Assembly (NCBI GenBank): GCA_029907315.1
Contig: JARYME010000014.1
Coordinates: 1-42,790, forward strand
Length of the DNA stretch: 42,790 bases
Direction: 5' to 3'
Origin: Armatimonadota bacterium
Lineage (GTDB): Bacteria > Armatimonadota > UBA5829
Part shown: one piece after another, positions 1 to 42,790 of the stretch
Position numbering within the stretch: position 1 is the stretch's first letter
Layout: every line of letters begins with the position of its first letter
Translations under genes and position numbers: made by a program
The notes under the pieces: model-generated
What the model saw: only the letters and a program-made list of their open reading frames with translations
Told to the model about the DNA's origin: nothing
Database searches by the model: none

Positions 1-141
1 GTCAGCGCCGAGTATCCGAGCGTGGTTCAACGACTTATGACGTACGTAGAAGAAATGCGCGAGGATCTCGGTGACGCATTGGTAGGCAAGCCGGGTAAGA
101 ATCGCCGACCCTGTGGAAGAGTGAGAGTGAAATCGCAGTAA
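1..141 (+). CDS. Sulfatase, C-terminal fragment (cut by window edge)
   Basis: Frame 1 is open from the first base to a TAA at 139-141 and gives 46 residues. The peptide contains MREDLGD followed by a G-K-N-R-R-P segment. This matches the usual C-terminal tail of arylsulfatase A-like enzymes, which often end with a REDLGD motif and an RP.G stretch. The catalytic N-terminal part lies outside the window. A complete sulfatase gene follows on the same strand 123 bases later, so this is probably the end of a sulfatase pair. The family call rests on a short C-terminal motif only. Confidence 0.6.
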   Translation, partial: VSAEYPSVVQRLMTYVEEMREDLGDALVGKPGKNRRPCGRVRVKSQ

Positions 142-225
142 AAGCAGTCCGCTGCTGTCCTCGCAGCCCAATGCGAGATCGGACGGCGTGCATCAGGTAG
201 ACAGAAGAAGACTGGGAAGCTGTGG

Positions 226-255
226 TTGACGATTCAAGTTAGAAACTGTTAGCAT
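226..255 (+). promoter_or_regulatory. Candidate promoter of the first complete sulfatase
   Basis: TTGACG at 226-231 and TAGCAT at 250-255 are separated by 18 bases. A start site about seven bases after the -10 box would fall at about 262, almost on the ATG at 265, which implies a leaderless or nearly leaderless transcript. No Shine-Dalgarno sequence is visible before that ATG, which fits. The -10 box is only 4 of 6 to consensus. Confidence 0.35.
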
Positions 256-264
256 TAGTTCAGT

Positions 265-1632
265 ATGGCACGACTTAGTGAAAAACCCAATGTAGTTGTG
301 TGTTTGTGTGACCAACTGCGGGCGTTTGAACTCGGCTGCTACGGAAACGAAGTGGTCAAGACTCCCAACATCGACCGTTTAGCAGCGGAGGGAGTGCGAT
401 TCGAAATAGCATGCAGCAACAACCCTGTATGCACGCCGGGCAGGTCGATTCTGATAAGCGGTCAATACAGCCGCACCTGCCAAGGCACATTGGTGAACTG
501 CGGCGAGCCGGTGCGCGAGCGCATCCAGCTGCCGGAACCTACGCTGGCAGAGATTCTGAAGCAAGCCGGCTACAAGACCGCGTTAGTAGGCAAATGGCAC
601 ATCGCGCCGGCACCGGAGATTGTCGGTTTCGATTTCGCAGTGTACCCTCATCATCAGCACCGCTACACTGGACAAACGTTCCACCGCAGCTTCGGCGAAG
701 ACATCGTGGTTGAGGAATTCGGCGCAGACTACGAAGTTGAGGAGCTTGCCAGGTTTATACGGCAGTATCGAGGTAGACCGTTTTTCCTATTCCACAATAT
801 ATCTCAGCCGCATATGCCTCTTGCGGACATGCCGGAGAGATTCAAGAAGATGTATTCGCCGGACGAGGTCCCGCTTCGTCCGAATGTCTACAGCAATGGC
901 AAAGCGGCATTCGACGAAAACTGGTTCCGGATCTATTTATATGATTACTTGTACTACGAAAAGCATCTGCCCTACACCGAAGAGCCCCTGCCGGATGGCT
1001 TCGACCTAAGACACCTTACTGCACTCTACTACGGTTCGGTCAGCTGGGCTGATGAACAAGTTGGTGCGCTAGTGCAGGCGCTAGAAGAAGCCGGAGTCGC
1101 CGAAGATACGATTATCGTGTTTACCTCCGACCACGGCGACAACTTGGGCAGCCACCAGCTGTTCAACAAGGACCAGCTGTACGAGGAGTCCATTCGGATA
1201 CCGCTGATTATCTGGTGGCCGCGTCAGCTGAAACCGAGGAAAGTAAGCTGGCAGGTGGCATCGCTGGTGGACATTTTTCCAACCGTGCTGTCGTTGGTTG
1301 GTGTCGACGCTCCCGGGTCTTGTCAAGGAACCGACCTTTCAACAGTAACTAGAGGCCAGGCAGATGTAGTGGGTGAAAACTGTGCCTTCATCGAAACTTC
1401 AAACGGAGCAGTTGGAATCCGAACGTTGAGGCATATTTACGGCATCCGCAAAGAGCGAACACCCGATGCGCGAACCAGTGTTGTAACGGACGAAAGGTTT
1501 ATGTTCTTCGACGTGGTGGATGACCCTTACGAGATGGAAAACCTCGTCCACACAGAAGCCGATGGCGAAGTGGCATCACGGCTGCGTCGGCGCGTTCTTG
1601 AGTGGGATGCCCAAACACCGTGGAAAAGGTAG
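265..1632 (+). CDS. Sulfatase / alkaline phosphatase superfamily hydrolase, cytoplasmic type
   Basis: This 455-residue protein is a type I sulfatase, predicted to hydrolyse sulfate esters, here probably on carbohydrates. The N-terminus starts directly in the catalytic fold, with no signal peptide. An early CDQLRAFELGCYGN metal-site motif (residues 15-28) resembles choline-sulfatase-like enzymes. The core is CTPGR, with Cys56 the residue expected to be converted to formylglycine. A TSDHGD motif in the C-terminal half gives further metal ligands. It follows a sulfatase C-terminus on the same strand and converges on a secreted protein gene. The start was taken at the first ATG, which has no clear ribosome site. 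The substrate cannot be read from sequence, and the absence of an export signal suggests it acts on imported oligosaccharides. Confidence 0.88.
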   Translation: MARLSEKPNVVVCLCDQLRAFELGCYGNEVVKTPNIDRLAAEGVRFEIACSNNPVCTPGRSILISGQYSRTCQGTLVNCGEPVRERIQLPEPTLAEILKQAGYKTALVGKWHIAPAPEIVGFDFAVYPHHQHRYTGQTFHRSFGEDIVVEEFGADYEVEELARFIRQYRGRPFFLFHNISQPHMPLADMPERFKKMYSPDEVPLRPNVYSNGKAAFDENWFRIYLYDYLYYEKHLPYTEEPLPDGFDLRHLTALYYGSVSWADEQVGALVQALEEAGVAEDTIIVFTSDHGDNLGSHQLFNKDQLYEESIRIPLIIWWPRQLKPRKVSWQVASLVDIFPTVLSLVGVDAPGSCQGTDLSTVTRGQADVVGENCAFIETSNGAVGIRTLRHIYGIRKERTPDARTSVVTDERFMFFDVVDDPYEMENLVHTEADGEVASRLRRRVLEWDAQTPWKR

Positions 1633-1706
1633 TCGGCTTCCGATGAGACCGCACTCCGAGCGATTCTCTGGGTGTGGCCTCCGACACCGAAGAACGCAAA
1701 ATCTTG

Positions 1707-4430
1707 CTACCGCAAGACTAGGCTTGTTGAGTCTATGTATCGCTCACCGGCTGCGTTAGTGTAGATTATGCCCTTGACGTCTGCCCATTGCCCCTCAGAT
1801 GCGCCGTGACCGGGTTTGACAACTCGAATGCCTGCGGCTTGGTCCGGATCTGCCACATACAGAAACGTGCTAAAACAGGCCGTTACCACCACACCTGCGA
1901 GCGAAACCGATGAGCCGTCGGGTTTGGACTTTACGCCCGAGACACTGTCGCCGTCCAGGGGAGGCAGAGTCGCACCTGTTGTTTTGTAGAGCACGTAGTC
2001 GAACTCTATGCTCTGAGTCTCCTGCGAGCCATTTGCCCCAAAAATCATGCGGTTTACACTGGTAGGGTAGGCTGTACCCACGAATGCCGGTACGGGACTT
2101 TCGTCCACGTAACAAGCGTACGTGCTGCCTTTCAGCGTAAACCTGTATTGGTGCCAGATCGTGCCGTCCAGCGCATACTGGGCATCTAGGCGCGAAGTTC
2201 CGTCAGACTTGGCAGCTACTCTATCAGGCAACACGACAAAGCTAACGTAGCGTAGACCGTCGTATAAGCTGACGTTAGCGCTTTCGGAACCCATCGAGGC
2301 TGAGCTGCACCTTGCGCGGGTCAGTACGGTGGTGCCGACTGAGTTGATAGCGTTCCAGCTTCGGTACCATCGTATCTTACTTCCGACAGAGGTGGAGATG
2401 TCTGTAATGGCAAGGATGCCCAGCTCAGGATCGATGCGCGCCCAGAACTCACTACCTCCGTCTTCGAGGGCCGTCCATGGAGGAACCGATGCGGACGGGA
2501 GAACATAGGCGTGGTATTCCACCTGCCAAGCCTCAGCTGCTGCGCGGCCGAACGCCGGCGCAGAGGCAAGACCGCCGTCATCGATTGCAAATACTGAGTA
2601 GTAGCGGGGTATCCCATTGATAAGTGGACTGTGGCGAATGCTGCACCGGGCACCGAGCTCAGCACACGAGATGAAAGCAACCGGTTCGCCGTCGTGGGGA
2701 GAACGCGGAAAGCGGTCGGCGCGCGCACGAACGACAATACCAGCCAGATCTTTGTCCAGGGGATTCGTCCACGAGATGGTCACTGCGCCGTTGGTTCCCT
2801 CAACCGATAGATCCGAGGGTAGACTCGGAGGATTTCTATCGGCGTCTAGGTAGAAAGAAACTCCAGGGCTGCTCCATGCGCCCCACCCAGCTGAATTGTG
2901 AAGCCTTACGAACACGTAGTAGGCTTTGCCTGCCTGGAGTGCGTCCGTCTTGTGACAACTTGCGCAGCTAATCACCTCTCCCGAGTCATAGACTGATCCG
3001 TCGTCCGGTACGTTCGAAGTGTTGACGTGCACTTCGTATCTATCGTGCCATTGGCCTGCCCATTCTACGCGAACTTTGGGCCCTTCCACATGCGAACCCG
3101 CCTGCGGGTGAACCACATTCGGGGCGGCCGGCGAGGGCGCTGCAAAGTCAGACGTAAAGCGCTGGACATACACGGCGCCGCCGTTGTCCGTGCAAAGAAG
3201 CTGAACACACAAACCGTCACTAGGCCGAATTGCTAGGCAACCATCACGAACACCACCGGCAGCAGTATTGACATCGACGCGACTACCAAGTGGCAAACCT
3301 TCGGCGCTGAACACTCTGCCGCGGATTATGTTGGCGTGACCGTCGGTGAGGTCTTCGTAGGTGATTAGATAAGAGCTGCTTTGAGGATTGAAAACAGCAC
3401 CGGTGGGAACACCAAAATCCGGATACGACACAGCCAGCAGATCGGAGCACAACCAGTTTCCTTTGCTGTCAATGACAAGGGCGTATGTGCGGTAGTAGTC
3501 GGTCGAAGTAAGCTTTTGAACTACCACGACGTAGCTACCGTCCGTCGTGTTGCAGACCAGATGCGTCGGAATATCCTGGCCGTTAGGCGTGTATGGGAAA
3601 CCACCCCAATACAACGGTATGTTTGCTCCTATAAGGGCACGCGTGGAGGCTCGTAATCGCTGAGCGTAGATGTCGGAGTAACCGTTATCTTGCCCCGTGC
3701 CGACGTAGTTGCGGTAATCCTGCCAAACCACAAAGAACTCCCCGGCTATTGGGTTGTAGACTACCTTCGGACTGTGGCTGTCATAAGGAGCAGTCGAATC
3801 CCTCAACCGCAGCTCGGAGGTGAGTGGCTTCCCCTCAGCATCGAAGAATCTGCCCATTACCTGCTTGCCGCCGCCGATTTTTTCTGACCACACAACAAGA
3901 AACTGTTTGTTTACGGGGTCGTATGCCACATCGGCGCTGTTCTGGTATCCTGGTTTGCTCACCAGGACTATGCAGCTCCCTATTTTACTGCCATCGCTTC
4001 TGATCCTCTGAGCCAGCACGTCGTCTTCTCCACCCGACACGCCTGAGATGGTGCCCTGGTACACGACAAACCATTCCCCGTTGGAAGGATTGTAGGCAGC
4101 TGCACCTATGATCGCTTTGACGGAGGTGGGGTCGGGTGAAATGTAGAACGCCTGCCCAACGGGAGTGCCCGAGTTTGGATCAAAGCGGCGCGCTTTCAAC
4201 TGCCAGCCGTTGGAATCAGTTACATCCACCCATAGGACGAGGAATTGGTCGGAGGTCTCGTTATAGCATACGGCAGGCCAAAAAGCTCCCTTTTCGCACA
4301 CGATGACCGGCGCACCTACGGGACCGGCTGTCGCTGCTGTCGGCCAAGCAGCGATTCCCGCAACGCAAAGGCCAACAATACGTGCAAACCCCCACCAAAG
4401 CGCACTGCAGTGTTTAGTCCGGCTCAACAC
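1707..4430 (-). CDS. Secreted multidomain protein: propeller-like repeats, two FnIII-like domains, LamG-like domain, OB-like C-terminus
   Basis: I set the start at the GTG at 4430, because AAGAGGAG lies six bases upstream; this gives 907 residues. A hydrophobic segment ending in AATAG looks like a signal peptide. Residues of about 40-430 contain six or seven repeats with an aromatic-rich strand of the FLVVWxD type followed by an AQR-type strand, suggesting a beta-propeller. Two fibronectin type III-like domains follow, then a LamG-like region and a final domain of about 80 residues with GIRVV and GERYI motifs. That last domain recurs in the neighbouring secreted proteins. The first FnIII-like domain holds CASCH at residues 489-493, a possible haem attachment motif. 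This is the third gene of a leftward run and starts 48 bases after the preceding stop. It is likely a surface or carbohydrate-binding protein; no enzymatic motif was recognised. Confidence 0.72.
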   Translation of the reverse strand: MLSRTKHCSALWWGFARIVGLCVAGIAAWPTAATAGPVGAPVIVCEKGAFWPAVCYNETSDQFLVLWVDVTDSNGWQLKARRFDPNSGTPVGQAFYISPDPTSVKAIIGAAAYNPSNGEWFVVYQGTISGVSGGEDDVLAQRIRSDGSKIGSCIVLVSKPGYQNSADVAYDPVNKQFLVVWSEKIGGGKQVMGRFFDAEGKPLTSELRLRDSTAPYDSHSPKVVYNPIAGEFFVVWQDYRNYVGTGQDNGYSDIYAQRLRASTRALIGANIPLYWGGFPYTPNGQDIPTHLVCNTTDGSYVVVVQKLTSTDYYRTYALVIDSKGNWLCSDLLAVSYPDFGVPTGAVFNPQSSSYLITYEDLTDGHANIIRGRVFSAEGLPLGSRVDVNTAAGGVRDGCLAIRPSDGLCVQLLCTDNGGAVYVQRFTSDFAAPSPAAPNVVHPQAGSHVEGPKVRVEWAGQWHDRYEVHVNTSNVPDDGSVYDSGEVISCASCHKTDALQAGKAYYVFVRLHNSAGWGAWSSPGVSFYLDADRNPPSLPSDLSVEGTNGAVTISWTNPLDKDLAGIVVRARADRFPRSPHDGEPVAFISCAELGARCSIRHSPLINGIPRYYSVFAIDDGGLASAPAFGRAAAEAWQVEYHAYVLPSASVPPWTALEDGGSEFWARIDPELGILAITDISTSVGSKIRWYRSWNAINSVGTTVLTRARCSSASMGSESANVSLYDGLRYVSFVVLPDRVAAKSDGTSRLDAQYALDGTIWHQYRFTLKGSTYACYVDESPVPAFVGTAYPTSVNRMIFGANGSQETQSIEFDYVLYKTTGATLPPLDGDSVSGVKSKPDGSSVSLAGVVVTACFSTFLYVADPDQAAGIRVVKPGHGASEGQWADVKGIIYTNAAGERYIDSTSLVLR

Positions 4431-4478
4431 AGTATGCTCCTCTTGGCGACGTCCACCCAGCACGCAGAATTCGATCAG

Positions 4479-7067
4479 CTAAGACGCGTTCAGCACAACC
4501 GAGCTTGCCTCTATATACCTTTCGCCGGATGCACTGGTGCGCATTGTTCCACGGACGTCGACTCGCTCCCCAACCTTGCGACCGTGGTTCGTCTGAACCA
4601 CTCTTATCGCGTTGGTTCGGTCCAATGACTCAACATAGAAGAACGAGTCATAGCAGGCAGACACAATAACTCGCGGCACTACAACAGTTTTGGAATCGTT
4701 CAAAGCTTTCGCGTCCGGTATGGAGCTTGCGCGCTCAGCTGTTCCGACCGTGCAAATAGGCAGCGTGTTGTTCAGGACATCATTGATGTAGTCGCGCTCG
4801 TAGAACCGCAAACCGGATCCGCCGTGGCCCTGACCTGTTAGGATGTCGAGATCTCCGTCCCCGTTCCAGTCCTTGACGTCCGCGCCTGAGATCATCTGCA
4901 AGCAATAATCTTTGAGGATTATGACGCCTTCAGCATCCGCAGCAAACGTCGGTGTTTGACCTGCGGCACCGCTGCCGATGTTTTTGTAAAAGCGGACGTT
5001 GTTCTCAAAATTGCATCCGATGAAGTCCTTCTTGCCGTCACCGTCCCAGTCCACGAACGATCCTAGATTGGGTCTGGTGTATGTGACCTTCTGCCCACCA
5101 AAGGTTATCACGGCTCTGCTAGCCAATACGGGCGCAGCATCGGTACCGATATTTTTGTACCAGTAGTAACCTCCGGAAGACGTGTCGTCATCTGCCTGCA
5201 CGACGTCCTTCTTGCCGTCGTTGTTCCAATCGCACACAAGCACGCTAGAACGCGACCCGGGGCTATCGATAGGCTGACCACCCGCGTAGAGCCTGGTTCC
5301 CGCCGCCAAGACCGGATTGTCGTCGGTTCCTATGTTAAGGAAAAGCGTTATCCAACCACTGCCGTCGGCAACAATCAGGTCTTTCTTGCCGTCGTTGTTC
5401 CAATCGACGATGTCAGGCCGTGCGTGCCCGCCACTGGACATCAGACATATCGGCTCACCGCCTGCATACAGCTTTTGCCCTGTGTCGAACACGGGAAACA
5501 ATCGATTTGTCGTGTTTCTAAAGTACCAGACGAAACCGTCTGTGTCTCCAGCGATGAGATCTGGTTTGCCGTCGTTATTCCAGTCAACCATGCGGACGCT
5601 GTTTTGACGCACAGCGTCGCAGATCTGAAAGCGCTCGGTATAAGGGGATCCGTTATACTCGTCGCGCCGCTCAAAAACCGGCTCCGACGCCGTACCAACG
5701 TTTTTGTGAAGCCCGCCGTAGTACCTTGGCAGGCTCGCCTCTGAAGCCGGAGTGCGCTCCCAGAAGCGCCCGGCGACAATATCAAGCAGGCCGTCGCCGT
5801 CCCAGTCGGCGACCTTGACTCCTGAATGGGCGTCAGAGATAAAGTATGGAGTCTTGTAGGCAACAACCACGCCGCTTGCGAAGACCGGGTTGGTTCTGGT
5901 TCCGATGTTTTTAAACCAATAGATAGGACCAGGCTGGCACCCGGCAAACAAGTCGAGATCGCCATCATTGTCCATATCGGCAACATCAAAGCGCGGGGTG
6001 GACAACACGATATCCGTTCCACCGGCTTGGACAGCGACGCATTCGGAGAGTCGCGGGTCGCCATTGGCATCCCGTCCCAAGCTCCTATAGAGCCAACACT
6101 TGTTGTTGCTGCCGACCAAAATGTCGCTTCCGGCATGGCCGTCGCCGTCCCAATCGCCCACAAACGTGATAGACGGAAACCATCCTCCGGCAGAAGCTCC
6201 GCCCGGGATGGGCGTTCCGTTGGCTGTCTGCAAAGGTCCCACGCGCGTGAAGGTCAACGGTCCGCCGGGCACGGTAGTGTTTCGGTAGAATACGATTTTG
6301 CCCGCATCGGGACCATCGGAAAAACTCGGAAAGAAATCCAGGTCACCGTCGCCGTCCCAATCATAGAATGCCACAGTCACCCAACTTCTGTTGTCCGCGC
6401 TTCGGGGGAGAGTGAACAGCTGCCCTCCCGACGTAAGGCGCCCGCGGTCTACAAACCGATTGCCGCCGACGTTTTCATAGCAATAAACCCATGGTTCGAC
6501 TCCTCCCTTAAACAGATCCAGATCGCCATCACCATCGAAATCGACAAACTGGTCGAAGTGACTCGCGTTAATTTCGCGGCGCTTATAGCCCTCGCGGAAG
6601 AAGTCGCCATCGCCGACCAATCCACTGTAACGCTGAGGTTTGCCCATGCCAGATTCGACCGTGTCAAAATAGACTGCATAGGTCGTGTAAGTGTGGTTGG
6701 GAATAACGAAGTGTACGGTGATCTTGCTAATTGGATAATACCGCTCGACTCTGGAAGGAAGCAGGTATTTCTCGTAACCGGATCTGGATGGGTCCACCGT
6801 TCTTGGCTTGCCTGAACTGTCGTATGCTATGACCTCTACAGTGTCGGGATCGAACGTGCCGCTCTCACCAAACGAGGACAAAACCGCCTGCGGGTCGATA
6901 TCGACCGCTGCAGGCGACATCGAACGAGACACGCCTCTAGTGTTTACCGTTACCAAAACTCGCCAGCGACAGGGTGAGGTCCATTCAGGCGTGGAAGCAC
7001 ACCAAGCAGTTAATGATACCCAGCAGATCAACGTCCCTACCAAAGTCGCCCACAAAATAGATCGCAT
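4479..7067 (-). CDS. Secreted FG-GAP/VCBS repeat protein with OB-like C-terminal domain
   Basis: The ATG at 7067 is preferred over an upstream ATG at 7124, because GGAGG sits eight bases before it and it opens directly onto a signal peptide of about 23 residues. The 862-residue product has ten calcium-loop motifs of the D-x-D/N-x-D-G-x-x-D type (for example DWDGDG and DWNNDGKKD), diagnostic of FG-GAP/VCBS propeller repeats. A conserved domain of about 150 residues containing YFDTVESG and VGDGDFF precedes the repeats. The last 95 residues or so form an OB-like domain with a PDAKALNDS opening and an ASGERYIEASSV end. The upstream neighbour is a paralogue sharing the ten-motif order. It is probably an extracellular adhesion or glycan-binding protein; no catalytic residues were recognised. 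Confidence 0.85.
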   Translation of the reverse strand: MRSILWATLVGTLICWVSLTAWCASTPEWTSPCRWRVLVTVNTRGVSRSMSPAAVDIDPQAVLSSFGESGTFDPDTVEVIAYDSSGKPRTVDPSRSGYEKYLLPSRVERYYPISKITVHFVIPNHTYTTYAVYFDTVESGMGKPQRYSGLVGDGDFFREGYKRREINASHFDQFVDFDGDGDLDLFKGGVEPWVYCYENVGGNRFVDRGRLTSGGQLFTLPRSADNRSWVTVAFYDWDGDGDLDFFPSFSDGPDAGKIVFYRNTTVPGGPLTFTRVGPLQTANGTPIPGGASAGGWFPSITFVGDWDGDGHAGSDILVGSNNKCWLYRSLGRDANGDPRLSECVAVQAGGTDIVLSTPRFDVADMDNDGDLDLFAGCQPGPIYWFKNIGTRTNPVFASGVVVAYKTPYFISDAHSGVKVADWDGDGLLDIVAGRFWERTPASEASLPRYYGGLHKNVGTASEPVFERRDEYNGSPYTERFQICDAVRQNSVRMVDWNNDGKPDLIAGDTDGFVWYFRNTTNRLFPVFDTGQKLYAGGEPICLMSSGGHARPDIVDWNNDGKKDLIVADGSGWITLFLNIGTDDNPVLAAGTRLYAGGQPIDSPGSRSSVLVCDWNNDGKKDVVQADDDTSSGGYYWYKNIGTDAAPVLASRAVITFGGQKVTYTRPNLGSFVDWDGDGKKDFIGCNFENNVRFYKNIGSGAAGQTPTFAADAEGVIILKDYCLQMISGADVKDWNGDGDLDILTGQGHGGSGLRFYERDYINDVLNNTLPICTVGTAERASSIPDAKALNDSKTVVVPRVIVSACYDSFFYVESLDRTNAIRVVQTNHGRKVGERVDVRGTMRTSASGERYIEASSVVLNAS

Positions 7068-7127
7068 TCGTCTATTTCCTCCACATCGAGTTTGCCAAAC
7101 AGAAAGAAAACCGTGCAGTCTCAAAGA

Positions 7128-9416
7128 TCACTCATCCATCCCACAGCCATTACTCCGGCACTCAACCGATCTTACTACCACAATGGGCCTTGTATTGTGC
7201 TGAACATCCTCAATAAAACTCCTGCAGAAAAACCTTATACCCGAGCCGCCGTGTCCCTGTCCGGTAACTATGTCCAGGTCGCCGTCTCCGTGCCAGTCGA
7301 CCACATCAGCGCCCGAAATCATCATCACGGTCTTAGGACGCACGAGTTCTATTCCCTCTTCAAGCACTGGTTCCTCGCCGGGCAACCCCGAACCAATGTT
7401 CTTGTAGAGCCGAATTACGCTTTCGAATTCGCACGCAATGAAGTCTTTCTTGCCGTCGCCGTCCCAGTCAACAAACGAGCCAAGGTTGGGACGAACATGG
7501 GTAATAGGTCGACCATTCGGTCCTGCCGTTATCCACTTGGGCCTTTCGAACACCGGCTCTGCATCGGTACCGACATTCCTGAAGAACAGGAACCCTCTGT
7601 CCTGCGAAGGATCTTCATTTTGATGGGGCCAATCGTAGTGTTCACTTTTCTTGCCTTCGCCGCCCATGCCGAGAATGAGATCTTTGCGCCCGTCGCCATC
7701 CCAGTCGCAAACCAAAACGCTGCACCAGAGCGTACCGTCTATGGGTTTGCCGTTTGCCTCGACCTGCACGGGTTTCCCAAACGCTGGTGCCTCGTCCGTA
7801 CCGGTGTTGAGCAGGACGTAGACGTGCCCACTCCAGTTGGTGATGACAAGGTCTTTCTTGCCGTCGTTATTCCAGTCGCAAACGCAGCATCTCAGCCCTG
7901 GCCCAAGTTCGTCGAGGACGACTTCCCCATCTGTGAAGAGAGGTCTTAAATTGTCGGTTCGATTGCGGAAAAGGCGTATCGTGCCGCGCTCTCCGCAGGC
8001 AATAATATCCATTCTGCCGTCATTGTTCCAGTCGACTGCCCGCACAGTGTTTTGCCTGCCGGCATCGCAGATCTGGTTCTGCTCCGTATACGGACAACCT
8101 GTGTAGGCATCCTGCTCTTCCCACTGCCACGATTCCGGCGCACAGTTGTTGTCGGCACCTGAGTTGGACCTTTTATACAGCCGAGCGTAGTTGCGCTTCG
8201 TGCCTCGATTCTCGGTCCTCTCCCACAGCGAGCTAACAACGTATTCCAGTTCGCCGTCGCCGTCGAAGTCTGCAACCTTGACGCCGCAGTGCCCACCGCC
8301 GCACGACGGAAGAAGCACCGGTGGTTTGAATCTGGGAGATTGTCTGGTTCCGATGTTTTCGAAATAGTACAATTCGGGTCCCTGGTGGGCTATTACGATG
8401 TCGAGGTCTCCGTCGCCGTCGAAGTCTACGCACTCGACCCGAGGGGCACGAAGCCGTAGGTTACCAGGCAGCTCTATGGGCACGCCGTCTGCCAACTTGA
8501 TGTCCGAAACGCTCGAATCGTCGCCTAGGTTGTGAAAGAACTCAACGCCTCCATTGCGAGCCACAAGTATGTCTTTGACGCCATCGCCATCCCAGTCCAC
8601 AACGGTTACGGCTGCAAACCAGTTATCGCCGAGAGGCTTACCAGAGACCGTGAGGAATCGTCCGCGGTTGACGAAAGTGAGCAGGCCCCCGGGCTCAGTG
8701 ACGTTTTCGAAGCGAATCACGTGGCCGAAATCTTCACCGTCACAGATGGAAACAAAGAGATCGCCGTCACCGTCGCCGTCCCAATCAGCGAATGTTATGG
8801 TCGCCCAGCTCCTGTGCTTGTCGGGGTTTCTGGGAAGCACAAAAAGCTCGCCGCCAGAGGTAAGGCGACCACGGTAGACATACTTGTTCCCGCCAACGTT
8901 TTCGTAGCAGTAGATGTAAGGCTCGACAGTGACTTTAAACAAGTCGAGGTCCCCGTCGCCGTCAAGGTCGAAGAAGCAGTCCATATGGCTGGCACCGATC
9001 TCTCTTCTTCCGTAGCCGACCCTGAACCAGTCTCCATCCCCAACGATTCCAGTATAGCGAGACGGAGATCCCAGACCAGACTCCACAGTGTCGAAATAGA
9101 CGGCCGCGTGTGTGCAGCTCGGGTCTGGGATGACAAACGAGATATCCGCGTAGTCCACCCCGTAGTAAGGCTCAAACCAGTGGGGCACAAGGTAACGATG
9201 GTAATGGGGAGACGAATTATCGTAGACAAATGGCAGTCCGTCTGCGTTGTAGGTGACGACTTCCACAGTGTAAGGATCCACTCTTCCGCTGCCACCCGCT
9301 TCTTGCAAAGCTTTTGCCAGATCCACACGCACGCTTGCGGGACGCTTAAGCCTTCGGACGCCACGGTGGTCAATCTCAGCTACAACGCGATACCTGTTAG
9401 GCGAAATCCATTTCAT
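7128..9416 (-). CDS. FG-GAP/VCBS repeat protein lacking signal peptide and OB-like tail
   Basis: This 762-residue protein is a tandem paralogue of the gene downstream of it. It has the same N-terminal domain (YFDTVESG, VGDGDWF) and the same ten calcium-loop motifs in the same order, from DLDGDGDLD to DWHGDGDLD. It begins at MKWISPN, exactly where the paralogue's mature chain begins. Two in-frame TAG codons lie immediately upstream, so no in-frame signal peptide can be added. GAGGT eight bases upstream supports this ATG. The C-terminus stops just where the paralogue's OB-like domain would begin. The product is therefore either cytoplasmic, exported by another route, or a decaying copy. It is the first gene of the leftward three-gene run. 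Confidence 0.82.
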   Translation of the reverse strand: MKWISPNRYRVVAEIDHRGVRRLKRPASVRVDLAKALQEAGGSGRVDPYTVEVVTYNADGLPFVYDNSSPHYHRYLVPHWFEPYYGVDYADISFVIPDPSCTHAAVYFDTVESGLGSPSRYTGIVGDGDWFRVGYGRREIGASHMDCFFDLDGDGDLDLFKVTVEPYIYCYENVGGNKYVYRGRLTSGGELFVLPRNPDKHRSWATITFADWDGDGDGDLFVSICDGEDFGHVIRFENVTEPGGLLTFVNRGRFLTVSGKPLGDNWFAAVTVVDWDGDGVKDILVARNGGVEFFHNLGDDSSVSDIKLADGVPIELPGNLRLRAPRVECVDFDGDGDLDIVIAHQGPELYYFENIGTRQSPRFKPPVLLPSCGGGHCGVKVADFDGDGELEYVVSSLWERTENRGTKRNYARLYKRSNSGADNNCAPESWQWEEQDAYTGCPYTEQNQICDAGRQNTVRAVDWNNDGRMDIIACGERGTIRLFRNRTDNLRPLFTDGEVVLDELGPGLRCCVCDWNNDGKKDLVITNWSGHVYVLLNTGTDEAPAFGKPVQVEANGKPIDGTLWCSVLVCDWDGDGRKDLILGMGGEGKKSEHYDWPHQNEDPSQDRGFLFFRNVGTDAEPVFERPKWITAGPNGRPITHVRPNLGSFVDWDGDGKKDFIACEFESVIRLYKNIGSGLPGEEPVLEEGIELVRPKTVMMISGADVVDWHGDGDLDIVTGQGHGGSGIRFFCRSFIEDVQHNTRPIVVVRSVECRSNGCGMDE

Positions 9417-9540
9417 TCGCTACTACCTCAGAAAAAACTGCAGCCATGCGCATTCGGATTATTGGACTGTGCCAACCAACCGCAGTATACCCGCTAGTCC
9501 GAAGAGCAGTCAACACAGTATGTCAGTGAAACGCAGGTTA

Positions 9541-9549
9541 TGCTATAAT
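9541..9549 (+). promoter_or_regulatory. Extended -10 promoter for the heparinase-like gene
   Basis: TGCTATAAT is a perfect TATAAT hexamer preceded by the TGn extension typical of extended -10 promoters. No good -35 box lies 17 bases upstream, which such promoters tolerate. The predicted start near 9556 leaves a leader of about 77 bases before the GTG at 9633. I could not assign that leader to a known riboswitch. Confidence 0.6.
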
Positions 9550-9632
9550 TCCGTAGAACCATGTATAAGCCCTGGCGGGCGCTGTAGTGGTTTAACGCAT
9601 TAAGCCATAGATAGAAACGGGGGTTAGTTGGG

Positions 9633-12374
9633 GTGTTTGGAAAAGCAAGAATTGTGATTCTCGCACTGGCGGTTTTCGTTGTAAGCACCGCGACAGTCAG
9701 TGCCGGGCCCGAACTGGATAGGGTGCTAGACTATATGTTTATGGACCAGAGCGTTCCGATGCGCGGTCCGCAGTTGCTTTTTGACGTTCAGCGCGAAATC
9801 CAGCTCACAGCGGACACGCGTATCGGTCAAACGTTCGTAACAGGTCCGAATACCGCAAGGCTGGCACGCGTCAGAGCGTACCTAGCCCCGACGGCAGACT
9901 GGACCCCCGGTGAAGGCGCCGAACTTACGCTGTGGGACAGCCCCGCGCGCACGAAACGGCTTGGCAGTTCTGTCGTGACGTACGAAGACAGAGTTTTCCA
10001 CTACAATCAAGTGGAGTGGGATCTGAATGTCGATGTGAAGCCCAATACAACGTACTACTTCGAGCTCACATACACAGGCTCTGGGGATGGCAAGCTTGGA
10101 AGAGTGGGCGTTATGAACGGCAGAGACGCCTACAGGTACGGCCAAGGTTACTTGAACGGGCAAGAGGCGGATTTTGATATTTGCTTCCAAACACACTCGC
10201 GCCGAGCTTACGATCCCGTTAGGAACCTCAAAGAAATGTTCTCGCGGCTCAATTTGGAACTTCCAGGGTTTAGAAAGGTAAAAGCCGCGGTCGAAAAAGG
10301 AGATTTTGAAACCGCGATCAGGGAAACGGTGGCATATTTCGAAGCACGAAAGGAACCCTGTGCCATCATCAACCCCTCCCAAACACCAAAACGCGACCCG
10401 AACTTCGATCTCACAAAGGCGAACGAGATGTTGAATAAGGACTGGCGCCATGCCGACCTAGAGGGTTATGAGGGTCGAAAGATTCTGATAAACGCCTACA
10501 ATGCCACCGGTGACGACAAGTACATAAAGAAGCTAAACGACCTCTTGATAGATTGGTATGTGCATCGCCCCCCGCCCAGCAAATCAAAAATAGGCGGTCA
10601 TCCGTGGGATGATACGTGGTCATCTCTCTCGACCGGACTGCGTATTGGACACGGGTTTGTGGCTTACTCGTGGATGAGCAGGTCACCGGCTTTCTCTACA
10701 GACTGCCGTATGGCATATATCATAGGGCTTGCCGACCACTGCAACACGCTCGTTGAATACGGAGCCGACGCGGGCGGCAACTGGGCGTTCACCCAAAACT
10801 GTGCAATGCTGACGTTCGCAATGAACTTCCCTGAGTTCAAAGAAAGCGAAGTCTGGAAACAAACGGCGATCGAAAGGCTGGCTGCGTCAATCAAAAGAGA
10901 TATACTGCCTGACGGCGTGGAAACGGAGTCGGCACCCAGTTATCAGCGGATGGCATACAACCCGCTTGCAACAGGTGTGTACGACGAACTGATAGTGAAG
11001 CGCGGACTTAAAACGCCGTTCGCCAAGGAGCTTCGTGACATCCTCGAGCGCCAAGCCGAGTATTTTATGTACATAGCTATGCCGAACGGTGTTACTCCAT
11101 ATCTCGGCGACTGGGCGCATGAAAATCAGCGCCCGGCAATCCTAGCAGACGCGAAGCGCTTCAACCGCAAAGACATGCTGTATGTGGCGACCGCAGGGAA
11201 GGAAGGGGTGAAGCCAAAGGAACTGTCGAAACTGTACCCGTGCGCCGGCATTGTTACGATGAGAAGCGACTGGGGCGACAAGGGAAGGCCTTTCGAGGAC
11301 GCGAGGTATCTCACGCTGCACGGCGTTCATTTCGGAGCGCACGGTCATCAGGATCTAAACGGAATCGCCGGGTTGTACGCTTACGGTCGAGAGCTGTTGT
11401 ATGACCCGGGGTCGCATATCTATGGCTCGCCAGAGCATTTCAAGCTCACCACGGCAATCTCACATAACCTGATGACCATTGACGGTGAGGACCAAAACCG
11501 CAGCGCCAAAGCCGAATTCAAAAACTGGTGCACAACTCCCGTTGTCGATTACGTGTCAAGCTGGGTCGACGCGTACAAAGGTGGAGACTACACTCGAGAG
11601 ATCTTCTATATACGCGCAAACGGTGATCCCGGGATATGGGACTACTGGCTGGTTCGCGACACCGCGAACGGCAGCGGTGAACACTCGCTTGAGCAGCGGT
11701 GGCGGTTCGTTTACGAGACACCTGTCGAAACCGATGAGAAGTCTTTATTGACAAAAACATCGCATCAATCAGGTGGCAACCTCGCCATAGTCCAGATTGC
11801 GCCGTTTGAAGGAATGAAACTTGAGCGCACAACTACCGACGTATGGCTTTGGCGCAACGAATTGGACACCGCCCCCTGCCAGATTCCGACGGTCAACTAT
11901 GTGGTTCGTCGGTCCCTTCCTGCTGCTATTGACACTTTGCTGCTGCCGTTTGACGAGCAAAACATGCCAACTCTTTCAACACGCACGTTGGAGCGCAGTT
12001 CCGATGGGCTGGATACTGCTTTTACCATAGAGCAGGGACGTGTTGAGGACCTTTTTGTTTACCAGCGAGCTCCTCGGTTCAAAAACATTCCCGAAAAGGG
12101 GATCGCATTCAACGGGGAACGGCTGTTTGTTCGACGTGTAGGCGGTAAGCTGAGGTCGGCGCTGCTGGTGAACGGCTCACAGCTAATAGTAGACGGCAAG
12201 CGTGTTATCAGTGCCGCGAAGCCTTTGTCCTGGGTGGCGGTCACGTTCGACGGCTCAAAGGTCAAAGCTTACTCAAGCTCCGAGGAGAAGTCGTTGGTCG
12301 TGTCATGGGAATCTCAGAGGAAGATTACTGTCCAAAACGCGGGGACGGACAAGCTTCTTCGCATGTGCAACTAA
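9633..12374 (+). CDS. Secreted heparinase II/III-like polysaccharide lyase
   Basis: The 913-residue protein starts at GTG with a signal peptide (hydrophobic stretch ending VSAGP at about residues 22-26). Residues of about 40-190 form a beta-rich domain with TFVTGPN and TLWDSP motifs, resembling carbohydrate-binding or Gal-binding modules. An alpha-helical toroid with WxxD- and NW-rich segments follows (about 230-520). The C-terminal half contains HFGAHGHQDLN and GRELLYDPG, typical of the Heparinase_II_III beta-sandwich domain. Family members cleave uronic-acid-containing polysaccharides by beta-elimination. A second member lies at 19905-22436, so the locus has two lyases. The ribosome site is poor (GGGGG at a distance). 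The family is clear; heparin, alginate or another substrate cannot be separated here. Confidence 0.85.
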   Translation: MFGKARIVILALAVFVVSTATVSAGPELDRVLDYMFMDQSVPMRGPQLLFDVQREIQLTADTRIGQTFVTGPNTARLARVRAYLAPTADWTPGEGAELTLWDSPARTKRLGSSVVTYEDRVFHYNQVEWDLNVDVKPNTTYYFELTYTGSGDGKLGRVGVMNGRDAYRYGQGYLNGQEADFDICFQTHSRRAYDPVRNLKEMFSRLNLELPGFRKVKAAVEKGDFETAIRETVAYFEARKEPCAIINPSQTPKRDPNFDLTKANEMLNKDWRHADLEGYEGRKILINAYNATGDDKYIKKLNDLLIDWYVHRPPPSKSKIGGHPWDDTWSSLSTGLRIGHGFVAYSWMSRSPAFSTDCRMAYIIGLADHCNTLVEYGADAGGNWAFTQNCAMLTFAMNFPEFKESEVWKQTAIERLAASIKRDILPDGVETESAPSYQRMAYNPLATGVYDELIVKRGLKTPFAKELRDILERQAEYFMYIAMPNGVTPYLGDWAHENQRPAILADAKRFNRKDMLYVATAGKEGVKPKELSKLYPCAGIVTMRSDWGDKGRPFEDARYLTLHGVHFGAHGHQDLNGIAGLYAYGRELLYDPGSHIYGSPEHFKLTTAISHNLMTIDGEDQNRSAKAEFKNWCTTPVVDYVSSWVDAYKGGDYTREIFYIRANGDPGIWDYWLVRDTANGSGEHSLEQRWRFVYETPVETDEKSLLTKTSHQSGGNLAIVQIAPFEGMKLERTTTDVWLWRNELDTAPCQIPTVNYVVRRSLPAAIDTLLLPFDEQNMPTLSTRTLERSSDGLDTAFTIEQGRVEDLFVYQRAPRFKNIPEKGIAFNGERLFVRRVGGKLRSALLVNGSQLIVDGKRVISAAKPLSWVAVTFDGSKVKAYSSSEEKSLVVSWESQRKITVQNAGTDKLLRMCN

Positions 12375-12379
12375 GACAA

Positions 12380-12404
12380 ATGCCCCGCGCCGTGCGCGGG
12401 GCAT
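12380..12404. terminator. Hairpin between convergent genes
   Basis: ATGCCCCGCGC (12380-12390) and GCGCGGGGCAT (12394-12404) form a perfect 11-bp stem with a three-base loop, six bases after the lyase stop codon. No U-tract follows directly on either strand. It lies between two converging genes and probably acts as a bidirectional terminator or 3' end stabiliser. Confidence 0.6.
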
Positions 12405-12439
12405 CCTAAAAAACCGCAAGCGCAAAGTTCGCTTTGCTT

Positions 12440-13111
12440 CTATTTGCGGCGCCGCAGGCACCCGACGAGGCCGAGTGCGAGCATGCTCAAACCCGCCAAA
12501 CTGGATGGTTCCGGAACTACGCTTATGTTGTCTACGAGAATCCAGTCCTCAGGCAGGTCTGAACGTCCGAAGTTCTCCAACTGCACCTGACCGACGCCGC
12601 CGGCAGCTCCACTGACGCTGTAATTAAGCGTACCGAGCAGCACACCGTTGTGATAGAACGTGGAAGTCTTGGCAACCTGGTCGATGACGACATCCAATCG
12701 ATTCCACTGGTCTTCTACCAGAGTAACCGTCGGCAAAACCAGCCCGTATCCGCCGATGCGCGGTCTGGCAGTATTGCCATATCCGTACCATCTGGCGAAA
12801 TTATTTCCGGCCGCGTCGTTGAACCAAGCCGCCCAAATGTTGCCGCCAGAGCTGATGCCTGGATAGGCTTCAAGGCTGCACGCAATGATATCGCCCGTGA
12901 TCGGCGTGATGTCGACGGTCGCTTTGAATGCCGTACCGCCGAGGCCAATCTGCACGGTTTGGTTGACAACGTTGATACCTTGGCCGGTGCCGTACCAGCC
13001 GTCGTTGCCGGCGAGAGGACCATCGGGATAGTTAAATCCCTCGAACCAAGCTGCCGCCGGGCTAGCTGCAACTGCGACCAGAACTGCCAATAATGCTAGT
13101 GCACAGCGCAT
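12440..13111 (-). CDS. PEP-CTERM sorted LamG-like protein with WYG...RPRI module
   Basis: This 223-residue protein has a signal peptide (to about Ala21), one beta-rich domain (about 22-197) and a C-terminal sorting signal: VPEP at 199-202, a hydrophobic helix, then RRRK. PEP-CTERM proteins are processed by exosortase in exopolysaccharide-producing bacteria; no exosortase gene lies in this window. The domain carries FNYPDGPLAGN near its start and RWYG (107-110) followed by RPRIGG (116-121). The same signature occurs twice in the protein at 16417-19056, so this is a recurring module with a LamG-like fold (fold is inference). An AGGAGGTGA ribosome site, complementary to the 16S tail, lies at the usual distance from the ATG. 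Its promoter shares an element with that of the 16417 gene. Confidence 0.85.
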   Translation of the reverse strand: MRCALALLAVLVAVAASPAAAWFEGFNYPDGPLAGNDGWYGTGQGINVVNQTVQIGLGGTAFKATVDITPITGDIIACSLEAYPGISSGGNIWAAWFNDAAGNNFARWYGYGNTARPRIGGYGLVLPTVTLVEDQWNRLDVVIDQVAKTSTFYHNGVLLGTLNYSVSGAAGGVGQVQLENFGRSDLPEDWILVDNISVVPEPSSLAGLSMLALGLVGCLRRRK

Positions 13112-13148
13112 TCCCTATCACCTCCTTCCCTTTCCTGAATATTCCTAC

Positions 13149-13179
13149 GCGCCGACTTACCAACCCTTGCAGTCGGCGC
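13149..13179 (-). other. Inverted repeat in the PEP-CTERM gene leader
   Basis: GCGCCGACT (13149-13157) and AGTCGGCGC (13171-13179) are perfect 9-base complements separated by 13 bases. They lie between the predicted transcription start (about 13209) and the ribosome site. A hairpin here could stabilise the leader or control translation. Confidence 0.5.
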
Positions 13180-13215
13180 CGTGCTGTACAATCACGCTTG
13201 CGGAAGGCTACTATC

Positions 13216-13258
13216 TTGGTATCACCAAGTATGCACACTGTCAACTGGTAAGATTACC
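13216..13258 (-). promoter_or_regulatory. Promoter and two palindromes upstream of the PEP-CTERM gene
   Basis: Reading leftwards, GGTAATCTTACC (13258-13247) is followed by TTGACA (13244-13239) and, after 17 bases, a weak -10 candidate TACCAA (13221-13216). The -10 candidate is half of a second palindrome, TTGGT-N3-ACCAA (13216-13228). The first palindrome is placed like an activator site just upstream of -35, and the second like a repressor site over -10. The same GGTAAT element and TTGACA order occurs at 16272-16292. Confidence 0.5.
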
Positions 13259-13362
13259 TGGTTTATTCAATTCGACCAAATCATGTCGCATGCAGGTATG
13301 CGGTAGCTTGCAAGCGAAGTTTGTGAATGATACAAGCAACTAATAGGCGGAGTAGATGTGAG

Positions 13363-14856
13363 ATGAATCAGCCGGAAAGAATTCTTGGGAAAGTGTGCCG
13401 AGCCCTGGACACGTTGAGCAAGTTGGCGGATGATTTCCAGGGGTTGTTCCCCTCAATTATCGACTTGGAGACCCTGCGTATGCCGGAAGAGCTGCCGCCA
13501 AAGATACCCGGTCAACGAAATGAGGACCGCGCACATCCAGGCAGCAACCTAATGCACGACAAGTACGCTTTGGCGACAATGTACGGAGTGGCTAATTTGA
13601 CGAGGCGCGAGTACTCCGAAGTCGCAGATCGCTACTTGCAGCGCTTTGCTATCCACTGTACGAACACCACTACGGGGCTTTTCCCCTGGGGAGAACACGC
13701 ATTTTGGGACGTAAAGCACGATCGGATCGGCAACAGTTTCCCCTTGGCTTACGACTGGTGGACTAACCCGGCGATTCACGATCATTTGTCCGCAGCACCT
13801 TTTTGGCTGTGGGAAAAGCTACATCAATTCAACCCAAGGTGCGTTGAGCGCTTTGCGGAAGGTTTAGACTATCATTGGCGCGACGGAGAACCAATAGAGT
13901 ACTGCAGGCACGCAAATATTGAAATACGAGAGCGGCCTCCCAGAGAAGCAAGGTCATGTGATTTCCCGCGTCACGGCGGATTCTACATAATGGACTGGAC
14001 TTTCGCCTACCTGAAAACCGGCCGCCAGGACTTTCTGCAGCAAATCCACAAGATGCTCGACTACTGGTGGGAAAAGCGGGATCCGTCGACGGCTATGCTC
14101 CCACTTGAGAGTAAGACACCACCCGAAGTAACCGCCATATACGGCTTGACATCGCCTGGACAGGCTATGTCGCTGGCGATGAGTCTGTTCGAAACTGCCC
14201 AATTCATCAGGCGCAGTATTAGCGAAGCCGAACAACCAGACCAAGACGAGGGAACGTATGGCGTCTCAGACGCAGAACAACAAAGGCACCTCGAAAAATT
14301 GGCACAGACTATGTGGGAGCGAGCCACAGCTTATGCGAACTCGTTCTTGACGCTGCCACATGACCTGGCTAACGGAGTCTGGGTCAGCTGCACACGATTC
14401 GATACCGGAGAGATCGCGGGCACAATGAAATGCTGGGGAAGTGTTTACGGCTCAGGCGTCGCGGCGGGGGCTGCAAGGCTTTGTGTCGGCTTCTATCAGA
14501 TGACCGGTGATGAGAGATTCTTGCAGTTTGCGCAAGCTGTGGCGAAGGGTTATAAGACCGAACAGCTTCCCAGGGACGCCGTGGTGCCGGTATCCGACGC
14601 GGGCACCGTGATCGCACTTTTCGCCGATCTGTACGATGTCACTCGCGAAAAAGTTTGGTTAGAAGAAGGACTGAGAACAGCGGACGACATTATCGGCGTT
14701 TACTTTGACCGCGATTTGCCGCGCGGAGAAGCACACATCGATTACTACGACTCACAAATGGGGCCTGGCATATTGCTGCACTCGCTTGCTCAAATCGCTC
14801 TGTCGGCGTTGTACCCTGAGGAGTGCCCCATCCAACCGGATTACTCCGCAAGATAA
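13363..14856 (+). CDS. Unassigned (alpha/alpha)-barrel protein, possibly sugar-active
   Basis: From the ATG at 13363 the product has 497 residues; an earlier ATG at 13327 is possible, but its twelve extra residues look non-native. There is no signal peptide, so it should be cytoplasmic. The sequence is helix-rich with aromatic-Asp motifs (FPWGEHAFWD, YDWWTNP, DYWWEKRDPS) and a late repeat of paired helices around SDAGTVIALFADLYD and DYYDSQMGPGILLHSL. This resembles the (alpha/alpha)6 toroids of glycoside hydrolases, epimerases and polysaccharide lyases. I do not recognise a specific family or catalytic pair. Its position between lyase, PEP-CTERM and regulator genes suggests a role in processing imported oligosaccharides. 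Confidence 0.6.
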   Translation: MNQPERILGKVCRALDTLSKLADDFQGLFPSIIDLETLRMPEELPPKIPGQRNEDRAHPGSNLMHDKYALATMYGVANLTRREYSEVADRYLQRFAIHCTNTTTGLFPWGEHAFWDVKHDRIGNSFPLAYDWWTNPAIHDHLSAAPFWLWEKLHQFNPRCVERFAEGLDYHWRDGEPIEYCRHANIEIRERPPREARSCDFPRHGGFYIMDWTFAYLKTGRQDFLQQIHKMLDYWWEKRDPSTAMLPLESKTPPEVTAIYGLTSPGQAMSLAMSLFETAQFIRRSISEAEQPDQDEGTYGVSDAEQQRHLEKLAQTMWERATAYANSFLTLPHDLANGVWVSCTRFDTGEIAGTMKCWGSVYGSGVAAGAARLCVGFYQMTGDERFLQFAQAVAKGYKTEQLPRDAVVPVSDAGTVIALFADLYDVTREKVWLEEGLRTADDIIGVYFDRDLPRGEAHIDYYDSQMGPGILLHSLAQIALSALYPEECPIQPDYSAR

Positions 14857-14891
14857 CGAACCAAGGCTGACCGGATACGTAATACAAATAT

Positions 14892-14919
14892 GTCCCGCTG
14901 CGGCGTTATGCAGCGGGAC
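14892..14919. terminator. Bidirectional hairpin terminator
   Basis: GTCCCGCTGC (14892-14901) pairs perfectly with GCAGCGGGAC (14910-14919) across an eight-base loop, and is followed by a U-rich stretch (TCAAGTTTTC). It lies 35 bases after the barrel-protein stop and before the end of the converging regulator gene, so it can serve both. Confidence 0.75.
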
Positions 14920-14966
14920 TCAAGTTTTCAAGGAGTCAGCAACACACGAACTGGAAAGCGCCCGGT

Positions 14967-16070
14967 TTACTGAGGTGGTTCAGTAAGTTCGTCAACTATG
15001 TCGGGCCGGATGGTTATTGTCTGTGGGCCATCCGGACCGTTTTTTTCGATCCGGCTGATGACGAGGTCTACCCCTGCCCTGCCTATCTCTGCCTGCTTTT
15101 GGACGACTTTGACCAAAGGCGGCATATTTGCCACCGCCGGAAAGCCGCCATCGAAGTAAGCTGCTAGCTCGATATCCTCAGGTATTCTGAGGTCGAGTTC
15201 CCGTGCAGCGCTTATGGTGCTTATGGCAAAGAAGTCGTTCAGAGCGAAGACTGCAGTCACCGGCTCCTTGAGCTGCCGCAGATACGCAAGGACGTGCTTG
15301 TACTCGTAGTAGTCCTTTGAGAATATTATAGGAGGACAGATCAACTCAGGATCAACCTCGATTCCGTGATCTATGAGAGCTTGTTCGTATCCGCGGCGGC
15401 GGTCCAATATCGAAGTATGCAAATTGGGCTCAACGTATGTAAAGTGAGCTATGCGCCTATGGCCTCTCTGTATTAGTATGCGCGTAGCTTCGTAGGCGCC
15501 CCAAAAGTGATCGCTTGCTACATAATCCACTTCGAACTCGACCGGCTTGTGGTCCAAGAACACCAACGGATACCCGAGTCGTCTCAAGCGATCGAATACC
15601 GGCAGGTTGTCGCGCAGAGCCACCGGAATAACCATAGCCCCCTCAATGCCCTCTTCCATCAAACGCTCCAGCTCTCCGTGCTCTGTGGCTGCGCAGTTAT
15701 CCGAATCAAAAAGAACCGGCTTGTAGCCGCGTTTTCGGAGCTCGCGAGCAGCGCTTCTTACAACGCCAGTTGGAAACGGGCCGACTATTTCCGGCACGAC
15801 CAGCGCAACGGTCTTGGTTCTCACACCGGTATTTTGTCGCCCTCCAGCAACAAACGTGCCGCGAGCAGCCCTTCTAACGAGCAACCCTTCGCTTACGAGC
15901 GAAGCAAGCGCGCGGCTGACGGTAGCCCTATTTGCATTGAAGCGCTCCGCCAGTTCTCGCTCGGGCGGTATGCGGTCGCCAACGGACATATTTTCGAGAA
16001 TCTCTTTGCGTAATATTTCGCGTATTTGTTGGTACGGAGCAGGTGCTCCCGGTTCTCTGATAATCGGCAT
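14967..16070 (-). CDS. GntR-family regulator with LacI-type sugar-binding domain
   Basis: The ATG at 16070 is chosen because GGAGGGG lies just upstream; this gives 367 residues. Residues of about 8-75 form a GntR winged helix (YQQIREIL, PPERELAERF, VSRALASLVSEGLL). Residues of about 85-350 form a periplasmic-binding-protein/LacI-like effector domain (TVALVVPEI, GYPLVFLDH, VTAVFALNDFFA, DIELAAYFDGG). AraR is the known model for this chimeric architecture, acting as a repressor released by a sugar. It sits between the putative sugar-processing gene and the mosaic surface protein, and a perfect palindrome lies just after its own -10 box. It is the likely local regulator of the polysaccharide locus; the effector sugar is unknown. 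Confidence 0.88.
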   Translation of the reverse strand: MPIIREPGAPAPYQQIREILRKEILENMSVGDRIPPERELAERFNANRATVSRALASLVSEGLLVRRAARGTFVAGGRQNTGVRTKTVALVVPEIVGPFPTGVVRSAARELRKRGYKPVLFDSDNCAATEHGELERLMEEGIEGAMVIPVALRDNLPVFDRLRRLGYPLVFLDHKPVEFEVDYVASDHFWGAYEATRILIQRGHRRIAHFTYVEPNLHTSILDRRRGYEQALIDHGIEVDPELICPPIIFSKDYYEYKHVLAYLRQLKEPVTAVFALNDFFAISTISAARELDLRIPEDIELAAYFDGGFPAVANMPPLVKVVQKQAEIGRAGVDLVISRIEKNGPDGPQTITIRPDIVDELTEPPQ

Positions 16071-16122
16071 ATACCCCTCCTCGAGGCGGCAGCGCAACCG
16101 TACTTCCCTCAGCGTGCGCCGT

Positions 16123-16175
16123 TTGGACTAGTCCAATTCCTCAACCAATTTACCTGATCTGGGCCAATTTGTCAA
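16123..16175 (-). promoter_or_regulatory. Promoter and operator of the GntR-LacI regulator
   Basis: Reading leftwards, TTGACA (16175-16170), a 17-base spacer and TAAATT (16152-16147) form a good sigma-70-type promoter. The perfect 14-bp palindrome TTGGACTAGTCCAA (16136-16123) begins 10 bases after the -10 box, so it covers about +4 to +17. This is the classic place for an autorepressor operator. Confidence 0.65.
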
Positions 16176-16271
16176 CTCTGTGTGGCATTTGCTGGTTCGG
16201 CTCCGGGTTTAAGAGAGCAAAACGGTCGCCCAAACAGCTGCCGAAGGACAGAGAAACTAATCGAAAATACT

Positions 16272-16315
16272 GGTAATATTACTGGGTTGACATGCAGGCA
16301 TTTTCAAGGTATGGT
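16272..16315 (+). promoter_or_regulatory. Promoter of the mosaic secreted protein with upstream GGTAATATTAC element
   Basis: GGTAATATTAC (16272-16282, core GTAATATTAC a perfect palindrome) lies four bases before TTGACA (16287-16292). A 17-base spacer leads to TATGGT (16310-16315). The start is predicted near 16322. CAACCA/TGGTTG at 16317-16322 and 16332-16337 forms another inverted repeat over the start. The first element is shared with the PEP-CTERM promoter. Confidence 0.6.
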
Positions 16316-16416
16316 ACAACCAAAGAGACAATGGTTGAATCAGCGGACAGGGCGCACGTGGTATAGCACTTGTGCAGTTCGCAAAAACTTCGAAGAAAGG
16401 GAAGGGATCAGCGGTG

Positions 16417-19056
16417 ATGAGAAAGGTAATCCTGTTAAGTCTCGCCTTGCTCGCAATAGCATCGATGTGTGGCTATTGCGACGTGCCGCCAGCCAATCGG
16501 TTCCTGCTGTGGTATCTCGGCAACACTCTACCGACAAACCCCAACTCAGCGGGACCCGGCATTCAGTTTATCAAACAGTACCCCACAGGCGGCGGTCTAC
16601 TGGACGGTGTCATTGTAGATGACCCCGAGGCAACCGATGGCAAAGCGCTCTTTATCAGCGACAATTCTACGTCCGATATGGTTTGGTACAGAAGCCAGCC
16701 TGGGTGCGTGTTCGACAATGCAAGCGGTGTAACGATCGTTGGCCGCGTCAAGGTGACCAGCGATATTCATGGCGAGGACGGCAGCGCTGGTGCAAACCTC
16801 AGCATATTGGACTCGACTGAAGCCAGCGGCTTGCGCTGCGGATATCACTGGGGCGGAGCCAACGGAGACGTTGGTGAAACAATTCGTGGGCAGTTTGCAG
16901 AGTTCCCTGGGGCGGATGGCAAGTATCACATTCTGCGAATGACCGCTCAGGGAAACGTCTATGGTAAGCAGTGCCCGTGGAGTGAGGACTTTGAAAGCTA
17001 TACCGTGGGCGAGGCCTTGGTCGGCCAAGACGAATGGATCGGAACTGCCGGAGGCGGATATGACCCGAATAACCCGACGCAACTCCTCTCGGGATTGACT
17101 GTGGTCGACGACCCTGATGAAGCCACGCGGCCGACTCACGGCAAGGTGACGGTGTTCGCAGGCGGCGATGCTGTGTTCCAGGGCTATGTGCGTGTCTTGG
17201 CAGCGCCAGACCCCAACACCAACGAAATGGTAGTCGAATTCGACATCAAGGGAACAGCAGACGGCAGCACATGCTGGTTCTTAGACGTCAACGACATCAA
17301 CGGCGTGAATATTTGTCAGTGGTACGGTGCGTCGTCAACCTGTCGTCCCAGAATAGCCGGCACGGTTAATGTAGGTACGCCGCGCAACCTGACCTGTAAT
17401 GGACAATGGGACCACCTCAAGATCGTCATCAACACCCAGACGAAGCTAGCCAAGTTCTACCTCAATGGTGAGGTTGACCCGAATTATCCCGACGGCTTAG
17501 ACTATACGAACCGCCCCGGGGTGGGACCCTGCGTAGACCGGATAGGTCAGATTGCTATCCGGAGCCCGTGGGACTACCAAGGCAGGAACCTGTTGTACTT
17601 CGACAACTTGACGGTCAACGGCGTTCCCGTCACCGAGGGCTTCCGCACGATCAAGCTTTACATTGACGAGAATCCGCAGCCGGTTCTGACGATATCGCCT
17701 GCTTCCCCGGCGTGGACCGGATGGGCAAACAACTTCTTCGGCTTCGGTTCTACGTCGGTGATGGGCCAGCAGGACGTTTACTTCGACTGGGTGACCGCAA
17801 CCAACCGTGGAGCGTTTGCACCTGGCGAAGAGGTTAACGTGCTGGGTCACAGCCTGGTACCCGGTGCACCTGTAAGCACTATAGACGACGCGAAGACGTG
17901 CCCAGACGGCACGCCGGTCGTGATACCGGAAGCGGTCGTGACAGCGTCGTTCACGAACAACTTGACCGAGATGTCGCCGATCGGCTTCGCGATTGAGAAG
18001 CCCGACCGGACCGCGGGAATTCGGGTTGTGCAGAACGGCGGTTATGCCACGGCGCCGGGTGAGAAGGTCTCGATTATCGGTTTCACGGCTACCGTGAATG
18101 GAGAGCGCGTGATACTAGCAAGCGAGATCACAAGCTTGGGCACCGGTTTTGACGTTCCCGCGCCGCTTGCAATGAACCAGAAAGCGACAGGCGGCGGAGC
18201 GTTCGGAGCCCAGCCGAACGTTTGGGACGTGCACCCTGCAATCGAGACGTTCAGCTACCCTGACGGAGCTCTCATCGGCCAGAACCTGTGGTACGGAAAT
18301 GCTCCTGCATCACGCGTGGGAGTGACAGGCGGTGTAATCAGAGTTCAGGGTGGTGCTGGTGCCTTTACGGCCGCACATGCTGCGGGAACTGCAGTCGGCG
18401 CGGAGTCGTTCGAGATGAGTGTGAAGATGAAGCGCGGAGTAGGCACCGCGAACATATGGCAGCTCTTTGCATACGATTCCCAGGGTGTTGAGCTCGTAAG
18501 ATGGTACGGTTCGGGCACGAGCGCGAGACCTAGAATCGGTGGTTCCATCCTGCCATCTATCGTGCTGACTGACGACAATTGGCACACCTTGACGATCAAG
18601 TACACGTTTGCAAACAACACGGCCGAGTTCTTCTTCGACGGTGTATCGAAGGGAACGATCACAGGCCTCACCGGGAACGACACTCTTGGTAGAGTCGAGT
18701 TTATGGTGTACGACCAGCCGACTCTAACCGACAACTACGCTCTGTTTGACGACCTGCAAGTAGACGGTTTCACGGTGTCCACGCCGGCTGTCGGGCTCAA
18801 CAACGTCGGTTTGCTGGTGCGCATCTTCGGAAAGATCACCGAGATGAACATCACCGGTGATCTGGACGGTTGGTTCCGTATCGAGGACGGTTCGTGCGTC
18901 AACCAGCCCGCCGCGTCCGGCATCCGCTGCAGAGTGCCTGAGTGGGACAGCCTAATGATGTTTGCGAACATCGGCGACTACATCGCCGTGACAGGCGTGC
19001 TCGGAGTGGACAACGGTCTGCGGTACTTGTGGACCACGGATTACACCAAGTACTAG
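16417..19056 (+). CDS. Secreted mosaic protein: LamG-like, WYG/RPRI and OB-like modules
   Basis: I place the start at ATG 16417 (AAGGGA upstream; signal peptide MRKVILLSLALLAIASMCGY), giving 879 residues. A LamG-like domain starts at about residue 20 and reaches a YHILRMTAQGN strand at about 172-182. It appears to resume at FRTIKLYIDENPQ from residue 409. In between (about 184-408) sits a complete WYG module (QWYG at 301-304, RPRIAG at 310-315). An OB-like domain follows (about 487-585, with AGIRVV and GERVILAS). A second WYG module comes next (about 606-790, with RWYG at 695), then a final OB-like domain (GLNNVGLLVRIFGKI to the end). No PEP-CTERM or other anchor is visible. It is likely an extracellular glycan-binding or structural protein. 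Two hairpins follow the gene. Confidence 0.8.
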   Translation: MRKVILLSLALLAIASMCGYCDVPPANRFLLWYLGNTLPTNPNSAGPGIQFIKQYPTGGGLLDGVIVDDPEATDGKALFISDNSTSDMVWYRSQPGCVFDNASGVTIVGRVKVTSDIHGEDGSAGANLSILDSTEASGLRCGYHWGGANGDVGETIRGQFAEFPGADGKYHILRMTAQGNVYGKQCPWSEDFESYTVGEALVGQDEWIGTAGGGYDPNNPTQLLSGLTVVDDPDEATRPTHGKVTVFAGGDAVFQGYVRVLAAPDPNTNEMVVEFDIKGTADGSTCWFLDVNDINGVNICQWYGASSTCRPRIAGTVNVGTPRNLTCNGQWDHLKIVINTQTKLAKFYLNGEVDPNYPDGLDYTNRPGVGPCVDRIGQIAIRSPWDYQGRNLLYFDNLTVNGVPVTEGFRTIKLYIDENPQPVLTISPASPAWTGWANNFFGFGSTSVMGQQDVYFDWVTATNRGAFAPGEEVNVLGHSLVPGAPVSTIDDAKTCPDGTPVVIPEAVVTASFTNNLTEMSPIGFAIEKPDRTAGIRVVQNGGYATAPGEKVSIIGFTATVNGERVILASEITSLGTGFDVPAPLAMNQKATGGGAFGAQPNVWDVHPAIETFSYPDGALIGQNLWYGNAPASRVGVTGGVIRVQGGAGAFTAAHAAGTAVGAESFEMSVKMKRGVGTANIWQLFAYDSQGVELVRWYGSGTSARPRIGGSILPSIVLTDDNWHTLTIKYTFANNTAEFFFDGVSKGTITGLTGNDTLGRVEFMVYDQPTLTDNYALFDDLQVDGFTVSTPAVGLNNVGLLVRIFGKITEMNITGDLDGWFRIEDGSCVNQPAASGIRCRVPEWDSLMMFANIGDYIAVTGVLGVDNGLRYLWTTDYTKY

Positions 19057-19065
19057 TGTGGGAAC

Positions 19066-19090
19066 CTGAGAGGTGAAACTGACCTCTCAG
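19066..19090 (+). terminator. First hairpin after the mosaic protein gene
   Basis: CTGAGAGGT (19066-19074) pairs with ACCTCTCAG (19082-19090) across a seven-base loop, ten bases after the stop codon. No U-tract follows, so it may be a 3' end stabiliser placed ahead of the stronger hairpin downstream. Confidence 0.5.
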
Positions 19091-19103
19091 AACAGATTGT
19101 GAT

Positions 19104-19133
19104 TCAGTGGGTGCCCCTTGGGGCACCCACTGA
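19104..19133 (+). terminator. Strong hairpin terminator after the mosaic protein gene
   Basis: TCAGTGGGTGCCCC and GGGGCACCCACTGA are perfect 14-base complements with only TT between them, so the practical loop uses the innermost pairs. It is followed by GCATTTG. Its length and position 47 bases after the stop make it the main transcription end for this gene. Confidence 0.7.
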
Positions 19134-19190
19134 GCATTTGTATAGGACAATGCAGGTCTGATGTGGAATAACTCAAAAGCACGGAATGTG

Positions 19191-19270
19191 CAGTGAGAGG
19201 CTGTCTCGGTATTGCCGCACCTTGTGCTTTCGTAGTGGCCGGGTTGCGTAAACGAGACAGTCTCTCAGTG
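19191..19270. mobile_element. Possible MITE or IS remnant with 13-bp terminal repeats
   Basis: A 70-bp segment (19196-19265) begins AGAGGCTGTCTCG and ends CGAGACAGTCTCT. These are inverted repeats matching at 12 of 13 positions. It is flanked on both sides by the direct repeat CAGTG (19191-19195 and 19266-19270), as expected for a target-site duplication. Ends of the GGCTGTCTC type are common among insertion sequences. The segment is too short to encode anything. A simple stable hairpin is the alternative reading. Confidence 0.4.
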
Positions 19271-19276
19271 CTCATT

Positions 19277-19305
19277 AAAAACGACCCCTGAGTTCTATCT
19301 TGAGG
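19277..19305. repeat. Degenerate copy of the RRM-gene terminator
   Basis: This 29-base segment matches 19350-19378 at 27 of 29 positions. The two differences (C to T) both fall in the stem. On the leftward transcript they turn C-G pairs into C-A mismatches, while on the rightward transcript they leave G-U wobbles. It is therefore a duplicated terminator that no longer folds well for the RRM gene. Confidence 0.6.
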
Positions 19306-19349
19306 TTTGCAAGCGCCTGCAGTCGCGCCTCCGCCCGAACAGCTCATGC

Positions 19350-19384
19350 AAAAACGACCCCCGAGTTCTATCTCGAGGGTCGCT
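19350..19384 (-). terminator. Rho-independent terminator of the RRM gene
   Basis: Read leftwards, a stem made of CGACCCTCGAG and CTCGGGGGTCG, with one internal mismatch and a six-base loop, is followed immediately by TTTTT. It ends 36 bases after the stop codon of the RNA-binding protein gene. Confidence 0.8.
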
Positions 19385-19419
19385 TCGACGACTAGTGAAA
19401 ACCGGAATCTACCGGCGAC

Positions 19420-19719
19420 CTACCAGCGACGTCTGCCGCCGCCTCCGAAACCGCCTCGTCCGCCAAAACCACCGTTTCCACGATCGTTGTTGCGAGGGCG
19501 AGCCTCGTTAACGGTGAGAGTGCGTCCGCCGAATTCCTTGCCGTTTGCCGACTCAATGGCTGCAGCCATGTTGTCTTCGGGGATTTCCACAAACGCGAAT
19601 CCCTTGTTGCCGATGATTCTTACTTCCGCGACCGGACCATGCGGCTCGAAGAGTCTGCGCAGGTCTTCTTCAGTCGTGTCGTACGACATGTTTCCGACGT
19701 ACAGTGTCTTGTTGGCCAA
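19420..19719 (-). CDS. RRM-domain RNA-binding protein with Gly/Arg-rich tail
   Basis: I prefer the TTG at 19719, which has GAAGG seven bases upstream and yields the family-typical N-terminus (M)ANKTLYVGN; the product then has 99 residues. An upstream ATG at 19767 would add a 16-residue extension unlike the family. RNP2 is LYVGNM and RNP1 is KGFAFVEI, the two RNA-contacting motifs. The RRM covers about residues 3-75 and is followed by an [11 protein letters not shown] tail rich in Gly and Arg ending RRRW. Similar small RRM proteins of bacteria bind RNA and in cyanobacteria respond to cold. It has its own promoter, a long leader with a hairpin, and a terminator, so it is a single-gene unit unrelated to the polysaccharide genes around it. 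Confidence 0.9.
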
Positions 19720-19826
19720 TTCAATGCCTTCTTTCTGGGGACCAACCCCGTGAATTGTAATCTGCAACGGTCAAGGGAATGGCCAAGACGATCCTACACA
19801 GAGCTTCCAAGCCAAACACCACTACC

Positions 19827-19849
19827 CCGGCGCACTTGCTGTGCGCCGG
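19827..19849 (-). other. Stable hairpin in the leader of the RRM gene
   Basis: CCGGCGCAC (19827-19835) and GTGCGCCGG (19841-19849) form a perfect 9-bp GC-rich stem with a five-base loop. It lies downstream of the RRM promoter and about 108 bases before the chosen start codon. No U-tract follows on the leftward strand, so a leader structure fits better than a terminator for the lyase gene that ends at 19905. Confidence 0.6.
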
Positions 19850-19868
19850 TTATGCCGATGCTTTGTTT

Positions 19869-19897
19869 ATTATACCCTCAATTCAATCTCTTTGCAA
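19869..19897 (-). promoter_or_regulatory. Strong promoter of the RRM gene
   Basis: Read leftwards, TTGCAA (19897-19892), a 17-base spacer and the perfect hexamer TATAAT (19874-19869) form a near-consensus promoter. The predicted start is near 19862. The leader to the TTG start would be about 143 bases long. Confidence 0.75.
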
Positions 19898-19904
19898 CAC
19901 TTTT

Positions 19905-22436
19905 TCAAAAAATTACGTCTACACTTCCCGATCCCTGGTCCGGAACCTGAATCGGCTGGCCTTGGAACGTTACTTGTTTCACATCCGCTCCAGACAGACG
20001 AATCACTTTGCCGTCCTTGCACCGCAGCACTAGAACTTCGGCATCGGCGCTGAGGTTCTCGCTGGGGATAGAGATCCGGCGCGTGTCTTTCCAGGAAACG
20101 ATTATGTAGTCCGTCTCGTTGCCGCGCACGATTTTAATTGCCGATACCCCTGGAGGATTGCCTTCTACAGCCAGGCGGGCAACCTTCACATCGGGAACTG
20201 TTTGTCCCTTGTACGGATAAAGAACAATATCGAATACTGCCGGCGTTCCGCCCTTCCTAGAATACTTCCACCCCTTGGACTTGATGGGTTTATCGGAGTC
20301 CATGCGGTGCGATGCTATGAAGAACTCAACCGGCTCCGAAACAAGACCATCGGTATCGACCGGCAGCATCAGCAGTTGGCCTTCCTTGGTGTAGCCCTCT
20401 GCCTGTTCGATAGGGAAACTGGTGTACACGGCTTTAGTGGCCGGGTCTTCGGTCAGCCCGGCATCCTCGGCGAAGTGCCAATTCTGGTCGTAGGTATGCT
20501 CACCCTCGCCCTCAACGCGATCTATGACGACCCAGTAGTCCGGCTTTACAAAGACGATTCCTCTGATGTGCATGAGCTTTTCATAGCCGTCAAACGAACC
20601 GAGTGCGTAGTCAAAGCCGTCGTTCGACACCCAGCGACGCGTCTTACCAGCACCCCCGGGCTGATTCTTGCCGTCGATGGTGATGGTGTTGTGGTAAGAC
20701 GTTTGAGGATATAACTGGACGTCGGCGCGCTCATAGCTGCGGATGCCTGGGTCAATAAGCAGCTCGCGACCGTAGGCATAGGCGGTTATGTTCAGCACGT
20801 CGTCATGCCCGTGAGCCCCTCGGCTTGTCTTGAAGACCAAATGCCTCGCGTGCTCGTAGGGCTTTTCATCGTAGCTGCTTCGCATAATACTCCACTGGCC
20901 GTGAGGAAAGTTCACAGACGCCTTTTCGGGCATCTTTCCTTCCTTGCCCCTCGTCCAGACGTATTTGATGTCCTCGCGTTTGAAGTACTCGAAGGCCTTC
21001 GGGAGAGGATATGCTGCACCCCCACCCCAGTCACCGATCGCCGGCATGTTCCCGTCCGGCTGAGTTACCGCAGCAAGAAAATCTTGGGTCTTGTTAAGGC
21101 GCGACCGAACTTCTGGATCAACGGCAATACCGGCTTCATCAAGTGCCTGCAGAGTGCCCAGCATGGCGTTATATGCGAAGCACACATAACCCGGGGCATC
21201 CTCCATTTCTTTTCCGTCGGGGTGCACATCGCGAAGCACGTTGCGCTCGAAGCTGGTCTTGCCATACTCAAGCCATATTGGGCGGTCGGCAAAGAATGGA
21301 AATTCCATAGCTATCCCCAGGACGGCCGCGGTTGAATGTGCAAGCCAGTTGCCCCCGGTGAAATTGTCGTTTTTGAGATAATCCGCGTGTTCCCAAATGG
21401 AATAAAGCCAGTTTGCCCAGAGTTCGTCGTCCACGTTCTTCGTGGCGGTCAGCCTAGCAAAGCGGGAGGTAAGCCAGCCCGCTCGCGCCGCCGAATCGAG
21501 TGTACGCCAGGTCGGATAATCGGCACCGCTCATCACTTCCGGTTTGGGGTTGGCATCGATCCAGTCGTAGAAGATCGATTTCAGGTAGCGAGCCCATCCT
21601 ACGTCACCTGTGTGATAAGCGGCATCAACCGGAGCGCCGATCGGCGACCCACGGTTGAGGAAGTTCTTGTGTTCATACCAGTCGCTGTTCTTCATATATG
21701 CCCAGTCTATTGGAACGACTTCAATACGTTTTATTCCGGCAAAGTCGAGTTCGCCTCGCCGCAATGCCTCCTGCCGAGACAGGTCGATCTTCGGGTTCCG
21801 CGGCTCAGCCGGGTACTTCTTGGCACAATAGGCTCTAAGCGCTGCACAGGCAGCCTTCCAATTCTTAGCCTCACAGTACTTGTAGAAATCCTCCAGTCCT
21901 GGAACACCGGGTTTGATGCGCTCGTAGAGCAGACGGGTCACCTCGTTAAGCCGAGGGTGCTCATAACCCTTGTAGATGCGCAGACCGTGTACCAGAGCTC
22001 CTTCCGAACCTTCACCCAGGTCGAACTTTACCCAACGCGCCTTTACCTTCGGAAGCCGCAACACCTGGAAGAGCCCCAGGTCCTTTTTCTCGAACACAAG
22101 CTTATAAGGACCCTGAGGAGACTTTGAGGAGACTTCTATACGAACCCTTTTGGCGTTTCGGTCTTCACCGGCACCTGCCGTACCGAAATCCACGCGGTCG
22201 AAAATGCGTTCCTGCCCCAAATCCACAATGAAGACTTGCTTCTGCGGCTCCTTTGCGAACACAAGCCTGCCTTTAGGCACTGGCGCATCGCTCAACAGCT
22301 TGTTGGGATCCTGATCGCCAACCAGCTTAGCGGTGCAAATAACGCTGGCGCCCATCTTAGGCGATGCAAAATTCACCGGATATGCCCAGACAGCTACAGG
22401 AACAAACAGTACAAGGATCGCGGCAAACAGTTTCAC
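19905..22436 (-). CDS. Secreted heparinase II/III-like lyase with N-terminal F5/8C-like domain
   Basis: The GTG at 22436 has a perfect AGGAGG seven bases upstream and starts a signal peptide (MKLFAAILVLFVPVAVWA); the ATG at 22460 lacks this. The product has 843 residues. Residues of about 25-145 resemble a coagulation factor 5/8 type C (Gal-binding) domain (FIVDLGQERIFDRVDFG, RWVKFDLGE). An alpha-toroid follows (about 150-480). Last comes a Heparinase_II_III beta domain with RGAHGHDDVLN, YGRELLIDPG and SYHNTITIDGK. It is a beta-eliminating polysaccharide lyase by family. It is the last gene of the leftward catabolic block, 83 bases after the nitrilase-family gene, and a paralogue of 9633-12374 with a different N-terminal module. 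Confidence 0.85.
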   Translation of the reverse strand: MKLFAAILVLFVPVAVWAYPVNFASPKMGASVICTAKLVGDQDPNKLLSDAPVPKGRLVFAKEPQKQVFIVDLGQERIFDRVDFGTAGAGEDRNAKRVRIEVSSKSPQGPYKLVFEKKDLGLFQVLRLPKVKARWVKFDLGEGSEGALVHGLRIYKGYEHPRLNEVTRLLYERIKPGVPGLEDFYKYCEAKNWKAACAALRAYCAKKYPAEPRNPKIDLSRQEALRRGELDFAGIKRIEVVPIDWAYMKNSDWYEHKNFLNRGSPIGAPVDAAYHTGDVGWARYLKSIFYDWIDANPKPEVMSGADYPTWRTLDSAARAGWLTSRFARLTATKNVDDELWANWLYSIWEHADYLKNDNFTGGNWLAHSTAAVLGIAMEFPFFADRPIWLEYGKTSFERNVLRDVHPDGKEMEDAPGYVCFAYNAMLGTLQALDEAGIAVDPEVRSRLNKTQDFLAAVTQPDGNMPAIGDWGGGAAYPLPKAFEYFKREDIKYVWTRGKEGKMPEKASVNFPHGQWSIMRSSYDEKPYEHARHLVFKTSRGAHGHDDVLNITAYAYGRELLIDPGIRSYERADVQLYPQTSYHNTITIDGKNQPGGAGKTRRWVSNDGFDYALGSFDGYEKLMHIRGIVFVKPDYWVVIDRVEGEGEHTYDQNWHFAEDAGLTEDPATKAVYTSFPIEQAEGYTKEGQLLMLPVDTDGLVSEPVEFFIASHRMDSDKPIKSKGWKYSRKGGTPAVFDIVLYPYKGQTVPDVKVARLAVEGNPPGVSAIKIVRGNETDYIIVSWKDTRRISIPSENLSADAEVLVLRCKDGKVIRLSGADVKQVTFQGQPIQVPDQGSGSVDVIF

Positions 22437-22519
22437 AGTCACACCTCCTGCTGCGTTCATTTCAAATCAGTGCTTGCAAAACCCGCATATTATTGGACAC
22501 GATGGGTTCTGGTCCGCGT

Positions 22520-23461
22520 TCACTCGTTTATTCGCCGAACGAGTCGAATGCCTTGCTCCCACCAAGACTTGAGGAACTCGGTGTCCAAGCTGCGCAGTGC
22601 TAACCATCGGTCAGCTTTCTTGATATCCAAATCGGCGGCGATCACCTGCTCCTCCTCGATACCGGCCTCAACCAAAATTTGCCCGCTGGGCGAAATGATT
22701 CGACTTTGCCCATGGGAACCCTCGTTCTTGGATTTGTCCCACGGCGCATTAGCGTGCACTACATACACAGTATTCTCCACCGCACGAGCTACAATCTGTG
22801 CTCGATAGGGCTCTATCTTTTCGGGCGCTTGTAAGCCGGACTCGTGAGAAATGTAAAAGATAATTCTTGCACCCGCCAACACAGGCAGCCGAACGAACTC
22901 GGGATATCGCTCGTCGTGGCATATGATGATGGAACAGAGAACGCCATCGATCGAGAAAACACTGAGGTGATCACCTGGAACAGCCCATTTCTCACCTGCA
23001 AGCTGAATCTTGTGGTATCTCTCGATAATTCTGCCCGCCGGAGTGATAACCACAGCAGAATTGAAGGCTTTGTCGGGCAAAAACGTCGGTATTCCGGCTA
23101 CGACATACACACCTGAGGCAGCCGCGGCCTTGCAAAGCTCTGCTTCAGCTTGTTCAAGCCTACTCTTGTCCAGCTTCTCGATAGCATCCGCAAAGTATCC
23201 GGTAACCGAACATTCTGGGAAAACTATTACCCGCGACCCCTGTGCCGCGCAGCGTTCAATGTACTCCTTGTGACGCACAACGTTCGCCTCGAGGTCTCGC
23301 GACGACCGAAACTGAACAACCGATACGCGAATAGACTGCGACGCTGCCTTTTTATCACTCACGGGCCTATCCTCGCTCGACCGAAGTAGGAGTATCGGTG
23401 CAGTCAATCCAGCCTTGATCAACTGTCTGCGTGTGTATTGCATTTGGTGCTGTGCCGACAC
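22520..23461 (-). CDS. Tat-exported nitrilase-superfamily (carbon-nitrogen) hydrolase
   Basis: The 313-residue product starts at GTG, whose first base is the last base of the preceding TAG stop, so translation is probably coupled. An ATG six codons later is an alternative. TRRQLIKAG (10-18) is a twin-arginine-type signal. The catalytic triad of the superfamily is present: Glu83 (FPECSVTGY), Lys151 (YHKIQLAGE) and Cys181 (IICHDERYPE). Family members hydrolyse amides, ureido groups or nitriles. An exported member in a polysaccharide locus could remove N-carbamoyl or N-acyl groups from sugars, which is inference. The fold and active site are secure; the substrate is not. Confidence 0.85.
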   Translation of the reverse strand: MSAQHQMQYTRRQLIKAGLTAPILLLRSSEDRPVSDKKAASQSIRVSVVQFRSSRDLEANVVRHKEYIERCAAQGSRVIVFPECSVTGYFADAIEKLDKSRLEQAEAELCKAAAASGVYVVAGIPTFLPDKAFNSAVVITPAGRIIERYHKIQLAGEKWAVPGDHLSVFSIDGVLCSIIICHDERYPEFVRLPVLAGARIIFYISHESGLQAPEKIEPYRAQIVARAVENTVYVVHANAPWDKSKNEGSHGQSRIISPSGQILVEAGIEEEQVIAADLDIKKADRWLALRSLDTEFLKSWWEQGIRLVRRINE

Positions 23462-24606
23462 TATGCATAAAGCTCGCTTATTTCTACAGGCCGGCCCAGC
23501 TTTATAGAGCGCTCAGCGGCAATAGGTATTTCGACACTTCTTAGGCCGATAGTGCCGTCCGCATATGGCTTCGAGCCTGTTTGTATGCATCTGATGAATT
23601 CCTCAAGCTCCACGCGAGAACCGCGGTGACCCGGTTCTTTCGGCTCCGGAAACTTCACTTTTATTATCTCGCGGTGGTCCCGAGAGGTGATCAAATGGAT
23701 TTCCTCCTTGTGGAGGTGACACTCGCATTTTCCCTTGTCTCCGATAGCCCACCACTCGACTTCTTCTCCCCAAGGTGCAAAGAAACACAAGCCAAGACAG
23801 CCCTTTACGCCGTTTTCGTAGTCGACCGTCACCCAAGCGTGATCGATAATTTCGAACTCTTTGTGCACGTTCTTGCCGCCGGTAGCAAACACGCGCACGG
23901 CGCGCACACTGTCCCCAAGCATCCAATTGAAAATGTCGAAGTGGTGGCAGTTCTTCTCTACCAAGGCCCCGCCCGAAATCTCACGCATTCGCCACCATGC
24001 CTTCTGCTCTTCCAACGAGACTTCGGTCCTTGCTTCTTGAGCAGCTTTAGCGGCTTCGGCGCTGTCGGCGAACTGCCGGCTCTTTGTCCGCAGCGTATGA
24101 GCATATTGGATGAGCAAGTTCTGAAAAGGCGCTCTGAACTCTTTGCAGAACATCATCTGGAGGTTGCCGATAGCTCCGCTCTGAATGATCTCGACGAACT
24201 TGTGAAACTGCGGGTTATATCGGCACAGGAGCCCCACTTCAAGGATCTTGCCTGCTTTCTCTGCAGCCTGCATCATAGCCAAACAATCTTCTATAGTGGG
24301 TGCCATCGGCTTCTCGGTGAAGACGTGTTTACCGCAGGCAAAGGCTTTCTCTGCTTGAGGCCGATGCAGGTGATTTGGTGTGGAGATAACCACAGCTTCG
24401 ACATCAGGGTCTTCGATCAATTTATCAGCATCAAGATAGAGCTTGCACTCTGGACCCACGTACTGTCGGGCAGATTCCAGATGCTCCGGGTTAATGTCGC
24501 ATATTGCGACAACTTCGGCGTCCGGGATCTGCGTCAGGTTATAAACGTGTCCGGAAGCCCCCATTAAGCCGAGACCTATAACACCGCACTTTACCTTTTT
24601 CGCCAT
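23461..24606 (-). CDS. Gfo/Idh/MocA-family NAD(P)-dependent oxidoreductase
   Basis: This 381-residue cytoplasmic enzyme starts at an ATG with AAAGGA six bases upstream. The Rossmann motif is GVIGLGLMG (8-16), and the EKP motif at 98-100 (HVFTEKPMAP) is diagnostic of the family. A C-terminal alpha/beta domain carries the substrate site (GGALVEKNCHHFDIFNWMLG). Members oxidise or reduce sugars and inositols, and some perform redox-assisted glycoside cleavage. In this block it probably modifies a released uronate or amino-sugar derivative. It is followed without a gap by the nitrilase-family gene. The exact substrate is unknown. Confidence 0.9.
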   Translation of the reverse strand: MAKKVKCGVIGLGLMGASGHVYNLTQIPDAEVVAICDINPEHLESARQYVGPECKLYLDADKLIEDPDVEAVVISTPNHLHRPQAEKAFACGKHVFTEKPMAPTIEDCLAMMQAAEKAGKILEVGLLCRYNPQFHKFVEIIQSGAIGNLQMMFCKEFRAPFQNLLIQYAHTLRTKSRQFADSAEAAKAAQEARTEVSLEEQKAWWRMREISGGALVEKNCHHFDIFNWMLGDSVRAVRVFATGGKNVHKEFEIIDHAWVTVDYENGVKGCLGLCFFAPWGEEVEWWAIGDKGKCECHLHKEEIHLITSRDHREIIKVKFPEPKEPGHRGSRVELEEFIRCIQTGSKPYADGTIGLRSVEIPIAAERSIKLGRPVEISELYA

Positions 24607-24627
24607 AGCACATCCTTTCCTAAGGAA

Positions 24628-26007
24628 CTAGAACCAGCTTGCCGTATACTTTTCCGGCATCTCGCGGCTTACGCGGCGAAGCCAATCCCAAAACCGCCAA
24701 CGCTCAAGTTGTTCGAGCGTAGCTAAACCATTCATGCCCCCGCGGACCTTCTCGTTGATGGTTTTTCTCTGCTGTTCATTCAGTTGCCCTGCATCCCAAT
24801 CCGCCAGCAGTTCTACGAACAGTTCGCCATCACTTTCGCTGCCGAGAACCTGGCCCATCGTCTTCCGACCGAAGTCGAGCAGGCTGTCCTCAGGCCAGTG
24901 TATGAAGTGCGAGAATGCCAAGTAGTTAAGCGCCCACGGAATGTGCCTTGCAGTAACCTCGCCGTGAATACTTACTCCTTCAAATCCCGTCCGGTAAGCC
25001 CTGAGGCAACCCTCCTTGATTGCGCTCACAGCCAGATCATACCTGCCAACCCAGTTCCACTGACTCGCCTGATGAAGAAAACCCGCACTACGCGCACTTG
25101 GCGGTTTCACATCTACTGGCCATCGCGGATTGTCAAACGCCTCCGCAGGGGCGCCATTGTCAAGAAAAACCTTTAGCGGAAGCTGGTCGAAGTGCACCAT
25201 CTCCGTGATCGTCCACTGGCAAACGCCGTCAGGATGGATCTTGTCGAACATCGCCGGCCGATTGCAGTTCATAAACCGATGTGATTTTCCCTCTGGGTCG
25301 GTTCCTGGCAGGAAACCTGTGTATGTAGCATAAGTCACCAGTTTGTCTCGAAGTTGGCCCGACAAAGCGTCGAGCGCGGGCACGTAACTGAGAGCCTGAA
25401 GTCGGAAGAAATCGGGATCATCAGCCGGCCAGGAGTTTTTGTGTGCCCTACAGCGCGGCTCGTGGCAAACAACAAAGTCCCCGTTCTCCAGGTTCGCACC
25501 CCCGACAGCAAACTCCCTAAACAACCACTGAAGTCCTTCCGTCAGCCAGTCGATGTATGCAGGATGAGTCGGACAAGCGCCGTGCTCCTGGGGCTCGCCG
25601 TTTTCATCCACCATCCGCGCGTCGGGATTTTCTCGGAGGAACGTCTCGAGATTGTAAGGGTGGTCACCCTCGTAGTAGATACCTCCGTACCACGTGGTAC
25701 CCACCCCCGGCATTATGGCGACTCCCTTGGACGCCGCATAATCTGCGACGGCTTTGGAATAGTCCACACCGCCGTGTGAATCCCTCAGGAAGCCCCAGAT
25801 CACGATACCTTTGACTCCAAGCGCAGCCGCTAGGTCCGTAAGCCGGCGGTAGTCTTCAATAAACGTTTCGGGACGTTTGAGGTACTTATTGGCGCAACCG
25901 AAATTCTGAAGGCCAGGGTCATCAAGCACCCAGTTGGTACTGTGGTCCCAGGTCCAGAAATATGAACTTGGCAGAGCTGGTTTTGAAGGTCTATCAAGCT
26001 TCCACAT
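24628..26007 (-). CDS. TIM-barrel glycoside-hydrolase-like protein, function unassigned
   Basis: The 459-residue product has no signal peptide. GVKGIVIWGFL, GVAIMPGVGTTWYGG and an ENGDFVVCHEPRCR segment follow one another as in an (alpha/beta)8 barrel, with many Trp and carboxylates at the ends of predicted strands. The pattern recalls alpha-glucuronidase- and DUF4838-type glycosidases, but I cannot assign a family or name catalytic residues with confidence. The final quarter is helical (DWDAGQLNEQQRKTINEKVR). It lies 21 bases before the oxidoreductase gene and 61 after the beta-helix gene, inside the catabolic block. A sugar-cleaving or sugar-binding role is inferred from that position. Confidence 0.6.
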   Translation of the reverse strand: MWKLDRPSKPALPSSYFWTWDHSTNWVLDDPGLQNFGCANKYLKRPETFIEDYRRLTDLAAALGVKGIVIWGFLRDSHGGVDYSKAVADYAASKGVAIMPGVGTTWYGGIYYEGDHPYNLETFLRENPDARMVDENGEPQEHGACPTHPAYIDWLTEGLQWLFREFAVGGANLENGDFVVCHEPRCRAHKNSWPADDPDFFRLQALSYVPALDALSGQLRDKLVTYATYTGFLPGTDPEGKSHRFMNCNRPAMFDKIHPDGVCQWTITEMVHFDQLPLKVFLDNGAPAEAFDNPRWPVDVKPPSARSAGFLHQASQWNWVGRYDLAVSAIKEGCLRAYRTGFEGVSIHGEVTARHIPWALNYLAFSHFIHWPEDSLLDFGRKTMGQVLGSESDGELFVELLADWDAGQLNEQQRKTINEKVRGGMNGLATLEQLERWRFWDWLRRVSREMPEKYTASWF

Positions 26008-26068
26008 AGCCCACCCCTAAGGCAAGAACATATATCGGGTCCGACGTGCCGGCTTGGACACCTGCACA

Positions 26069-27331
26069 TCATTCCGAGTTGAAACCTATTTCCGCTTTAC
26101 CTTCCTTCATCTTGTTCTCGATTCTTGCGCCGCCGCGCATGTTGTTGCCGACAATCGTGGCGCCGTAGACGTTCGGCCCGAGCTCTACCTGGACTTTTCC
26201 GTCGTCCATGAAGTCGCAGCCGGACACGTTCAGTCGGCGGCAATCGGCGCGAATGACCGGATCATCGCCAGGATGCCTATTGAAGTGGCAAGCTGTGACG
26301 GTAACAGTGCCAAGCCCCTTCAGATCGAGGTACGGACCCTTGCCGCCCCAAAATCCGCAGTTAGCGAACTTAACTGGCCCATTGCTTTGATCCGTAACCA
26401 CCACAGTGCCCATAAACTGGCAGTTGACGAAAGACACTCCCGAATGCGGTTGAATCTTCTCAACAAGCACCGCTGTCGGACACCCGTCAGCGCCTGAATT
26501 GGTGATAACGGCATTGCCGGGTCCGCTGCTGCCATTAATGAAGTGAAAGCCGACTTTGTAGCAAATGCAGAAGCAGTTGTCCACATACTGCCAGTCTGTT
26601 CGCGCGAACTTGAAGGCCGTTGCGTGCTTCTGGGTGTAAAGCATCAGCTCACCATCCCAGAATGGCCAAAAATGCACATTCTGAATGCGACCGACATCGA
26701 AACAGTGGTCAACGAAGATGCCTATATTGAGCGGCTGCCCAGAAACATTGCGGATCATGTGGCGACCGTTGCCACGCAGACCAAAGTTGATACCGTTCCA
26801 AGGGTTCACGAGCATAACGTCAACTACGCTGCAGTCATACTCAGCACCAGCTATGCACCACGGATAAGGCACCGGATTCTTCCGGTCCTGTTCCGGATAA
26901 TAGATTGCTAGTCCCTTAACGCAAGCTCCGGAGTTCAGAAAGATGAATGGCTCACCCTGTTCAGACCCCCTGCCCTCGACCGCCAACAACTTGCTGCACT
27001 TGAACGAATTCAACGTACCCGGAGAGCGCAGTGTACCCTCAAGTGTAACGTGCATAGGAACATTGAGGTGACCTTTGATCAGGTAGTCGCCGGTAGGCAC
27101 AAACACGATGCCGCCGCCATCCTTTGCTGCGGCGTCAAGAGCTTTTTGGAATGCGGCGGTGTCGTCGGTAACCCCGTCGCCCTTTGCACCAAATTGGATA
27201 ACGGAGTAGACACCCTTCTGCTGCCCCCAAAACAACTCATTGGCCGTCTGCTCACCCAGACACGGTCGGAGAAGAACAACAGAAAGCACAACAGCGCCGA
27301 TTAATCGAGCACGGTAATCTGTCATATGCAA
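26069..27331 (-). CDS. Secreted right-handed beta-helix protein (pectate lyase superfamily type), copy 2
   Basis: The 420-residue product starts at a TTG with GGAGG six bases upstream. That ribosome site lies inside the end of the preceding gene, so the two are translationally coupled. An ATG two codons later is possible. A signal peptide ends near CLGEQ. The N-terminal motif YSVIQFGAKGDGVTDDTAAFQKAL is here given only in its parts: IQFGAKGDG and TDDTAAFQKAL mark the pectate lyase superfamily/GH28-type beta-helix entry. Later repeats contain VGRIQNVHFWPFWDGE. Known members cleave pectin-like or other uronate polysaccharides. The preceding gene is a close tandem paralogue. No polygalacturonase catalytic Asp pattern was recognised. 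Confidence 0.78.
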   Translation of the reverse strand: MHMTDYRARLIGAVVLSVVLLRPCLGEQTANELFWGQQKGVYSVIQFGAKGDGVTDDTAAFQKALDAAAKDGGGIVFVPTGDYLIKGHLNVPMHVTLEGTLRSPGTLNSFKCSKLLAVEGRGSEQGEPFIFLNSGACVKGLAIYYPEQDRKNPVPYPWCIAGAEYDCSVVDVMLVNPWNGINFGLRGNGRHMIRNVSGQPLNIGIFVDHCFDVGRIQNVHFWPFWDGELMLYTQKHATAFKFARTDWQYVDNCFCICYKVGFHFINGSSGPGNAVITNSGADGCPTAVLVEKIQPHSGVSFVNCQFMGTVVVTDQSNGPVKFANCGFWGGKGPYLDLKGLGTVTVTACHFNRHPGDDPVIRADCRRLNVSGCDFMDDGKVQVELGPNVYGATIVGNNMRGGARIENKMKEGKAEIGFNSE

Positions 27332-27332
27332 T

Positions 27333-28619
27333 TCAGTCCTCCGCGTTCAACCCGATCTGAATGTTGCCTTTGCTCTTATTCTCGATCTTGGCTCCGCCGC
27401 GGAGCAAGTTTCCCATTATCACAGCTGATTTCTGGTTTTCTCCAAGCACAATCTGCTTCTTGTCTGCGTTCATAAAGTCGCAGTTGGACACGGTGAGAGC
27501 TGCGCCATTCGAGTAGATACATGGTTCGCCCTTGTTTTCGGCATCCCATGTGATAAAGTGGCACGAATTGAAAATAACGTGACCGTTTCCCAACACACGC
27601 GCATGGTTGATGGTCTCCTTGGGCAAGCCCCAGAACCCGCAGTTGGTGAACTTCACGGGACCATTGTTGGTATCTCGAATGTCGATGCCCGCCATGAACT
27701 GACAGTTTACGAACTGGAGACCGGCGTGGGGTTGGCATTTCTCGACGAGGACCGCGCACGGCCCTATATCGGCGCCAGAGTTACTGATGACCACGTTGCC
27801 GGGACCGGCGTCACTTGCGGCAAGAAAATGGAATCCCACTCGGAAAAAGATCGTGAACGTGTTGTGGATGAACTGCCAGTCGGTGCGTCCGATCTTGAAG
27901 CCTGTGCCGTTCTTGTAGGTGTAATCTTTCATCAGGGGCACGTCCCAAAACGGCCAGAGATGAACATCCTCGATTCGCCCAACGTCGAAGCACTTGTCAA
28001 TGAAAATGCCTGTCTTGATCGGTTGGGCGTAGAGTCCTTTGATGTAGTGACGGCCGCAGGGTCTGGTGCCAAAGTCTACAGCCTGCCACGGGTTAACAAG
28101 CAGGACGTCGACTATAGAGCAGTTGTCGCCTTCCCCAGCAATACACCACGGGTATGGAACGGGGTTCTTCCGATCCTGCTCCGGATAGTAGACTGCGAGA
28201 CCTTTAATCACCGAATCGTGGTGCATAAAGATGAACGCCGGACCGTCTTCTTTTCCTTTTCCCTCAACCGCAAGAAGCACGGACCCTTTGTAGTTGGCGA
28301 CGTCGATACCCCTGATTGCACCCGTCAAGCTCGGCGGCGCCTGAAAAACTCCCTGCAGCGTGACTTGCGACGGTATCTCAAGATGACCCTTGATGAGATA
28401 AGCACCCGAGGGCACGAAAACGATACCGCCCGTCTTGCCCGCCTCGTTGAGGGCTTTCTGAAAAGCCTCGGTGTCGTCTGTGGTACCGTCTCCTCTTGCT
28501 CCAAAACTGGTAACGCTGTAAACGCCCGGCTGTCCCAGGACAGCCTGCGGAACGTCGGCGGCTTGTAGAGTTACCGCAGCCAATAAAAGCACTACCAACC
28601 CGATTGCACCTGCACCCAT
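27333..28619 (-). CDS. Secreted right-handed beta-helix protein (pectate lyase superfamily type), copy 1
   Basis: ATG 28619 is chosen because GGAGG lies nine bases upstream and the product then begins with a signal peptide (MGAGAIGLVVLLLAAVTLQA); an ATG at 28661 would precede the ribosome site. The 428-residue chain opens with VTSFGARGDG and TDDTEAFQKAL, the start of a pectate-lyase-superfamily beta-helix. It shares long segments with the next gene, including YYPEQDRKNPVPYPWC and CFDVGRI..VHLWPFWD. The tandem pair suggests a recent duplication with specialisation for related substrates. A predicted promoter lies directly upstream, so expression can be partly independent of the kinase gene. 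Confidence 0.8.
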   Translation of the reverse strand: MGAGAIGLVVLLLAAVTLQAADVPQAVLGQPGVYSVTSFGARGDGTTDDTEAFQKALNEAGKTGGIVFVPSGAYLIKGHLEIPSQVTLQGVFQAPPSLTGAIRGIDVANYKGSVLLAVEGKGKEDGPAFIFMHHDSVIKGLAVYYPEQDRKNPVPYPWCIAGEGDNCSIVDVLLVNPWQAVDFGTRPCGRHYIKGLYAQPIKTGIFIDKCFDVGRIEDVHLWPFWDVPLMKDYTYKNGTGFKIGRTDWQFIHNTFTIFFRVGFHFLAASDAGPGNVVISNSGADIGPCAVLVEKCQPHAGLQFVNCQFMAGIDIRDTNNGPVKFTNCGFWGLPKETINHARVLGNGHVIFNSCHFITWDAENKGEPCIYSNGAALTVSNCDFMNADKKQIVLGENQKSAVIMGNLLRGGAKIENKSKGNIQIGLNAED

Positions 28620-28698
28620 AACCAAATTCCTCCCACCTAAAATAATCCAAATCCGGCACATAAACGGTTACTCACCCCGTCACCATTGCCTTGCGCAC

Positions 28699-28727
28699 AG
28701 TATAACAACAAATGGATTAAGTGTCTA
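28699..28727 (-). promoter_or_regulatory. Internal promoter before the tandem beta-helix genes
   Basis: Read leftwards, TAGACA (28727-28722), a 17-base spacer and TATACT (28704-28699) match the -35 and -10 consensus at five of six positions each. The -35 box overlaps the stop codon of the kinase gene. The predicted start is near 28692. It would give the six downstream genes expression independent of nagB-like/kinase transcription. Confidence 0.6.
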
Positions 28728-29705
28728 GGCCAACTGCGCGTATATTGACCAGACACGTTCGCGCGTTATGTCCTTGTTTATCGTATGGGGTGAAGTCACA
28801 GACAGGCCTGCCACGACCGCTGCCAGCTTGTGAGCCTGCGCTACGGTCATTCCTTCTGCTAGACCCACGAGCATGCCCGCCAAATGAGCATCGCCCGCCC
28901 CGGCAGTGCCCACTGGCTCCACGTCCATCGCCGGAACGTGCTGGAGTTCTGTGCCGCTCCACGACCAGCTTCCCTCACGTCCTGCAGTAACGACGACTAC
29001 CATACCAGGGTTAATAGATGCTGCTCTCTCCACAGCAGCTCGAACAATATTCTCTGTAGGACTCCCCTCCGGCAAATCGGCGAGCACCGACGCTTCGTCA
29101 CGGTTCAGAGCCAACAGGTCAACCTTTTGCAGGAGGTTCGAATCGAGTGCCGGCGTGACCTCCTCAGACGTAAAGGATGCCGCTCGAAAGGACTTATAGT
29201 GGGTCGCAAGATCAAGTAGCGCAACCCGTGCTTCTATGGGCACCTCGGGCACAGCAAGCGCGATGCCCCGAGAACCGAATCTCTGAAACTCCGGCTCGGC
29301 CCGACGGACGAAATCCGCATCGACCTTGGAACAAGCAGAATCGTCGGTTGTCAGATTCCCACCGCTTCCGTCAGGATACACGAAACAGAATGAAAAGAGT
29401 GTGGAATCTCCTGGCGAGATCTCGACGTATCGCAGGTCGAGTCCTATCTCAGACATCTCGCGCAGCAGTCTTTGCCCGACTTCGTCATCTCCAACTTTGC
29501 CTATGGGAATAACCTCAAACCTCGGCCGAGATAAAACCTTGACGTAGTGAGCAATGATGTGGAGCTTGCAGTAGTCGCGTCTGTCCAGGAAGTGCCCGCC
29601 CCGGCTTTCTTCACGACCAAGTGTAGCGTTGCCGCGAATAGCAAAGAAGACACCTGCCCCAATCCCACCAACCCCGATCATCCCCGAAAACCTTTCAGCA
29701 CTCAT
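28725..29705 (-). CDS. PfkB-family (ribokinase-like) sugar kinase
   Basis: The 326-residue enzyme begins with a GVGGIGAGV glycine motif. It ends with the PfkB signature GTAGAGDAHLAGML, where Asp272 of GAGD is the expected catalytic base. LLALNRDEASVL (197-208) is the usual inter-motif segment. Family members phosphorylate sugars such as ribose, 2-keto-3-deoxygluconate, fructose 1-phosphate or tagatose 6-phosphate. Beside a NagB-like gene and lyases, a keto-deoxy-uronate or amino-sugar derivative is the natural guess. The start at ATG 29705 has a distant GGAGG; an ATG eight codons later with AAAGG before it is an alternative. The gene lies 61 bases after the NagB-like gene. Confidence 0.88.
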   Translation of the reverse strand: MSAERFSGMIGVGGIGAGVFFAIRGNATLGREESRGGHFLDRRDYCKLHIIAHYVKVLSRPRFEVIPIGKVGDDEVGQRLLREMSEIGLDLRYVEISPGDSTLFSFCFVYPDGSGGNLTTDDSACSKVDADFVRRAEPEFQRFGSRGIALAVPEVPIEARVALLDLATHYKSFRAASFTSEEVTPALDSNLLQKVDLLALNRDEASVLADLPEGSPTENIVRAAVERAASINPGMVVVVTAGREGSWSWSGTELQHVPAMDVEPVGTAGAGDAHLAGMLVGLAEGMTVAQAHKLAAVVAGLSVTSPHTINKDITRERVWSIYAQLA

Positions 29706-29766
29706 AGACGCGCACCCAGCCTCCAGCGAGAGTAGATGTTCTGCACTTTACCGGCAAACCCGTTCT

Positions 29767-30639
29767 TCACACACCGAGATCCCACTCAGGATGCTCGCTG
29801 ATGGGGTGCCGAGCAGTATCGATTGTGGCAGTAATCAGAGCATCAGGATGCTCCTGAAGGAGAGTCATTGGATACTCCGGGGTGGGATATCCAAAGAGAG
29901 CGACTCGAAGAGCGGTGGCTTTCCATGCGCCTGTGTCGCTCCATAAGCGCACCTTCTTGGCTGAAAGACATTCTTTCATACCCAAAGTAACGGACATAGG
30001 GGGCACAAACTGGTATGCAGCCCCGAACGTGCGATGCGCCAGCGCCAGAACCGTATCGATGTTGTTGTATTGGATGCGGATGGTAGATTCCCTCAACTCA
30101 TCCAAGGTTATCTGACTGAAGGGTTCGCGGCGAGCTTGGTTGTATGCTACGTGGCCGTCCTGGCCCCATCCGCCGTATGTTATGTCTATCGGAGCCTCCC
30201 ATATGCGCCGACGGACTTCTTCGATATTGTTCGGGGTCAGCCAGACTCTGTTTTCCTCCGGCACAGCCAGCGCCGGATCGACAGGATCATAGAAACGCTC
30301 TTCCATGAAGCCTCGGAAACAGTAAGGGTGTTTTCGAGGCAACTCGCGGCCCTGCCAGTCAAGGCATTCGTCCATGTGGAAAACGACTAGTCCCTTAAGG
30401 CTGACTCTCTCGCGATTCACCAACTCAGTGAAAGGCTTGTACCAGCACGCAGGACCACATGGGATAATAGCACGAAGCTCCCCCTTGGCTTTGATCTCAT
30501 CGACCAATTCGCGAGCCATAAGCCAGCCCATTTCCTGGGAATCTTTGACCAACCTGAAGGGCACTTTGAGATTCGGATGCCCTTCCAGTTCAGTGTAGGG
30601 AATCTTGCACCATTCGTAGAGCTCTTTTGCAGTCACCAT
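29767..30639 (-). CDS. NagB/glucosamine-6-phosphate isomerase-like protein
   Basis: The 290-residue product is slightly longer than the usual 250-270 of NagB. It keeps the active-site blocks: FHMDEC (87-92, with Asp90 in the position of the proton-transfer Asp of NagB) and GGWGQDGHVAYNQ (156-168, with His163 as the ring-opening His). NagB converts glucosamine 6-phosphate to fructose 6-phosphate and ammonia. Divergence around CGPACWYKPF, which replaces the usual phosphate-loop sequence, means the substrate could be another amino-sugar or sugar phosphate. It is the first gene of the leftward catabolic block and diverges from a Tat-exported sulfatase. GGAGG lies ten bases before the ATG. Confidence 0.8.
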   Translation of the reverse strand: MVTAKELYEWCKIPYTELEGHPNLKVPFRLVKDSQEMGWLMARELVDEIKAKGELRAIIPCGPACWYKPFTELVNRERVSLKGLVVFHMDECLDWQGRELPRKHPYCFRGFMEERFYDPVDPALAVPEENRVWLTPNNIEEVRRRIWEAPIDITYGGWGQDGHVAYNQARREPFSQITLDELRESTIRIQYNNIDTVLALAHRTFGAAYQFVPPMSVTLGMKECLSAKKVRLWSDTGAWKATALRVALFGYPTPEYPMTLLQEHPDALITATIDTARHPISEHPEWDLGV

Positions 30640-30711
30640 AAACCGTCAGCCTCCACAACCCAGTGAGTAAGGCGTATCTCCGCAACAGCGACGTTTCCGA
30701 ACCACTTCTAA

Positions 30712-30724
30712 TTGGTTCAACCAA
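30712..30724. promoter_or_regulatory. Palindrome in the divergent sulfatase/NagB-like region
   Basis: TTGGTTCAACCAA reads TTGGT-N3-ACCAA, a perfect palindrome around a three-base spacer. It has the same form as the palindrome at 13216-13228 and fits the operator consensus described for FadR-subfamily GntR regulators (TnGTnnnACnA). It lies 73 bases upstream of the catabolic block's first start codon and 92 upstream of the sulfatase. Confidence 0.5.
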
Positions 30725-30815
30725 GTCGCCCCTACGTCCTTCAGGCAGGAATATGATTGATTCGCAGCGAAGTTTGACCGCAGTAGGCGGTACGAGGATA
30801 TCAGAGGAAAAATAT

Positions 30816-32237
30816 ATGAAGCACAACGGACTTACGCGAAGAGAGTTCCTGAGCGCCGCCGGTATATCGACCGCAGCAATGGCTTTGGGAAGCGGTTTAT
30901 TTGCGGCCGAACCGAAGCCCACAAACGTGCTGCTGATCACAGCCGACGACGCAAACTGGGACTCATTCGGCTGCACTGGCTGCAGAGCGCCCAATATCTC
31001 ACCGAACATCGACGCGCTTGCCGCACAAGGGATACGCTTCGAGCACGCACACGTCACCAGTGCAATCTGCCAGCCGTCCAGATCCGTTATCGGAACTGGC
31101 AGGTATCCTCACAGAAACGGCGCCCTCGGATTCGACCCGATAAGAACTGATGTGCCTACGATAGTCGAATGCTTCAGGTCCTCAGGATACTACACCGGCA
31201 TATTGGCAAAGGTGGAGCATATGGCTCCGCCGGCGAAGTTTCCATGGGATGTGGTTGTCAAGGGAGCGGAACTCGGAAATGGGCGCAACCCGCAGCTCTA
31301 CTATCAGCACACCAAAGCTCTAATCGAACAGGCGAAGGCCCAGGGAAAGCCTTTCTTCTTGATGGCAAATTCTCAGGATCCGCACCGACCGTTTCCGAGC
31401 ATAGATCAGCCTTCGGAAAACGTAAGCCGAATCTATAAGCCTGAAGAAGTCGACGTCCCGGGATTCCTGCCTCAGGGAATCCCCGACATCCAGAAGGAGA
31501 TTGCGCAGTACTACACGGCCGTTCACAGATGCGACGAAACGGTAGGCCAGATACTCAGAGCACTGCGCGATGCAGGCGCCGAAGAAAACACGATGGTGAT
31601 TTTCCTAAGCGACAACGGGATATCGGTTCCTTTCGCCAAGACCAACTGCTATGAAAACAGCACAAAGACACCCTTAATTATCCGTTGGCCCGGGAAGATA
31701 AAGCCGGGGCTGGTCGACAAGGAGCACTTTGTCAGCGGAATAGACTTGATGCCGACCTTGATCGATGCGCTGGGTCTGAAACCGGTGGAAGGCATGGACG
31801 GAACCTCGTTCGCTCCCATACTGCGAGGCGTAAAGCTGCCGGGAAGGGATAAGGTGTTCACTTTTATCACGAGCACCGCCGGCAGGAGATTCTACCCGAT
31901 GCGCTCCGTCCGCACAGCGACGAGAAGCTACATATTCAATGCCTGGTCGGATGGGAAAACTGAGTTCCAAAACGAGCCTATGAGCGGGCTTACCTGGAAC
32001 GCCATGGTGCGGGCAGGCAAGCAGGACTCGAAGATAGCCGCGCGGTGCGACTTCTTCCTGCACAGGGTGCCCGAGGAGTTCTACGATCTAACGAAAGACC
32101 CTTGCGAGCTGAACAATCTAATCGACTCACGCGCGCACCGTGAGGAAATAGATCAGCTCCGAGCGGAGATGCTCGATATGATGAAGAGTACGAGTGATCC
32201 GCTGTTAGATGAGTTTCGGAAAAAGATCGGCGCTTAA
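30816..32237 (+). CDS. Tat-exported sulfatase
   Basis: ATG 30816 follows AGAGGA and opens a twin-arginine signal (LTRREFLSAAG, residues 6-16); the open frame extends further upstream without meaning. The 473-residue product is a type I sulfatase. Metal ligands are Asp44-Asp45 (LITADD), the formylglycine site is CQPSR (Cys85 to Arg89), and a late SDNG motif completes the site. Export in folded form through Tat is common for sulfatases that are modified in the cytoplasm. It is transcribed away from the catabolic block and shares its regulatory region. It probably desulfates the polysaccharide outside the cytoplasm before lyase attack. The sugar position cleaved cannot be told. Confidence 0.9.
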   Translation: MKHNGLTRREFLSAAGISTAAMALGSGLFAAEPKPTNVLLITADDANWDSFGCTGCRAPNISPNIDALAAQGIRFEHAHVTSAICQPSRSVIGTGRYPHRNGALGFDPIRTDVPTIVECFRSSGYYTGILAKVEHMAPPAKFPWDVVVKGAELGNGRNPQLYYQHTKALIEQAKAQGKPFFLMANSQDPHRPFPSIDQPSENVSRIYKPEEVDVPGFLPQGIPDIQKEIAQYYTAVHRCDETVGQILRALRDAGAEENTMVIFLSDNGISVPFAKTNCYENSTKTPLIIRWPGKIKPGLVDKEHFVSGIDLMPTLIDALGLKPVEGMDGTSFAPILRGVKLPGRDKVFTFITSTAGRRFYPMRSVRTATRSYIFNAWSDGKTEFQNEPMSGLTWNAMVRAGKQDSKIAARCDFFLHRVPEEFYDLTKDPCELNNLIDSRAHREEIDQLRAEMLDMMKSTSDPLLDEFRKKIGA

Positions 32238-32268
32238 GAAACACAACTGCAAAGCCCTCTACTGGCTC

Positions 32269-33090
32269 TTAACGAGTGTAACTGTGTAGCCCTCCGGCAA
32301 ACAGGCTAACGCCCAGAAACGTGATCAGTGTACAAGCAAAACCTATCAACAGCAGCCTGTTTGCAAACTTGCCACGTCTTCCAAGGAACACCCGAACGTG
32401 TAAGTAGGCAGCATAAACCAACCACGTTACGAGAGACCAGGTCTCCTTAGGATCCCAACTCCAGTACGTGCCCCAAGCACTCTGTGCCCACATTGAGCCA
32501 GTGACCACACCCAGGGTAAACAGAGGAAAGCCCAGTGCAACCATCTTGTACGCGAAGCGGTCCAGTGTGTCCAACGACGGCAGTGCAGTTTGCCACCTAC
32601 CGACACGCTTGTTCTTGAGGAGGCTGTCGTTGACACAGTAAAGCGCCCCTGCAGCAAAAGCCAGAGCAAAACCAGCATAGCCTCCCAAACTTGCTGCAAC
32701 GTGCACAACGCTCCACCTGCTCCTCAAAACAGGCAAAACGAACCGACATGTACTCCCAGGCGCGACAGAAGCAGAGACCACCAGCGCGGCGCAGATTAGT
32801 GCAGCAGCAGCTCCAAGCACGGCCGGTCTTCGCGTGCTGCGGGTCGCCAAGAAAAACGCCATCACCGCCCAGCCAACGAACAGCAGCGACTCTCGCAAGT
32901 TCGTAAGAGGCACACGTCCGAGTTCAAATCCCAACAGGACCATAAGCGCAGCGTGCACCAGGAGTCCGGCCGCTGCGACCGCTTTTGCTGTAGTGGCTTT
33001 CGTCGAGAACGTTCCCGCGCTCCAAAGAAACGCTGCTGCAGCCGCTGAGTAACAGGTGACAGCTATTATCCACAGGATATCGGACAACAT
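32269..33090 (-). CDS. CcsA/HemX-like cytochrome c assembly protein, second copy
   Basis: This 273-residue protein has about eight membrane segments. It carries the complete tryptophan-rich haem-handling motif WGTYWSWDPKETW (206-218), followed by the external His231 (YAAYLH) and preceded by His130 (WSVVHVAASLGG), as in CcsA/CcmC/CcmF-type proteins. System II CcsA passes haem to apocytochrome c together with ResB. Here the gene lies three bases after hemA, where hemX sits in Bacillus-type operons. A second CcsA-type gene lies on the other side of hemA. It may be a specialised or HemX-type partner of haem synthesis; both copies keep the full motif. Confidence 0.85.
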   Translation of the reverse strand: MLSDILWIIAVTCYSAAAAAFLWSAGTFSTKATTAKAVAAAGLLVHAALMVLLGFELGRVPLTNLRESLLFVGWAVMAFFLATRSTRRPAVLGAAAALICAALVVSASVAPGSTCRFVLPVLRSRWSVVHVAASLGGYAGFALAFAAGALYCVNDSLLKNKRVGRWQTALPSLDTLDRFAYKMVALGFPLFTLGVVTGSMWAQSAWGTYWSWDPKETWSLVTWLVYAAYLHVRVFLGRRGKFANRLLLIGFACTLITFLGVSLFAGGLHSYTR

Positions 33091-33093
33091 AGG

Positions 33094-34389
33094 CTACTGT
33101 TTGCTTCCTTCCTCTGAGTTGGCAGCATCCGGACATATCCCGAACAACTCGCACAGCACATTGACATCTACAGGAGGCTTGTCGGAAGCGAGATAGTCTT
33201 TTATTCGGAGTGTTGGATCGTGACATATCTTACTGACCATAGAGCGCGTCATTGCCTCAATGGCTTCCATCTGCTCTGAAGTAAGTTCTGGGAATCGGCG
33301 TTTGAGCTTGTTGATTTCTGCTTGTCTGATCGCCTCAAACTTACTGCGCATCGCGCTTATGACCGGCACAGCTTGGCGCGCGCGGTACTGTTGGAAGAAC
33401 CGCTCCAACTCCTCGCCGATAATGATTTCGGCCCGCTCGATTTCCGCTTTGCGAGCGTTCTTGTCCTTTTCGACCACGGCTTGGAGATCGTCGATGTTGT
33501 AAAGGAAGACACCGTCAAGACTCGCCGCGGAAGGGTCTACGTTGCGCGGGACTGCGATGTCGATAACAAACATCGGTCTACCTCTCCTGGCTGAGATCGC
33601 TCGCCGGAGCATTGGCTGCTTGATAATCGGTTCGCGAGCACTCGTGGAGGCAATTACTATGTCAGCGCTCGGTAGAACCGCCTCCAAATCTCCGAAATCC
33701 ACCGGCCGGCCGCCGCAGCGCTGAGCCAAGTCCGCAGCGTGCGAACGACTACGGTTCGCAACCAGTATGTGTTTGGCGCCGGCGCCGGCCAGGTTTAGAA
33801 CCGTCTGCTCAGCCATTTTTCCGGCGCCCACCACCATCACAGTGCACTCCGCAAGGTTGTCGAAAATAGACTCAGCTAGCCGCGCTGCAGCTGAGCCGAC
33901 CGAGAACGCACCGCGCCCGATGGCGGTTTCCGTGCGGACTCGTTTGCCGACGGAGATTGCGTGATGAAAAAGATAATTCAACACGGCGCCGGTGGAGCGG
34001 ACCTTCCGGGCGATTGAGTAGGCAGTTTTGACTTGCCCGAGGATCTGGTCTTCCCCGGTCACCATCGAGTCAATTCCTGAGGCAACCCTGAACAAGTGAG
34101 CTGCTGCTTCCCGTTCGTGGAGGAAGTACAGGTACGGAGCGTAACGCTGAGGAGCAAGGTTGCAGTAAGATCCAAGCCATTCGGCGATTCGCTGATCGTG
34201 GTCTGAGGAAGCGCAGCATGCGTAGACCTCCGTCCGATTGCAGGTGCTTAAGATGACGGACTCGGAGATCTGCGCACGCGCTGTCAAGTCATTAAGAGCC
34301 TGGGGAAGCCGAGATTCCTCTATACTCAGCTGCTCCCTGGTTTCAACAGGTGCAGTTTTGTGATTCAAGCCGACGACGACTAAATGCAT
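33094..34389 (-). CDS. hemA: Glutamyl-tRNA reductase
   Basis: The 431-residue enzyme reduces glutamyl-tRNA(Glu) to glutamate-1-semialdehyde, the first committed step of the C5 tetrapyrrole pathway. The N-terminus is the family's VGLNHKTAPVETRE, and the catalytic Cys50 lies in LSTCNRTEVY. An NADPH-binding domain follows (VMVVGAGKMAEQTV, ILVANRS), then a helical dimerisation domain (about 330-410). Length and order are standard. It is flanked by two ccsA-type genes and preceded by resB in a leftward unit, and the Ahb and cobA-hemD genes diverge from that unit. hemL, hemB and hemC are not in the window. Confidence 0.97.
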   Translation of the reverse strand: MHLVVVGLNHKTAPVETREQLSIEESRLPQALNDLTARAQISESVILSTCNRTEVYACCASSDHDQRIAEWLGSYCNLAPQRYAPYLYFLHEREAAAHLFRVASGIDSMVTGEDQILGQVKTAYSIARKVRSTGAVLNYLFHHAISVGKRVRTETAIGRGAFSVGSAAARLAESIFDNLAECTVMVVGAGKMAEQTVLNLAGAGAKHILVANRSRSHAADLAQRCGGRPVDFGDLEAVLPSADIVIASTSAREPIIKQPMLRRAISARRGRPMFVIDIAVPRNVDPSAASLDGVFLYNIDDLQAVVEKDKNARKAEIERAEIIIGEELERFFQQYRARQAVPVISAMRSKFEAIRQAEINKLKRRFPELTSEQMEAIEAMTRSMVSKICHDPTLRIKDYLASDKPPVDVNVLCELFGICPDAANSEEGSKQ

Positions 34390-34402
34390 CTCGGATTCCT
34401 CG

Positions 34403-35221
34403 CTAGGCGTAGCTGTGGAGTCCGCTGAGGAGCAAGGTAACCCCGAAAAGCGTGAAAAGCACGGCTACAAAGCCTATTATCGCCAAGACGGCCGACCTCC
34501 GTCCCCGCCATCCCATAGTTATGCGCGTATGAAGATAGGCAGCGTAGATGAACCACGTCACCAGCGCCCAAGTTTCTTTGGGATCCCAACCCCAATAACG
34601 CCCCCAGGCATATTGAGCCCACATCGCACCGGTAATTATGAGAAGCGTCTGCATAAGAAAGCCGAACGCCATGACGCGATACATCGTTCGGTCCAATGAG
34701 TCCAGTTGGGGTAGTCGAGCGCGCCAAAACGAATCGACGCGCGACTCTACACGCTCCCTAACCAAGTACAGCACAGCTAGTACGAAAGCAACCAGAAAGG
34801 CTGAATATGCCAAGATGGCTGTAGCAATATGCGGCACCCTCCAGGCGCTTTTGAGCGCAGGCATCACGTAGACTTCTTCACCTGGGAGGAAATAAGCCAC
34901 CAAGGCAAACACGCAAATTAGTGGAACTACGAAGGCTCCGTAGATCTCCGTTTTGCAAGCTGCTTCGACCACCAAATAGACGAGAACTGCAGCCCAAGTG
35001 AATGAAAGCAGATATTCGTACAGGTTAAGAAACGGCGGATGTCCGGTAGCCAAGTATCTGAGGACCAGTGAAGCCGTGTGCAAACACAACCCAACAAAAA
35101 GCAAACCCCTTCCGATAGGCCACAAGCGTGACCGTCTCAGCAAACATGCCAGATAAACGGCTGCAGACACGACATACAGCCAAAATGAAATTTTGAACAG
35201 CAGCACAGCTGTAGAAACCAT
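34403..35221 (-). CDS. ccsA: Cytochrome c biogenesis protein CcsA (System II)
   Basis: The 272-residue polytopic membrane protein carries WGRYWGWDPKETW (206-218), the haem-binding tryptophan motif, plus His48 in a membrane helix (LCLHTASL), His131 (RVPHIATAIL) and His231 (YAAYLH). These are the His sites known for haem transit in CcsA. It starts eight bases after the resB stop and so is the natural ResB partner in haem delivery to apocytochromes outside the membrane. hemA follows 13 bases later. It is an obvious paralogue of 32269-33090. Confidence 0.92.
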   Translation of the reverse strand: MVSTAVLLFKISFWLYVVSAAVYLACLLRRSRLWPIGRGLLFVGLCLHTASLVLRYLATGHPPFLNLYEYLLSFTWAAVLVYLVVEAACKTEIYGAFVVPLICVFALVAYFLPGEEVYVMPALKSAWRVPHIATAILAYSAFLVAFVLAVLYLVRERVESRVDSFWRARLPQLDSLDRTMYRVMAFGFLMQTLLIITGAMWAQYAWGRYWGWDPKETWALVTWFIYAAYLHTRITMGWRGRRSAVLAIIGFVAVLFTLFGVTLLLSGLHSYA

Positions 35222-35229
35222 GCTTCCTC

Positions 35230-36657
35230 CTAGATATCCGCCGGACTGAGCGCGCTTCGCAGAAGCTCCATGTCTTTTTCTGTGACTTCATCCAGAGCAC
35301 GCTGGGGACATCCAATCGTGACAGACGTTCGCCCCTCCTGCTCAGCAGCGCAAAGCCTCAATTCGCGATGCGGAACGTAAAAAGACAGAAAGACGCCTAC
35401 GACAACCAGCACGAAACCGACGTAAACAATGGGCAGACCCGGGTTTCTGGAAACGTCGAGGACCGTGTAGGGAACAGCTTTGGCAAGTTTGATGCGCCAG
35501 CCCTTGTAGCCGACTGAATCCCCAACCTGCAGCCAACCCAGCCTTGTCCACCCGTTTATGCCTTCTTCTTTGTGAAACCTATCACTGACAAGCAGATCAC
35601 ACGCAGGGTTCAGCGGCAGGTCGCTACCGTTTATCCGCTCCCCGCCCACATAGTCCGGCACAGCGTTGTGCAGATACACGGCGATCTTCTTGCCACCAAC
35701 ATCGACCGTTTTGAGCAAATCCTGTGCTCCGGTAAGATCGGTAAGATCGAACCTAACCCAAGCGAATTTGCCTTGAGAGGACTCGATCCTGAGGATGAAG
35801 CTGTCAAGTCCACAGCTCGACTGGTAGAACGCGACGCCTTTGTACGCAAGAGGACGGTTGACGTCGATAACGTGTCTACTAGTGGGCTTGCCGTCCTCAC
35901 GGACTTCGACCCAGCTGCGGTATGCTGTGGGACGGTGGTGGTCGTCGGTTGATATTTCGAACCTGCGCAAGTGTATGACGAAACCCAATTCCACAGGATG
36001 AGTGTTCGAATCGGACCAATACACACCGGCCGATTCACCCTCTGTTATAATCATTGTGCCGCCAGAGCCAAGGAACCCGCCGATCACGGCGCCAACAAAA
36101 ACGACCAGGACACTCAGGTGGGTTATATAAGGACCCCATATACCCAGTCTGCCTTTCACGGCATAAAGGAAGGATAAACCGTCTGACGAACCAGTCCGCA
36201 CGCGGTAGCCCTTGTTTTTCAAGGCAAGCGAAGCGCGCGAAACAATCTCAGCGGGAGGTAGCTCCGTAGTAATACTCTCGGACTTGGCAAGGCTTTGCAT
36301 CTCAGCCTGGTCGATTACCACTCGCGGTGCAAAAGTGCGCCGCCATGCTGCCGAGAATCTTCTTGCCGTGCATACGATGAGGTTTAGAGACAACAGAAGC
36401 AGCAGAAGGATATACCAGGCGCTGTGGTATACATCATCGAGATTAAGGCTCCTGATCGCAGCGTATCCGATTCGGCCGTATGCCTTGATGTATTCCTGTT
36501 GAGAGGCGTTCTGCTTGATGACGGTGCCCAGGACCGAAGCCCCTGCCGCCAGCAACAACAGCGCGATAGCGGTCCTCATCGAGCTGAAAAAGCTCCAAAA
36601 GGAGACTGCGTATGATGATGATTCGGGTGTTCCAGTCCGGTTGTCTACGCGGGCCAT
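35230..36657 (-). CDS. resB: Cytochrome c biogenesis protein ResB (System II)
   Basis: The 475-residue protein opens with FWSFFSSMRTAIALLLLAAGAS, here cited by its FFSSMRTAIALLL part, the typical first membrane segment of ResB/Ccs1. A second segment (WYILLLLLLSLNLIVCTARR) follows, then a third near GIWGPYITHLSVLVVFVGAV and a large extracytoplasmic beta domain. A last segment (IVYVGFVLVVVGVFLSFYV) lies near the C-terminus. With CcsA it forms the System II haem lyase complex. It is the first gene of the leftward resB-ccsA-hemA-ccsA unit and diverges from ahbD. No strong promoter was identified for this direction. Confidence 0.92.
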   Translation of the reverse strand: MARVDNRTGTPESSSYAVSFWSFFSSMRTAIALLLLAAGASVLGTVIKQNASQQEYIKAYGRIGYAAIRSLNLDDVYHSAWYILLLLLLSLNLIVCTARRFSAAWRRTFAPRVVIDQAEMQSLAKSESITTELPPAEIVSRASLALKNKGYRVRTGSSDGLSFLYAVKGRLGIWGPYITHLSVLVVFVGAVIGGFLGSGGTMIITEGESAGVYWSDSNTHPVELGFVIHLRRFEISTDDHHRPTAYRSWVEVREDGKPTSRHVIDVNRPLAYKGVAFYQSSCGLDSFILRIESSQGKFAWVRFDLTDLTGAQDLLKTVDVGGKKIAVYLHNAVPDYVGGERINGSDLPLNPACDLLVSDRFHKEEGINGWTRLGWLQVGDSVGYKGWRIKLAKAVPYTVLDVSRNPGLPIVYVGFVLVVVGVFLSFYVPHRELRLCAAEQEGRTSVTIGCPQRALDEVTEKDMELLRSALSPADI

Positions 36658-36760
36658 TGTTCAGTAAATAGAGAGTCCTGAATGATCGGGCAAGTCCGGG
36701 GCAAGAACGTGAGCGTTAGCCGATTCCAATATATCGCAAACCAAACCCCAGGCGCAACCC

Positions 36761-36811
36761 TTGACAGCAGAGTGTATGGGGCGTCACAATGTTACCAGAC
36801 AAACCGGTTTG
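36761..36811 (+). promoter_or_regulatory. Promoter of the ahb operon with downstream 12-bp palindrome
   Basis: TTGACA (36761-36766), an 18-base spacer and CACAAT (36785-36790) form a plausible promoter. The perfect palindrome CAAACCGGTTTG (36800-36811) starts nine bases after the -10 box, covering about +4 to +15, where a repressor would block initiation. I do not recognise the palindrome as a known operator. The ATG of ahbD follows at 36839 without a clear ribosome site. Confidence 0.55.
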
Positions 36812-36838
36812 CACCACGGTTCTTCCTAAACAACACCA

Positions 36839-37945
36839 ATGGACAACACTTCGCGTCCACCTGACGTCCGAGCGAGTTTTCCCGACGATACCGTTCCCAC
36901 GCTTAGAATGGTCTTCTGGGAACTCACGAATGCCTGCAACCTGAGCTGCGCTCATTGTAGGGCTCGTCCTGCCAAAGAGCGCTCGTCAGCCGAATTGTCC
37001 ACTGAAGAGGCAAAACGGCTGCTGGACGACATAGCCGCATTTGCGCAACCGGCAGTAGTCTTGAGTGGCGGTGAGCCGCTGGTCAGGCCCGACTGGGCTG
37101 AAATCGCTCGTTATGGTACGGTTAAGGGTTTGCGAGTGCTGCTTGCGACAAATGGCTCGCTAGTGTCGCGAGATATTGCTCGGCAGATGGTGGAAGTCGG
37201 GATCAAGCGAATCAGTGTGAGTATCGATGCGGCAGGGTCAGAACTGCACGACAGGTTTCGCGGCGTGCAGGGTGCCTTCGATGCCGCGTGGCAAGGTATC
37301 ACCAACGCGCGTGAAGCAGGCTTAGAGTTTCAAATAAACACGACTGTGACAAGACACAACTTGGAGCAAATTCCGCGTATTTTGGAGCTGGCTGTCGAGC
37401 AAGGTGCTGCTGCGCTGCATCTTTTCTTGCTTGTTCCGACCGGCTGCGGTTTTGAGATAGCAGACGAGGAGATGATAAAGCCTGAAGAGTATGAGCAAGT
37501 GTTGGGGTGGCTGTATGAGCAGTCGAAGACCGCACCAATCGGACTGCGGGCAACCTGTGCTCCTCATTACTATCGAATAGCTCGCCAGCGGTCGCAAGGA
37601 GGCTGCGACGCGCACAACTCAAACGGTCAGCGCACAGAAACTAAATCAAGTAAGGGATGCTTGGCAGGGTCGGCCGTTTGTTTTGTCTCGCACTCAGGTG
37701 AGGTCTACCCGTGCGGTTACCTTCCGGTATCGGCGGGCAACGTAAGACGAGAGAACATAGCAAACATTTGGCGTGACGCGGAAGTGTTCAAATTGCTTCG
37801 AGATGAGGATAACCTCGAAGGGAAATGCGGTAGATGCGAATATAGGCGGGTGTGTATGGGGTGCAGAGCCAGGGCATATGCAATGACCGGCAGCTTTCTT
37901 GCAGCAGAGCCGTATTGTGTTTACCAGCCAAGAGGAGTCGGCTAA
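36839..37945 (+). CDS. ahbD: Radical SAM haem synthase AhbD-like (Fe-coproporphyrin III decarboxylase)
   Basis: The 368-residue protein has the radical SAM cluster motif CNLSCAHC (Cys33, 37, 40) in an FWELTNACN context, then SGGEPL. A C-terminal SPASM-like cysteine set includes CGYLP, CGRCEYRRVCMGCRA and a final YC. AhbD oxidatively decarboxylates the two propionates of Fe-coproporphyrin III to give haem b, the last step of the siroheme route. The opposing candidate is AhbC, but the gene at 38957 fits AhbC better, so this one takes the AhbD role. It heads a rightward operon; the next gene starts 71 bases later. Assignment by motifs and gene context is good but not absolute. Confidence 0.82.
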   Translation: MDNTSRPPDVRASFPDDTVPTLRMVFWELTNACNLSCAHCRARPAKERSSAELSTEEAKRLLDDIAAFAQPAVVLSGGEPLVRPDWAEIARYGTVKGLRVLLATNGSLVSRDIARQMVEVGIKRISVSIDAAGSELHDRFRGVQGAFDAAWQGITNAREAGLEFQINTTVTRHNLEQIPRILELAVEQGAAALHLFLLVPTGCGFEIADEEMIKPEEYEQVLGWLYEQSKTAPIGLRATCAPHYYRIARQRSQGGCDAHNSNGQRTETKSSKGCLAGSAVCFVSHSGEVYPCGYLPVSAGNVRRENIANIWRDAEVFKLLRDEDNLEGKCGRCEYRRVCMGCRARAYAMTGSFLAAEPYCVYQPRGVG

Positions 37946-38016
37946 TACTCATCGCTTGCCGACGCGAAGCCGCCGAACTGGAACAAGTTGGCCGGAAAGC
38001 AGAAAGAAGACGCCAA

Positions 38017-38463
38017 ATGGACGATATCGACAGAGAACTGCTGAACATCATTCAGACGGACTTTCCGATAGTTGAGCAACCCTACGAGGTGCTGGGGCAA
38101 CGGCTGGGTATTCCGGCATGCGAAGCGCTGAAACGTGTACGAGCATTGGTGGAATCGGGTATTATTCGAAGAATCGGGCCTTCATTCGACACCCGCAAGC
38201 TGGGACACGTGAGCGCGTTGGTGGCGGCCAGGGTTCCGATCGAGCGACTGGAAGAAGTAGCTGGCGTGGTGAGTTCGTATCCTCACGTAACACATAATTA
38301 TGCCCGCGACTGCGAATACAACCTTTGGTTTACACTCATATGTGAAAATCACGATCGGATGAACGCAATACTTCAGGACATCAAGCAGAAGGCAGGCGTA
38401 GAAGAAATGGTTTGTCTGCCTGCGCGACGAGTGTTTAAGATCCAAGTAAACTTTACGATATGA
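38017..38463 (+). CDS. ahbA: Siroheme decarboxylase subunit AhbA-like (Lrp/AsnC fold)
   Basis: The ATG at 38017 gives 148 residues beginning MDDIDRELLNIIQ, the standard start of this family; the open frame extends upstream into ahbD but is not needed. An N-terminal AsnC-type helix-turn-helix (LGQRLGIPACEALKRVRALVESGIIRR, cited by its LGIPACEALKRV part) is followed by an RAM-like ferredoxin fold. AhbA and AhbB together remove two carboxylates from siroheme, producing 12,18-didecarboxysiroheme. Related NirD, L, G and H do the same for haem d1. The stop overlaps the start of the next gene (ATGA). Being fused to no nir genes and adjacent to ahbC and ahbD favours Ahb over Nir. Confidence 0.85.
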   Translation: MDDIDRELLNIIQTDFPIVEQPYEVLGQRLGIPACEALKRVRALVESGIIRRIGPSFDTRKLGHVSALVAARVPIERLEEVAGVVSSYPHVTHNYARDCEYNLWFTLICENHDRMNAILQDIKQKAGVEEMVCLPARRVFKIQVNFTI

Positions 38464-38960
38464 TAACCCGGAAGCAGCGAGCCATAATCCGCGCCATCCA
38501 GGGCGGGATCCCGCTTTGCGAGCAGCCCTTTCACGAGATCGCCCGCCGTATCGGCATCTCCACCGACGAACTGATAAAGCAGATTGAGATGTGGAAGCGA
38601 GATGGAACAATCCGCCGCTTTGGAGCAGTTTTGGATCACCGTCGTGCCGGATTTGAAACAAACGCCATGGTAGTGTGGAACGTTCCGGATGAGCAGGTTG
38701 AGTCGTTCGGTTGCACAGCCGCCCAGTTCGCAGCCGTAAGCCATTGCTACGAGCGACCTAGGTTTGAAGGCTTCAACTACAATATGTACACGATGATCCA
38801 CGGTTCGTGCAGGCGTGAGTGTGAGGAGACGGTAAAAACTATCTCGCAGATAACAGGCATTTCAGATTATAGAGTGCTCTATACGACTGCCGAATTCAAA
38901 AAGGCCAGTCCCGTTTACTTCGGTGACGACGACCTGACGTACCAAGGAGAAGACTGTTGA
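38460..38960 (+). CDS. ahbB: Siroheme decarboxylase subunit AhbB-like
   Basis: The 166-residue partner of AhbA has the same layout: a helix-turn-helix (FHEIARRIGISTDELIKQI) with RRFGAVLDHRRAGF, then a ferredoxin-like domain with SHCYERPRFEGFNYNMYTMIHG, cited by its SHCYERP and NYNMYTMIHG parts. SHCYxRP and NxYxMIHG are characteristic of the AhbB/NirL-G side of the family. The start ATG overlaps the ahbA stop, and its own stop TGA overlaps the TTG start of the next gene, so the three are translationally coupled. Together with AhbA it decarboxylates siroheme. Confidence 0.87.
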   Translation: MITRKQRAIIRAIQGGIPLCEQPFHEIARRIGISTDELIKQIEMWKRDGTIRRFGAVLDHRRAGFETNAMVVWNVPDEQVESFGCTAAQFAAVSHCYERPRFEGFNYNMYTMIHGSCRRECEETVKTISQITGISDYRVLYTTAEFKKASPVYFGDDDLTYQGEDC

Positions 38961-40144
38961 TTTCGATCACCAAGCTTTACTGCGGTAAGAGCGGGCCCGG
39001 GGATAAGCTCAGGTACCAGCGACAAGCCATAACAAGCTCCGACGCAAGCAACGGGGCAGACAGCGATCGCAAGCCAATCGTTGTTTGGAACTCTACAGAC
39101 CGCTGCAACCTGAACTGCATCCACTGCTATGCTAATGCCGACAACAGCACCGGACACCGCGAGCTTACCACAGAGCAAGCGCGAAATATGATTCGGCAGC
39201 TTGCGGACTTTGGAGTGCCGGTTCTTCTGTTCTCCGGTGGCGAACCATTGCTTCGAGCAGATGTGTATGACAATGCGGCACTTGCAAACTCACTGGGTAT
39301 CAGAACGGTGCTCTCGACCAACGGAACGTTGATAACTGAGCAAGTGGCTGAGCACCTTAAGCAAGCAGGGTTTTCTTACATCGGCATAAGCCTCGACGGT
39401 ATTGGTGATCTGAACGACGAATTTCGCGGAAAACGCGGCGCGTTTGAGTCGGCAAAACGCGCCTTTGAAATATGCGCGGCTTATGGTCTGAGGAGTGGGC
39501 TCCGAATGACGCTCACACGTTATAACTATAACCAGATAGAGCAAGTGTTCGAGTTCGTGGAGCAACAACGTATAAGCAGGGTTTGCTTTTACCACTTGGT
39601 GTACTCCGGAAGGGGAAGTGAGTTGGTGAAAGCCGATCTTTCTCACGAAGAATCGCGCAGGGCAGTGGACTTAATCATTAACTATGCCGCTGACTTCAAC
39701 AGGCGCGGACTGGATGTAGAGATTTTGACGGTCGACAATCACTGCGACGGACCGTTTTTGTATATGCGAATGCTGCGCGAGAGATCCCCTCTTGCAAGCG
39801 AAGCGCTCCAGCTTCTCAAAGCGAACGGTGGCAATAGCTCCGGGATCGGAATAGCCGCTATAGACAAAGAGGGTAACGTGCATCCCGACCAGTTTTGGCG
39901 CCATTACTCTTTGGGTAACGTGATGGAACGCCCGTTCGGTGACATATGGACGGACACAAGGGATCCAATTCTCGCGGGACTTCGGCACCGCAAATCTCTG
40001 CTCAGGGGTCGATGCGCATCGTGCAGATGGCTGGACATATGCAACGGCAATTTCCGCGTGCGTGCAGAGGCCGTATACGGAGACGTGTGGTACCAGGACC
40101 CCGCCTGCTATTTGACCGACAAGGAAATAGGAGCAGCGGAGTAG
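38957..40144 (+). CDS. ahbC: Radical SAM 12,18-didecarboxysiroheme deacetylase AhbC-like
   Basis: The 395-residue protein starts at TTG (overlapping the ahbB stop) and has the AhbC/NirJ N-terminus ISITKLYCG. The radical SAM motif is CNLNCIHC (Cys50, 54, 57), followed by FSGGEPLLR and SLDG. A C-terminal SPASM set includes CASCRWLDICNG and a late DPACY. AhbC removes the two acetate side chains from didecarboxysiroheme to give Fe-coproporphyrin III, the substrate of AhbD. NirJ of haem d1 synthesis is the close alternative, but no nirS or other nir gene is present. cobA-hemD starts six bases after its stop. Confidence 0.88.
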   Translation: MISITKLYCGKSGPGDKLRYQRQAITSSDASNGADSDRKPIVVWNSTDRCNLNCIHCYANADNSTGHRELTTEQARNMIRQLADFGVPVLLFSGGEPLLRADVYDNAALANSLGIRTVLSTNGTLITEQVAEHLKQAGFSYIGISLDGIGDLNDEFRGKRGAFESAKRAFEICAAYGLRSGLRMTLTRYNYNQIEQVFEFVEQQRISRVCFYHLVYSGRGSELVKADLSHEESRRAVDLIINYAADFNRRGLDVEILTVDNHCDGPFLYMRMLRERSPLASEALQLLKANGGNSSGIGIAAIDKEGNVHPDQFWRHYSLGNVMERPFGDIWTDTRDPILAGLRHRKSLLRGRCASCRWLDICNGNFRVRAEAVYGDVWYQDPACYLTDKEIGAAE

Positions 40145-40150
40145 GCTCTA

Positions 40151-41704
40151 ATGGGCAAAGTCATACTGGTAGGTGCAGGGCCGGGTGATCCCGGACTGGT
40201 AACAGTGCGCGGTCTGGAGTGCATACGCAGCGCAGATGTGATTGTCTACGATCGCCTTGTTAACCCCTCGCTCCTCAAAGAAGCCAAGGCTGATGCCCAG
40301 CTCATTTATGTCGGGAAAGCAGCTGGGTCTCACTCGACTCCTCAGGAGCAGATAAACCGCATTCTCATCGAGCAAGCCCAGCAGGGAAAAACCGTCGTCC
40401 GCCTGAAGGGTGGTGATCCGTTTGTCTTCGGACGCGGCGGCGAAGAAGCGCTGGCTCTCGCAGAAGCCGGGGTGGAGTTCGAAATTGTGCCAGGGGTTAG
40501 CTCCGCGGTCGCAGCCCCTGCCTATGCCGGTATTCCGGTAACTCACCGCGGCTTGTGTTCGGCTTTTGGCGTTGTAGCCGGGCACGAAGATCCGACAAAG
40601 CCGGAATCGGGAATAAAATGGAGCGCAATCGCCACTGGGTTGGATACGATTGTCTTTCTGATGGGGGTCGAGAGACTTCCCCAGATTACGGCGGAACTTG
40701 TTGCCAACGGACGCAGCCTGGCTACACCTGTAGCAGTTATCCGATGGGGCAGCACACCTTGCCAACGAACAGTAATCGGTACGCTCGAAAACATCGTAGA
40801 TCGAGTGCGTGCTGCAGGATTGACCGCACCAGCTGCTGTTGTAGTGGGCGAGGTCGTGCAGCTACGCGATAAACTGCGGTGGTTCGACAAGAGACCTCTC
40901 TTCGGCAAAAAGATTCTGGTAACTCGAAGCGAAGAACAGGCGGGTAAGTTGTGCGATGCCCTGCGACAACACGGCGCGGAAGCCGTCGAGTTTCCAGTTA
41001 TCAAGATATGTCCCCTGGCAAACTACGACGAGCTAGACGGTGCCATCCGCGAGGTAGGAACATTCGACTGGCTGCTTTTCACCAGTGCGAACGGTGTCGA
41101 TGCAACAATCAAGAGGCTGAAAGAGACCGGACGTGATGTGAGGTCGCTGGCGGGTCCAAAGATAGGCGCGATCGGACCGGCCACGGCTGAGTCGCTGGAG
41201 AGACTGGGTGTGCGCGTCGATTACGTGCCTTCTCAGTTCGTAGCAGAAGCATTCTGCGAAGATTTTCCCGAAGATCCTGAAGGTAAGAGAATACTTGTTA
41301 TTCGGGCTGAGCAGGCGAGGAACGTGCTGCCCGAGCGTTTGGCTGAGCGAGGAGCCCTGGTGTGCGTAGCACCGGCTTATAGGACCGAAGCCTGTTGTCC
41401 AACGAATTCGCTAGATGAACTGCGTAATCAGCTGACCGAAGCGGAAATCGACGTAGTGACTTTCACTAGTTCGTCCACCGTATCGGCATTTGTACAGCTT
41501 GTGGGCAAGGACATTGCTACCGCAATGCCAGAAAACGTCAAGATCGCCTGCATCGGACCTATCACGGCTGGCACTGCTCGAGACTTGGGACTCAGGGTTG
41601 ACATAGTTGCCAGGGAGTACACTACGGCAGGACTCGTCGAAGCTATCCTCGATGCTTTTAGAGAGAGCGCGGCACGAGGCGATAAAAAGGTCTCAGAAAT
41701 GTAA
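40151..41704 (+). CDS. cobA-hemD: Fused uroporphyrinogen-III methyltransferase and uroporphyrinogen-III synthase
   Basis: The 517-residue protein has two enzymes in one chain. Residues 1 to about 245 are the S-adenosylmethionine uroporphyrinogen-III C-methyltransferase (VGAGPGDPGL, YDRLVNP, VRLKGGDPFVFGRGGEE, PGVSSAVAAPAYAGIP), which makes precorrin-2. Residues of about 255-510 are HemD (GKKILVTRSEEQAGKL, LLFTSANGVDA, VTFTSSSTVSAF, IGPITAGTARDLG), which closes and flips ring D. The fusion is common in Gram-positive and deep-branching bacteria. It feeds siroheme, the entry point of the Ahb route encoded directly upstream. A precorrin-2 dehydrogenase/ferrochelatase is still required and is not in the window. 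Confidence 0.95.
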   Translation: MGKVILVGAGPGDPGLVTVRGLECIRSADVIVYDRLVNPSLLKEAKADAQLIYVGKAAGSHSTPQEQINRILIEQAQQGKTVVRLKGGDPFVFGRGGEEALALAEAGVEFEIVPGVSSAVAAPAYAGIPVTHRGLCSAFGVVAGHEDPTKPESGIKWSAIATGLDTIVFLMGVERLPQITAELVANGRSLATPVAVIRWGSTPCQRTVIGTLENIVDRVRAAGLTAPAAVVVGEVVQLRDKLRWFDKRPLFGKKILVTRSEEQAGKLCDALRQHGAEAVEFPVIKICPLANYDELDGAIREVGTFDWLLFTSANGVDATIKRLKETGRDVRSLAGPKIGAIGPATAESLERLGVRVDYVPSQFVAEAFCEDFPEDPEGKRILVIRAEQARNVLPERLAERGALVCVAPAYRTEACCPTNSLDELRNQLTEAEIDVVTFTSSSTVSAFVQLVGKDIATAMPENVKIACIGPITAGTARDLGLRVDIVAREYTTAGLVEAILDAFRESAARGDKKVSEM

Positions 41705-41736
41705 AATGGGACACCCCTCTGAGGAAGTGTCCCATT
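41705..41736. terminator. Bidirectional terminator between cobA-hemD and the response regulator
   Basis: AATGGGACAC (41705-41714) and GTGTCCCATT (41727-41736) form a perfect 10-bp stem with a twelve-base loop. The stem begins directly after the cobA-hemD stop codon and lies 34 bases past the converging regulator's stop. Confidence 0.7.
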
Positions 41737-41770
41737 CCAGCTGTGTTTATCAGGTCATCCAAAAGCCTTC

Positions 41771-42520
41771 TTAGACTACGCCTGTGGGTTCCTTGATCTC
41801 GAACTTATATCCGACGCCCCAGATTGTTGTGATTCTGCACGGACTGCCCTCGATCTCAATCTTGCGGCGCAGACGCTTGATGTGCTGGTCTACGGTTCTT
41901 TCGTCACCGTAGAACTCTTGATACGCCCACACTTGTTCGAGAAGCTGCTCTCGGGTGAAGACCCTGTTGCGGTTAGACGCCAGGTGCCAGAGCAAGTCGA
42001 ATTCTTTAGGCGTCAGGTCCACGCGCTTGTCGCCGATAATCACTTCGCGCGACAGTCGACTGATGGACAAGCCAGGCAGGTTTATTGCTTGCTGCTCGTC
42101 GGGGCTTGGAATGTAGGAAGCCCTTCTCAAGACGGCTTTGACCCGCGCTAGCAGCTCTCTCGGTGAGAACGGCTTAGTCACGTAGTCGTCTGCACCGATT
42201 TCGAGGCCGAGAACCCTATCAACCTCGTCCACGCGGGCGCTCAGCATTATGAGGGGTACATTGGAGAACTTGCGGATCTCCTTGCAGACGTCAAGTCCGT
42301 CAATACCAGGCAGTATGAGATCGAGAATAACCAAGTCGGGCCTTTCGGTTTTCACCATCTCGATCCCCTCTGTACCGCTGCCCGTACATACGACTTTGTA
42401 GCCCGCTTTCTCAAAATACAATGTGATGAGTTCGCAGACGTTCTCTTCGTCGTCAATGACTAAGATCTTGGGTCCGGTCTTCTCTTCTTCTTGCTTCTGG
42501 AGCGCGCTCTCGACTTCCAT
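41771..42520 (-). CDS. OmpR/PhoB-family response regulator
   Basis: The 249-residue protein has a receiver domain (about 18-130) with the acidic pair Asp23-Asp24 (VIDDEEN), phospho-acceptor Asp67 (VILDLILPG), Ser94 and Lys116 (TKPFSP). A winged-helix DNA-binding domain follows (about 145-243), with LTPKEFDLLWHLA, FTREQLLEQVW, TVDQHIKRLRRKI and WGVGYKF. The first 17 residues are a charged extension before the receiver. No sensor kinase gene is adjacent, so its signal is unknown. GAGGTGA lies nine bases before the ATG, and a near-consensus promoter lies upstream. Confidence 0.95.
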   Translation of the reverse strand: MEVESALQKQEEEKTGPKILVIDDEENVCELITLYFEKAGYKVVCTGSGTEGIEMVKTERPDLVILDLILPGIDGLDVCKEIRKFSNVPLIMLSARVDEVDRVLGLEIGADDYVTKPFSPRELLARVKAVLRRASYIPSPDEQQAINLPGLSISRLSREVIIGDKRVDLTPKEFDLLWHLASNRNRVFTREQLLEQVWAYQEFYGDERTVDQHIKRLRRKIEIEGSPCRITTIWGVGYKFEIKEPTGVV

Positions 42521-42582
42521 AGCTGACGGTCACCTCAGTTTAAGCATTTTTAGCTCGCTATCCACTTGGGCAAGCAATAATG

Positions 42583-42611
42583 ATTATAACGACTTCTACT
42601 TAGTGCGTCAA
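42583..42611 (-). promoter_or_regulatory. Strong promoter of the response regulator gene
   Basis: Read leftwards, TTGACG (42611-42606), a 17-base spacer and TATAAT (42588-42583) make a nearly perfect sigma-70-type promoter. The predicted start near 42576 leaves a leader of about 55 bases. Confidence 0.8.
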
Positions 42612-42645
42612 TAGCGGAACAAAAACAACAGAAAAAAAGTCCAGC

Positions 42646-42790
42646 TCAGCCAACAATCGAACCCAGAATCGCATTAAAGATGCGTCGTCTAAGACTTCGA
42701 AACTCAGCCCCGTCATCATCGCGGCATACTCGATTCGTCAGCAGTATGGCAAACAGTTCGAATTCGGGGTCTATCACAACTGCTGTTCCC
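42646..42790 (-). CDS. Beta-lactamase-family serine hydrolase, C-terminal fragment (cut by window edge)
   Basis: Reading leftwards from 42789, an open frame of 47 codons runs to a TGA at 42648-42646. The peptide contains GTAVVIDPEFELFAILLTNRV, quoted by its parts GTAVVIDPE and LLTNRV, then a helix with RSLRRRIFNAIL. This is the standard C-terminal end of class C beta-lactamase/esterase-type serine hydrolases, in which an ID-P strand and LTNR precede the last helix. The catalytic Ser-x-x-Lys part lies outside the window. The response regulator promoter starts 35 bases after the stop. Confidence 0.7.
   Translation of the reverse strand, partial: GTAVVIDPEFELFAILLTNRVCRDDDGAEFRSLRRRIFNAILGSIVG

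Follow-up and report, generated by a model that had tools for sequence, protein, structure and literature searches.

The locus examined here raises the question of how a secreted protein of 879 residues (P0001) came to carry what looks like one LamG-like domain interrupted by another complete domain, a WYG module, and why a second WYG module lies further along the same chain. The window, that is, the whole stretch of 42,790 nucleotides that was analysed, is contig C55 of an Armatimonadota genome of 3.3 Mb (G000). Two further species of the genus encode orthologues of P0001, with 88-90% identity. Its layout, together with two genes of the window that bear on its history, is given in Table 1. 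The first inserted segment is termed M1 and the second M2; the core WYG module of M1 spans residues 188-405, and the edges of the M1 segment are uncertain by about 3 residues.

Table 1. Features of the P0001 gene and of two related genes in the window (aa, residues of P0001).
Feature	Position	Strand	Basis or remark
Uninterrupted host copy (empty-site homologue), followed by an OB1-like domain	1953..2555	-	In a 918-aa protein, 1707-4463 (-)
Free-standing WYG module, 223 aa: hydrophobic leader, module, PEP-CTERM signal	12440..13111	-	TIGR02595, 20.9 bits (cut-off 16)
Gene of the 879-aa secreted protein P0001, stop included	16417..19056	+	ORF; orthologues in two congeneric species
Hydrophobic N-terminal segment, probable Sec signal peptide, aa 1-21	16417..16479	+	Read from sequence
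N-terminal part of LamG-like host domain, aa 28-182	16498..16962	+	Profile 50-143 at aa 80-182; host-only alignment; shuffle control
Inserted segment M1 with linkers, aa 183-411	16963..17649	+	Module profile, deletion scan, AlphaFold2, Foldseek/VIA
C-terminal part of host domain, aa 412-474	17650..17838	+	Profile 141-199 at aa 410-472, 36 bits
"OB1", first domain of C-terminal pair, aa 486-602	17872..18222	+	Independent profile 2-114, 114 bits
Second inserted WYG module M2, aa 603-788	18223..18780	+	Module profile; deletion scan; Laminin_G_3 match
"OB2", second domain of C-terminal pair, aa 789-879	18781..19053	+	Independent profile 115-189, 63 bits

The first-pass annotation proposed that the first domain runs to YHILRMTAQGN (about residue 182) and resumes at about residue 411, with a complete module between, starting at EDFESYTVGEALVGQ and ending at FDNLTVNGVPV. 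All four motifs were found within a few residues of these places: YHILRMTAQGN at 170-180, EDFESYTVGEALVGQ at 190-204, FDNLTVNGVPV at 395-405 and IKLYIDENPQPVLTI at 412-426. The continuity of the flanks was borne out by a host HMM built from 14 contiguous homologous regions, P0001 being left out; one of these regions (L076) is a chimera, and an HMM without it gave the same result. The HMM matches both flanks (Table 1), the N-terminal one weakly when alone (10-15 bits), and the two halves follow each other in the profile (143|141) in the correct order. When the M1 segment was omitted, a single match of 61-63 bits was obtained (E about 6e-18). In a deletion scan, the best of 2628 alternative cuts was 184-412 (56.7 bits; 95th percentile of cuts, 34.7), and the fine optimum was 183-412, at 63.2 bits vs. 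30.7 for uncut P0001. The real joined score was never reached when the N-half was shuffled 1000 times (maximum 47.3 bits; C-half alone, 36.4), nor when it was replaced by any of 151 foreign segments (maximum 40.7 bits). The module between the halves is likewise confirmed, with a match of the module profile to M1 at E 5e-57 and a ConA-like model (see below). In multiple alignment, MAFFT carried the host rows across M1 correctly when these alone were supplied (a YLxxxLP motif lies upstream in the N-terminal host part of this host-only alignment), and misplaced them onto M1 when host and module rows were aligned together. For this reason, the case for an insertion was built on profile HMMs and deletion scans instead of the MAFFT alignments. 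By these profile matches, both flanks are assigned to one domain family in consecutive order, as in a domain insertion of the form A1-B-A2.

An insertion predicts that homologues of the host domain without M1 should exist. When the two halves of the first domain were used to search G000, a protein on another contig (G000:C112) was found in which the sequence is unbroken through the junction, and the same class yielded further uninterrupted copies. The 291 Armatimonadota genomes searched contain 81 host matches; 70 of them, spread over 31 genomes, span the junction with 24 or fewer extra residues, and one of these contiguous copies lies in the window itself. Among the 81, matches from profile position 142 onward only are confined to P0001 and its two orthologues, which are the sole interrupted members. 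Given 70 contiguous copies and three interrupted ones, the interrupted form is the derived one. The arrangement of P0001 minus both its modules also occurs: HOST-OB1-OB2 proteins with neither module are encoded in G016 and G018 at L122 (2598-6554), L138 (895-4890) and L139 (1576-5682).

The second insertion was analyzed with a profile of the C-terminal pair, built from 16 pairs with P0001 left out. The match of P0001 to this profile breaks at 114|115, corresponding to residues 602|789, exactly around M2, and the best deletion for the pair is 603-788 (200.4 bits); the module profile matches M2 at E 9e-66. With M2 omitted, the linker reads GGGAFGAQPNVWDVHP-TPAVGLNNVG, resembling GGGAFGAQPAVVDNAPDTLSTGLNTVG of a relative. 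The signals for both insertions are far beyond chance. Of the earlier proposal that a WYG module at about 606-790 interrupts the linker of two OB-like domains, the interruption stands, as the pair is contiguous in many paralogues and other proteins of G000 and related genomes. The term "OB-like" fared less well, in that the OB-fold matches of the pair are all sub-threshold (RMI2, 0.027; BOF, 0.066; tRNA_anti-codon, 0.049). A Pfam search gave no family above cut-off for the pair, a sequence search of the PDB gave no match, and the pair is an undescribed domain family. Dozens of its copies (GGG...GLNNIGLLVRxWGRV...DDGSG) end large secreted proteins of the class.

The inserted module was characterized by structure prediction and profile searches. 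An AlphaFold2 model of M1 alone (pLDDT 77, pTM 0.80) gave 305 Foldseek matches at E <= 0.001, the best being to the sialidase BT_1020 (4e-8). VIA-align superposed M1 on residues 413-613 of BT_1020 with a Z of 17.2 and an rmsd of 2.8 A over 176 residues, followed by GH16 glucanases and calreticulin (Z 13-15). M1 therefore models as a ConA-like lectin/glucanase jelly roll, and its predicted fold is like that of superfamily members such as Laminin_G_3 (PF13385), BT_1020 413-613 (PDB 5mqr), GH16 and the TtX122 domains 8q28/8q2a. Unlike these, the module found no match when its profile was searched against PDB sequences, and its Pfam matches are sub-threshold: Laminin_G_3 scores 26.6 bits (7.6e-6) over the M2 region of P0001, where the curated cut-off is 27.6, and matches one of nine modules at E <= 0.01. 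A search of genome contigs with a narrow module profile returned six loci, five of them titled Armatimonadota. Strong copies occur in 5 of the 291 genomes, namely three of this genus plus G016 and G018, which belong to another family of the same order; elsewhere in the phylum there are one or two weak matches. These searches suggest that the WYG module is an undescribed sequence family with strong matches confined to a few Armatimonadota. G016 (the JAUSGG assembly) has 28 WYG module matches, weak ones included, and at least 11 host-domain copies, many in secreted proteins of 1000-1800 residues, and represents a lineage-specific expansion of lectin-type domains.

The WYG module also occurs outside P0001 as a unit in its own right. 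A free-standing WYG gene (P0003) lies 3.3 kb from the P0001 gene, and elsewhere copies of the module stand end to end beside fn3-like and CBM9-like domains, or follow signal peptides. The counterpart of the free-standing gene in G002 (contig 8, 145168-145765) is broken by a stop or frame change.

With regard to the point of insertion, the host family weakly matches Laminin_G_3, Laminin_G_2 and 3keto-disac_hyd (PF06439), all below curated cut-offs, as well as several neurexin LNS domains; these matches are in register over the M1-bearing hairpin, a strand-turn-strand of the pattern WHxVRxxRxGxxxxLxVD. In a profile comparison, the same host stretch aligned with a hairpin of M1 itself (model strands 148-155 and 160-165; P 0.0023, HHalign probability 12.5%). 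M1 thus appears to sit in the turn of a host beta hairpin. The flanks had been described as adjacent strands of a LamG fold, and the hairpin alignment to neurexin LNS/LamG domains agrees with this at the level of sequence; the AlphaFold2 model of residues 20-482, made with four host rows (pLDDT 40.9, pTM 0.36), is too poor to read. In three dimensions, M1 would be nested within the host. Such nesting of one LamG-like domain in the hairpin of another is the notable detail of an insertion that is otherwise ordinary in kind. A break at nearly the same residue is seen in L140 (1827-4094, G018 contig 427), where a CBM9-type domain is joined in frame to the C-terminal host half, around residues 341-444. 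The CBM9 sequence stops at a VEIYID strand (Pfam positions 26-78 of 185) and the host C-half follows (SPTPIMTG...). This chimera could be a real recombination or an assembly join.

Comparison with the congeneric genomes dates the events. G002 carries both modules, and G001 carries M1, its contig ending before M2 would begin. The insertions are at least older than the separation of these species. Between G000 and G002, dS is 1.05-2.55, near saturation, and dN/dS is 0.026-0.066 in each of the six segments, the inserts among them. Strong purifying selection acts on every segment, and the protein is maintained as a whole.

We consider it very probable that P0001 arose by two in-frame insertions of a ConA-like WYG module into a HOST-OB1-OB2 ancestor, as a case of domain shuffling. 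The ancestor would have consisted of a signal peptide, a LamG-like host domain and the OB1-OB2 pair, an architecture that persists in relatives. The module would then have entered in frame twice, into the host hairpin turn (residues 183-411) and into the OB1/OB2 linker (residues 603-788). As the first strand of a jelly roll is the neighbour of its last, a hairpin turn may accommodate such a module, and the host would still be able to fold around it. The events would represent old illegitimate recombination, fixed before the genus diversified, rather than transposition of a mobile element.

Other explanations differ considerably in their probability. The genomes concerned all seem to be metagenome assemblies, and one broken module gene lies nearby in G002, so that an assembly chimera or a decaying gene deserves consideration; against this, three genomes share the M1 junctions and two share those of M2, at dS above 1, while the frame is open throughout and dN/dS is about 0.03. 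Insertions common to congeners under such constraint are no assembly artefact, and we give this explanation practically no weight. It is also very unlikely that the N-segment, M1 and the C-segment are three separate domains, arranged like beads on a string, whose flank continuity is accidental. The weak match of the N-half alone and the uninformative model of residues 20-482 would be compatible with such an arrangement, but it would leave to coincidence the consecutive and correctly ordered profile coordinates, as well as a joined score that exceeds every shuffle and foreign segment and tops the 2628 cuts. Moreover, 63 residues are few for a domain of its own, and outside the chimera L140 this segment never stands as a complete domain by itself. 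A further possibility is that a single insertion came from outside and that the module was then copied within the gene, making M1 and M2 an internal duplication. The presence of the same module type twice in one gene fits this scenario, and the AU test is compatible with a single M1+M2 clade (p = 0.41). Still, the identity between M1 and M2 is only 28%, other sequences match each of them as well as or better than the two match one another, and in the module tree M2 groups instead with the free-standing neighbour gene (support 92/94, moderate). We regard internal duplication as the less likely course, albeit the most credible of the alternatives to two separate insertions.

The idea that WYG modules move as whole domains needs to be divided. 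It holds in the sense of domain shuffling, since the module occurs in several contexts; DNA-level mobility gained no support, as neither mobile-element genes nor junction repeats were found. A dedicated mobile element, intein-like or transposon-like, might account for the patchy distribution of strong copies and for the 28 matches in G016. Nevertheless, a Pfam search of P0001 revealed no splicing/endonuclease or transposase domain, no mobile-element genes were found around P0001, and the junctions share no microhomology or repeats beyond chance, although synonymous saturation would have erased such traces. Elsewhere the module stands in series with fn3-like and other domains, and it has spread by whole-gene duplication: the closest copies in G016, 80% identical, are parts of whole duplicated genes. 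A stable lectin fold under purifying selection also argues against an element of this kind, which we consider extremely improbable. The preferred reading remains domain shuffling through two in-frame insertions.

Domain insertion is found in about 20% of multidomain proteins, and the inserts have close termini (PMC13114784). M1, as a compact and independently folding module, fits these general rules. Among known systems, the TIM barrel of the GH10 xylanase Pm25/Xyn10C is interrupted between beta3 and alpha3 by tandem CBM4 modules (PMC7848910), and SusG, in which CBM58 is inserted in GH13, is cited in the same paper. In these examples, as in P0001, a domain of a secreted glycan-active protein has taken up a beta module of carbohydrate-binding type. 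The host in Pm25/Xyn10C is a catalytic TIM barrel, whereas that of P0001 is a LamG-like domain in a protein that lacks an enzyme domain and carries a second copy of the module elsewhere. A different parallel is provided by the BEAN and HABAS insertional domains of bacterial RNA polymerase, of which HABAS is recursively inserted (PMC11515920). Here too, one domain family occupies several non-equivalent sites, even within its own kind. In contrast, RNA polymerase is an ancient and essential enzyme, while P0001 records a genus-level event in a secreted protein whose uninterrupted relatives remain.

The surroundings of the gene point to a role for P0001. Genes for polysaccharide degradation occupy positions 265-1632, 9633-12374, 13327-14856, 19905-22460, 26069-28661 and 30663-32237 of the window, which encodes two sulfatases, two heparinase II/III-like proteins, a pectate lyase 2-like protein and two rhamnogalacturonase-type proteins, as well as a GntR/LacI-type regulator and a PfkB kinase. 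P0001 would display three lectin-type domains outside the cell. Judging from its fold, and because the window encodes sulfatases, heparinase II/III-like lyases and pectate-lyase/rhamnogalacturonase-like enzymes, it probably binds extracellular polysaccharide.

Domain insertion as such is common and well known, and P0001 is a new and unusually well-documented case of it. Pfam detects neither the host domain nor M1 in P0001, and profile annotation will miss the host half. The occurrence of an uninterrupted host, a free-standing insert and the interrupted product within one 43-kb stretch is rare and useful, as it permits a direct before-and-after comparison, in which one ConA/LamG-type domain appears nested within another. 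A more far-reaching and rather doubtful proposal is that the WYG module is a lectin domain specialized for insertion and that domains break repeatedly at the LamG hairpin, with M1 here and the CBM9 join in L140 as examples. If this were true, LamG-like domains would evolve by swapping and nesting at the hairpin, besides terminal addition.

Follow-up and report, generated by a model that had tools for sequence, protein, structure and literature searches.

Gene content and organization of the locus

The window (the whole 42,790-nt stretch of DNA analysed here) carries eight minus-strand open reading frames (ORFs) at positions 19905-30639, which encode a heparinase II/III-type polysaccharide lyase (HEP), a nitrilase-superfamily hydrolase (NIT), a Gfo/Idh/MocA oxidoreductase (GFO), a TIM-barrel protein (TIM), two right-handed beta-helix proteins (BH2 and BH1), a PfkB-family sugar kinase (PFK), and a NagB-like sugar-phosphate isomerase/deaminase. 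ORF calling confirms the eight leftward genes with short gaps described in an earlier note on this DNA, as the intergenic gaps are 59, -1, 21, 61, 1, 63, and 61 bp (range -1 to 63 bp). In a sibling genome of the same genus (G002), the block order is identical to that in the genome under study (G000) and the proteins are 74-96% identical, with one beta-helix gene in G002 and two in G000. Where dS was computable (seven genes compared, sulfatase included; GFO and BH2 yielded none), omega lies between 0.02 and 0.10, and the order is retained despite saturated synonymous divergence. No transporter or SusC/D family is found among the annotated window ORFs, in agreement with the earlier note; these ORFs do not include the SusC/SusD pair that marks a polysaccharide utilisation locus of that type.

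The description of the block as surrounded by sulfatases was overstated, since one adjoins it divergently (SULF) and the other (265..1632, plus strand; PF00884 1.3e-55) lies about 18 kb away, its membership of the block being uncertain, as is that of a second HepII/III protein (9633..12374, plus strand; PF16889 5.2e-36). Genome-wide, G000 has 26 sulfatase and 12 Hepar_II_III_C matches, from which 0.34 and 0.16, respectively, would be expected by proportion in a stretch of this size; two of each are observed. A GntR/LacI-type regulator gene (14967..16097, minus strand; PF00392 and PF13377) is a candidate regulator of the locus, and the 273 aa of its G002 counterpart that the fetched stretch contains are 95% identical to it.

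Proteins predicted to act outside the cytoplasm

The export signals of the block proteins were read by eye from the sequences, and HEP (19905..22460, minus strand) shows a Sec-type signal peptide. HEP belongs to the heparinase II/III superfamily, with both the N- and C-terminal Pfam domains above cut-off (PF16889 2.4e-28 and PF07940 4.9e-23). Its closest solved relative is heparinase III (4mmh, 6.5e-31), whose Asn, Tyr, and His, which we take to be the catalytic positions, align with N371, Y425, and H550. HEP is not a HepC equivalog, because it scores 125.8 bits against NCBIfam HepC (NF045573), for which the cut-off is 700. The retained Asn/Tyr/His makes the proposed uronate in the substrate plausible. 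The earlier note's mention of two lyase types is not supported as it stands. GH88, which usually handles unsaturated uronates, is missing, as G000 has no match above cut-off (best 19.4 bits, cut-off 26.6) and G002 has no match. The HEP orthologues in two further genomes of the class, G016 and G018, adjoin an FtsY-like gene as judged by eye.

The second supposed lyase type was the beta-helix pair, BH2 (26069..27331) and BH1 (27333..28661), both on the minus strand, 55% identical to each other, and each with a signal peptide by eye. Both match PF12708 (Pect-lyase_RHGA_epim; 2.4e-15 for BH2 and 2.3e-17 for BH1), and they cannot be called as lyases, as the closest fold is that of a C5-epimerase. 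In structural alignments (VIA-align) of an AlphaFold2 model of BH1 (pLDDT 85.3), Z is 36.5 for the AlgE6 C5-epimerase, 35.8 for the Sf6 tailspike, and 30.0 for the K5A lyase, and polygalacturonase folds are also among the matches. The likeness to AlgE-type mannuronan C5-epimerases is one of fold, whereas the identity is 18%, the active site is unmapped, and the phage tailspike lies within 1 Z unit. The family is common, with matches at E <= 1e-20 in 96 of 291 genomes.

SULF (30663..32237, plus strand; likely start 30816; PF00884 2e-46) contains a CQPSR motif and has the only export signal here with an HMM match, a Tat signal at aa 57-79. Its best solved relative is N-sulphoglucosamine sulphohydrolase (4mhx, 4.1e-36 over aa 72-514), although the next hit, an N-acetylgalactosamine-6-sulfatase, reaches 1e-34 and the scores of other S1 families are similar, so that an assignment to S1_8 is at most tentative. 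SULF divergently adjoins the block in both block-holding genus members, and each of the two genomes has one sulfatase maturase above cut-off. A sulfated substrate, as the earlier note suggested, is therefore plausible.

NIT (22520..23461, minus strand) is a member of the nitrilase superfamily (PF00795 3.7e-40, 138.3 bits, above cut-off) with an intact Glu-Lys-Cys triad, E83-K151-C181, in alignment with the solved structures 3ivz and 2w1v. It carries a twin-arginine motif, TRRQLIK (TRREVIK in the G002 orthologue), with no TAT HMM match at 1e-3. Among its relatives of known structure are aliphatic and formamide amidases, N-carbamoyl amidohydrolases, and nitrilase homolog 2. In 12 fetched NIT neighbourhoods of other Armatimonadota, nothing matched the NagB-like or PfkB protein of the window; in G288, genes for a sulfatase and a radical SAM/SPASM protein share a same-strand run with a 50% identical homologue. 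Behind the NIT homologues of both G016 and G018 comes an ORF of 1686 aa, and the G016 ORF, the only one scanned, hits models for FtsX and M28 peptidases.

A hexosaminidase-like barrel protein and an oxidoreductase

TIM (24628..26007, minus strand; 459 aa) has no Pfam or NCBIfam match and no signal peptide by eye. The AlphaFold2 model is a (beta/alpha)8 barrel (mean pLDDT 86.4, pTM 0.90), and the top structural rows are mostly GH20/GH84 hexosaminidases at Z 18-20 and about 10% identity, with Z of 20.2 for GH20C (5a6k_A), 19.4 for O-GlcNAcase (5uhk_A), and 18.7 for GH67 (1mqr). These matches are to be read by rank rather than from a mapped active site, because Z 8 is reached by 976 of 1000 aligned chains, the top matches have Foldseek TM-scores of <0.5, and Cwp19 and GH67 are also listed. 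Across 14 aligned sequences, E174 does not vary and D177 hardly does, and the model puts both at the end of beta-4; the catalytic pair of GH20/GH84 enzymes, Asp-Glu or Asp-Asp, lies after beta-4. TIM thus resembles these hexosaminidases in fold rank and in the acidic residue ending beta-4, but differs in its lack of a Pfam match, its low identity, and its unmapped catalytic pair. A GH20/GH84-like hexosaminidase is plausible on the basis of the model, and TIM would then be a hexosaminidase-like barrel protein beyond the reach of the Pfam and NCBIfam models used here.

GFO (23461..24606, minus strand; PF01408, GFO_IDH_MocA, 6.8e-28) shows no signal peptide by eye. Its nearest NCBIfam model is iolG (159.3 bits, cut-off 355), and its solved matches are mostly sugar/inositol dehydrogenases or unnamed oxidoreductases. 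No GH109 glycosidase chain is named among these matches, which does not by itself exclude that identity.

The NagB-like protein and its kinase partner

The NagB-like protein (29767..30639, minus strand) has no Pfam match at 1e-3 and is assigned by TIGR00502 (1e-18) and by the solved NagB 1cd5 (1e-14). The equivalents of E. coli D72, D141, H143, R172, and K208, most of which we take to be catalytic or phosphate-binding positions, are retained in all 84 relatives examined, and all 84 have Gln at the position of Glu148. The pairwise alignment to 1cd5 has a gap at the Glu148 position and would also allow E172 there, but 9 of the 11 aligned close orthologues carry His in place of E172, and in a 42% identical relative Glu occupies the ungapped position. 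Compared with glucosamine-6-phosphate deaminase, the protein shares the sequence family and all checked active-site positions but one, and differs in Gln148, in a score (67.6 bits) below the curated NCBIfam cut-off of 236.9, and in its steady PfkB partner. The Gln could mean isomerisation without deamination. According to PMC4008608, the side chain of Glu148 is mobile and touches His143 in one state but a lysine of the allosteric site in the other; an enzyme that has lost this residue might therefore still deaminate.

The kinase gene (28725..29705, minus strand; PF00294 2.2e-31) is the partner of the NagB-like gene far beyond this genus. Of 80 NagB-like loci, whose labels name 15 phyla, 75 have a PfkB match on the stretch that was fetched. 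Neighbours on these stretches include NagA-like (6 loci, two weak), AgaS-like (7), GatZ (4), GatY (5), FucI/sulfoquinovose-isomerase-like (13, two weak), and class II aldolase (9) genes. AgaS-like and GatY genes share a stretch with the pair in L060, L076, L085, and L092, joined by GatZ in L060 and L085. LacI regulators and GH31/36-like and aldose-epimerase genes are also seen near the pair in other loci. An amino-sugar role for the pair is favoured, and only favoured, because neutral-sugar pathway genes are found near it as well as those for NagA, AgaS, and tagatose-type aldolases. The galactosamine route of AgaS and GatYZ has the same kinase, isomerase, and aldolase logic; it differs in that AgaS is a SIS-domain enzyme, unlike the NagB-like protein, and no AgaS or GatY/GatZ match occurs among the annotated window ORFs. 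A literature search, mostly without full texts, yielded no work in which a NagB-like protein and a PfkB kinase are joined in this fashion. The pair is thus common to about 15 phyla, with no reaction assignment in the literature searched and one clean active-site change.

Candidate de-N-acylases near the pair

The proximity of de-N-acylases to the pair was evaluated in 79 loci, with L054 (the contig of the sibling, G002) excluded. All six members of a PIG-L-like cluster lie within 2.5 kb of the pair, and 24 of 31 Amidohydro_2 genes lie within 5 kb. A de-N-acylase slot beside the pair was rejected for PIG-L, M20, NagA, AgaS, and nitrilase taken together, as the densities are trendless with growing distance (2.70, 4.03, 1.62, and 2.80 per 100 kb); with PIG-L removed, the bin closest to the pair is the poorest in the remaining families (M20, NagA, AgaS, and nitrilase). 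The PIG-L label itself is weak: L129 scores 20.3 bits with a cut-off of 28.2, and the six cluster members among 41 scanned downstream genes give two PIG-L matches at 1e-3. On the gene tree, the label changes number 3 for PIG-L (2 of 500 shuffles as low), 7 for Amidohydro_2 (1 of 500), and 7 for M20 (96 of 500). The clustering of PIG-L and Amidohydro_2 is no more than a hint of a deacylase slot. Nitrilases were rejected as regular neighbours, with solid matches among the 80 loci only in L101 and L108 besides L054; a weak match in L100 lies inside the PfkB ORF.

Co-occurrence in other genomes

Among 28 genomes of the same class (G000-G027), with identity thresholds chosen after the data were seen, close NagB-like orthologues (at least 76%), NIT (at least 50%), and the gene homologous to 13327..14856 (E <= 1e-20) all occur in the same four genomes, G000, G002, G016, and G018, and HEP (at least 50%) occurs in these four plus G019. 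NIT matches at E <= 1e-25 are present in 11 of 11 genomes with a close NagB-like orthologue, though in two of these 11 the match is only 31-32% identical, and in 33 of 291 genomes overall. Beyond the genus, none of the examined neighbourhoods has the eight genes together: the sole NagB locus among the 80 with HEP, BH, and TIM matches is that of G002, and HEP, NIT, and TIM homologues occupy other contexts. Only the NagB-like and PfkB genes remain linked there, together with the 13327-type gene in G016 and G018.

This last gene (13327..14856, plus strand) encodes a Pectate_lyase_2-like protein (PF06917, 29.2 bits, cut-off 26.6) with no signal peptide by eye. Its homologue (49%) lies on the same strand 276 bp (G016) and 471 bp (G018) downstream of PfkB, and in G114 and G089 a sulfatase-like ORF overlaps the homologue or lies directly beside it. 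It possibly serves the same function as the block.

Proposed function of the block

From the gene families, their order and conservation in the genus, the catalytic residues, the predicted TIM and BH1 folds, and the cross-phylum NagB-PfkB pairing, we infer that the block is one co-transcribed catabolic operon for a sulfated glycan containing hexosamine and uronate, a tentative reading with a probability of about 0.48. Outside the cytoplasm, HEP, one or both BH proteins (as lyase or epimerase), and the Tat sulfatase would trim the chain, and NIT would remove an amide-linked group, most simply the N-acyl group of the hexosamine. Oligosaccharides would enter through a transporter encoded elsewhere, TIM would act in the cytoplasm as a GH20/GH84-like exo-hexosaminidase, possibly together with GFO, and the PfkB kinase would phosphorylate the freed amino sugar for conversion to a ketose phosphate by the NagB-like isomerase/deaminase. 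The amino-sugar part of the earlier note is somewhat strengthened by the recurrence of the pair with amino-sugar genes and by the best matches of TIM, although neutral-sugar genes also lie near the pair. Several findings weigh against the operon reading: the dispersal of the eight genes outside the genus, the FtsY-like neighbour of HEP in G016 and G018, the missing GH88, the Gln in place of Glu148, the neutral-sugar genes, the uneven spacing of M20, NagA, AgaS, and nitrilase matches around the pair, and the large number of chains that also align well with TIM.

In a somewhat unlikely alternative, the substrate of the pair is a neutral or deoxy sugar, which the kinase phosphorylates and the NagB-like protein only isomerises from aldose to ketose, without deamination, for use by a class II aldolase; the target would then be a uronate polymer without amino sugar (pectin-, ulvan-, or fucoidan-like). 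This would fit the neutral-sugar genes (13 loci with FucI/sulfoquinovose-isomerase-like matches, two of them weak, 9 loci with class II aldolases, and the LacI regulator, GH31/36-like, and aldose-epimerase genes nearby), the Gln in 84 of 84 relatives, and the PF12708 matches of the BH proteins, with polygalacturonase folds among others. However, the five other NagB positions are all retained, hexosaminidases are the best fold matches of TIM, and the mobility of Glu148 in the available part of PMC4008608 makes its loss compatible with deamination. The confinement of the full block to G000 and G002 among the neighbourhoods examined, the other contexts of HEP, NIT, and TIM homologues, and the wide spread of the BH family would suit a loose genus-specific array of general carbohydrate genes, with a scavenging amidase and a kinase and isomerase of general sugar metabolism unrelated to the lyase; we consider this unlikely, as the genes nearly overlap on one strand, keep their order at saturated synonymous divergence, and belong to families whose presence patterns match within the class. 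NIT might instead act on a uronamide, carbamoyl, or peptide-linked amide of a polymer or glycopeptide, as the breadth of its superfamily, its diverse solved amidase relatives, and the peptidase-like ORF next to the G016 homologue would allow; this is very unlikely in our estimate, since in G000 and G002 NIT stands in a run with amino-sugar-type genes.

Under the operon reading, the block shares a HepII/III-type lyase, sulfatases, and amino-sugar end products with the heparan/heparosan-type glycosaminoglycan loci of Bacteroidota, but it differs from them in the absence of SusC/D among annotated ORFs and of GH88 above cut-off, in a HEP far below HepC cut-offs, and in the additional beta-helix pair, TIM, Gfo/Idh/MocA, and nitrilase-family proteins. 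Should it be an ordinary locus for glycan use, it would add another to a genome already rich in sulfatases (26 matches) and HepII/III proteins (12 matches). The part assigned to NIT, N-deacylation of hexosamine, is proposed by inference only. The same reaction type is catalysed by CE4, CE9, CE11, CE14, CE18, and OngB; characterised carbohydrate de-N-acetylases are all metal-dependent according to the available part of PMC12017989, in which the terms kinase, NagB, and M20 were not found, whereas NIT has a Cys-Glu-Lys nitrilase triad. It is quite unlikely, though of consequence, that NIT is the first exported, metal-independent, Cys-dependent carbohydrate de-N-acylase, feeding a widespread uncharacterised amino-sugar module of kinase and Gln148-type NagB; as a de-N-acylase, it would give sugar deacetylation a mechanism outside the metal-dependent families.

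Other features of the window

Promoter and terminator scans gave no more sites than shuffled sequences, and a plasmid search returned 54 records, all below 60% identity. The radical SAM genes at 36839 and 38957 were rejected as sulfatase maturases, since heme-pathway models match them far better. The genes at 4479-9416 encode FG-GAP proteins.

Organization and conservation of the gene block

The earlier note described eight leftward genes with short gaps, and the annotation bears this out. The eight ORFs lie at 19905-30639 on the minus strand, with intergenic gaps of -1 to 63 bp. Pfam assigns a HepII/III lyase, a CN_hydrolase (nitrilase-superfamily) protein, a Gfo/Idh/MocA protein, two beta-helix proteins, and a PfkB kinase. 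A further gene encodes a 459-aa protein without a family name, and the eighth, encoding a NagB-like protein, is detected by NCBIfam only. The absence of a transporter or a SusC/D pair also holds among the annotated ORFs of the window (contig C55 of a 3.3-Mb assembly). In the genus relative G002, the order is lyase, nitrilase-family, Gfo/Idh/MocA, barrel, beta-helix, PfkB, and NagB-like gene, together with the divergent sulfatase and the upstream regulator. The orthologues share 74-96% amino acid identity, and omega is 0.02-0.10 in the seven gene comparisons with a computable dS, the sulfatase among them; no dS was obtained for the Gfo/Idh/MocA gene or the second beta-helix gene. The block is real and retained within the genus. 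In the third genus member, G001 (67% complete), the barrel and NagB-like proteins are unmatched at E <= 0.001 and the nitrilase-family protein at E <= 1e-25. We consider the best reading of the block to be an operon for the catabolism of a sulfated glycan carrying hexosamine and uronate, with a probability slightly below one half (about 0.48).

The NagB-like/PfkB pair

NagB-like orthologues of at least 76% identity occur in 11 of 151 genomes, the window counted. Scanning named genomes recovered 143 NagB-like relatives, and the best 80 (63-93% identity) were retained. PfkB matches the same stretch at 75 of these 80 loci: it forms a direct pair with the NagB-like gene at 64 (gap of -250 to 600 bp), is an over-long ORF overlapping nagB at six further loci, lies 1-3 kb downstream at three, and is elsewhere on the fetched stretch at two. 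The remaining five loci have no PfkB on the stretch, and two of them are on contigs shorter than 4 kb. The pair loci carry tree labels of 15 phyla (names as deposited), including Chloroflexota, Planctomycetota, Spirochaetota, Acidobacteriota, Bacillota, and Actinomycetota.

We aligned 84 NagB-like sequences, one from the window and 83 from the 80 loci. All 84 carry Gln at the Glu148 position, and the residues equivalent to E. coli Asp72, Asp141, His143, Arg172, and Lys208 are invariant. One 42% relative has Glu at this position, with His replacing the Asp141 equivalent. One study describes Glu148 of NagB as contacting either the catalytic His143 or a lysine of the allosteric site, depending on the state of the enzyme (PMC4008608), and another lists it with the activator-binding residues (PMC4281351). 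Given these dual contacts and this listing, the Gln substitution may abolish allostery, deamination, or both.

The stretches around the pair (up to 10 kb on each side, for the best 80 of the 143 relatives) give mixed evidence that favours an amino-sugar role. NagA-like genes occur at six loci (two of them weak), AgaS-like genes at seven, GatZ at four, GatY at five, M20 hydrolases at 13, and weak PIG-L-like matches at six; Amidohydro_2 is the commonest family directly downstream of PfkB (8 of 41 genes). A neutral sugar would instead fit the FucI/sulfoquinovose-isomerase-like genes (13 loci, two weak) and the class II aldolases (nine loci). The densities of M20, NagA, and AgaS matches, moreover, are not highest beside the pair, which also counts against the amino-sugar role.

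A gut Lachnospiraceae/Dorea locus (L130/L132, scanned as L130 only) contains NagA, PfkB, a ROK protein, two Gln148-type NagB paralogues, and a gene that clusters with ABC-transporter ATPases. Cultured relatives of these organisms could serve as a practical test system.

The lyase, the sulfatase, and the nitrilase-family protein

The catalytic core of the block lyase aligns with that of heparinase III and retains Asn, Tyr, and His, which we take to be the catalytic positions of that enzyme; its score is far under the HepC cut-off. Sulfatases were said to surround the block, and this stands for one side only: a single divergent neighbour, with a Tat signal and a CQPSR motif in its sequence, lies at 30663-32237, while the other sulfatase is 18 kb off at 265-1632. 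The nearest solved relative of the adjacent sulfatase is N-sulphoglucosamine sulphohydrolase, with N-acetylgalactosamine-6-sulfatase a close second, and S1_8 proteins are among its few other single-stretch matches. A sulfatase maturase scores above cut-off in both the window's own genome and G002, and GH88 has no match above cut-off in either. The 3.3-Mb genome holds 26 sulfatase and 12 Hepar_II_III_C matches.

The nitrilase-family protein has an intact Glu-Lys-Cys triad. Its twin-arginine motif is also kept in G002, and the window protein is unmatched by the TAT HMM at 1e-3. Homologues of 51-52% identity in G016 and G018 have Sec-like N-terminal signals, as judged by eye, and a 50% homologue in G288 has none, which indicates that predicted export is common to only part of the clade. 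A sulfatase and a radical SAM/SPASM protein are encoded in the same-strand run that contains the G288 gene. A nitrilase-type carbohydrate de-N-acetylase, for which the block protein is a putative candidate, would be new if true.

Structural models of the barrel and beta-helix proteins

Family models of Pfam and NCBIfam gave no match to the 459-aa barrel protein, and a sequence search against solved structures gave one match, at chance level (E 0.4). AlphaFold2 models the protein with confidence (pLDDT 86.4). The top structural matches of the model include GH20 hexosaminidases as well as lacto-N-biosidases, with Z up to 20.2, O-GlcNAcase (Z 19.4), and GH67 glucuronidase (Z 18.7); Cwp19 of C. 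difficile is also listed, at Z 18.6. Because barrels score high broadly against this model (976 of 1000 chains at Z >= 8) and the Foldseek TM-scores to the query are below 0.5, the hexosaminidase likeness is a ranking and not a proof. Glycosidases of the GH20/GH84-like type carry an acid at the end of strand beta-4; in the model E174 is at the end of this strand, and it is invariant among 14 aligned sequences. Matches to the barrel protein occur in 23 of 291 phylum genomes: two genus members, 12 at E <= 2.1e-29 (27-43% identity over the matched or aligned part), and nine with weak matches. G262 is among those 12, and its homologue is separated by 3.4 kb from a NagB-like gene of 39% identity.

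In fold, the first beta-helix protein comes closest to AlgE C5-epimerases, at Z 36.5; the Sf6 tailspike is less than one Z unit behind, and K5A lyase scores Z 30.0. The beta-helix proteins may be lyases, epimerases, or hydrolases. At E <= 1e-20, members of this common family occur in 96 of 291 genomes. The two genes (26069-28661) are tandem paralogues, 55% identical. G002 has a single beta-helix gene, 91% like the first and with a C-terminal tail like the second, as expected if a deletion fused two tandem copies; we infer such a deletion.

Presence pattern and other genes in the window

In a survey of 28 class genomes, with thresholds picked after the data were seen, the same four genomes have close NagB-like orthologues, the nitrilase-family protein at >= 50%, and, at E <= 1e-20, the Pectate_lyase_2-like gene found at 13327..14856 (+) in the window. 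The lyase is present at >= 50% in these four and in G019. Since the four comprise two members of one genus and two of one other family, and the thresholds are post hoc, the pattern is nearer to two events than to four. A nitrilase-family match at E <= 1e-25 accompanies the close NagB-like orthologue in 11 of 11 genomes, against 33 of 291 overall, but the weakest two of the 11 have 31-32% identity and nitrilases are numerous. On the same strand as PfkB and downstream of it, the 13327-type gene lies at a distance of 276 bp in G016 and, beyond a small ORF, of 471 bp in G018, and in G114 and G089 it adjoins a sulfatase-like ORF; these neighbours link it to the system despite the 5-kb distance in the window. 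The G002 copy (L233, G002:C8:146067-147600) contains TGA stops and is divided between two matches; it may be decayed or misassembled.

Elsewhere in the window, two large FG-GAP repeat proteins are encoded at 4479-9416, and the TcdB_toxin_midN match of the second (2.6e-11) may reflect repeats only. A PEP-CTERM protein is encoded at 12440-13111. The 894-aa product of 16372-19056 matches Laminin_G_3 weakly, and its G002 copy is 31% similar to the PEP-CTERM protein over 181 aa. A siroheme-dependent heme pathway cluster occupies 32269-41704. It contains System II cytochrome c biogenesis genes (ResB and two CcsA-like genes flanking HemA), followed by the AhbA and AhbB siroheme decarboxylase subunits (above NCBIfam cut-offs), by two radical SAM genes that resemble AhbC/AhbD/NirJ but score below the cut-offs, and by a fusion of uroporphyrinogen methyltransferase with HemD.
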